This document shows, piece by piece, positions 1 to 34,058 of a DNA stretch of 34,058 bases. Below the pieces are notes generated by a model, which searched no databases, was not told where the DNA came from, and saw nothing but the letters and a program-made list of their open reading frames with translations. Position 1 is the stretch's first letter, and every line of letters starts with the position of its first letter. Location: contig JARLHP010000160.1 of assembly GCA_031292195.1 (NCBI GenBank), positions 1 through 34,058 on the forward strand. The letters run 5' to 3'. Position numbers and translations under genes: made by a program. This stretch comes from Syntrophobacteraceae bacterium. GTDB lineage: Bacteria > Desulfobacterota > Syntrophobacteria > Syntrophobacterales > Syntrophobacteraceae.

Positions 1-204
1 CCATGAGAGTTTGCCGGAATTATGATTATTGGACAAATTCACCCAAAGTCGACTTTTGCAAGAGGCTCTCCAGGCTAAACATATCCGGATTCACCCGAGC
101 GCCCGTGGCTTGGATTTCCGCTCCAAGACCAGTCCAAAATCACTGCGATCATCATAGAAACCCTCTTGCCTTCGACACAGGCAATGCTTGCCTGTGCCAC
201 CCGC

Positions 205-378
205 TTGATGGGTTGCGCTTCGCTCCACCCATCCTTGTATCTTAAAAGAGCAAGAGCATGGGATTAACCGGGGTGGCGAAAGTATTTGTTGGGCTGCGCT
301 ACGCTTAGCCCAACCTACAGCCCCATCCTACGCCAACCCGCCGAGAACCGCTGTAGGATGGGTGAAACCCATCTGTTT
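205..378 (+). repeat. Interspersed hairpin repeat, copy 1
   Basis: This stretch is nearly identical to 10279-10464, with a few substitutions, one single-base indel and one 10-base indel. It contains three nested or adjacent inverted repeats: GATGGGT...ACCCATC around 208-233, GTTGGGCT...AGCCCAAC around 287-315, and GATGGGT...ACCCATC again near its right end. It has no coding potential. The form resembles REP/MITE-like non-autonomous elements common in proteobacterial intergenic regions, but no matching transposase lies in the window. Confidence 0.8.
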
Positions 379-870
379 GACGCGTCTTGACCGCAACTTC
401 GTCTGAAAAGGCGGAAGGGCAATAGAGCGGAGAGCCGAGCCCCCCGCACCCCTGCGGGACCCGGATCGCGGGGCGGCCGGCGTAGCCCGCGACCGGGACG
501 CCGGCGCCGGTGGCGCAAAAGTTGATCCCACCCGCTTAAGCAAGCGCATCAACGGACCCGGGACCGGGGGAAAGCTTTGCCCGTACCTACTTCGCGGCTC
601 ACCAGATCACTGTTATACGAAATATTATTTTATAGTCCGAAGCAAGCAGGCGCATATCGTCTTTGGGGTTAACATTTTATATCAAGGAGATGATCGAAAT
701 GTGCCGCATAATAGTGAAACATGCAATTATATAATTAGATTATAAAGTGGCACGATGAAGGATTGGCAATCATATTTTTTTGATTTTGTTTAAATCTCTC
801 ATCAGATCCGGATATTTTGAAGCTGTTTGAGCGGCGTTCAAAAATATCGCCATTTTCCGGCAAAAAGGGG

Positions 871-898
871 TTGCATTATTTTTATTCCTAGTTATTAT
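871..898 (+). promoter_or_regulatory. Candidate sigma70 promoter for cold-shock gene 1
   Basis: TTGCAT (871-876) and TATTAT (893-898) are separated by 16 bases within an AT-rich stretch. This would give a leader of roughly 110 bases before the GTG start at 1015. Long leaders are typical of cspA-type mRNAs. The call rests on hexamer similarity only. Confidence 0.4.
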
Positions 899-1014
899 AC
901 CAGATGTCAGTCATATTCTGTTCAACCCACACTGTTCGTTCACCTTCGGGTATCCTCAAAATTCTGGACGGAAACGGCAGCGAAAAGAGCAATTCAAACC
1001 AGGAGCAGTAAACT

Positions 1015-1212
1015 GTGGAAGGTCGAGTAAAGTGGTTTAATGATCAAAAGGGCTACGGCTTTATTGAAGCTGACGGCGGAAATGATGTTTTTGTTCACCA
1101 CTCCTCCATTGAAGGTTCGGGATTCAAGTCCCTGGCCGAGGGGGACCGGGTCAGCTTCGAGGTCGAAAAGGGCGCCAAAGGCCCAAGCGCCACCAAAGTA
1201 CAAAAGATTTAA
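1015..1212 (+). CDS. Cold-shock protein, CspA family (copy 1)
   Basis: This 65-residue protein is a complete single cold-shock domain, a five-stranded OB fold that binds single-stranded RNA or DNA and acts as an RNA chaperone. The family signature is visible: WFN near residue 7, RNP1 as KGYGFIE and RNP2 as DVFVHHSSI. Tyr in RNP1 and the second His in RNP2 differ slightly from the usual KGFGFI and VFVHFS. The start is GTG at 1015 with AGGAG at 1001-1005, a good spacing; no ATG fits the domain start. It is about 65% identical to the protein at 1717, so the two are local paralogs separated by one small ORF. An AT-rich leader precedes it. The csp family assignment is secure; the cold-inducible role is inferred. 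Confidence 0.95.
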
Positions 1213-1331
1213 TTAGCGTTATCAATAGATCAGGCAGGGGCTTGGGCGGGCATGGCGCTTTGGCGCCGAGGCTTGCTCGCAGGGTCTTCTGTGCTGGAGT
1301 CTAGGGCGAGAAGCCGGAAAGCGGTGAGGTT

Positions 1332-1571
1332 ATGGTGCGGAGCCGCGGCGGATTGGTTTCATTTCGAAAGCAGACCAAGAAGGTAGACGCATTTCCGTCA
1401 AGTCGTACGACGCCCGTTCAAGGGTGGGCGCCCAAACTTGGCGACAGAGTGGAAACGCCCAACGGGGTCGGAACGGTGTTGAAGATTTCGGGCGAGCTCT
1501 ATTTGATCGATTTGGATAATCAGATCGCAAACGTATGGGAGCGACTGAGATCGATCAAGCGTCTCAGTTAG
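1332..1571 (+). CDS. Small hypothetical protein between two cold-shock genes
   Basis: A 79-residue ORF lies between the two csp genes on the same strand. The N-terminal 30 residues are basic and unstructured. The C-terminal half (about residues 32-79) has a beta-rich pattern, with [18 protein letters not shown] followed by [10 protein letters not shown]. The 'G-D-x-V-x-T-P-x-G-x-G-x-V' form is seen in small SH3/KOW-like barrels that bind nucleic acid or protein. The start ATG at 1332 is preceded by GGTGAGGT, which lies rather close to it. I do not recognise a named family. Its location suggests co-inheritance with the csp genes, but no function can be assigned. It could be a chance ORF, although the C-terminal half reads like real protein. 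Confidence 0.55.
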
Positions 1572-1716
1572 CCGCAGGCGCGCCGTCGGTGTACGCAGGC
1601 CGACGGTAAGCCGAGAGCTCGTTGCGTTATCCCGCAGCGGGTTTTCGGTTGAAACGATTCTTTTACAGCTCCGAAAAACGGGCAGCAAAAATCTTTTACG
1701 CGAAAGGGTTCTAAAG

Positions 1717-1917
1717 ATGGCCGAAGGTCGAGTAAAGTGGTTCAATGACAGCAAGGGGTTTGGATTTATCGAAAGAGATGGCGGAAATGACTTGTTTGTT
1801 CATTTTTCGGCCATTGAGGGAAGCGGCTTCAAGTCACTTTCCGAGGGTGACAGGGTCAGCTTTGCCGAGGAAAAAGGTCCCAAAGGCCCGCAGGCCACTC
1901 AGGTGAGAAAACTCTAG
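1717..1917 (+). CDS. Cold-shock protein, CspA family (copy 2)
   Basis: This 66-residue single cold-shock domain protein has more canonical motifs than copy 1: RNP1 is KGFGFIE and RNP2 is DLFVHFSAI. It is expected to bind single-stranded RNA and melt secondary structure in the cytoplasm. The ATG at 1717 is preceded only by a weak AAAGGG, so translation may depend on the roughly 145-base leader after the preceding ORF. A clear intrinsic terminator lies 43 bases after the stop, ending this transcription unit. Copies 1 and 2 share most residues, and the repeated GGTCGAGTAAAGTGGTT-type start region at DNA level indicates a fairly recent duplication. Confidence 0.95.
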
Positions 1918-1959
1918 TTTGCCTTAGAAATCCTCACCTATACTTACGATGGAACAAAG

Positions 1960-1983
1960 AGCCGGAGTATCTCCGGCTTTTTT
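1960..1983 (+). terminator. Rho-independent terminator after csp copy 2
   Basis: A perfect 8-bp stem, AGCCGGAG with CTCCGGCT, and a 3-base loop (TAT) are followed by an uninterrupted T run at 1978-1983 and further T-rich sequence. It lies just after the stop of the second cold-shock gene on the same strand. Confidence 0.9.
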
Positions 1984-2136
1984 GCTTTTTGCCGACCGCT
2001 CCCGGCAAAAGCAGCACGCGATAAAGCCGGGCGAGGCTTAAGCCGCCTTCCAGAGGGGTGCTGGGAGGCCGCGGCATTAAACGCCCGCCCGGCTGTCAAT
2101 ACACTCTACTATGAATCCATTTGAAGGAGTTTTCTG

Positions 2137-2358
2137 ATGGCTCAAAGATCGAAGGCCACATTCCAGAAGCGGGAGAGGGAAAAGGAAAAACAGCAGAAAC
2201 AAAGAGATAAGGAAGAGCGCCGGGTGGAAGCCAAAAAAGTGAAATCGGAACGATTACCGATCGAGGGCAACGAAGATCCGGATATTGCCGGAATCAAGCC
2301 CGGGCCGCAACCACTGCCCGAGCAGTGGGACTGGAACCCACGACGAAACGAAAAGTAG
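2137..2358 (+). CDS. Small highly charged hypothetical protein
   Basis: A 73-residue protein in which residues 1-40 are almost entirely Lys, Arg, Glu and Gln, forming a predicted single alpha-helix or coiled coil (KREREKEKQQKQRDKEERR). The tail is acidic and proline-rich and ends in PEQWDWNPRR. The start ATG at 2137 has an excellent AAGGAG at 2123-2128. Small proteins of this form, with a charged helix plus a Pro/Trp tail, occur in deltaproteobacteria and are generally unannotated. No catalytic or transmembrane features are visible. It stands alone, without obvious operon partners. The good ribosome binding site and non-random composition argue that it is real; the function is unknown. Confidence 0.75.
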   Translation: MAQRSKATFQKREREKEKQQKQRDKEERRVEAKKVKSERLPIEGNEDPDIAGIKPGPQPLPEQWDWNPRRNEK

Positions 2359-3227
2359 GCTGCACAAGGGCCCGGTGAGTGCAGCCCACCGGCAAAAATC
2401 AGCCTGCGACTCCCCAAGGGTTGCGTTATATGGCCTTGCTGATCTTTCGATCCTGGAAGGACTGCTTTGCCAGGTCCTTTATGCCTTTTTCAATCTTTTC
2501 CGATCCCCCTGCCAACCTGCCGCTCGTCATCCCTCGTCACCACGCCGGCGCCGGGGGCAAAAACCGTTTGCCGCATCGAATCGTATGAAAGCGGCTTCAC
2601 CGCTGCACGGATTGTGTACAATCCAGGCCGGCTCCGGTTGGCCCTCTCACCTGAAATCGGACACAGCGGAGAGAAAAAAGGTCTCTTCAATCGAGAGATT
2701 CTCCGATAGACAAAGAGCGCACGCGCCGTGAAAAACGGTCCAGGTCGGGTATGAGGACGGCAAAATTTGCCGGGGGGAAACTCCCTGCATAGTATAGAGC
2801 CTCAAGCGGATTTTTCGTGAAAGAGAGTCAAGATCATGACAAATCGTAATTTTGCATCGTTTTTGTCACTCTGATTGCCCCCAAGGTCCATTTTAGCGCC
2901 GAATGGAGATGGCCATGCCGTCGAGCCCAATATCCCTGCCCGGTATAAACAGCTTTTGCGCACAGACGCGGAAAAGCAGTGGGCATGGTGATTTTCATGG
3001 TTTACGGGAGTACCGGGGTGCTCGCTGGAAGCCCCCCATGGCGAGCGAAAATAGTCGATTGGCACTAAATCTGCATTCTTTCGATACCACAATTTGCCGC
3101 ATGATTGAATTTCGAAACCTAGTACGCCCCTTAAAAGGGTCGGAACACGTAAAGGAGTTAACCATGTTGTCAATGGTCGTGCCTTGTCCCGGGCGGCCGG
3201 CAACACCAGTCACAGGAGCCTTGCCCT
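2359..3227. other. Intergenic stretch with no convincing gene
   Basis: About 870 bases without a supported gene. Overlapping ORFs on both strands here have no family resemblance. Two minor points are listed separately: a 34-codon minus-strand ORF (2426-2530) whose sequence reads as a plausible amphipathic peptide, and a plus-strand ATG at 3164 with a strong AAAGGAG that opens an ORF overlapping the next gene in another frame. No terminator or promoter could be assigned with confidence. Confidence 0.5.
2426..2530 (-). CDS. Possible 34-residue peptide or gene remnant
   Basis: On the minus strand an ATG at 2530 opens a 34-codon frame ending at TAA (2426). The peptide contains GSEKIEKGIKDLAKQSFQDR, a Lys/Glu-rich amphipathic helix that reads more like protein than the surrounding frames do. 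GAGGG directly abuts the ATG, so the ribosome site is poor. It could be the preserved 3' end of a decayed gene. Support is weak. Confidence 0.2.
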   Translation of the reverse strand: MTSGRLAGGSEKIEKGIKDLAKQSFQDRKISKAI

Positions 3228-3632
3228 ATGAGTCGAAAACTCAAAAGGCTGGCGCTTGCCGTCTGCGTGCTATCAGTCGCGCTACCCGTTCAAGCTTATG
3301 GGTTCCAGGTAAGAGTCAGCGCCTACGCTGCCGATCGTCGCTGTACGAAGCGGTTCCATCCTAATGTCACAGCCTCGAAGCACCGTATCACCAGCCAGGA
3401 TTGCTACCGAATGGTGGCGTTTTCACCGGATCTTGCCAGACAATTCCGATTCGGTGACCGCTTCCGCCTGCAGATCAAGCACAAGGTCTATACTGTAAGG
3501 TATCAGGACAGGATGCCCTGGGCCAGGCGGGGGAGGGTCGATTTTCTTTTGCCCTCGGTCGGGAGCTGTAGAAGGTTTGGCATTAAAAGGGCGATTCTCA
3601 CCCCCATCAAGAGTGAAGAGCCCGAAACCTGA
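3228..3632 (+). CDS. Secreted 3D-domain (RlpA/MltA-like barrel) protein
   Basis: This 134-residue protein starts with a Sec signal peptide (basic MSRKLKR, hydrophobic core to about residue 20, AYG region). It continues as a small double-psi beta-barrel of the '3D' family, named after three aspartates also found in MltA and RlpA-type cell-wall hydrolases. Candidate acids are D77 (FRFGD), D94 (YQDRMP) and D105 (RVDF), and the 'VDF...GSCRRFGIK' ending fits the barrel. It is probably periplasmic and may act on or bind peptidoglycan; whether it is an enzyme cannot be told. The ATG at 3228 has AGGAG at 3214-3218. An upstream ATG (3164) in another frame has an even stronger ribosome site. Extra cysteines (C39, C59, C114) suggest disulfides. 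Confidence 0.75.
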   Translation: MSRKLKRLALAVCVLSVALPVQAYGFQVRVSAYAADRRCTKRFHPNVTASKHRITSQDCYRMVAFSPDLARQFRFGDRFRLQIKHKVYTVRYQDRMPWARRGRVDFLLPSVGSCRRFGIKRAILTPIKSEEPET

Positions 3633-3679
3633 GCATCCTTACCGCGCGCCGCAAAAAGGAATACCCAGACCCGCGCCTT

Positions 3680-4294
3680 TCATCGGGCGCAGCTGTTACG
3701 CTGCAAGTGCGCCAGGTCCTCTTCGGTATCGATGTCGAAGAAAGAGTCCTCGCTGTCGATTTCCACCCGGAGGAGGCTCTCGGGATTTTCACGGATGATG
3801 TCTCGTCCGCCCACGTCTCCCCGGGTTTTCATTATTCGGGGATAGAACCTGGCGCCGAAAATTACCGGAGAGCCTTGGCGCCCGTTGCAACAGGGCAGGC
3901 AAATATCTTTGTGGGAGTTCCGGAAACTTGCGAGCAGCAGGTCGATGAGGCGATGGTCCAAAAAGGGGTGGTCGGCCAGAATGACCATTATGGACGCAAA
4001 ACTTGTCACCCGCAGCAAGCCTTCGCGCAGGGAAGCGGACATTCCCTCCCCGTAGCGGCTGTTCAGGGCAACCGAAAGGCGCGAATCGCACACCAGCGGG
4101 CCAAGGGAAGCGAGCATGGCCCCCGACTCATGTCCGAGCACCAGGACCAGGTGCTCCAGGCGCGAGGAAAGAGCGGTTTGGACCGTTTTGGCCAGCAGCG
4201 TGCGGCCGCCCACATCCAGCAGTTGCTTGGGCCTGCCGAGGCGGCTGGATCTTCCCGCGGCAAGAATTATTCCGGCGGTGGGGCTTTTCTCCAT
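3680..4294 (-). CDS. mocA: MocA-type molybdopterin nucleotidyltransferase
   Basis: A 204-residue nucleotidyltransferase with the GT-A-like fold of the MobA/MocA family. It transfers CMP or AMP from an NTP to molybdopterin to make the dinucleotide cofactor used by xanthine-dehydrogenase-family hydroxylases. The nucleotide-binding signature LAAGRSSRLGRPKQLL spans residues 11-26. VILADHPFLD follows as the metal-binding region and GDVGGRDII as the late family motif. I chose ATG 4294 because the domain begins just after it and it lies two bases beyond the yqeC stop; a GTG at 4330 would add 12 residues overlapping yqeC. It is the last gene of the hydroxylase operon. Cytidylyl versus adenylyl specificity is inferred from the context (MCD for this enzyme family). 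Confidence 0.88.
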   Translation of the reverse strand: MEKSPTAGIILAAGRSSRLGRPKQLLDVGGRTLLAKTVQTALSSRLEHLVLVLGHESGAMLASLGPLVCDSRLSVALNSRYGEGMSASLREGLLRVTSFASIMVILADHPFLDHRLIDLLLASFRNSHKDICLPCCNGRQGSPVIFGARFYPRIMKTRGDVGGRDIIRENPESLLRVEIDSEDSFFDIDTEEDLAHLQRNSCAR

Positions 4295-4296
4295 TC

Positions 4297-5094
4297 TCAG
4301 TCCCGTACAGTGTGGTGTTCCAAAGCGCACCGCGTCACTATTTGTGGCTCAGGCCTCAGCGAACCGACAACCACCCGGTCAATTTCACCCCTTCCCCGCA
4401 TCAGAAGAGATGTGGCGATAGCTTGCCCGGCGCTCCGACGGACCGGGTCGTCGGCCTGGTTCAAAAAGACGACTCGCCGCGAAGGGTGTGGAGAACCCCT
4501 GAAGATACCCTCGGGGGCCAGGAGTGCGCAAACCACGGACTCGGCGCTAACCGGGCTTCCCAGCGCAACACCGGTCAGCCGCGAGTAGAGCGAAGCCCTG
4601 AAGACATTCTCATCCCCCAGGGGTTTGCCTACGGCTTCCAGCCCCACCACCGCCACAATAAGGCCGCTGCTCCGCGCTATGACCGGTTCGTGTTCGGCCG
4701 GAGCTTTGAGCGGAAGGCGCTTCGATCCGTCCGCTTCCACCAGTATCCAGTGGAAAAGACCGGCTTGCCGCAACGCGTCGATCAGTTCCGGAGGATAGCC
4801 CGCAAGTTTATTGGACCCGTCCAAAACGCTTGCCGCGGCCGTAACGTGGGTTCCCCCCCGGGTGCGCCCTTCCAGCTTTTGGCGCAAGGCGGGAAGGTCG
4901 CGGGCCAAAAAGAGGGTCGGGGACTGCTCGGGAGTGGGCACAAAAATCCTGGTGGTCGTGGTGGTCAGGACCGAGCGGCCTTGGGCGGCCAGTTCCCGGG
5001 CAAGCTGAAACATGAGGGTGGTCTTTCCCCCGGCCCCGACCAGGCTGACCACGCCCCCGTCCCGCAGATGCAATGCGTCGCTAAGCAGCCCCAT
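4297..5094 (-). CDS. yqeC: YqeC family selenium-dependent hydroxylase accessory protein
   Basis: A 265-residue cytosolic protein with a P-loop near the N terminus (SLVGAGGKTTLMFQLAREL; GAGGKTT at residues 20-26) and a TTTTTRIF segment typical of the YqeC family. The family is known from gene-context studies as one of two accessory proteins of selenium-dependent molybdenum hydroxylases, found with yqeB and mocA. The exact chemistry is not settled; it is thought to help insert or activate the labile selenium of the molybdenum cofactor. Start: ATG 5094 is preferred over TTG 5115. It overlaps the yqeB stop by 14 bases, indicating translational coupling, and mocA begins two bases after its end. 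Family identification is strong; the role is from established context. Confidence 0.87.
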   Translation of the reverse strand: MGLLSDALHLRDGGVVSLVGAGGKTTLMFQLARELAAQGRSVLTTTTTRIFVPTPEQSPTLFLARDLPALRQKLEGRTRGGTHVTAAASVLDGSNKLAGYPPELIDALRQAGLFHWILVEADGSKRLPLKAPAEHEPVIARSSGLIVAVVGLEAVGKPLGDENVFRASLYSRLTGVALGSPVSAESVVCALLAPEGIFRGSPHPSRRVVFLNQADDPVRRSAGQAIATSLLMRGRGEIDRVVVGSLRPEPQIVTRCALEHHTVRD

Positions 5095-5962
5095 CGGCCC
5101 GCCCGCCTGCCGCAAGCCTGGCGCCTACCGGCCACCGCACCGGTCCTCTCAGAGAGTCGCAATGGGCGAGAATGGCCTCCAGGACCGCCCCGCCCAGCGC
5201 CCTGGCCTTGTCGGAAACGGTATGGCAGTAATCGCCCTCGCCTCTTGGGTCGATGTCTCCTATCTTCAAACCCGAAGTCACCGGAAAATTGGGCCGGATG
5301 AGCCCGCGCAAAACACCGTCAAGGGCAGCTACAATATCCCTGCCGCCCACCTCTCCGATTACTTCCCCTTTGGATACCGAATCCCCGATTTTTTTCCGGG
5401 CGAGAAACACCCCGTCCGCAGGCGAACGCAGGACCCGCTCCCGGGTGTATCCGCCGATATTGCCCGGCACCCCCGTATTGGCTTCCGCCTTTCCCCGGTA
5501 GATGAGGCGTCCCAAATTGTGCCCGCGGTTGGTCTCCACGACCACGTGAGAGTCCATGCCGGCGGTAAAGCCCGGACCAAGGGCCACCACCAGGGGCGCT
5601 TCCCAGACATTGGTGCCCAGGTTTTTCTTGGCCAGGATGGCGTCCACCACCACATCGGGCTTCAACTCCCGGATGCTCTCCCATTTGGGGTCCACCCGAA
5701 CGGCTATCCTGCCCGATCTCCAGGCCTGGAGCATTTGGGCTCTGCCGCCCACCCGGACCGCTACGATTCCTTCCACGCTCATCGTGCCCTCATGGACCGC
5801 CTCGCTGAAGCAGACAAATCTTCTGATGGCCAAAGGAGAAGGGGTCTCAAGCATTACGATCCGCTTAAAACCGGCGCGAAAAAGCCTCGCGGCCACGCCG
5901 GAGGCCAGGTCCCCGGCCCCCTTGAAAAGAATCGTCAGTTCCTTTAAAGGCTTCTTGTTCAT
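5081..5962 (-). CDS. yqeB: YqeB (EF2563) family selenium-type Mo-hydroxylase maturation protein
   Basis: A 293-residue protein opening with a Rossmann-like glycine loop (ILFKGAGDLASGVAARLFRAG, residues 11-31). It continues with the family-typical VDAILAKKN, VALGPGFTAG and ETNRGHNLGR segments. The middle part (ERVLRSPADGVF...KIGDSVSKGEVIGEVGG) resembles a biotinyl/lipoyl-like hammerhead. This matches the EF2563/YqeB family of selenium-dependent molybdenum hydroxylase accessory proteins. Phylogenetic profiling couples the family to SelD-requiring labile-selenium cofactors. ATG 5962 has GGGAG five bases upstream, and the gene starts 28 bases after the hcrB stop. Presence of yqeB plus yqeC is the best local evidence that the neighbouring hydroxylase carries selenium; no selD gene is in the window. 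Confidence 0.87.
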   Translation of the reverse strand: MNKKPLKELTILFKGAGDLASGVAARLFRAGFKRIVMLETPSPLAIRRFVCFSEAVHEGTMSVEGIVAVRVGGRAQMLQAWRSGRIAVRVDPKWESIRELKPDVVVDAILAKKNLGTNVWEAPLVVALGPGFTAGMDSHVVVETNRGHNLGRLIYRGKAEANTGVPGNIGGYTRERVLRSPADGVFLARKKIGDSVSKGEVIGEVGGRDIVAALDGVLRGLIRPNFPVTSGLKIGDIDPRGEGDYCHTVSDKARALGGAVLEAILAHCDSLRGPVRWPVGARLAAGGRADGAA

Positions 5963-5990
5963 GTCGTCTCCCGACGCTTTCGATGCTTTG

Positions 5991-6989
5991 TCAAAGCGGC
6001 CCGGCTTCCAGCAGTTCTTTAAGGAGCCTTCGGCACATCACCCGCGCCATGAGGCGGCGATGACCGGGGCTGCCGGCCTGGTTTCCGACCGGTTTGGTCC
6101 TTTTGGTGACCAGTTCGGCGGCGCTCGCCAGGAGCTCAGGGGCGGGAAGGGCGCCTTCCAGCACCTCCATCGTCTCCAGGGCCAAAACCGGCGAAGAGGC
6201 CATGGCCCCTACGGCCACCCGCGCCTCCCGGATTCTTCCCTCCCTCACTTGGAAGGCCACGGCCACGGACACCAGCGGGTAATCGATGGAGGCCCGCTGC
6301 CGGTACTTGCGATACCCGGACAGAAGGTTTTCGGCCGGGGGCAGATGAAGATCGGCCACCAGTTCGCCGGGGAGCAGGACGTTTCGTTTGATCCCGTCCT
6401 CGACGAAAAATTCCTCTAGAGGCAGCGTGCGCTCGCTCTTAACCCCATTGGGCCCGCCCACCAGTCTCACGCGAGCCCCCAGGGCGATGAGGGCCGGAAC
6501 CGTATCGGAGGAAAAGTTGGCAAAACAGCGTTTGGCCGCCGGCGCCGCGCGGCAGATGGGGCCGTCTTTTTTAAGGCACCCCCCCAGGCTGCGTCTCCAA
6601 AAATCGCTCTGGTTGTAGTAGTAGCACCGGGTGTCCAGGCAGACGTTTCCCCCGAGGGTCCCCCGGTTTTGCAGCGGCGGGCTGGCCACGGCTTCGGCTG
6701 CCTGGCTGAGGGCCCGGTAGCGCGTTCGAATCAGCGGGTGGTCTTTTATCCGGGAAAGGCGCACGCAGGCCCCTATGGTTGCGCCCTCCTCTCCAACCCC
6801 AAGGTGGTGCAACTCCGGCGCACCCTTTAGGTCCACCAGGTGGGTGGGACTAAACAGGCCGTGTTTCATGGATACCAGCAAATCGGTGCCTCCGGCCACC
6901 GGCATGGCGCCGGGATTCTCCGCCAGAGCGCTCAGCGCCTCGGAGAGTGAGGAGGGCCTCACCAGTTGGAAATCAGGCAAAACCATCAT
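5991..6989 (-). CDS. hcrB: HcrB-like FAD subunit of a molybdenum hydroxylase, with 4Fe-4S loop
   Basis: A 332-residue flavoprotein subunit of the CO-dehydrogenase/xanthine-dehydrogenase medium-chain family. FAD-contact motifs are VAGGTDLLVSMKHG (31-44) and TLGGNVCLDTRC (111-122). Unlike ordinary medium subunits it carries an insertion of about 40 residues with cysteines at 117, 122, 138, 146 and 155. In Thauera 4-hydroxybenzoyl-CoA reductase the beta subunit has such a loop holding an extra [4Fe-4S] cluster. As I recall, four of its cysteines fall at these same positions (122, 138, 146, 155). This supports an HCR-type reductase that takes low-potential electrons inward rather than an oxidising xanthine dehydrogenase. 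Tandem ATGs at 6989/6986 follow AAGGA. A repeat-bearing gap of 187 bases separates it from hcrA, while yqeB follows closely. Confidence 0.88.
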   Translation of the reverse strand: MMVLPDFQLVRPSSLSEALSALAENPGAMPVAGGTDLLVSMKHGLFSPTHLVDLKGAPELHHLGVGEEGATIGACVRLSRIKDHPLIRTRYRALSQAAEAVASPPLQNRGTLGGNVCLDTRCYYYNQSDFWRRSLGGCLKKDGPICRAAPAAKRCFANFSSDTVPALIALGARVRLVGGPNGVKSERTLPLEEFFVEDGIKRNVLLPGELVADLHLPPAENLLSGYRKYRQRASIDYPLVSVAVAFQVREGRIREARVAVGAMASSPVLALETMEVLEGALPAPELLASAAELVTKRTKPVGNQAGSPGHRRLMARVMCRRLLKELLEAGPL

Positions 6990-7122
6990 GAATTATTCCT
7001 TGGCGGTAGGACCGCCGGTCGGGGCGGCGTGCCGCCGCAGCCGGGATTGCCAAGCCCAAACCACGGACTTTTCGTGGTTTTCGGGTATCCCGGGATGACA
7101 TGAGAAACTGCTGTGAATATTC

Positions 7123-7167
7123 TTGTTGGGCTGCGCTTCGCTTAGCCCAACCTACAGCCCAACGCTG
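7123..7167. repeat. Short copy of the hairpin repeat inside the hydroxylase operon
   Basis: GTTGGGCT and AGCCCAAC form an 8-bp stem around an inner GCG/CGC pair, followed by CCTACAGCCCAA. It matches the core of the 205-378 and 10279-10464 repeats. It sits between the stop of hcrA and the start of hcrB, in a 187-base gap in an otherwise tightly packed operon, which suggests insertion. It may act as an mRNA processing or stabilising hairpin between the two cistrons. Confidence 0.75.
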
Positions 7168-7176
7168 TCAGGGACG

Positions 7177-9492
7177 CTAGGTCCTGCTCCCTGCTCCCTG
7201 CTCCCTGCTCCCTGCTTTTTTTGCAGCCAGGGCCTTCAGCACCGCCTCCGGGCTGATCGGGGCTTCGTGAAGCCATATTCCCACCGCGTCGTAGATCGCG
7301 TTTACGATGGCCGGAATGGAAGGGTGCAGGCTTCCTTCCCCGCATTCCTTGGCCCCGAAGGGGCCTTCCGGATCCAGGCTTTCCACCAGAATCGGCTCGA
7401 TATCAGGGACGTCGAGGGCGGTGGGGACCTTGTATTCCAGAAGGCTCGGGCTTTCATGCTGGCCGGTTTTCACAAATTCGTTTCTTTCGTACAGTGTCTC
7501 CCCCAGCCCCATGACCGCGGCCCCTTCGACCTGCCCTTCCGCAGCGGGAGGATTTAGAGCCCGCCCCAGGTCGTGAGCGGCCACCAGGCGAAGCACCCTG
7601 ACCTCGCCGGTCTCCGTGTCCACCTCGACTTCGGCAACGTGCGCCCCAAATGAGTAGGCGGGGCTCGGCCCCACGCCCGCCCCCCGGTATTTGCCGGCAA
7701 GAATTGGCGGCGTATAGCCTCCCGACCCGCACACCGGGCCCCCCCTTACTTCGGCCAGCATCACGGCTTCGGCGAAACTGAGTATCTTCGGCGGGCTGGT
7801 CGGAACCTCCACCGCCTGGCCGCGAATTTCCAGATCCTCGACAGATACCCCGTGCTCCTCGGCCACAGCGGCAAGCAGTCGGTTGCGAACTTCCAGCGCG
7901 GCCGCATGGCAGGCGTTTCCGGCCATGAACGTCACCCGGCTGGAGTAGGAGCCAAGATCGACCGGGGTGGTGTCGGTATCCGCAGACACCACTTTGACCG
8001 ATTCGGGGGACACTCCGATAGTTTCCGCAGCCACCAGGGCCAGCATGGTGTCGGAGCCCTGGCCGATATCGGAAGCCCCGCAAAATACGGTGACCCTCCC
8101 GCTTCGATCCGCTTCGATCCGGGCGTTCGAGTGGTGCAGGGGGTTGAAATAGATGGGCAGGCCCGCGCCGCAGATGTAGAAGCCCCCGGCGATACCCAGG
8201 CCGCGACCTTTGGGCAGCTTGCCCCTTCGCTCCTCCCAGGAGACCTTCCGCGCGGAGCGCTCCAGACACTCCCGGAACCCGCAGGAAGTGATCCTCAATT
8301 CGTTTACGGTGCGCGTGCCGGACTCCATCGCGTTTTTTAGCCGAATCTCCAGGGGGTCGATTCCCAGGTCGGTGGCGATCCGGTCCAGGTGGACCTCGAA
8401 GCCGTACCGGGGTTGAACCCCTCCGTGGCCGCGCTGCGCACCGCACGGGGGTTTGTTGGTGTGAACCCGGACAGCATCGAAGCTGTAGGCAGGGATCACA
8501 TAGGGACCGGTTAGAAGCTGCCCGGAATAATAGAGGGTCACAACGCCATAGGAGCCATAGCTCCCGCCGTCCAGAAGGCTTTCAAAATGAAGGGCGGTGA
8601 TCCGGCCGTCCTTTTTGACTCCGGTCTTAAACTTCATGTGCATCGGATGGCGTCCCCGGTGGGTGAGAAACACCTCTTCCCGGGTATAAGTGATTTTTAC
8701 CGGCCGGCCCGACTTTCGGGCCAGGATGCTGGCGGCGAACTCCAGAGGCAGCGGCTCTCCCTTGCCTCCAAAACCTCCTCCCAGGGCCGGCTTGATTACC
8801 CGCACCCGGTCCTGCGGCAGTTCCAGCACCTTGGAGAGGTACCGGTGAAGGTAGTGAGGGACCTGGGTGGCGGTCCAGAGGGTGAGTTTGCCGTCCTGGA
8901 AATGGGCAAGGGACGAGTGGGGCTCGATCGGGGCATGGGTGGCGGCGCCCTTGAAAAAGCTATCCTCCCTGATGTAATCCGCCTCGCCAAAGCCGGCCTC
9001 CACATCGCCAAACGACAGGCTGGCCTTCCGCTCGATATTGGCCACCCGGGTCTCTTCGTGGATCTTTACGTCCTCGCGGACCATCGCCTCATACGGGTCG
9101 AAGATGGCCGGGAGAACCTCGTAATCCACCACGATGAGGGAAAGCGCCCGCAGCGCGGTCGCCTCGTCCACGGCGGCCACCGCTGCCACCTCGTCTCCCA
9201 CAAAGCGCACCTTGCCTACCGCCAGGGCGTATTCATCTTCGGAGACCGGCAAAATTCCGTAGGCAACCGGAGCGTCCTGCCCCGTGGCCACCGCTTTTAC
9301 GCCCGGAAGGGCCTCGGCTTTCGAGGTGTCGATGCTCCGTATGCGGGCATGGGCGTGGGGAGAGCGCAAGATTTTTCCCACCAGCATTCCCGGAAGACGA
9401 AGATCGTCGGTGTACTGCGCCTGGCCGGTCACCCTGGCCACACCGTCGTAGCGCACCGTGGGTTTTCCTATCCACTGAAATTCCCGGCTCAT
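7177..9492 (-). CDS. hcrA: HcrA-like molybdopterin-binding catalytic subunit
   Basis: The 771-residue large subunit of a xanthine-dehydrogenase-family molybdenum hydroxylase, close to the length of known HcrA. The N-terminal hammerhead domain begins with GKPTVRYDGVARVTGQAQYTDD. The Mo-cofactor domains show ALGGGFGGKGEP (about 260), CGAQRGHGGVQPR (about 354, a form typical of 4-hydroxybenzoyl-CoA reductase alpha subunits), DIGQGSDT and GAKECGEGS near the C terminus, whose Glu is the expected active-site base. No in-frame TGA occurs, so any selenium would be a cofactor atom, not selenocysteine. Start ATG 9492 overlaps the hcrC stop in ATGA with GGTGAG upstream. The last dozen residues (AGSREQGAGSRT) are encoded by a four-copy heptamer repeat and look like a recent extension. 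The exact substrate cannot be read from sequence. Confidence 0.9.
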   Translation of the reverse strand: MSREFQWIGKPTVRYDGVARVTGQAQYTDDLRLPGMLVGKILRSPHAHARIRSIDTSKAEALPGVKAVATGQDAPVAYGILPVSEDEYALAVGKVRFVGDEVAAVAAVDEATALRALSLIVVDYEVLPAIFDPYEAMVREDVKIHEETRVANIERKASLSFGDVEAGFGEADYIREDSFFKGAATHAPIEPHSSLAHFQDGKLTLWTATQVPHYLHRYLSKVLELPQDRVRVIKPALGGGFGGKGEPLPLEFAASILARKSGRPVKITYTREEVFLTHRGRHPMHMKFKTGVKKDGRITALHFESLLDGGSYGSYGVVTLYYSGQLLTGPYVIPAYSFDAVRVHTNKPPCGAQRGHGGVQPRYGFEVHLDRIATDLGIDPLEIRLKNAMESGTRTVNELRITSCGFRECLERSARKVSWEERRGKLPKGRGLGIAGGFYICGAGLPIYFNPLHHSNARIEADRSGRVTVFCGASDIGQGSDTMLALVAAETIGVSPESVKVVSADTDTTPVDLGSYSSRVTFMAGNACHAAALEVRNRLLAAVAEEHGVSVEDLEIRGQAVEVPTSPPKILSFAEAVMLAEVRGGPVCGSGGYTPPILAGKYRGAGVGPSPAYSFGAHVAEVEVDTETGEVRVLRLVAAHDLGRALNPPAAEGQVEGAAVMGLGETLYERNEFVKTGQHESPSLLEYKVPTALDVPDIEPILVESLDPEGPFGAKECGEGSLHPSIPAIVNAIYDAVGIWLHEAPISPEAVLKALAAKKAGSREQGAGSRT
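7184..7211. repeat. Four perfect CTGCTCC heptamers at the 3' end of hcrA
   Basis: Four uninterrupted copies of CTGCTCC run from 7184 to 7211, with a fifth imperfect copy after them. Read on the minus strand as GGAGCAG, they encode the C-terminal tail of hcrA up to a TAG at 7177. As seven is not a multiple of three, gain or loss of a unit would change the frame and the end of the protein. Confidence 0.9.
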
Positions 9493-9977
9493 GACTCACC
9501 ATCCCGCCCTTGGGCCCCGCTCGCCTCGGCCGCCCGGCGCACCGCGCACACGATTTTGGTATAACCCGTACAGCGGCAGAGGTTACCCGAAATTGCACGA
9601 CGGATTTCGACATCGGTGGGGTCCGGGTTGGCGTCCAGAAGGGCCGTGGCGGTCAGGACCATCCCCGGCGTGCAATAACCGCACTGGACCGCACCTTCAT
9701 CCAGAAAAGCCTTTTGCACCGGATGGAGTTCCTCCCCATGCGACAACCCTTCGATGGTCACAACCGAGTGGCCTTCCGCGTCGGCCGCCAGCACCAGGCA
9801 GGAAAGGACAGGCTCGCCGTCCAAAAGAACCGTGCATGCCCCGCAATCCCCAAGATCACAACCCTGCTTCGTGCCGGTCAAGCCAAACCTCTCCCGCAAC
9901 GCCTGCAGAAGCGTCTCGCCGGCGCGAACGCCAACCTCCACAGGATCTCCGTTCAAGCTGAATCGCACAACATTCAT
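9489..9977 (-). CDS. hcrC: HcrC-like [2Fe-2S] subunit of a molybdenum hydroxylase
   Basis: A 162-residue small subunit with the two expected iron-sulfur domains. The N-terminal plant-ferredoxin-like domain has GCDLGDCGACTVLLDG with a later LSC ligand, and the C-terminal four-helix domain has CGYCTPGM and CRCTGY. It passes electrons between the FAD/4Fe-4S subunit and the molybdenum site. ATG 9977 is chosen: GGAG lies seven bases upstream, and the homologous part (MNVVRFSLNG) starts there; the longer frame from 10004 adds nine unrelated residues. It is the first gene of the operon and overlaps hcrA by four bases (ATGA). Its leader of about 100 bases starts at the double palindrome around 10041-10076. 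HCR family members have this gene at a comparable length. Confidence 0.92.
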   Translation of the reverse strand: MNVVRFSLNGDPVEVGVRAGETLLQALRERFGLTGTKQGCDLGDCGACTVLLDGEPVLSCLVLAADAEGHSVVTIEGLSHGEELHPVQKAFLDEGAVQCGYCTPGMVLTATALLDANPDPTDVEIRRAISGNLCRCTGYTKIVCAVRRAAEASGAQGRDGES

Positions 9978-10040
9978 TGCTCCACACTCCCTCATTCCAA
10001 CCATTCCATAGCCACAGAGCGGGCCGATTGCGCCGCGATC

Positions 10041-10076
10041 TGTTCGTTATATAGAACATGTCCTCTATAGTGAACA
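10041..10076 (-). promoter_or_regulatory. Two abutting 18-bp palindromic operators of the hcr-yqe operon
   Basis: Read on the minus strand, TGTTCACTATAGAGGACA (10076-10059) is followed without a gap by TGTTCTATATAACGAACA (10058-10041). Each is a TGTTC-N8-GRACA inverted repeat of 18 bp; the second is exact in its 5-bp arms and the first has one mismatch. They begin one base after the predicted -10 box, so bound protein would cover the transcription start. IclR-family regulators of aromatic degradation often use GTTC...GAAC-type palindromes, so an IclR repressor is a reasonable guess. No such gene is in the window. Confidence 0.65.
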
Positions 10077-10077
10077 A

Positions 10078-10106
10078 AAATTAACTGTGGCTCCCGCAAA
10101 AGTCAA
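10078..10106 (-). promoter_or_regulatory. Sigma70-type promoter of the hcr-yqe-mocA operon
   Basis: On the minus strand TTGACT (10106-10101) is followed after exactly 17 bases by TAATTT (10083-10078). The spacing is ideal, and the -10 box abuts the paired palindromes. The first gene, hcrC, starts about 100 bases downstream. No other good promoter was seen between 9978 and 10250. Confidence 0.6.
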
Positions 10107-10586
10107 GCGAAATTTTGGGGCAAGGTTGGCGTTTCGGCGGCGGCCTTGCGGCGTGTCGCCGCCGACCGCTTGCCAAGCCCCGATCTGCCCGACTGACCGC
10201 GCCGGCGGCGCTGATCGGCCCTAAGTCGGCGCTTGAACGCCATAATGGGGATGATACCAGGTTGCGTTCAAGATTTTATTGATGGGTTGCGCTTCCGCTC
10301 CACCCATCCTTGTATCTTAAAAGAGCAAGAGCATGGGATTAACCGGGGTGGCGAAAGTATTTGTTGGGCTGCACTACGCTTAGCCCAACCTACAGCCCAA
10401 TCCTACGCCAGCCCTTCGAGAACCGCTGTAGGATGGGTGAAACGCAGTGAAACCCATCTGTTTTCATTGTCAAGAAAGCGACGGAGAGGACCGAGTTATG
10501 GTTGGAATGTTGATGCCGGAATGGCGCCCTGCATTTTGCAAGTCACACTCACGGCCGGGGAATCCTGGCGAAAGGGGAAAGCAAAG
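10107..10586. other. Intergenic region with repeats, no gene
   Basis: It lies between the hydroxylase promoter and a small four-Cys protein gene. 10130-10215 is GC-rich with a GGCGGCG...CGCCGCC hairpin; part of it, CGGCGTG...GCC followed by TTGCCAAGCCC, resembles 7025-7060. That suggests the repeats at both places share extra flanking sequence. 10279-10464 is the long repeat copy 2. No ORF here has recognisable features. Confidence 0.5.
10279..10464 (+). repeat. Interspersed hairpin repeat, copy 2
   Basis: A near-identical direct copy of 205-378. It includes the long shared core from CTCCACCCATCCTTGTATC onward and the GTTGGGCT hairpin. It differs by one extra C in the first loop, a few substitutions, and a 10-base insertion in the last hairpin that duplicates a GAAAC-type unit. 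The two copies are about 10 kb apart in the same orientation. Confidence 0.85.
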
Positions 10587-10788
10587 ATGGCTGACTGTCA
10601 ACTGCTCGATAAGTGCGGGTTTTTCAAAAAATATTCAGGATCGCACCAGGCGGCCTACCGGGGGCTCATCGCTTCCTACTGCCAAGGGACAAAACAAGAG
10701 CAGTGTAAACGGAAAGCGTACAGAAAAGAAAAAGGTCCCCCCCCCGCCGGACGACATGCTGCCCATAGGACACACCTTCAAGGGCTGA
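10587..10788 (+). CDS. Small four-cysteine protein, frameshifted in a 9-C tract
   Basis: From ATG 10587 (AAAGGGGAAAG upstream) the frame reads MADCQLLDKCGFFKKYSGSH and on through QGTKQEQCKRKAYRKEKG. Cysteines lie at 4, 10, 32 and 40, the pattern of a small deltaproteobacterial family with C-x5-C and a second Cys pair, perhaps binding metal or Fe-S. At codon 51 it enters nine consecutive C (10737-10745). Read straight, it becomes an Arg/His-rich tail that runs into the opposite ClC gene. With one C fewer it reads PPPPDDMLPIGHTFKG and stops at 10788, giving a compact 66-residue protein with the acidic P-DDM-P ending I associate with this family. So this is a sequencing indel, a real disruption, or a phase-variable tract. 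Family recall is from memory. Confidence 0.6.
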
Positions 10789-10803
10789 CCCGGACATATT
10801 GTA

Positions 10804-12678
10804 TCACAGCGGGGCCTTTTGCTCGGCGCTGCCTTCCTCCGCGCCGGTTTCACCCCGGATGGATTTTTGCAGCTCCTGCTGATAGCGGGTGAGCAGGTCT
10901 TCCAGGCCAAGTATACCGATCAGTCCCTTTCTTTGATCCACAATGGGGATGCGCGTAAAGCCGGTTTCCAGAAACTTTACAAGCGCGGCGGACAGGCTTT
11001 CGTCGGGTGCAACGCTTATGGGCGGCAAGAGCAGATCCCGGGGGCTCAACATCTCCCACACCGATTTTTTTGAAAGGGCCGCCCGTATCTCGAGTAGAGA
11101 CAATATTCCGGTGAGCCGTGAATCGTTATCCACCACCGGGAAAACGGACTCGTTGGTGCTGGTGGCCACCCGCCTTAGCTGCGTAAACGTCATGTCTTCC
11201 GGGAGAACGGTTGCCGGAGAATCCGGCCGATAGACATCTTTTACCGCCAGGCCTTTGAGCATATAGACCAGCCTGTCGGACTGATGGGCGGGGGAATGGA
11301 ATTTGTTTTCGACCTGGTTTTGGAAGATACTCCAGCGTTGCGTAAGCAGGATGGCCAAAACCGAGGACAGCATGATGGGCACCAGGAGATCGTAGCTGCC
11401 GGTCATTTCGGAGACCATGAAGAGGGCGCCCAGCGGGGCCTTTGCCACGCAGGCCAGAAAGGTGGCCATCCCGACAAGGGCGAAGGCACCCGGAGAGCCT
11501 ACAATGGAGGGACACCAGGTGTGGGCCAGTCGGCCGACGGCCCCGCCCAGTACGGCCCCGATAAAAAGAGCGGGGGCAAAAATACCCCCGCTTCCCCCGG
11601 AAGAGAGGGTAAAAGAGGTTGTGGCGATTTTGAGAAAGGCCAGTGTAAACAGAAACGCCACCGGCAGCTCGCCCAGCAGGGCCCTTTGCATGGTCCCATA
11701 GCCGCCCCCCAGGATCTCCTTGTGCCAGAGGGCGACCAGGCCCACCAGGAGGCCTCCCACTGCGGGCAGCCACTCACGCCTTATCGGCAGCTTTTCGAAT
11801 AAGCCGGTTTTAAGGCCGGAGAGCATTTTGGTAAAAAGGAATCCAAACGGAACGCAGACCAGTCCGATAGAGGCGTAGAAGAGCAATTCCAGCGGATCGG
11901 GAAATTCGATGCGGGGGAAGGCGAATATGGGCTGACGGCCGAAGATGGCCGTAAAGATTTCATAGGAAACCAGCGAAGAGATGACGCTCAAAATGAGGCC
12001 TTCGGTTTCGAGGTCTTCGCGGTAAAGAATTTCAGCGGCCATGAAGGCGCCGCCCAAAGGCGCCCGAAAAATGGCGCTCAAGCCTCCGGCGCACCCGGCC
12101 AGGAGCATGAGCCTTCTTTCCCGGACGTCGAGCTTCATAAGGCGCCCCAGCATGGATCCCAGTCCCGCTCCAATCTGGGCGATGGGACCTTCCCTGCCCG
12201 CGGAGCCGCCGGTCGCCAGTATGGCGATCGAAGCCATACCCTTTACCAGCGGCACACGCGGCCTTATGAAGCCCTGGCGGTGAAAGGCCTCGATGTAGGC
12301 GTCGGTTCCCTCTCCCTCCGCCTCGGGGGCCGAAAAAGTGACGATCAGACCGGAAAGAAGCCCTCCGAAGGCGGGAAGCAGGACGAGAAGCCAATAGAGG
12401 ACATGTTTACCGGGAATCGAAGAGGCGAGGTGTTCGCCGGCGGGCAGCGGGAAGTCATAGCCCGCAAGGTAATCCAGGAAGAAAAATGCCCCCCACTCCA
12501 GGACATAGAAAAAGAGGGCCGCGGCAAGCCCGCTCAATACGCCTATGGCCGAGCCGTAAACAAACCAGCGTAAAAACCTCGATTTACGTAATACAGTGAA
12601 CTGGGAAAGAACGTGCTTCCACGGCGCAATGAGATCGAGTTCAATGTCTTCAATGCTGATCTGCTTATTTGTTTCCAC
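10804..12678 (-). CDS. ClC-type chloride transporter with C-terminal CBS pair (copy 1)
   Basis: A roughly 624-residue inner-membrane ClC family protein that moves Cl- or other anions, as a channel or H+-coupled exchanger. Residues 45-430 hold the membrane domain, with GSAGREGPIAQIG (the gating-Glu motif GREGP) and SGGSGGIFAPALFIGA (the GxFxP motif). The usual GSGIP selectivity motif is replaced by an acidic PEAEGEGTDAYIEAF segment. A CBS pair follows (VKDVYRPDSPATVLPEDM; PRDLLLPPISVAPDE), which in other ClCs binds nucleotides. GTG 12678 is preferred to ATG 12699: GGAAGG precedes it, and it gives the same GTGGAAAC opening as the paralog's start. It follows copy 2 by about 80 bases and so is probably cotranscribed. 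Confidence 0.9.
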   Translation of the reverse strand: METNKQISIEDIELDLIAPWKHVLSQFTVLRKSRFLRWFVYGSAIGVLSGLAAALFFYVLEWGAFFFLDYLAGYDFPLPAGEHLASSIPGKHVLYWLLVLLPAFGGLLSGLIVTFSAPEAEGEGTDAYIEAFHRQGFIRPRVPLVKGMASIAILATGGSAGREGPIAQIGAGLGSMLGRLMKLDVRERRLMLLAGCAGGLSAIFRAPLGGAFMAAEILYREDLETEGLILSVISSLVSYEIFTAIFGRQPIFAFPRIEFPDPLELLFYASIGLVCVPFGFLFTKMLSGLKTGLFEKLPIRREWLPAVGGLLVGLVALWHKEILGGGYGTMQRALLGELPVAFLFTLAFLKIATTSFTLSSGGSGGIFAPALFIGAVLGGAVGRLAHTWCPSIVGSPGAFALVGMATFLACVAKAPLGALFMVSEMTGSYDLLVPIMLSSVLAILLTQRWSIFQNQVENKFHSPAHQSDRLVYMLKGLAVKDVYRPDSPATVLPEDMTFTQLRRVATSTNESVFPVVDNDSRLTGILSLLEIRAALSKKSVWEMLSPRDLLLPPISVAPDESLSAALVKFLETGFTRIPIVDQRKGLIGILGLEDLLTRYQQELQKSIRGETGAEEGSAEQKAPL

Positions 12679-12759
12679 TTGTCCGCCGCCTTCCAGCATG
12701 ACTGTTCCGCTGCCGCCCCGCGCCGTTTGGGAGTCATTTTGACAGGTATACCGGAAACC

Positions 12760-14622
12760 TCAATTTGCACCTGGCCCCCCACCCGGGTCCCTGCCCTTGG
12801 AGACCGACGCCCCAAGCTCTTCCTGCTGACGGGAAATCAACTCTTCGAGGCTCAGCATGCCGATTACCACATTTTTTTGGTCCGTAACAGGGATTCGTGT
12901 AAGACCGGTTTCAAAGAACCTGACAAGCACGTCGGAGATACTCTCGTCGAGGCCCGCACTAACGGGCGGCAGGAGCAAATCCAGCGGACCGGCCGTCGCA
13001 AAGTTCGAATTTGTTGACAAGGCGGTCCTTATCTCCAGCAGTGAGAGTATTCCCAGAAGATGCGAATTCTTGTCCACCACCGCGAAGAGGGACTCGCCGG
13101 TGTCGGCGGCGAGCTTTTCCAGGAGTCCAAAAGTGATACTTCCGGAAACGACCGCGGTTGCTTTCGGGCTATAGGCGTCCCTGACCGTCAAGCCTTTCAT
13201 CTTATGGATCAGCAGATCGGATTTATGGGCGGGAGAATGCATTTTATTCAACACCTGCGATTCGTAAATACCCCACCGCTTTGAAAGCCAGACAGTCAAA
13301 ACGGAAGTGAGCATGATGGGCGCAAGGAGCCCATAGCCGCCGGTTATTTCGCTTATCATCACGGCGGCCCCTATGGGGGCTTTGGCAAGGCCGCAGAAAA
13401 ACGCGGCCATTCCCACCAGGGCAAAGGCGCCGGGAGAACTCACTATTTTCGGGAACAGCAGGTGAGCCAATTGCCCGACTGATCCGCCAAGCATGGCGCC
13501 GACGAAAAGAGCGGGCGCGAAAATGCCCCCGCTTCCCCCGGAAGACATGGAAAAAGAATTGGCGAAGATCTTCAGAATAGCCAGGGTAAACATGAGGGCG
13601 ATGGGGAGTTGCCCCATCAGGGATTTTTGAATCGTACCGTAGGCCGGCCCCAGGACTTCCGGCCGCCACAGGGCTAAAAGTCCAACCATAAGCCCCCCCA
13701 GGGCGGGGACCAGTGCGCGGGGCCTGATCGCCAGCTTTCGGAAAAACCGGTCTCTCAGGCCATAGAAAACCGTGACATAAATGTAGACGAAAGGGACGCA
13801 AAGCAGTCCGAGCAGACCATAGAACGGCAACTGCAGCGGATTGAAGGCTTCAATGGGCGGAATTGCAAAGATGGCTTTGGCGCCAAAAAAGGTTGTAAAG
13901 ACCAGGTAAGAGACCGCAGAGGAAAAAAAGCAGAGCGCAATTCCCTTCGTTTCGAGATCCTCCCGGTAGAGGATTTCGACCGCAGTCAAAGCGCCGCCCA
14001 AAGGCGCCCGAAAGATGGCGCTCAACCCCGCGCCGCATCCGACCAGGAGCATGAGTCGCCTGTCGCGCGGGCTCAGTCCCGCGACGTTCGCCAGCCAGGA
14101 GGCTATGCCGGACGAAATTTGGGCGATGGGGCCTTCCCGCCCGGCGCACCCCCCGGTACCGATGGTGAGCAGCGAGGCAACTCCCTTGATGTAAGGGGTA
14201 CGAGTCCTGATGGCGCCCTGCTTGTTATGGAAGGCGTCAATGAAGGCTTCCATTCCATTGCCTTCCGCCTCGGGCGCCCAGCGGTATACGATAAGGCCCG
14301 AAAGAAAACCTCCGATGGCGGGCAGAAGGACCAGCAGCCAGGGGCGAAGAGGGGTTCCGGCAGTCAAAGGAACGATATGCTCCCCGCCGGGCTGCCCCGG
14401 CGAATAACCGGCGAGGTAGGTCTGAGTGAAAAAAGAGGTCCACTGCAGCAGGTAGAACATGACGCCGGCCACAATCCCGCTAACTATCCCGATGACCAAT
14501 CCAAACACAGGCCAGCGGAAAAGACTGGATTTGCCAAATGCTCTGCGGAGCACGACGGTCCGCGCCCTGAGAGTTATCCGCTCAACCCTTTTTTTGCCCT
14601 CGCGCCGGTTTCCCGTTTCCAC
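12760..14622 (-). CDS. ClC-type chloride transporter with C-terminal CBS pair (copy 2)
   Basis: A 620-residue paralog of the downstream gene, with the same order of parts. The ClC membrane domain has GCAGREGPIAQIS and SGGSGGIFAPALFVGA, an acidic PEAEGNGMEAFIDAF in place of GSGIP, and a HSPAHKSDLL linker. It ends in two CBS domains (VRDAYSPKATAVV; GPLDLLLPPVSAG) that close near residue 605. The gating Glu of GREGP is present. The start is GTG at 14622 with AAGGAG 12 bases upstream, slightly long. The two copies share about half of their residues, so the duplication is old. Both sit behind an orphan response-regulator gene on the same strand, though 200 bases separate them. Channel versus antiporter mode and ion choice cannot be decided. 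Confidence 0.92.
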   Translation of the reverse strand: METGNRREGKKRVERITLRARTVVLRRAFGKSSLFRWPVFGLVIGIVSGIVAGVMFYLLQWTSFFTQTYLAGYSPGQPGGEHIVPLTAGTPLRPWLLVLLPAIGGFLSGLIVYRWAPEAEGNGMEAFIDAFHNKQGAIRTRTPYIKGVASLLTIGTGGCAGREGPIAQISSGIASWLANVAGLSPRDRRLMLLVGCGAGLSAIFRAPLGGALTAVEILYREDLETKGIALCFFSSAVSYLVFTTFFGAKAIFAIPPIEAFNPLQLPFYGLLGLLCVPFVYIYVTVFYGLRDRFFRKLAIRPRALVPALGGLMVGLLALWRPEVLGPAYGTIQKSLMGQLPIALMFTLAILKIFANSFSMSSGGSGGIFAPALFVGAMLGGSVGQLAHLLFPKIVSSPGAFALVGMAAFFCGLAKAPIGAAVMISEITGGYGLLAPIMLTSVLTVWLSKRWGIYESQVLNKMHSPAHKSDLLIHKMKGLTVRDAYSPKATAVVSGSITFGLLEKLAADTGESLFAVVDKNSHLLGILSLLEIRTALSTNSNFATAGPLDLLLPPVSAGLDESISDVLVRFFETGLTRIPVTDQKNVVIGMLSLEELISRQQEELGASVSKGRDPGGGPGAN

Positions 14623-14823
14623 TCGCGCTCTTTTCTCCTTGTCGGGAAAATCTGAAAGTGGTTGGGTTCACCCCGCTTCGAGACCCACCCGCCCTGCCGA
14701 TCTCCATTAACTTTAACAATCATAAATAAAAATGCGATGAGCAGCGGGCGGATAGACAGGAGACAGGAACGAGAAGGGAGGCGGAAAGTGGCCGCCTTGC
14801 GCGGCCCGGTCCCCTTTTTTTAC

Positions 14824-15507
14824 TCAAACACGCTGGTTGGACAGGCGGGAGATTTTATCGGCAAGGTGGTAATTTTCATCCTTTTTCTCAAGACCGGCCT
14901 TCAAGCGTTCCGAAAGGGTGGCGATATGCGAGAGCGCTTCGCGTTCGGCAAGAATTATTCTTTCGCTCTCTCTAAGAAGCGCGAACAGTTTGTCGACTTC
15001 ATCGTTTAAAGACACCAGGGCCTGGTCCAGACCCTGGTCGGACATTTTGGACACCCGCTCCACCACCTCGAGCATTTTGCTCTGCAACCGCCGGTAGAAC
15101 CCGATAGTGTATTCCGGATTGAGGAAATTCCGGTACTGGGAGAGCCTCCTGATCTTTAGCCGAAGGTCTTTTAGCGAAAACGGTTTAGTTATGTAATCGA
15201 AGGCGCCCAGTTTCATGGCCTCGATGGCCGTCTCCACAGTCGGCGCACCGGTCATCATGATCACCTCGGAGGGCAGGCCGAGCGATCGCACGTGCTTCAA
15301 CAAATCGATACCCCCTTCGGGATTTCCGTTGATACCCGGGATATTTTTGTCCAGCAGCATGATCTCGTAATCGCCCGAGGCCATGAGTTTGAAGGCGGTC
15401 TCCAGGTCCCCGGCCGCCTCCACGCCGTACCCGTCGGCTTTTAGAATGGATTCGAGCATGGTGCGAAGATCTTCGTCGTCGTCGACCAGCAAGATCCTTA
15501 GCGTCAT
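14824..15507 (-). CDS. Orphan response regulator, REC domain plus helical C terminus
   Basis: A 227-residue protein with an N-terminal receiver domain: acidic pocket D9-D10-D11, phosphoacceptor D53 (MLLDKNIPG), T86 (IMMTGAP) and K108 (YITKPF). Residues 120-227 form a long helical, heptad-like region (VERVSKMSDQGLDQALVSLN...) without a helix-turn-helix, GGDEF, HD-GYP or kinase domain. It is a stand-alone signalling adaptor that probably acts by protein contact. ATG 15507 is chosen because GAAAGG lies nine bases upstream and the REC domain starts at once; the longer frame from 15561 adds 18 unrelated residues. No histidine kinase is adjacent. It precedes the ClC pair on the same strand, a possible but unproven link. 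Confidence 0.88.
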   Translation of the reverse strand: MTLRILLVDDDEDLRTMLESILKADGYGVEAAGDLETAFKLMASGDYEIMLLDKNIPGINGNPEGGIDLLKHVRSLGLPSEVIMMTGAPTVETAIEAMKLGAFDYITKPFSLKDLRLKIRRLSQYRNFLNPEYTIGFYRRLQSKMLEVVERVSKMSDQGLDQALVSLNDEVDKLFALLRESERIILAEREALSHIATLSERLKAGLEKKDENYHLADKISRLSNQRV

Positions 15508-15823
15508 TTTCGCGGACCTTTCATTGGGTGTTGAGGCACGAATAATACTCAATTTAATCAATTAGTTGCTTATGCCCGTGGTGATGAATCCCCACTCGTT
15601 TAATCGTAATAGGAGATCATCGCCGCCTTGTCAATTCCTTTTGTACGGTGTGAAACAGTTGCTGGGCAACCCGCGGAACGAATCGAAGGGACCGTACCGG
15701 AAGCCGCCCGCTTTTGCCCGGCGCTTTCGGCTTGACAAGTTTACGGGTTGATGGTTCTTTAGCCAATCATCCAAGGGCCCGAAAGGGCAAATACCTGCAG
15801 TCCATCTTTTGGCGGGATAGTGC
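15508..15823. other. Divergent intergenic region, no gene
   Basis: The space between the response regulator (minus) and the Cys-rich membrane protein (plus). A TTGACA at 15732-15737 could be a -35 element for the plus-strand gene, but the -10 candidates at the right spacing are poor. AT-rich sequence near 15540-15565 probably holds the minus-strand promoter. No repeats or coding sequence were recognised. Confidence 0.35.
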
Positions 15824-16240
15824 ATGCGGTCGGAAAAGTATAGTTGGGGATATGGAGACCGGCGGTTTTTCAGCCTCCTTTTGTCCGCCCTTCTATTTCT
15901 TTTGACTTGCTTCATGCCCCTTTGCCACACCTGTGATCTTCTCTGCATGGAGGACCAGGAGCCGACGGTTTCCGGCGCTCTTTTCATCGCCGGGCGCCAT
16001 GCGGGAAGTGAGGGAGCGGATACTGACGGACCGTGCCTTGCGTGCCTGTTTTTGAAGGCCATCAACGCAACGCGGGCCACTCTTTTCTTCTTTCTGCTCA
16101 CAGCGCTTATCCGGCTGCTTTTCCTGCCGTTTCCCAAGGCTGCGTTTCCTGGTTGGCGAGATCTCTTCTCAGCCTTTCCGGCGCGTGGACCGCCGCAACC
16201 TTTGTTCGACTTCGGATATTCCGGTTTGCCGATTTTTTAG
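15824..16240 (+). CDS. Small cysteine-rich membrane/secreted protein (DUF2946-like form)
   Basis: A 138-residue protein. A signal peptide or first membrane helix (about 15-33) is followed by CHTCDLLC, then a polar stretch and GPCLACLFLKAINATRA. A second hydrophobic helix (about 86-101) comes next, and a short tail contains ARGPP. The 'two Cys pairs around helices, ending in R-[AG]-PP' form resembles small DUF2946-type proteins often found near metal-uptake or efflux genes; this is a resemblance by form, not a firm match. The start ATG 15824 has only a weak GGCGGGA. It lies upstream of the peptidase/YraQ operon on the same strand, with 250 bases between. The Cys pairs could bind metal. It may be a real gene of unknown role. 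Confidence 0.5.
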   Translation: MRSEKYSWGYGDRRFFSLLLSALLFLLTCFMPLCHTCDLLCMEDQEPTVSGALFIAGRHAGSEGADTDGPCLACLFLKAINATRATLFFFLLTALIRLLFLPFPKAAFPGWRDLFSAFPARGPPQPLFDFGYSGLPIF

Positions 16241-16280
16241 CTTGCCTGCCTGAGGCGCGTTCGGGTAGCAGCCTGCGGTG

Positions 16281-16307
16281 GGGCTGGCCCTTCATGAGGG
16301 CCGGTCC
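16281..16307 (+). other. Very stable 11-bp hairpin in the leader region
   Basis: GGGCTGGCCCT (16281-16291) pairs with AGGGCCGGTCC (16297-16307) over 11 positions, allowing two G-U pairs, around the loop TCATG. No T tract follows, so it is not a standard terminator. It may terminate with Rho help, stabilise the 3' end of the preceding gene, or belong to the structured leader just downstream. Confidence 0.5.
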
Positions 16308-16352
16308 GCGGGGTGGGGCCGCATACTGTTGCAATGATAAGGGGTTAATGAC

Positions 16353-16432
16353 GCATCCGTTTTTCCGGCAGTGCAAGACGCCACAGACCCGAGAGCCGAG
16401 GAGGCTCGGCTTGGCCGGTAAGCGACGGATTC
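16353..16432 (+). ncRNA. Candidate structured leader RNA upstream of the peptidase-YraQ operon
   Basis: Three nested helices can be drawn on the plus strand. P1 is ATCCGT (16355-16360) with ACGGAT (16425-16430). P2 is CCGGC (16365-16369) with GCCGG (16414-16418). P3 is AGCCGAG (16394-16400) with CTCGGCT (16405-16411), closed by a GAGG loop. A 24-base single-stranded segment lies between P2 and P3 on the 5' side. It ends about 60 bases before the ATG at 16493. The arrangement could be a riboswitch or a protein-bound leader. It does not match a riboswitch class I know well. Confidence 0.35.
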
Positions 16433-16492
16433 TCGGCTGTTGGCGCGAGGTTTTTCGTTGGAACGAGGAAAATATTGGAGGGGTAATTTTCT

Positions 16493-17047
16493 ATGGATCG
16501 AAGAGACCTGCTGAAGACGATATTCGCTCTGGGCGTCCAGAGCCTGGTCCCAATACCGTGGTCGAAAGCGCTAGCCGGCACGAACTCAGGCCCGCACCTG
16601 GGAAAACTCAACATTTATAACGAGCATACCGGCGAGCATCTCAACGTCTGTTATCTTGACGGAGGGCGCACTTTCGATGAAAAGTCCTACCACGAACTGA
16701 CCCGTTTTTTCCGCTGTAATTATGACGGATCGGTTCATCCCATCGACCCCATGCTTTTTGTCCTTCTTGACTCCGTGCATTGCCTGCTGAACGCGAAAGG
16801 AAGGCCTTTCCGCCTGATCTCGGGCTACCGCTCGCCGGCCTACAACCGGCTGCTGCGCAGGGAGGAGCCCGGGGTGGCCACGCATAGCTTCCACATCAAA
16901 GGCATGGCCGCCGATGTCTCGGTAGAGGGCGTGGCGTTGCGGGACATCGAAAGGGCCGCAAGACGACTGAAAATAGGGGGCGTGGGGAGATATTCCGACT
17001 TCGTACACCTTGACGTCGGCCCCCCTCGCACCTGGTCACACACCTAG
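16493..17047 (+). CDS. Tat-exported YcbK/DUF882 (peptidase M15-like) murein endopeptidase
   Basis: A 184-residue periplasmic zinc peptidase of the DUF882/YcbK (MepK) type, which cleaves peptidoglycan cross-links. The N terminus MDRRDLLKTIFALG has the twin-arginine motif and hydrophobic stretch of a Tat signal, as in E. coli YcbK. Family motifs are SGYRSPAYNRLL (110-121), S132-x-H134...G137...D141 within HSFHIKGMAADV, and FVHLD with H172 and D174. H134, D141 and H172 are the expected Zn ligands. ATG 16493 has GGAGGGG nine bases upstream. The YraQ permease starts 11 bases after the stop, so they are one operon. A structured RNA candidate occupies the leader. Whether the peptidase serves the transporter is unknown. 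Confidence 0.88.
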   Translation: MDRRDLLKTIFALGVQSLVPIPWSKALAGTNSGPHLGKLNIYNEHTGEHLNVCYLDGGRTFDEKSYHELTRFFRCNYDGSVHPIDPMLFVLLDSVHCLLNAKGRPFRLISGYRSPAYNRLLRREEPGVATHSFHIKGMAADVSVEGVALRDIERAARRLKIGGVGRYSDFVHLDVGPPRTWSHT

Positions 17048-17058
17048 TAAGGTGGCGT

Positions 17059-18033
17059 ATGAATCAGGATGCGCAAATATTCATAGCAACGGTGGTCGCG
17101 GTGTTCCTGGGAGCGGCGCCGTTTTTGCTCTTGGGGGCGCTGCTCTCATCTGTCTTCGAGATATACATGGAGCAGGATTTCCTGGAGCGCCACCTGCCCA
17201 AGGGGCGCATCACCGGGTTGCTTTTCGGAGTGTGCGCCGGCATGCTGGTTCCCACCTGTGAATGCGGGGTGGTTTCCATTGTCAGGCGGCTTTTAAAACG
17301 AAAGGTGCCGTCACATGTGGCGATAGCTTACCTGTTTTCCGCTCCGGTCATAAATCCCCTGGTGCTCGTCGCCACTTACGTGGCTTTTCGGGGAAATATT
17401 CGAATGGTCGCGGCAAGAGTCCTTGTGGTGGCCGTATGCGCATGCTGCATGGGCTGGGCGGCCGCCGGGATCGACCCGTTGGATCTTCTTCGCGATGGAA
17501 AGGATCCGCTGGAGCCGTGCGCAACCAATCATTGCGGCCAGGACCATAACCACCATGTCCATGCTTCGCCCCTTTTGCTGCCTGTCTTCCCCGAGGGGGG
17601 CGATATCTGCGGATGCGGGTTCGACGGGACGACCGGGATCGCCGCGGTCCTGACTCATACCGCGTCGGAATTTCTGGACATGGGGAAATACCTCGTCCTG
17701 GGTTCCATGGCGGTGGGATTTTTCAAGCTCCTGCTGGTGGAAAACTTTCTGCCTCCCTTTCACAACAACGTTTTTTGGGCCGTGGGGGCCATGATGTTTC
17801 TGGCGGTTTTTCTGTCCATATGCTCCGAAGCCGATGCGTTCGTGGCGGCTTCTTTTTCGGGCTTTCCCGCTGCGGCCCAACTCTCTTTTATGACCCTGGG
17901 CCCCATGGTGGACCTCAAACTGATCTTTATGTACGGCTCGGTATTCCGCAGGCGAATAACCCTGCTTTTCATCTTTTTGCCGACCGTTCTCATTTTCGTG
18001 CTCTCACTCCTGGTGGGATCGGCAATCAGGTGA
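17059..18033 (+). CDS. YraQ/DUF318 family permease
   Basis: A 324-residue integral membrane protein with about eight to ten hydrophobic helices, of the YraQ (UPF0718, YcgR of Bacillus) family, related to ArsP-type permeases. Hallmarks are CECG at residues 67-70, SAPVINP at 94-100 in the first half, and SICSEADAF in the second, reflecting an internal repeat. A long loop between the halves (about 152-195) is rich in His and Cys (NHCGQDHNHHVH at 157-168, then DICGCG), as in proteins that handle transition metals. Its partner, the TIGR03943 protein, starts four bases after the stop; the pair is found together in many bacteria. The substrate is unknown; metals or organometalloids are the usual guess. 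GTGGCGT-type weak ribosome site. Confidence 0.9.
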   Translation: MNQDAQIFIATVVAVFLGAAPFLLLGALLSSVFEIYMEQDFLERHLPKGRITGLLFGVCAGMLVPTCECGVVSIVRRLLKRKVPSHVAIAYLFSAPVINPLVLVATYVAFRGNIRMVAARVLVVAVCACCMGWAAAGIDPLDLLRDGKDPLEPCATNHCGQDHNHHVHASPLLLPVFPEGGDICGCGFDGTTGIAAVLTHTASEFLDMGKYLVLGSMAVGFFKLLLVENFLPPFHNNVFWAVGAMMFLAVFLSICSEADAFVAASFSGFPAAAQLSFMTLGPMVDLKLIFMYGSVFRRRITLLFIFLPTVLIFVLSLLVGSAIR

Positions 18034-18037
18034 AGTC

Positions 18038-18784
18038 ATGAAAAAAGCAGGCGGGGTTTTGGAGGGCCTGATCCTCCTGGCCATAGGCACTTATGCTTTT
18101 CTGTTGGTCTTTTTTGGAAATTACTGGCGATTCCTCAATCCCAAATTCAAATGGCTTACGGCTGTGACCGCCCTGGTCCTGATCGTGGTGGGCGCAGCCT
18201 CTGTATTGCACCCCAATAAAGAGCCCAAACTTTCGAGAATTATTATTTTCCTTTTACTGTTGAGGCTCTTTTGGGTGGCGCCCGCCGGGATCTCCCCGGC
18301 CCACCGGGTAAAAGCGCAAAGCCTCGAAGAAGAACCCTCACGCGCCACAGTCGAAGGCGTCGAGTATATCAAAATAAACCTGGCCGAACTCTATTCCCTG
18401 TGCCGGGAGGGCGTGGAGGCGAAGCTCGCCATGCATTACGCGGTGCGGGGTATGGTCAAGCGAGACAGGCAACTGGACCGGCTGGGGCAATTCGCCCTTG
18501 TCAGGAGCACGGTGTTTTGCTGTCTGGCCGATGCCGTGGGCATAGGGTTCAGGGTCAAATACGATCACGTCGACAAGCTGAGCGACGGTGAGTGGGTGGA
18601 GGTCTTCGGGACCCTCGCGCCCCTGGTCTCTAAATTGCCGGACCCCGCCATCGGCATTGCCGGGATGAACATAACTGTTCTAAATGATTCCTGCATGCTG
18701 CTTCCACACAAGGTGTCGGCGACAAGGAAACCCCAGATTCCATTCATTTTGGACATAAAACAGGCCGAACCCTACGCCTATTGA
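18038..18784 (+). CDS. TIGR03943/YcgQ (DUF1980) family permease partner
   Basis: A 248-residue protein with three N-terminal membrane helices (about 8-28, 43-65 and 70-90). An extracytoplasmic C-terminal domain (about 105-248) contains VEYIKINLAELYSLC and a beta-rich OB-like part with FALVRSTVFCCLADAVGIGFRV. This layout is that of the TIGR03943/DUF1980 family, encoded next to YraQ-type permeases (YcgQ-YcgR in Bacillus). The C-terminal domain has a paired CC (FCCLAD), typical for the family and a possible metal site. The start ATG 18038 is four bases after the previous stop with AGGTGA upstream, so translation is coupled. The two are thought to form one transport complex; its substrate has not been established. 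Confidence 0.88.
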   Translation: MKKAGGVLEGLILLAIGTYAFLLVFFGNYWRFLNPKFKWLTAVTALVLIVVGAASVLHPNKEPKLSRIIIFLLLLRLFWVAPAGISPAHRVKAQSLEEEPSRATVEGVEYIKINLAELYSLCREGVEAKLAMHYAVRGMVKRDRQLDRLGQFALVRSTVFCCLADAVGIGFRVKYDHVDKLSDGEWVEVFGTLAPLVSKLPDPAIGIAGMNITVLNDSCMLLPHKVSATRKPQIPFILDIKQAEPYAY

Positions 18785-18848
18785 CCCAACCGGCAGTAGT
18801 TACCGGGTTGGGCGACCGGCCTGGCCGGCTGCGAGACTTTTTCTGAAA
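18785..18848 (+). terminator. Possible terminator after the YraQ-YcgQ pair
   Basis: CCCAACC (18785-18791) pairs with GGTTGGG (18806-18812), with inner GG/CC pairs. A second hairpin, CCGGC/GCCGG, lies at 18816-18828, and a short T run follows near 18838-18842. The two hairpins together could end transcription before the PHP gene. Confidence 0.4.
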
Positions 18849-18859
18849 AGACACCCAAA

Positions 18860-20368
18860 GTGAAAGATTATCGTAAACCCGCCATTATCTTGGCCTTCGG
18901 ACTGGTCGTGCTCACCGTTTTGGCCTGCCTTCCGTACGCTCCGCAGAGACCCTTCGACGCCAGAAATTATACCCGCCTCTCGGGGATGAAAGTCGAGCAG
19001 CACCCCTGGACGGCAGTGATCGAACCGCTGTTCGCCCCTCTTCTGATAATAGCCGGAGCGCCGAATTTCAAAATCGCGGCCCTGGTTACTCTGGTCTGGG
19101 TGTTTTTGGGCGCGGGGCTTTGGGGAATGCGGTCCGGTTTTCACTCCCAAAAGGAAAAAAGGCTTTTTCCCCTATTGAAAAGGGGGGCTTTTAGCGCTCT
19201 TATCGCCACGTCGACCCTGCTGGTTTTGCTCTTTTTCTTTGTCATGGCCCGCGTTCCGGGTTGGCGGTTGGTCGTAAGCGACCCGAGTCTGATCGTAGCC
19301 GATCTCCACAGCCACACCCTAATGTCCCATGACGGCCTGATGTCCACGCTAACGAACCTCAACCTGCATGCGACATGCGGCTACGGCATGGAAGCCATGA
19401 CGGAACACTCCTTCCTGGTCGGCCATGAAGTTCACGGCCTTGCGGACACTGCCCTCGAAAGGCTGCCGGCGGTCCTTTCCGGCCTCGAGGTCCATGTGGG
19501 AGCAAGGGCCATTTTGATCGGCCTGGTCAAAAAGCCCACGGTCAAACTTGAGAAATCCTTAATACTGATGCAGCTCTTTCACTCTTCCAGGCGCATGAAG
19601 GGCGCCGGCCCCGCGGCCGGAAAGCCCGAGGATCCCGCAGCCCTTTTTGCCAAAAAGATCCATGAGGACGGACAAGGGGCAGTCCTGGCGGTCACCCTGA
19701 AAAATCTCCAGACGAGCGACATCACCCGGCTGGCAGATGACGGCGTGGACGCATTCGAGATCGCCAATTGCGGCCACCCCGACCTTCCGCGGGCTCTCAG
19801 GCGGCAGGTGCTGGCCACCTGCCTCTCCCGCGGTCTTGTCCTTTTGGCCGATACCGACTGGCATGGCTGGACCGGGCTCACCAGAACATGGAACGTGATC
19901 AGAGCGCCGGGCGGGGTGGTCCTTCCCCGCGCCCAAAGGGCGGACTTCGTGCTTCAAAAACTCAGGGATCACGACGGCAGGGACATCATCCCAGTGGTCA
20001 CCGGGTACATGGGAGAGCCCTCGCTCGCCAGGGCCGTTTTCTCCCCGTTTGTCGAAACAGCCAGATACGCCATGGAGCTTTCCCCCACCAGGGTCATATC
20101 ATGGTGGCTCTGGGCCTGGAGCGTATTTTTCCTGTCGGTATCGGTAGAAAAGAAAGGCTTCAGCCCGGTCGACATCCTGCCCGCCTTGCTGGTCATCGCC
20201 ACAAGCATCGGTCTGATCTCTGCCGGGCTATCGGTGATAAGGCAGGGAACGGGCCGGACCGCCTTCGGGTTTCACGCCGGCCTCATTACCATTGCCGTGG
20301 GAGTGGCGGCTTTTGGTATAGCAATGTTTCGCGGGTTCGGATTTTTAAGGGCGCGCAACCGCCCCTGA
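18860..20368 (+). CDS. Membrane-anchored PHP-domain metallophosphoesterase
   Basis: A 502-residue protein with three N-terminal membrane helices (about 7-25, 71-90 and 109-131). A PHP-type metal-dependent phosphoesterase domain (about 145-400) follows, and three more helices (about 410-428, 435-458 and 465-490) end it. PHP motifs are intact: DLHSHTLMSHDG (H150, H152), TEH (H183), GLEVH (E210) and DTDWHG (D331, D333, H335). PHP domains hydrolyse phosphoesters in polymerases, histidinol phosphatase and nucleases; a version between membrane helices is uncommon. The domain probably faces the periplasm, but topology is inferred. Start GTG 18860 has no clear ribosome site, so the start is uncertain. 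It follows the YcgQ gene by 75 bases on the same strand. Confidence 0.82.
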   Translation: MKDYRKPAIILAFGLVVLTVLACLPYAPQRPFDARNYTRLSGMKVEQHPWTAVIEPLFAPLLIIAGAPNFKIAALVTLVWVFLGAGLWGMRSGFHSQKEKRLFPLLKRGAFSALIATSTLLVLLFFFVMARVPGWRLVVSDPSLIVADLHSHTLMSHDGLMSTLTNLNLHATCGYGMEAMTEHSFLVGHEVHGLADTALERLPAVLSGLEVHVGARAILIGLVKKPTVKLEKSLILMQLFHSSRRMKGAGPAAGKPEDPAALFAKKIHEDGQGAVLAVTLKNLQTSDITRLADDGVDAFEIANCGHPDLPRALRRQVLATCLSRGLVLLADTDWHGWTGLTRTWNVIRAPGGVVLPRAQRADFVLQKLRDHDGRDIIPVVTGYMGEPSLARAVFSPFVETARYAMELSPTRVISWWLWAWSVFFLSVSVEKKGFSPVDILPALLVIATSIGLISAGLSVIRQGTGRTAFGFHAGLITIAVGVAAFGIAMFRGFGFLRARNRP

Positions 20369-20558
20369 GCGGACGGGAACTTTTCCCATCGCTCCCCCCC
20401 CCTCGCACGGCGCGGTCATAAAGCCAGGCGCGCCATCAGCCAGAAGTTAAGGCAAACCAACCCGCGTTTCACCTCCCAATGCATTTTTTCCTCAAAAAGT
20501 TGTTTTCCCCCTGGCCTCGCAGGGACGGATTTCAAAACCCATCCATGTCAAAAAATCT

Positions 20559-20586
20559 TCAAGGAAATTCAATATTGTTCCGATCA
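20559..20586 (+). promoter_or_regulatory. Weak sigma28-like promoter upstream of the chemoreceptor
   Basis: TCAAGGAA (20559-20566) followed after 12 bases by TCCGATCA (20579-20586) resembles the flagellar/chemotaxis consensus TAAA...GCCGATAA, with spacing one base off. It lies 64 bases before the chemoreceptor ATG. The match is partial (six of eight in the -10 box). Confidence 0.3.
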
Positions 20587-20649
20587 ACCCTATTGCGAGA
20601 ATGTCGCGGGTCAAGATCGCAGCCGCATAAAAAAAAAGAAGGAAAACAC

Positions 20650-22317
20650 ATGGATGCCAAGCTGACAATCGGAAGACGTTTGACCATCGGTTTCGCCACT
20701 GTCCTCATGCTCGCAGTCCTTACCGGCGCCACGGGCTATTGGAGCGTCCGCTCCATTTCAAACAGCGCCATCAGCCAATTCTATCGGGTAATGCGCACTG
20801 ACGCGGCCCTTGCCAAATATGCGGCGCAGGCCGGGGCAGGCATAGTCAATTTGAGGCGATTTGAGAAGGACATTTTCCTGACTATCGACTCCAAGGATTC
20901 GATGGCCAAGTATCACGCAAAGTGGCAAAAGACAGCGAAGAATCTTTCCGAAAAGCTTGATGCCATCGCCAAGGCGGCGACCCGGGACAATGACCGCAAG
21001 AACCTGCAGCGGATGAGACAGGCTCTTGGCAACTACCAGGCCGGGTTTGCCGGGGTTTTTGACAAAATCCGCAGGGGCGAGATAAAGACCCCCGAGGCGG
21101 GCCATGAGGCCAGCCTGCAATACAAGAGCGCGGTCGACGATCTCGAGCGCACGGCCATGAGTTTCTCCGATGAAAGCGGCCGGCAGATGGCCGGCGTTGC
21201 GACCTCCCTTAAAGAACAGGCTGCCCGCACCCAGTTTACGGCGCTGCTGTTCATGATCCTGTGTGTGGTGATCGGCGCCGGGATCTGCCTGTATATAACC
21301 CTTGGGACAACGCGGTTCCTCAAAGAGGCCGTACACGGTCTTAGCGACAGCGCCGAACAGGCCTCCACGGCGTCGAGCCAGATTGCATCGACCAGCCAGC
21401 AACTGGCGGAAGGAGCTTCCGAGCAGGCCGCCTCCATCGAGGAGACCTCTTCTTCCCTCGAAGAAATGGCTTCGATGACCAAACAAAACGCCGACCATTC
21501 GCACCAGGCGAGTCTGCTCATGGGCGAAACAGCAGGCATCGTGGCCGAAGCCAATGGGTCCATGAGCCACCTGACACAGTCCATGGCGGAGATTTCTTCC
21601 GCCAGTGAACAAACATCCAAGATAATCAAGACCATTGACGAAATAGCGTTCCAGACAAACCTGCTGGCTCTCAATGCCGCCGTTGAAGCCGCGCGGGCAG
21701 GGGAAGCGGGAGCAGGGTTCGCCGTTGTAGCCGATGAGGTCCGAAATCTTGCCATGCGAGCCGCTGAAGCGGCGCAAAACACCGCACACCTGATCGAGGG
21801 CACGGTCAAGAAAATCAAAGACGGCTCGGAGATCGTGTCAAAAACAGGCACTCAATTTTCGCGGGTCTCGGAAAGCGCCGCCAAGATGAGTGAGCTTATA
21901 GGAGAAATTTCCGCCGCTTCGGCCGAGCAGGCACAGGGGATCGAGGAGATCAACCGGGCGGTGAGCCAAATGGATAAAGTCGTGCAACAGAACGCGGCCA
22001 ACGCGGAGGAATCTGCCTCCTCGGCCGAAGAAATGAACTCCCAGGCCCGGCGAGTAAGACATTTTGTGTCTGAACTGGCCGCCTTTGCGGGATTAAAAAC
22101 CCATGGCGCCGGAAGGAACCGCACCGAATCCAAAGGTGTGGCCAAAAAGCAGGCAAAAGAAGCTGTCGGAAAGGGTTCCAAACCCCTCGCGCGGCCTTTG
22201 GGCGGAGGCGAAAATCTGCGAAGCGCCAACGGAAAAATGGGAGGTCGCAACGGCAAGGGGGAAACCGAGCCCAGCCACGTGCTGCCGCTCGACGATTCCG
22301 AGATGGCTCAATTCTAA
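20650..22317 (+). CDS. Methyl-accepting chemotaxis protein
   Basis: A 555-residue chemoreceptor. Helix TM1 (about 11-33) is followed by a periplasmic four-helix-bundle sensor (about 34-195; typical [13 protein letters not shown] region). TM2 (about 196-218) comes next, then a nearly direct entry into the cytoplasmic coiled coil; a full HAMP domain is not evident. The signalling tip is canonical: [20 protein letters not shown] with [12 protein letters not shown]. Methylation-type stretches are rich in Ala, Ser and Glu pairs ([18 protein letters not shown]). After about residue 485 a basic, low-complexity tail ends in LDDSEMAQF, without the NWETF-type CheR tether. ATG 20650 is chosen for GAAGGA just upstream and the [11 protein letters not shown] start, not the longer frame from 20479. 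The ligand is unknown. A terminator follows. Confidence 0.93.
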
Positions 22318-22380
22318 ATTGGAACCCCCTTGACCCCGGAGTTATAATTGAAATTGGAAAGACAACTCTTTCCTCCTTGG

Positions 22381-22427
22381 GGAGAGTCAGGTTCCCTTCC
22401 TCCTCCTTTCCTGACTCTCCTCTTTTT
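22381..22427 (+). terminator. Rho-independent terminator after the chemoreceptor
   Basis: A perfect 11-bp stem, GGAGAGTCAGG (22381-22391) with CCTGACTCTCC (22410-22420), has an 18-base pyrimidine-rich loop and is followed by TCTTTTTCTG. It lies 64 bases after the chemoreceptor stop. Confidence 0.85.
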
Positions 22428-22489
22428 CTGGCCCGGCCGGGGTCTATGCAGTAGCGCAGCCCCGCAAAATACCCTGATCCCCCCGGGGC

Positions 22490-22511
22490 AAATAAGGTCT
22501 TTACCTTATTT
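22490..22511 (+). promoter_or_regulatory. Perfect 22-bp palindrome, candidate operator
   Basis: AAATAAGGT (22490-22498) and ACCTTATTT (22503-22511) are exact inverted 9-bp arms around CTTT. It sits 20 bases upstream of a TATATT and about 120 bases before the next start codon. No T tract follows, so an operator is likelier than a terminator. I cannot name the regulator. Confidence 0.5.
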
Positions 22512-22633
22512 AAATTTCATCCACGTGGTTTATATTGGTACCATCGCTGACGGCTGCGCAAGAATCCAGCCGATTCTCCGTCGTCTATCACAACAACCAT
22601 CGCCCTATATCTTGCCTGATCCAGGAGGTAACG

Positions 22634-23113
22634 ATGGATATTTTCAAGAGTTATCACGCGACCAACAACTGCCCGGAACGGGCGGGAGCCTTCCCCAAGG
22701 CGCCCAGGTCGCAGGTTATTGCCGCATATCTGCTGGTACTGGAAGGGAAAAAGGGCCCCTTGGCCGCCGATCTGGAACTTCCTTTTCCCAAGGAGCAGAT
22801 CGCGCAGGCGATTTTAAGCGAACTGGCCGAAGACCCGGGGTGTGATGTGCGCAAGGAACTGGAAATCGGCTACGTGCTGCTGGAATCCTTCGTTTCTTAC
22901 GATGAGTATCGGGCAGTGGAGGATTTCAAGACTGCCAGCTTTCGGGCCGAGCGGATCGCCAACCCGCAAAATCCCTCTTCGATACTAAAATCCGCCCGTA
23001 TAATGCAAAAGGCCAGAGGAGAAAGCGCGGTCAGAATCCAGGAGAGAATCCACGAAAGGATGCAGAAAAGGCAACTCGAACTCTCGGAACTCCAGAAAAG
23101 AGAGGCGGCCTGA
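22634..23113 (+). CDS. Hypothetical protein, 159 residues
   Basis: I do not recognise this protein. It is soluble with no signal or membrane segment. Residues 20-45 (PKAPRSQVIAAYLLVLEGKKG) look like a helical domain start. Residues 50-100 are acidic and helical, with KEQIAQAILSELAEDPGCDVRKELEIGY. The last 40 residues form a charged helix rich in Arg, Glu and Gln (RIQERIHERMQKRQLELSELQ), a likely coiled coil. ATG 22634 has a perfect AGGAGG five bases upstream, indicating strong translation, which is why the longer frame from 22535 was rejected. It stands alone between the chemoreceptor terminator and the convergent recJ gene, behind a 22-bp palindrome, so it may be individually regulated. The function is unknown. 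Confidence 0.8.
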   Translation: MDIFKSYHATNNCPERAGAFPKAPRSQVIAAYLLVLEGKKGPLAADLELPFPKEQIAQAILSELAEDPGCDVRKELEIGYVLLESFVSYDEYRAVEDFKTASFRAERIANPQNPSSILKSARIMQKARGESAVRIQERIHERMQKRQLELSELQKREAA

Positions 23114-23171
23114 ACCGGTTTTCCCCCGGGTGTGTTGGCCTCCGCCCGAAGAGGCGGCGCCTTTATACCGA

Positions 23172-24911
23172 TCACTGAGGGTGATCGACAAATAAGTCTC
23201 CGAGATCGATGATTTCGAGGGCCGTTTTTTTTCCAAAAGCGTTCCAGCCTATTTTGAAAACGATATCTTGAGCCTGCCCCGGACCCGATCCCGGCAGGCT
23301 TTTATTTTTCCCGCCGTCTCGGGTAAATCGGTTGCCCCCCCGCCACCAGATTGCCTCCAGCCCGTTTCCCAGTTCAAGCCTCAAATGGTTTTGTTCTTTT
23401 CCGAAAACCTTTGCGGAGTTAAACCGCGCGCCGCGCAGGGCGAAGAGGGGGGCCGGGTTGCCCATGCCGTGGGGTTCGAGGGCCTCCAGGGCTGTAACCA
23501 GCTCCGGACCGACCAGGGCCAAAGGCAGTTCCAGATCGACTTTGCCGCCCGGAATAAAGATGTCCGCCGGATACTCACCGGCAATTTCCTCCAGGCGTTG
23601 GGCGAATTCGGCAATGCGATCCACGGCGATTGTCAGGCCTGCAGCCGCCTTGTGGCCACCCCACCGGACGAGCAGGTCGGAGCACCGGGACAGGGCCTGG
23701 TGGACGTTGAACCCCGGGATGCTCCTGGCGGAGCCTCTTGCCATTGCGGACTCTTGGTCTATGGCAAATATCACCACGGGAGCATAAAAGAGGTCCTGCT
23801 GTACCCTGGAGGCGGCAATGCCCACCACTCCAGGCCGCCAGTCCGCGCTGCCCAAAACCAGGGTTCTCCCTGTGGGAGGGTTGCGGGTCAGCCGGGAAGA
23901 GATCTCCCCCACTATTTTTGCCTCCTGCGCCCGCCTTTGCCCATTGAACTCTTCGAGTTGCGCCGCCAGTCCCGCCAGTTTGGCAGGCTCGCGGGAGGTG
24001 AGCAGATCGTAGGCGATTTGCCCCTCGGAGACTCGTCCGGCGGCATTAATACGGGGGCCCAGGTAAAAGCCGATGTGCCCGGCGGTCAGGGTTTTTCCGG
24101 CAAGACCGGCTCCAACGGCAAGTTGAGAAAGTGGGGCGCAGCTGTTTGCGTTTATAGTGCGCAGGCCGTTTCGAGCAAGAATCCGGTTTGCGTCAACGAG
24201 GGGAACGAGATCCGCGACCGTCCCGGTGGCGGCAAGGGCAAGGTATTTGCCCCCGAGCCGCGGAAAAGGCAGGGCTGCCCGCCTGCTTCGCAGCGCCCGC
24301 CTCAGGGCGGCCAGGAAAAGAAATGTCAGCCCCGAGGCGCAGAACTCTTTAAAAGAAGAGGTGCAATCCGGGTGTTTGGGGTTTATGATCACCGTTGCCG
24401 GGGCCCGGAGGTGTCCCGAAGGGTCGGAGGGGACCTCATGGTGATCGATGACGATAAAGTCGGCCCCCATGGAACATGCCCGCCGTACCGGTTCATAATC
24501 GAGGGTTCCGCAATCCAGGGCAATGAAGACCTTCGCCTCGGGGTTTTCCGATACGGCCCGCTCCGGGATTCCATATCCCTCCCGGCGCGAAGGGATGAGG
24601 ACCGTGAAGTCGCGGTAGCCGATTTCCTGGAAAAAGAGAGCCATTTGGGCCGCGGAAGTGATTCCATCGCAGTCGTAATCGGCCACCACCACTACTTTGT
24701 GGCCATCCAGCAGGTGTTTTGCCAGAAGGTCCGCCCCCTCGGTCATGCCTCGAATGCAGAGGTGCTCGGCAAGATCCTTGAGGTCTGCGGAAAAGTCTGC
24801 GCCACTAAGGTTGCGATTTCCCAAAATGATGTCTATCACATCGGAAACGGTAGCCGGCAAGCGCCTGTTCACAATCTTCCAGCGCCGGCGGGCAAGGATA
24901 TCCTGTCCCAT
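23172..24911 (-). CDS. recJ: Single-stranded-DNA-specific exonuclease RecJ
   Basis: The 579-residue DHH-family 5'-3' exonuclease used in RecF-pathway recombination, mismatch repair and base-excision repair. The catalytic Mn-binding motifs of the DHH domain are intact: VVVADYDCDG (D78, D80, D82), ALDCGT (D133), VIDHHE (DHH at 156-158) and the NPKHPDC segment. The DHHA1 part follows (FYLGPRINAAGRVSEG near 270, then GWRPGVVGIAASRV-type sequence). It ends with the C-terminal OB-fold region, DIVFKIGWNAFGKKTALEIIDLGD. Length fits the family. ATG 24911 has AGGAGGG 12 bases upstream, slightly far. The stop lies inside a CGATCAC/GTGATCG hairpin (23169-23187) that may end both convergent transcripts. 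The gene is divergent from the methyltransferase gene. Confidence 0.95.
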   Translation of the reverse strand: MGQDILARRRWKIVNRRLPATVSDVIDIILGNRNLSGADFSADLKDLAEHLCIRGMTEGADLLAKHLLDGHKVVVVADYDCDGITSAAQMALFFQEIGYRDFTVLIPSRREGYGIPERAVSENPEAKVFIALDCGTLDYEPVRRACSMGADFIVIDHHEVPSDPSGHLRAPATVIINPKHPDCTSSFKEFCASGLTFLFLAALRRALRSRRAALPFPRLGGKYLALAATGTVADLVPLVDANRILARNGLRTINANSCAPLSQLAVGAGLAGKTLTAGHIGFYLGPRINAAGRVSEGQIAYDLLTSREPAKLAGLAAQLEEFNGQRRAQEAKIVGEISSRLTRNPPTGRTLVLGSADWRPGVVGIAASRVQQDLFYAPVVIFAIDQESAMARGSARSIPGFNVHQALSRCSDLLVRWGGHKAAAGLTIAVDRIAEFAQRLEEIAGEYPADIFIPGGKVDLELPLALVGPELVTALEALEPHGMGNPAPLFALRGARFNSAKVFGKEQNHLRLELGNGLEAIWWRGGNRFTRDGGKNKSLPGSGPGQAQDIVFKIGWNAFGKKTALEIIDLGDLFVDHPQ

Positions 24912-25125
24912 AATAGGTGCGTTCCCTCCTGTTGGGGACCCTTATACCACTGTTCGGGGCGGGGGTCGAGGACGCAGGAATGAGGCTGAGCAGCAGGAAA
25001 TTAAAATGCGCTCCGATGCGCAAATTTGTTTCATAATCGGCGGATTACTGATATAAGGGCCGCCAGAGCCCACTTGGGATAGATGATATTTTTGAATGAA
25101 ACAGACGGTCAGGAGTATGCAGGAT

Positions 25126-25692
25126 ATGGATACATTTGTTTACATAATGAACTTTATCAGGGACAAAAATGTCGCTTCGATAACTCCCACTTCGTCCGTC
25201 GGCGTAAGGAAGGTCTGCAGCAAAATAGACTTCCGCCAGAGCGACCTGATAGTGGAGTACGGTCCCGGCACGGGTGTGTTTTCAAAGTACCTTTTGGGGC
25301 ACATGGGAGAAGAAGCGCGGTTGATCCTGATCGAGAGGAACCGCCACTTCAATTCCTTTTTGAAAAGAAAAATAAACGACCCCCGGGTCGTTCTGGTGCA
25401 GGACACCTGCGAAAATGTGCTGGAGACCTTGAGGAAGTGCAAGGAATCGGAGGCCGATTACATTATTTCGGGCATTCCCTTTTCCTTCTTCGACCACGAC
25501 CTGAAACACAGGATTCTCTACAACACTCACCGAGCGCTTAAAAAAGGCGGCAAGTTCCTGGTCTACCAGACCTGTTTTCAGACCAACAATCACCTTAAAA
25601 ACCACCTGAAACAATATTTTCCGATAGTCAATTCGAAATACGAACTGGCCAATATCCCGCCCATGAGGACCTACGAGGCCATCAAGGTCTGA
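25126..25692 (+). CDS. Phospholipid N-methyltransferase-like SAM methyltransferase (COG3963 form)
   Basis: A 188-residue class I SAM-dependent methyltransferase of the rRNA-dimethyladenosine/phospholipid-methyltransferase type. The N terminus (FIRDKNVASITPTSSVGVRK) and motif I (IVEYGPGTGVFSKYLL) are followed by an acidic motif-II Glu in LILIERNRHF. Then come ISGIPFSFF, in the position of the NPPY-like motif IV, and a PPM near the C terminus. This order matches COG3963 'phospholipid N-methyltransferase' proteins, which methylate phosphatidylethanolamine, though the substrate is not certain. ATG 25126 is preferred: AGGAG lies ten bases upstream and the family homology begins there. Starts at 25096 and 25117 lack a usable ribosome site. 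It is a single-gene unit with convergent neighbours downstream. Confidence 0.8.
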   Translation: MDTFVYIMNFIRDKNVASITPTSSVGVRKVCSKIDFRQSDLIVEYGPGTGVFSKYLLGHMGEEARLILIERNRHFNSFLKRKINDPRVVLVQDTCENVLETLRKCKESEADYIISGIPFSFFDHDLKHRILYNTHRALKKGGKFLVYQTCFQTNNHLKNHLKQYFPIVNSKYELANIPPMRTYEAIKV

Positions 25693-25742
25693 GCGCCGGG
25701 AAATCAGCAGAGCAGTTTCACAAAAGCCTCATTATTGTTTTT

Positions 25743-25804
25743 CCGGGCAACCCTTGCCGCTCCAGTCGCGCCCCTGCATTGACAGGGCGGCAAGGGTTAC
25801 CCGG
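25743..25804. repeat. 62-bp long-stem inverted repeat between convergent genes
   Basis: CCGGGCAACCCTTGCCGC (25743-25760) is the inverted copy of 25787-25804, with a single difference that would still pair as G-U. The 26-base loop contains CCCCTG...CAGGG. It lies between the methyltransferase and the GlxA-type regulator, which converge. It may be a two-way terminator or a small mobile palindromic element. Confidence 0.7.
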
Positions 25805-25903
25805 AAGACGGAGCAGAAGTCGCCGGCTCACGCTGGAAAGATGTAATCCCGACATCAATGCAACTGGGCTTCCGTGATCGGCTGGCGCCTGGTCGTCTCT
25901 TCC

Positions 25904-26941
25904 TCATTGAAGCCGGGCAGGGGATGTCCGGGCCGCCGAATATCCAAAGTGACCACGGTAGCGCGCCGGGGCGATTCCCAGACAACGCACAAAGGCCCTG
26001 CGCATGATTTCGGCACTCCCGAACCCGCAGGCGGAGGCAATCTCTTCAAGGCTCATCTCTGTTTGTTCAAGACGGCGCCGGGCAGCCTCAAGACGCAGTT
26101 GCTCAACATAACGGGCCGGAGTGATCCCCAACTGTCGAACGAATGAACGCGCGAAATTACGGGGGCTCATCGCTATGCGCGCCGCCAATCCCTCAACCGA
26201 AAGATCCCTGTCCAGGTTCTCAACCATCCAGACCTGAAGCTCGAATAGTGAACTCTTGCGCACAGCCTGAGTGGACAGTGAAACACTAAACTGAGCCTGC
26301 CCGCCCGGCCGCCTCAAAAAAAGCACGAGACCGCGTGCCGCCGCAAGGGCCACTTCCCCGCCAAGATCCTCTTCGACGAACCCGAGAGCCAGATCCATGC
26401 CCGTTGTCACGCCGGCAGAGGTGTAGACGTTTCCATCCCGGACCCAAATGGGATTGGAATCAACCGTTACCCGCGGATATCTTGATGCCAGCTCCTGAGC
26501 ACAGGCCCAATGTGTGGTCGCTCTCTTTCCGTCGAGTAAGCCCGCTTCGGCCAGCAAAAATGCCCCGGTGCAAACCGAGCCCAGACGACGGACCCGAACC
26601 GCGATTTCCCGCAACCAGGCAAGAAGCGCGGCATCGCCTGTGGTGCGCGCTCCGGTCCCACCGACCACCAACAGCGTATCCACCTCCTTTCGGACGTCCC
26701 GGTAATGCCTGTTAGCAGCCATACAAAGGCCGGAGAGTCCTTCAACTTTAAGTTCGGTCCCCGTAGTGACAAGCTCGGTTTCATACTGTCGCAAACCGAC
26801 GCCATCCATTCGATTGACAGCATCGAATACGGCCATCGGTCCTGCAATGTCGAGTTCCATGGCCGGAGGAACAGCCAGCAGCACTATATATCGAACTTTG
26901 GCAGCTCCATGCTTTTGCGCAACTCCAGGATTTGATTCCAT
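25904..26941 (-). CDS. GlxA-family regulator: DJ-1/PfpI domain plus AraC helix-turn-helix
   Basis: A 345-residue transcription factor. Residues 15-200 form a DJ-1/PfpI class-I glutamine-amidotransferase-like domain, with PPAMELDIAGPMAVFDAV at the start and the nucleophile-elbow Cys C124 in LGSVCTGAFLLAEAG. Residues 235-340 are an AraC-type DNA-binding domain with two helix-turn-helix motifs (VEGLAARIAMSPRNFARSFVRQLG and LEEIASACGFGSAEIMRRAF). Such regulators often control catabolism of quaternary amines, nitriles or amino-acid derivatives, with the DJ-1 domain as sensor. ATG 26941 has GAGGAGGGG upstream; the frame from 27001 is rejected. It is divergent from a GNAT/isochorismatase operon with a palindrome in between, so it may control that operon. 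Confidence 0.9.
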   Translation of the reverse strand: MESNPGVAQKHGAAKVRYIVLLAVPPAMELDIAGPMAVFDAVNRMDGVGLRQYETELVTTGTELKVEGLSGLCMAANRHYRDVRKEVDTLLVVGGTGARTTGDAALLAWLREIAVRVRRLGSVCTGAFLLAEAGLLDGKRATTHWACAQELASRYPRVTVDSNPIWVRDGNVYTSAGVTTGMDLALGFVEEDLGGEVALAAARGLVLFLRRPGGQAQFSVSLSTQAVRKSSLFELQVWMVENLDRDLSVEGLAARIAMSPRNFARSFVRQLGITPARYVEQLRLEAARRRLEQTEMSLEEIASACGFGSAEIMRRAFVRCLGIAPARYRGHFGYSAARTSPARLQ

Positions 26942-27047
26942 GCTCGATTGCTCTCCCCTCCTCACGCAGGTGTCCTCGCCAGCCTTTGGCAAAGATAACA
27001 AAAGAATTGGCGAAGAGACATCCGATTATGGCAGAAACAGTGGTTTC

Positions 27048-27065
27048 TTTGTCATTTGTGACAAA
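27048..27065. promoter_or_regulatory. Perfect 18-bp palindrome between divergent regulator and GNAT gene
   Basis: TTTGTCA (27048-27054) and TGACAAA (27059-27065) are exact inverted arms around TTTG. It lies 107 bases from the GlxA-type start and 107 from the GNAT start, the usual place for a shared operator. The form also resembles Crp/Fnr-type sites (TGTCA...TGACA). Which protein binds is unknown. Confidence 0.5.
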
Positions 27066-27098
27066 CCGTTCCAGTGTTAGAAAACATCTGTTGGAAGG

Positions 27099-27141
27099 AT
27101 TTCAGCCCGGGTTTGGAACTGTTTCCGGCCCTGGCTGAAAT
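27099..27141 (+). other. Leader hairpin upstream of the GNAT gene
   Basis: ATTTCAGCC (27099-27107) pairs exactly with GGCTGAAAT (27133-27141). An inner CCGG/CCGG pair sits in the 25-base loop. It is in the 5' leader, 30 bases before the ATG, with only TTG after it. It could modulate translation or attenuate transcription. Confidence 0.4.
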
Positions 27142-27171
27142 TTGCGTGATTTCAAAAATGAAGAGGGACTG

Positions 27172-27672
27172 ATGGACACACCCGGGATATCACTGCGGCC
27201 CATGAGAGAGGGAGATGTTACCGCGATCCGAGGCTGGCCTCCTTACCAGGATACCTATGCCCAAATGGATTATGCTTTGAGACACCATGGATGGCTTGCT
27301 GAATATTACAGCAACCCCGGGTCCTGGTGCTATATCGCCGAGAGCGATGGAAAAACCGTTGGCTTTTCTTTGCTGCTCAAGACCAGCGCCCAAAACGCTG
27401 AACTGCGCATCGCCCTGCACCCGGCAAAAACAGGGCTGGGGCTTGGAGGGCAGATCATGATGTCGGTAATGGAGACCGCTTTTTCTCAACTCGGATTTGA
27501 CACAATCCATCTCGTGGTCAGAAAAAACAACTTCCCGGCCATGAGGCTCTATGAGCGACTGGGATTTAGAAATCGTGGTGATTGCACACTCTTCATTCAA
27601 GGCATGCCGGTGGAATTTTTCAAGATGGACATCGACAGACTGGAATTTCAACTTCTTAAAACCGAGGAGTAA
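27172..27672 (+). CDS. GNAT-family N-acetyltransferase
   Basis: A 166-residue GCN5-related acetyltransferase that transfers an acetyl group from acetyl-CoA to an amine. It opens with ISLRPMREGDVTAIRGW, the usual first strand and helix. SWCYIAESDGKTVGFSLLL forms the central strands, and the acetyl-CoA loop is in TGLGLGGQIMMSVM. IHLVVRKNNFPAMRLYERLGFRNRG is the conserved motif B with the catalytic-region Tyr. ATG 27172 is preceded by AGAGGG four bases away; the upstream TTG frame is rejected. It ends four bases before the isochorismatase-family gene, so they form an operon, and it is divergent from the GlxA-type regulator. The substrate is unknown; the pairing suggests handling of a small amine or amide. 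Confidence 0.9.
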   Translation: MDTPGISLRPMREGDVTAIRGWPPYQDTYAQMDYALRHHGWLAEYYSNPGSWCYIAESDGKTVGFSLLLKTSAQNAELRIALHPAKTGLGLGGQIMMSVMETAFSQLGFDTIHLVVRKNNFPAMRLYERLGFRNRGDCTLFIQGMPVEFFKMDIDRLEFQLLKTEE

Positions 27673-27676
27673 CTAA

Positions 27677-28231
27677 ATGAACACTGCATTGCTTCTTATT
27701 GACATACAAAAGGATTACTTTCCGGGCGGGCATATGGAACTTACCGGGGCTAACGAAGCGGGCGAGGCCGCCGGCCGTCTGCTTGCCGGTTTCAGGAGGT
27801 TGGAGTTACCCGTGGTTCACGTCCAACATATATCGACTCGTCAAGGCGCCCAATTCTTTTTGACCGGCACTGACGGCGTGAATTTTCACGAAAGTGTGGC
27901 GCCCCGTGCAAATGAGACGGTCATTCAGAAAAATTTTCCAAATAGTTTCAGATCAACCGGATTGCAGGATATTCTTCAGAAAGTTGGTATCGGACAGATC
28001 GTCATATGCGGGATGATGTCCCATATGTGTGTCAGTGCAACCGCAAAGGCGGCCTTCGACCTTGGCTATCAGTGTATTGTGGCCCATGACGCCTGCGCAA
28101 CACGAAGCCTCGGTTTTGACGGCGCCGAGATCTCGGCCGGTTATGTGCATGCAGTCTCTATGGCCGCTCTGGGTTCGCTGTTCGCCCACGTAACAAAAGT
28201 CGATGAGGTTATCAACAGACTCCCGGGATGA
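27677..28231 (+). CDS. Isochorismatase-family cysteine hydrolase
   Basis: A 184-residue cysteine hydrolase of the isochorismatase/nicotinamidase superfamily. The catalytic triad is visible: D9 in LLIDIQKDYFPGG, K85 in VIQKNFPNSF and C118 in GMMSHMCVSATAKAA. A cis-peptide-type region GMMSH precedes the Cys. Members hydrolyse amides such as nicotinamide, ureidoacrylate, N-carbamoylsarcosine or isochorismate. Metal-binding histidines of true nicotinamidases are not evident, so an amidase of the YecD/YcaC-like group is likelier. The start ATG 27677 is four bases after the GNAT stop and probably relies on coupling, with GAGGAG overlapping the end of that gene. A large inverted repeat follows. Confidence 0.9.
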   Translation: MNTALLLIDIQKDYFPGGHMELTGANEAGEAAGRLLAGFRRLELPVVHVQHISTRQGAQFFLTGTDGVNFHESVAPRANETVIQKNFPNSFRSTGLQDILQKVGIGQIVICGMMSHMCVSATAKAAFDLGYQCIVAHDACATRSLGFDGAEISAGYVHAVSMAALGSLFAHVTKVDEVINRLPG

Positions 28232-28247
28232 GATTTCCGAGGTTTGA

Positions 28248-28356
28248 CAGGATTTACAGGATTAGATATACCGCAAAGCACAATAGGACCGACGGCAGGC
28301 CTTCCCTGGGCGCAGCCAAACATTCCCTTGCCCTAATCCCAATCCTGTAAATCCTG
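28248..28356. repeat. Inverted repeat CAGGATTTACAGGATT, 109-bp unit
   Basis: CAGGATTTACAGGATT (28248-28263) recurs exactly inverted at 28341-28356, with 77 bases between the arms. The ACAGGATTTACAGGAT-type repeat is widespread in intergenic DNA of several bacterial groups. It lies in the convergent gap after the isochorismatase gene, next to a strong hairpin. Confidence 0.75.
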
Positions 28357-28385
28357 ATACGGGCGGGCAGACGCCCGCCCGTATC
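28356..28385. terminator. 13-bp stem hairpin between convergent genes
   Basis: GATACGGGCGGGC (28356-28368) and GCCCGCCCGTATC (28373-28385) are a perfect stem with loop AGAC. GTTTT follows on the plus strand, so it may terminate the GNAT/isochorismatase transcript. It starts three bases after the stop of the minus-strand gene, so it may also protect or end that transcript. Confidence 0.65.
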
Positions 28386-28388
28386 GTT

Positions 28389-28880
28389 TTACTGCGCGGC
28401 TTTTTTCTGCGTTTCGATCATATAGCGTACCCTGGATTCGATCAGCGGGCCGTATCCGGCCGACTCCTGTTCGTCCAGGTCGAAATCGAGGCTTGCCGGG
28501 CTGTGAATGGAAAGAAGGCCCAGGCCGGTAGCCAGGGCTTCTCGAACCCATGAGACCCAGGACTCCACCGCATCCTGGTCTTCGCGAAGCAGACGGGCGA
28601 TGGTAATATCACCGGGGAGGCCCTCCATTTCCCTGTCCGAGTTCATCTGGGCCACCAGCGCTTCGTCCAGCTTGGGGCGCCTCACCAGGACCGACTCAAC
28701 GATCACTTCCAGGTAGACCGGGAAGGGGTCCGGACCGGCCAGGGCCGCATTGCATATGGCGCACCGGTCCCGGTCGTGCTCAATAGTGGCGTTTTCCGCA
28801 GACCGATTTTGCCGGGCTATTTCCATGAAATGTGCAATGGTATATTGAATCGGGCCGTCACTGCTTTCGCCGTTTATCAA
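28389..28880 (-). CDS. Hypothetical protein downstream of fadL, CxxC motif
   Basis: About 163 residues, not recognised. It is soluble and acidic, without signal or membrane segments. A CAIC pair near residue 40 (RDRCAICNAALAGPDPFP) could bind metal, and the later part is helical (DAVESWVSWVREALATGLG, then ESRVRYMIETQKK). Start choice: AAGGGAG directly abuts a GTG at 28889, which leaves no spacing, whereas a TTG at 28880 in the same frame is nine bases away. An ATG at 28826 is a further option. It begins about 40 bases after the FadL gene on the same strand, so probably the same transcript. A link to fatty-acid uptake is only positional. Confidence 0.65.
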   Translation of the reverse strand: MINGESSDGPIQYTIAHFMEIARQNRSAENATIEHDRDRCAICNAALAGPDPFPVYLEVIVESVLVRRPKLDEALVAQMNSDREMEGLPGDITIARLLREDQDAVESWVSWVREALATGLGLLSIHSPASLDFDLDEQESAGYGPLIESRVRYMIETQKKAAQ

Positions 28881-28923
28881 GACAAACACCTCCCTTTCAG
28901 GCCCATCCGCCTGAGCGGTTCGA

Positions 28924-30222
28924 TTACCAGAACCTGTACGTTATGTCCCCTGCGATCAGATTGGCATTCTCGCCGGTCTGATGGGTCGGATTAATGTATC
29001 CCAGGGATTGAGAATTGTTGACCGTGCGGTCCTCGATCAGAACATAGGTGTATGAGAGGTCAAAGGACACATTGCCGTAGTGCAGGCCGCCACCGAAGCA
29101 GAAGTAGTGTCGGTCGTTGGACGGCAGCACGTAATCCGCATGACTGTCGGGTATGGCCTCTTGATCGAAGATGTATCCCGCCCGAAGATCCACATGGGGA
29201 GTCAAATGATACTCGAGGCCCGTTTTGAATCGCCAGGAGTCGGTCCAGTCCTTCACTTCCGTTATCGTGTGGCTGGTCATTCCAGGAAAGGGGTGGTCCA
29301 GATTGAACACCAGGGATTGCAAGTCGCTCCACCGGGTCCAGGTCCCTCCGAACTCCCAGCTCCAGCAATCGGAGGGATAAAACACCACGCCCATGTCGAC
29401 CGAATCCGGAAGAGTAACAGTCGCGTGGGCCGGCGAGTAACCATTGAGCGGCACATAGGGCGACTGCTGCCGGAGGTAGGCGTTCAGGTCTCCTCCCTCG
29501 GTTATTTGACTGCGGTAAGATACGCCCATCGCCACCCAGTTGCAAGGCTTGTAGTGGGCTGCCAGGTTGTAGCCAAACCCCCATGTATCGCCCTTGATCT
29601 GGGTGGTGGGATCGATCGCGGGAGTAAGGGAGGCCGGATAGCGGTTCTGGAGGTCCAGGCCGAATTCCATGGCCTGAAAGCCGGCGGCGACCGAGAGTTG
29701 ATCGTTGAATTTGAATGCGATGTTGGGGTTGACGTCCACGGACTGGACCTCGGAATAATAGCTGTCGAGGGCCCCGAACCAGTTACTGGGGAACCTGACC
29801 GAGAGCCCGTAGGGCGAAAAAACACCAAGACCCAGCCAGATGCAGTCGCTGGCCTGGTAAGTCAGGTACATATTCGGCACCAGGGCCCAGTCGCTATTGA
29901 CCACCTGGCTGCCTCTCAGCAATGGATCGGGTACCGGGCCCAGGGGGGAGTTGACCGTACCCCCCGGACTGCTCACCGTCCCGCCGGTCATGATCCCTGT
30001 TGCGCCCGCCTCCACCTGGAGGCCCGGCAGTTGTGTGATGCCCGCCGGGTTGTAGAAGACCGCCGATGGGTCGTCAGCCCGGCCGACCACCGCATCGCCC
30101 AGAGCGTTGCCCCGCGCCGAGCCCTCCCAAAGCGCAAAACCTGCCCCAAAGCACTGGGCGGACATCAGAAGCGATGCGATAATTCCAAAAATCCATCCAG
30201 CCAACCATACTTTTGCCCTCAT
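28924..30222 (-). CDS. FadL/OmpP1/TodX family outer-membrane transporter
   Basis: A 432-residue outer-membrane beta-barrel that lets hydrophobic compounds (long-chain fatty acids, aromatics) cross the outer membrane by lateral diffusion. The signal peptide spans residues 1 to about 26 (cleavage near CFGAG). The mature protein begins with GFALWEGSARGNALGDAVVG and ADDPSAVFYNPAGITQLPG, the N-terminal hatch sequence of the family with its NPAG signature. It continues with alternating barrel strands and ends in ITYRFW, whose aromatic C terminus is the outer-membrane assembly signal. ATG 30222 has GAGGAGGAG upstream. It follows the acyl-CoA synthetase gene on the same strand after a hairpin-rich 250-base gap. 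Fatty acid versus aromatic cargo is undecided. Confidence 0.92.
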   Translation of the reverse strand: MRAKVWLAGWIFGIIASLLMSAQCFGAGFALWEGSARGNALGDAVVGRADDPSAVFYNPAGITQLPGLQVEAGATGIMTGGTVSSPGGTVNSPLGPVPDPLLRGSQVVNSDWALVPNMYLTYQASDCIWLGLGVFSPYGLSVRFPSNWFGALDSYYSEVQSVDVNPNIAFKFNDQLSVAAGFQAMEFGLDLQNRYPASLTPAIDPTTQIKGDTWGFGYNLAAHYKPCNWVAMGVSYRSQITEGGDLNAYLRQQSPYVPLNGYSPAHATVTLPDSVDMGVVFYPSDCWSWEFGGTWTRWSDLQSLVFNLDHPFPGMTSHTITEVKDWTDSWRFKTGLEYHLTPHVDLRAGYIFDQEAIPDSHADYVLPSNDRHYFCFGGGLHYGNVSFDLSYTYVLIEDRTVNNSQSLGYINPTHQTGENANLIAGDITYRFW

Positions 30223-30293
30223 CTCTCCTCCTCCTCATGACATGTTTCGGTTAATTCCCCCTCAAATTACACGCCCCTTCCGAAAACGGCCAA

Positions 30294-30320
30294 GGCAAAG
30301 GGGGGATATCCCCCTTTGCC
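30294..30320 (-). terminator. 11-bp hairpin upstream of fadL, possible terminator of the synthetase operon
   Basis: GGCAAAGGGGG (30294-30304) and CCCCCTTTGCC (30310-30320) are a perfect stem around GATAT, extended by outer GGCC/GGCC-type pairing. On the minus strand it lies about 150 bases after the synthetase stop and before fadL, with GTTTTC near its downstream side. Termination is likely but not certain. Confidence 0.5.
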
Positions 30321-30350
30321 CGGCCGAGTTTACGGCCTTTAAAAATTCAT

Positions 30351-30442
30351 GGCGGGCTGCGCTTGGCTTAGCCCACCCTGCAAGACTCAGTGTCGATCCG
30401 GGAACTTCCTGGTGGGCAACGCTACGCTTTTGCCCACCCTAC
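30351..30442. repeat. Two REP-like hairpins of the GGGC(T/A)...GCCC type
   Basis: The first hairpin is GGCGGGCT (30351-30358) with AGCCCACC (30370-30377), one mismatch. The second is GGTGGGCA (30411-30418) with TGCCCACC (30431-30438), perfect. Both enclose a GC-GCT-like loop (GCGCTTGGCTT, ACGCTACGCTTT). They resemble the hairpin cores at 287-315, 7123-7150 and around 10363-10391, but are a separate sub-type. Confidence 0.65.
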
Positions 30443-30473
30443 GGTCTCGCAGGGTTGCTCACGACGGTCACAA

Positions 30474-32126
30474 TCAGCCAAGCCCCGCCTGGACTTTCCT
30501 GATTTCCCGTTTATTTTGCTTGCCCACGCTGGTCTTGGGAATCGATTCCACTATGGCCACCTTGTCCGGGACGCCCCACTTCGAGATGGCCCCCTTTTCC
30601 ACAAAAGTGGAAAAGAAAGCCTTGAGTTCGTCTTCCGAGACCTTTCCCCGGTACCCCTCTTTCAGGGTGACAAGAGCGAAGGGCCTCTCCCCCCAAAGCT
30701 CGTGGGGAACCCCGATAACCGCCGCCTCGCTCACCGCTTCATGCATGGTCAGTATGCTCTCGATGGCCAGGGAGGAAATCCACTCGCCCCCCGTCTTGAT
30801 CGCATCTTTGATGCGGTCGGTCACCTTCAGATAGCCTTCCGTGTCGATCGCCCCGATATCCGCGGTGTGCAGCCATCCGCCGGCCCACAGGTCAGCGGAG
30901 CGTTCGGGTTCCTTGAGATAGCCCTGGGTGAGCCAGGGGCTCCTCACAACGATCTCTCCCACGCTTGCGCCGTCATGGGGGACCTCGCCGCCGTCCAGGT
31001 CCACTATCTGAATGTCCACCAGGGGAATCGGCAGCCCGGTGCGGCAGCGGACGTCTATCTGCTCATCTTCGCTCCATTCGAGCATGTAGGGCTTGATATG
31101 GGCCAGCGTGAGCACCGGACAGGTTTCCGACATCCCGTAGCCGCTGTAGGTGCTGATACCTTTTTGCCCGGCCGCCTTGCAAAGCCCTTTGGGCAGGGCC
31201 GAGCCCCCGATGATCAGCCTCAAGTTTGACAGGTCCAGGGCTGAAGCCGCCGGGCTGGCCAGTATCATGTGCAGGATGGTCGGAACGCAGTGGGAAAAAG
31301 TAACGCCTTCCTTTATAACCAGCCCCAAAAGCACCTCCGGGATGTAGCGCCCCGGATAGACCTGCTTTAGACCCAGCATGGTGGCCAGGTAGGGAATTCC
31401 CCAGGCGTGGACGTGAAACATGGGGGTAAGAGGCATGTAGACGTCACTGGAACTCAAGGCGCCCTGGCAGGCAAGGGGCATGGAGGCCGCAAGCGACAGG
31501 GTGTGGAGCACCAGCTGCCGGTGGCTGAAGTAAACCCCCTTGGGGTCTCCCGTTGTGCCGGTGGTATAAAAAGTGGTAGCCATGGAGTCTTCGTCGAAGT
31601 CCGGGAAATCGTAGCCCTCGGGGCCCTTTTCCAGCAGGGCCTCGTACTCGCCGGCCGCCTCGAAGCCGGTCTGCGGCGCCGTCCCCGTGTCGGTCATAAC
31701 GATGATGCTTTTGACCGTTTTCATCCCGGGGCGAAGTTTTTCAACCAGGGGAAGGAACTCGGCGTTGACCAGCAGGGCCTTGTCCTCGGCATGGTTCAGG
31801 GTGTAGAGGATCTGCTCGGGGGAGAGCCGCACGTTTACGGTATGCAAAACGGCGCCCATCATGGGAACGGCAAAGAAGCATTCCAGGTATCTGTGAGTGT
31901 CCCAATCCATGACGCCTACGGTATCGCCTTCCCCGATTCCCAGACTTTTCAGGGTGTTTGCCAGTTGGCCGATCCGTTTGTTGAGCGTCAAATAGTCGTA
32001 GCGCTTGACATCCCTGTAGACGATTTCTCTTTGGGGCCAGCATCGCAGAGGGGTATGCAAAATGTGCTTTATCAGAAGAGGGTACTCGTAAGCTGTCGGG
32101 GTTCGTTCGATCAGCCTCGTAGCCAT
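30474..32126 (-). CDS. AMP-forming acyl-CoA synthetase (medium/long-chain fatty-acid CoA ligase)
   Basis: A 550-residue member of the adenylate-forming superfamily that activates a carboxylic acid with ATP and CoA. The phosphate loop YTTGTTGDPKGV is at residues 188-199. MFHVHAWGIPYLATMLG lines the acyl pocket, YSGYGMSETCPVLTLAH is the A5-type motif, GWLHTADIG holds the A7 Asp, and VTDRIKDAIKTGGEWIS is the hinge. The catalytic Lys is in KTSVGKQNKREIRK near the C terminus. The overall form matches AlkK/FadD-like ligases for medium- to long-chain acids; aromatic acids cannot be excluded. ATG 32126 has AAGGAGG seven bases upstream. It begins 35 bases after the FadB-type gene, so the two are one operon supplying and degrading acyl-CoA. 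Confidence 0.93.
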   Translation of the reverse strand: MATRLIERTPTAYEYPLLIKHILHTPLRCWPQREIVYRDVKRYDYLTLNKRIGQLANTLKSLGIGEGDTVGVMDWDTHRYLECFFAVPMMGAVLHTVNVRLSPEQILYTLNHAEDKALLVNAEFLPLVEKLRPGMKTVKSIIVMTDTGTAPQTGFEAAGEYEALLEKGPEGYDFPDFDEDSMATTFYTTGTTGDPKGVYFSHRQLVLHTLSLAASMPLACQGALSSSDVYMPLTPMFHVHAWGIPYLATMLGLKQVYPGRYIPEVLLGLVIKEGVTFSHCVPTILHMILASPAASALDLSNLRLIIGGSALPKGLCKAAGQKGISTYSGYGMSETCPVLTLAHIKPYMLEWSEDEQIDVRCRTGLPIPLVDIQIVDLDGGEVPHDGASVGEIVVRSPWLTQGYLKEPERSADLWAGGWLHTADIGAIDTEGYLKVTDRIKDAIKTGGEWISSLAIESILTMHEAVSEAAVIGVPHELWGERPFALVTLKEGYRGKVSEDELKAFFSTFVEKGAISKWGVPDKVAIVESIPKTSVGKQNKREIRKVQAGLG

Positions 32127-32161
32127 ATCTGTTCCTCCTTATGTGGTGAAGACTCTGGATA

Positions 32162-34058
32162 TTACAGACCGAAAAACACTTTCTGGAGCGTCTTTGCCGA
32201 AATTCCCGTTAGATCGAGATACATCGTCAACCCTCCAGTGAAAAACGGCCAGCCGGCGCCCATGATCATGGCCAGATCGATCTCCTTTGTGCCCGCCACG
32301 ATCTTTTCTTTCAGGATGAGGTCCGCTTCCCTTGCCAGGTTGGCCATGGCAATCTCACGGATCTCTTCGGGCCGGAAAGTCTTGTTTTTCTCCTTCACCC
32401 AGAGCTTGTCCACCTCGGGAGCCACCCGTTTCCCCTCGCCCGGCGCATAGATTTTGGTCTGCCCGGCTTCCACCAGCGCCTTCAGGTTCCGGCTCAAAGG
32501 AAAGCGCTCCGCCCCGAAGGCATTGTTGAGTGTCTCGTTAACGTGCAGGGCGATCGGCAGGCCGGTCATCTCCAAGAGCTCGAAAGGCGCCATGGGCAGC
32601 CCCAGTCCCAACAGGGCATCGTCGACATCCTGGAAACTTGCCCCCTGATCCACCATGGAGATGCAGTCGCAGAGATTGCGCATGAGAACGCGATTGACGA
32701 GGAAGCCGGGTGCATCCTTTACCAGGATACCCGTCTTCTTGAGCTTTTTAGCCAGATCGAAGGCGGTGGAAAGAGCCAGCTCTCCCGTTTTCTCACCTTT
32801 TATTATCTCGATCAAGGGCATAAGTGCGACGGGATTAAAAAAGTGAAAGCCAACGACTCGCTCCGGATTTTTCAGCTCCGAAGCCATTTCGGCCACGCTC
32901 AAAGAGGAGGTGTTGGTGGCAAGTATGGCATCGGGTTTTAGGACCGATTCGGCCTCCGCAAACACCTTCTTTTTGACCGACATTTCTTCGAAAACCGCTT
33001 CGATAACGAAATCGCAGTCGGCAAAATCGTTGATGTCGAGGGTTCCGCGAACCAGCCCGCCAAGGTAATTGGCGCGGGCCGGAGAGATTCTGCCCTTCTG
33101 AGCGCTTTTTTCGAACTGGGAGCGTACATAGGCTACGCCCTTGTCTATGAACTCCTGCCGTACGTCTTTCATCACCACCGGCAACCCCAGGCGGTGGATG
33201 AAAAGGTGGGCCAGCTGAGAAGCCATGAGTCCGGCGCCGATCACACCCACCTTGGCGATCTTCTTGGGTTTGGTCTCCGGGAGGCCTCTTGGTTTTTTGG
33301 CATGCCGGTTCACAAGGTCGAACGAATATATGGAGGCCTTGCACTGGCGGGTCTTTATCAGATCGCCCAAAGCCTTGTTTTCTTCTTCGAAGCCCTCTTC
33401 GAGGTCCCGGGAACAGGCGCCCTGGATCAGTTCGAGGGCGCGGTAGGGCGCGGGGGCCGCCCCGTGCACCCTGGAATCCACATAGGCGCGGGCCTTGGCA
33501 ATAAGGGCCTCGAGCCCATCGCACGAAACAGGCGCTCTTTCCACTTTTTCCTTGCCCGCCACGATGGCCAGCAGGAAATTCAGGGACTCATCCAGGAAAT
33601 CGGCGGATTCAAACAGCCTGTCGGCAAGCCCCAGTTCAAAGGCCTCCTTGCCGCCGATCATCCGGTTTTGCTTCAAGGCGTTGAAAATTATGAGCTGCAG
33701 GGCTTTTTCCGGGCCAATGAGCTTGGGAGTAAGCGTGCATCCTCCCCAACCGGGAATGAGGCCCAGAAAACACTCGGGGAATCCGATCATCCCCACGCTT
33801 CGCGATACCGTGCGGTACTTACAATAAAGCGATACCTCCAGCCCGCCTCCCAGCGCCGCTCCGTTGATGGCGGCCAGGGTGGGAAAGTCGAACTCCATCA
33901 GCCGCTTCATGGCGTCGTGACCCCCTTTTCCGACCGCATAGCCCTGCTGGAAGGTGGCAATGAAGGGCACCTGGCTAAGATCTGCCCCGGCCGCAAAAAC
34001 ATAGGGCTTTCCGGTCAGCATCAACCCCTTCACACCTTCTTCGGCCTTCACCCGGTCA
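32162..34058 (-). CDS. FadB/FadJ-type bifunctional enoyl-CoA hydratase/3-hydroxyacyl-CoA dehydrogenase (5' end cut)
   Basis: At least 629 residues, running off the right edge without its start (the open frame continues through the last base). The N-terminal crotonase part has VFAAGADLSQVP (oxyanion hole), NGAALGGGLEVSL, whose Glu is a catalytic residue, and GFPECFLGLIPGWGG with the second Glu. The dehydrogenase part begins at about residue 268 with KVGVIGAGLMASQLAHLF (NAD Rossmann loop). It continues with GFHFFNPVALMPLIEII (catalytic His) and VKDAPGFLVNRVL. Together these catalyse hydration and NAD-linked oxidation in beta-oxidation. The usual FadB is slightly over 700 residues, so about 80-100 are missing. 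It is the first visible gene of the operon with the acyl-CoA synthetase. Confidence 0.94.
   Translation of the reverse strand, partial: DRVKAEEGVKGLMLTGKPYVFAAGADLSQVPFIATFQQGYAVGKGGHDAMKRLMEFDFPTLAAINGAALGGGLEVSLYCKYRTVSRSVGMIGFPECFLGLIPGWGGCTLTPKLIGPEKALQLIIFNALKQNRMIGGKEAFELGLADRLFESADFLDESLNFLLAIVAGKEKVERAPVSCDGLEALIAKARAYVDSRVHGAAPAPYRALELIQGACSRDLEEGFEEENKALGDLIKTRQCKASIYSFDLVNRHAKKPRGLPETKPKKIAKVGVIGAGLMASQLAHLFIHRLGLPVVMKDVRQEFIDKGVAYVRSQFEKSAQKGRISPARANYLGGLVRGTLDINDFADCDFVIEAVFEEMSVKKKVFAEAESVLKPDAILATNTSSLSVAEMASELKNPERVVGFHFFNPVALMPLIEIIKGEKTGELALSTAFDLAKKLKKTGILVKDAPGFLVNRVLMRNLCDCISMVDQGASFQDVDDALLGLGLPMAPFELLEMTGLPIALHVNETLNNAFGAERFPLSRNLKALVEAGQTKIYAPGEGKRVAPEVDKLWVKEKNKTFRPEEIREIAMANLAREADLILKEKIVAGTKEIDLAMIMGAGWPFFTGGLTMYLDLTGISAKTLQKVFFGL

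Follow-up and report, generated by a model that had tools for sequence, protein, structure and literature searches.

Does a molybdenum hydroxylase that resembles 4-hydroxybenzoyl-CoA reductase (HBCR), and whose genes stand beside markers of selenium-dependent enzymes, carry selenium on its metal? The question is raised by a window of 34,058 nucleotides, the whole stretch of DNA analysed here, from a Syntrophobacteraceae bacterium. Our best reading, to which we assign a probability of about 0.5, is that of an HBCR-like dehydroxylase of aromatic acyl-CoA with its own maturation kit and probably with labile selenium on molybdenum. We infer the selenium and the substrate from the observed genes, their order and motifs, the tree position of HcrA and the occurrence of selD, Oah and Had in the genome.

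Six intact genes, hcrC-hcrA-hcrB-yqeB-yqeC-mocA, run on the minus strand from 9977 to 3680 (Table 1), and the gene order and coordinates given in a preliminary description were borne out. The overlaps or very short gaps that it had claimed were found at hcrC/hcrA (4-bp overlap), hcrB-yqeB (28 bp apart), yqeB/yqeC (overlap of 14 bp if yqeC starts at the ATG at 5094, of 35 bp if it starts at the TTG at 5115) and yqeC-mocA (2 bp, counted from the ATG at 4294). One correction concerns hcrA-hcrB, a junction that is not tight because it is 187 bp long and contains a palindrome. A search of the genome that tolerated up to 3 mismatches gave 110 matches to it, 46 of them forward and 64 reverse, against 0 for a reversed-pattern control. 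Between positions 3400 and 10900 neither promoters (3, against a mean of 1.8 in shuffled sequence) nor terminators (10 against 9.0) were in excess. Since these scans were at chance level, it is from gene order and spacing that the six genes appear to be co-transcribed. No CoA ligase gene lies within the operon, which counts against our reading.

Table 1. Features of the hcr operon and their coordinates in the window
Feature	Coordinates	Strand	Remarks
mocA, molybdenum cofactor cytidylyltransferase-like	3680..4294	-	alternative ORF start at 4330
yqeC, selenium cofactor biosynthesis protein, P-loop NTPase-like	4297..5094	-	possible TTG start at 5115
yqeB, selenium-dependent Mo cofactor maturation protein	5081..5962	-	TIGR03309, 372.8 bits (cut-off 220)
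hcrB, FAD (beta) subunit with [4Fe-4S] insertion	5991..6989	-	Cys122/138/146/155
hcrA-hcrB gap	6990..7176		187 bp; palindromic repeat with an exact copy at 7125-7152
hcrA, molybdenum (alpha) subunit, HBCR-like	7177..9492	-	TIGR03194, PDB, tree
hcrC, 2Fe-2S (gamma) subunit	9489..9977	-	ATG at 9977; ORF can start at 10004

HcrA scored 929.2 bits with TIGR03194, below the equivalog cut-off of 994.55 (the XdhA model gave 585.2), HcrB 305.2 bits with TIGR03195 (cut-off 404.55) and HcrC 179.2 bits with TIGR03193 (cut-off 257.8). As alpha, beta and gamma all fall under the NCBIfam cut-offs, which also counts against our reading, we call the enzyme HBCR-like and not HBCR. HcrC carries Fer2 and Fer2_2 domains, and its top NCBIfam match is XdhC_XDHase (192.3 bits, cut-off 217). 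The best PDB chains for HcrA and HcrB are those of the Thauera HBCR: 1rm6_A at 687 bits (next chain 321) and 1rm6_B at 203 bits (next 124). The four cysteines of the HcrB insertion align with cysteines of 1rm6_B and are invariant in an alignment of 13 sequences, the window and 12 relatives. Two trees, limited to HcrA matches that cover over about 520 residues of the query, place HcrA outside the xanthine dehydrogenases and between two sets of HBCRs that score over the cut-off. In the UFBoot tree, built on a chosen subset of 55 of the 139 sequences, nodes around the window have supports of 92-99, and the clade of window HcrA with both HBCR sets has 97. The tree, the beta insertion and the PDB matches together uphold the earlier assignment to an HBCR-type enzyme. 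Xanthine dehydrogenase identity was rejected on the trees, in which HcrA falls in a clade separate from the XdhA type, and on the [4Fe-4S] insertion. This insertion is not universal to HBCR, because the beta subunits of all 8 over-cut-off loci scored in the phylum (a lower bound) are without it.

Concerning the maturation genes, yqeB and yqeC are published markers of selenium-dependent molybdenum hydroxylases, and YqeB has been reported from selD-positive genomes only (PMC2276186). YqeC exceeded the cut-off of TIGR03172 clearly (188 bits against 73.05), and its residues G20, G22, G23, K24 and T25 are invariant across 27 sequences. Its sequence profile retrieved P-loop GTPases only from the PDB (best E 6.2e-5), and its fold weakly matched SRP-receptor/MeaB/HypB GTPases. 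MocA has an NTP_transf_3 domain and scored 157.7 bits with TIGR03310, under the cut-off of 186.45. The sequence profile of YqeB found no clear relative in the PDB (best E 0.08). In spite of a confident predicted structure (pLDDT 90.1), its top fold matches by E-value aligned poorly, with rmsd of about 13-20, and a mechanism based on the fold was therefore dropped; by shape, its best matches were to parts of biotin-carrier-like domains, 65-71 residues long (rmsd 1.3-1.8). In the YqeB tree the window copy groups with the second copy of the same genome (L019) and with that of the HBCR locus L120 (SH 0.997). L181 and L182 likewise have yqeB next to HBCR, yet their YqeBs fall outside this group, which counts against our reading.

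A search of the genome found selD, which contains an in-frame TGA, so that YqeB, YqeC and a genomic selD, the marker set of a selenium-dependent molybdenum hydroxylase, occur together. Of the findings that the preliminary description had named as refuting, the two open to computation, a genome lacking selD and an HcrA grouping inside the xanthine dehydrogenases, were thus both absent. As proof of selenium in HcrABC, selD was discarded: it is present in 346 of the 395 genomes of our phylum sample, where it probably serves selenocysteine, and selenocysteine use alone could explain it here. Among benzoyl-CoA pathway genes, oah and had were found, with two Oah over the cut-off of 464.45 (555.9 and 539) and a Had (470.6, cut-off 338.65) adjoining one of them. 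Genes for aromatic degradation without oxygen (Oah, Had) are present in this genome. Seven molybdenum hydroxylase large subunits are encoded, and of these loci, one of which lies on a 6.3-kb contig, only the hcr operon adjoins yqeB and yqeC. The second yqeB has none of the seven large subunits within its 18-kb stretch.

Across the 395 genomes, HBCR loci were scored for at most two candidates per genome, and the counts are thus lower bounds. At least 3 of the 8 over-cut-off loci scored (L120, L181 and L182) combine the alpha gene with yqeB, yqeC and mocA within one stretch, yqeB being at most 4 kb from alpha; in the stretches fetched for the other 5, some of them cut by contig ends, yqeB was absent. 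YqeB is held by all 8 scored genomes with an over-cut-off alpha, again a lower bound. It is also held by 40 of the 45 genomes with an HBCR-like alpha (E up to 1e-230) against 73 of 350 others, in a test that covered HBCR-like alphas and had no control set of molybdenum hydroxylases in general. The view that YqeB and YqeC belong mainly with purine- and nicotinate-type hydroxylases was therefore too narrow, as over-cut-off HBCR loci carry them together with mocA. Of 126 YqeB places in the sample, 2 belong to the window genome and 120 were fetched; short hits in G012, G144, G239 and G274 were left out. No molybdenum hydroxylase subunit, meaning no match to a window Hcr protein at E 1e-8 in stretches that often end at contig ends, was found in 77 of the 120. 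In 26 the sole subunit was an insertion-free beta, in 8 there was an alpha alone and in 9 a beta with the insertion; the betas of L087 and L088 carry it in the alignment. A uniqueness of the HBCR-yqeB link was ruled out by L120, L181, L182 and L080-L088.

Relatives of the window enzyme were collected by a scan with HcrB, in which 80 loci were kept among at least 578 confirmed stretches (32 of at least 20 kb, 64 of at least 10 kb). According to database records the 80 come from many lineages in soil, groundwater, hot or marine sites. None of them has yqeB or yqeC nearby, which counts against our reading, and yqeB was absent at E 1e-30 from 36 of the 40 genomes that we chose among theirs for a search. 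This scarcity indicates that the window clade normally works without yqeB and yqeC. Together with the hydroxylase-free yqeB stretches it also indicates that yqeB often works apart from the enzyme gene, the link between the two in the phylum being loose. In L201, hcrB is directly followed by a gene for a PaaK-like CoA ligase of the AMP-binding type, which scored 270.7 bits, under the model cut-off of 700. A similar ORF follows hcrB in L220, as judged by eye.

Among known systems, Thauera aromatica HcrCAB (PDB 1rm6) shares with the window the three subunits, the [4Fe-4S] insertion in beta, the best PDB matches for alpha and beta and, presumably, the gene order C-A-B. It differs in that the window subunits are under the equivalog cut-offs and that yqeB-yqeC-mocA stand in the window operon. 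Likewise, an over-cut-off HBCR of the order of a Sterolibacterium genome (L307) has no yqeB, yqeC or mocA in its 19.5-kb stretch. L120, L181 and L182 resemble the window in having the three maturation genes on the same strand beside an over-cut-off HBCR alpha, but their betas lack the insertion; about 3.3 kb separate alpha from yqeB in L181 and L182, whereas L120 keeps the order hcrA, yqeB, yqeC, mocA with xdhC between the first two. For Geobacter metallireducens, a 2009 paper names pcmV and pcmW as genes that may serve the molybdenum cofactor of HBCR and describes pcmX as related to MobA (PMC2700814). Gmet_2134-2136 with pcmV, pcmW and pcmX is a locus for comparison, and these three may correspond to YqeB, YqeC and MocA. 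Selenium-dependent purine and nicotinate hydroxylases share the yqeB, yqeC and mocA family markers and selD, but they are oxidative (PMC2276186), whereas the window enzyme falls in a clade of reductive dehydroxylases. The urolithin C dehydroxylase Ucdh of Enterocloster bolteae is described as a reductive enzyme of the XO family with HBCR as closest characterised relative, and differs from the proposed window enzyme in its non-CoA substrate; the word selenium occurs 0 times in that paper (PMC12771579). Our literature searches yielded no account of an HBCR that contains selenium.

In the mechanism that we propose, MocA would add CMP to molybdopterin, giving MCD, and YqeB and YqeC, with selenophosphate from SelD, would equip molybdenum with a labile selenium in the position that sulfur takes in ordinary enzymes of the family. 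The selenium-bearing cofactor would then be inserted into HcrA. The FAD and [4Fe-4S] cluster of HcrB would take up electrons, which would move on by way of the two 2Fe-2S clusters in HcrC and serve to remove reductively the ring hydroxyl of 4-hydroxybenzoyl-CoA or a close aromatic acyl-CoA, the product entering the benzoyl-CoA pathway. Both the direction of this reaction and the step given to each maturation protein are putative.

The same operon might encode an HBCR-like reductase whose molybdenum keeps sulfur as its ligand, as is usual, YqeB and YqeC being general maturation genes carried with mocA or acting in trans for another of the seven hydroxylases. The near absence of yqeBC from the window HcrA/HcrB clade among the relatives listed, the second yqeB away from all seven large subunits and the 77 hydroxylase-free stretches speak for this, yet we think it unlikely, given that yqeB and yqeC overlap and adjoin the hcr locus alone of the seven, that L120 repeats the order from hcrA to mocA, and that YqeB is reported from selD-positive genomes only. 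Less probable again is action on another substrate, with or without selenium: reductive dehydroxylation of a free phenolic, as Ucdh performs, conversion of some other aromatic acyl-CoA, or an oxidative hydroxylation. The subunit scores under the HBCR cut-offs, the habitats of the window clade, where strict anaerobiosis is not obvious, and the precedent of Ucdh as described would suit it. HBCR-like chemistry is favoured by the [4Fe-4S] insertion and the tree place between two HBCR groups, and the ligase after hcrB in L201, the similar ORF in L220, and Oah and Had in the genome also weigh against another substrate.

An ordinary selenium-bearing purine hydroxylase (xanthine dehydrogenase) is very improbable. 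The published association of yqeB and yqeC with selenium-dependent enzymes would fit, as would the best score of HcrC alone with a xanthine dehydrogenase model and the 26 phylum stretches with insertion-free (XDH-type) betas against 9 with the insertion. HcrA, however, shares 34.6% identity with E. coli XdhA and 47.3% with the HBCR of L307, and the HcrB insertion, in a subunit matching 1rm6_B far better than the next chain, is absent from aligned XDH-type betas.

Returning to the selenium-bearing HBCR-like dehydroxylase, we put forward, more tentatively than that reading itself, that HBCR-type reductases of strict anaerobes are selenium enzymes, with the window a separate [4Fe-4S] case, and that selenium on molybdenum tunes dehydroxylation. 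Co-occurrence of genes does not by itself demonstrate selenium, and the value of the window and L120 is therefore that of concrete targets: each unites enzyme and maturation genes in one cluster that could be expressed whole, which makes a selenium form of this kind of reductase directly testable. If the reading is true, the labile-selenium cofactor would extend from oxidative hydroxylation of purines and nicotinate to reductive dehydroxylation and would serve a dehydroxylase central to anaerobic aromatic breakdown, and on the wider proposal for strict anaerobes the anaerobic breakdown of 4-hydroxybenzoate would require selenium apart from selenocysteine.

The six-gene operon claimed in the preliminary description, hcrC-hcrA-hcrB-yqeB-yqeC-mocA, was found upon checking the sequence with all genes intact and in that order. 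The overlaps or very short gaps described between the genes hold at every junction except hcrA-hcrB, where the gap is 187 bp and includes one copy of a palindrome that, allowing up to three mismatches, matches the genome 110 times (46 forward, 64 reverse). The identity of the enzyme as one resembling 4-hydroxybenzoyl-CoA reductase (HBCR) is well supported. The HBCR alpha model gave HcrA 929.2 bits and the XdhA model 585.2, and the top PDB chain for HcrA was the Thauera HBCR alpha subunit (687 bits, runner-up 321). HcrB aligned with the Thauera beta chain (1rm6_B), including Cys 122, 138, 146 and 155, which are invariant in a 13-sequence alignment of the window protein and 12 relatives; their counterparts in Thauera HBCR are the cluster ligands. 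Because HcrA, HcrB and HcrC each fall under the HBCR equivalog cut-offs, the enzyme is named HBCR-like and not filed as an HBCR. YqeB (372.8 bits against TIGR03309, curated cut-off 220) and YqeC (188 bits against TIGR03172, curated cut-off 73.05) passed their models, and MocA scored 157.7 bits, under the TIGR03310 cut-off of 186.45.

Coordinates of the operon and of other features in the window and in related loci
Feature	Position	Strand	Remark
hcrC-hcrA-hcrB-yqeB-yqeC-mocA	window 9977-3680	minus	HBCR-like enzyme and maturation genes
Palindromic repeat GGTTGGGCT...AGCCCAAC	window 288-315, 7125-7152, 10363-10390		7125-7152 copy between hcrA and hcrB
Two tandem long ORFs, similar in sequence	window 10804-14622		upstream of hcrC; by Pfam, the first encodes a CLC chloride channel with CBS domains
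FadL/TodX-type outer membrane protein, AMP-binding CoA ligase, fused enoyl-CoA hydratase/3-hydroxyacyl-CoA dehydrogenase	window 28924-34051		in a row, near contig end
Second yqeB of the genome	C267:11469-12236 (L019)		over cut-off
Second HBCR-like enzyme of the genome	L018:11695-15152 (C109)		[4Fe-4S] beta; no yqeB in stretch
xdhC of the L120 HBCR locus	L120:8276-9037		between hcrA and yqeB

The HcrA phylogeny proposed as a check groups the protein with HBCRs. FastTree with 139 HcrA-type sequences and IQ-TREE with 55 selected from them gave the same placement. In the latter tree the window HcrA is sister to the remainder of the [4Fe-4S] clade (UFBoot 98), and the next clade out holds two over-cut-off HBCRs, L229 (alpha 1263.4 bits) and L307 (1337.2 bits), with UFBoot 92 for both clades together. 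L322/L326 join next (UFBoot 99), and the clade that includes L120 and L181, likewise over-cut-off HBCRs, attaches with UFBoot 97; from this branching order the window HcrA stands between two HBCR groups. Since the SH value of the larger tree for the node uniting the window and L229/L307 clades is only 0.731, the immediate sister is less certain than the placement as a whole. HcrA is 56.7% identical to its relative in L201, 47.3% to L307, 47.0% to L181 and 34.6% to E. coli XdhA. The scored alphas of the window clade (L201, L225, L250) reach 798-908 bits, under the HBCR cut-off, and members of the clade come from records with titles such as Acidobacteriota, Rokubacteria, Gemmatimonadota and Thermogemmatispora.

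The host assembly (5.5 Mb, 94.9% complete) yielded, in the genome searches likewise proposed, one selD over the cut-off with an in-frame TGA and, for the benzoyl-CoA pathway, two Oah over the cut-off, one adjoined by an over-cut-off Had. Two yqeB genes pass the cut-off. There are seven Mo hydroxylase large subunits, and the window's is the only locus adjoined by yqeB and yqeC, one other lying on a 6.3-kb contig; no yqeC, mocA or Mo hydroxylase was found in the 18-kb stretch around the second yqeB. The second HBCR-like enzyme adjoins an ORF resembling by eye an AMP-dependent CoA ligase. Among 16 nearer kin sampled (5 of the same family, 10 of the same order, 1 of the same class), selD was found in all and YqeB, at E 1e-30, in none.

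Outside this genome, 120 of 124 YqeB places in the phylum were fetched as stretches. No Mo hydroxylase subunit was detectable in 77 of them; of the rest, 9 carried a beta subunit with the [4Fe-4S] insertion (L080-L088), 26 only an insertion-free beta and 8 an alpha alone. YqeB is thus mostly not visibly linked to its enzyme in these stretches, and so would often have to act on enzymes encoded elsewhere. In four insertion-bearing loci (L080, L082, L083, L084) HcrB, HcrC, HcrA, YqeB, YqeC and MocA share one strand, and YqeB lies 4 to 243 bases from the closest alpha. The alphas of these loci group in a clade of their own, distinct from the window's (represented by L083, with L085, in the 55-sequence tree). 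YqeB was present in all eight genomes with an over-cut-off HBCR alpha, of which the phylum sample holds at least eight. In three (G385, G123, G151) it lies within 4 kb of the alpha, and the stretch also has YqeC and MocA; the other five fetched stretches, some ended by the contig, had no YqeB. The beta lacks the insertion in all eight loci (L120, L181, L182, L309-L313), and L120 differs from the window operon in its xdhC, none being seen in the latter. No YqeB or YqeC was found within up to 10 kb either side of 80 HcrB relatives among the matches listed (of 578), nor YqeB in 36 of their 40 searched genomes; 60 of 64 HcrA sequences from these relatives fall in the window's clade or the adjacent HBCR clade, so the window is an exception inside its own clade.

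Across 395 genomes of the phylum, YqeB occurred in 113, an HcrB-like protein in 107 and selD in 346. YqeB was present in 67 of 88 genomes with HcrB of at least 150 bits versus 46 of 307 others, in 31 of 39 families with HcrB versus 7 of 68 without, and in 40 of 45 genomes with an HBCR-like alpha (E up to 1e-230) versus 73 of 350 without, counts in which kinship is handled by family alone and which include no comparison with Mo hydroxylases in general. YqeB, YqeC and YgfJ/MocA were proposed as markers of new selenium-dependent Mo hydroxylases (Haft and Self 2008, PMC2276186), SelD, YqeB and YqeC together were used as the marker by Zhang 2008 (PMC2432076) and in a 2022 review (PMC9312934), and yqeC deletion gave no clear phenotype in a species abbreviated "C." (PMC11448449). 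The G. metallireducens HBCR is Gmet_2134-2136 (PMC1924859). PMC2700814, in which the word selenium has a count of 0, lists pcmV and pcmW (Gmet_2138, 2139) as candidate molybdenum cofactor proteins for HBCR and pcmX (Gmet_2140) as a relative of MobA. Ucdh is described in PMC12771579 as the second dehydroxylase of the XO family to act reductively, HBCR being the first. Titles and abstract starts, in a coverage outside which most subscription journals lie, gave no report of selenium in an HBCR, and the consulted passages of PMC10420851 make no such claim.

Among 122 YqeBs placed in a tree, the window protein groups with the genome's second copy (SH 0.968) and the pair next with that of the over-cut-off HBCR locus L120 (SH 0.997); the YqeBs of L181 and L182 fall outside this group. 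Horizontal acquisition of the maturation genes would fit their absence from near kin. The P-loop of YqeC is invariant in the alignment, and its confident model (pLDDT 94.1) gave weak matches (E about 3e-4 to 1e-2, TM about 0.4, rmsd 7-10) to GTPases of the SRP-receptor, MeaB and HypB types; MeaB and HypB are metallochaperone-type GTPases. In the YqeB model a Rossmann-like part comes first and a biotin-carrier-like domain after it, both names being our own. Neither the YqeC result nor the YqeB prediction demonstrates selenium chemistry. Nicotinate dehydrogenase has a selenium ligand in its structure (3hrd). Selenium in the HBCR-like enzyme of the window is plausible.
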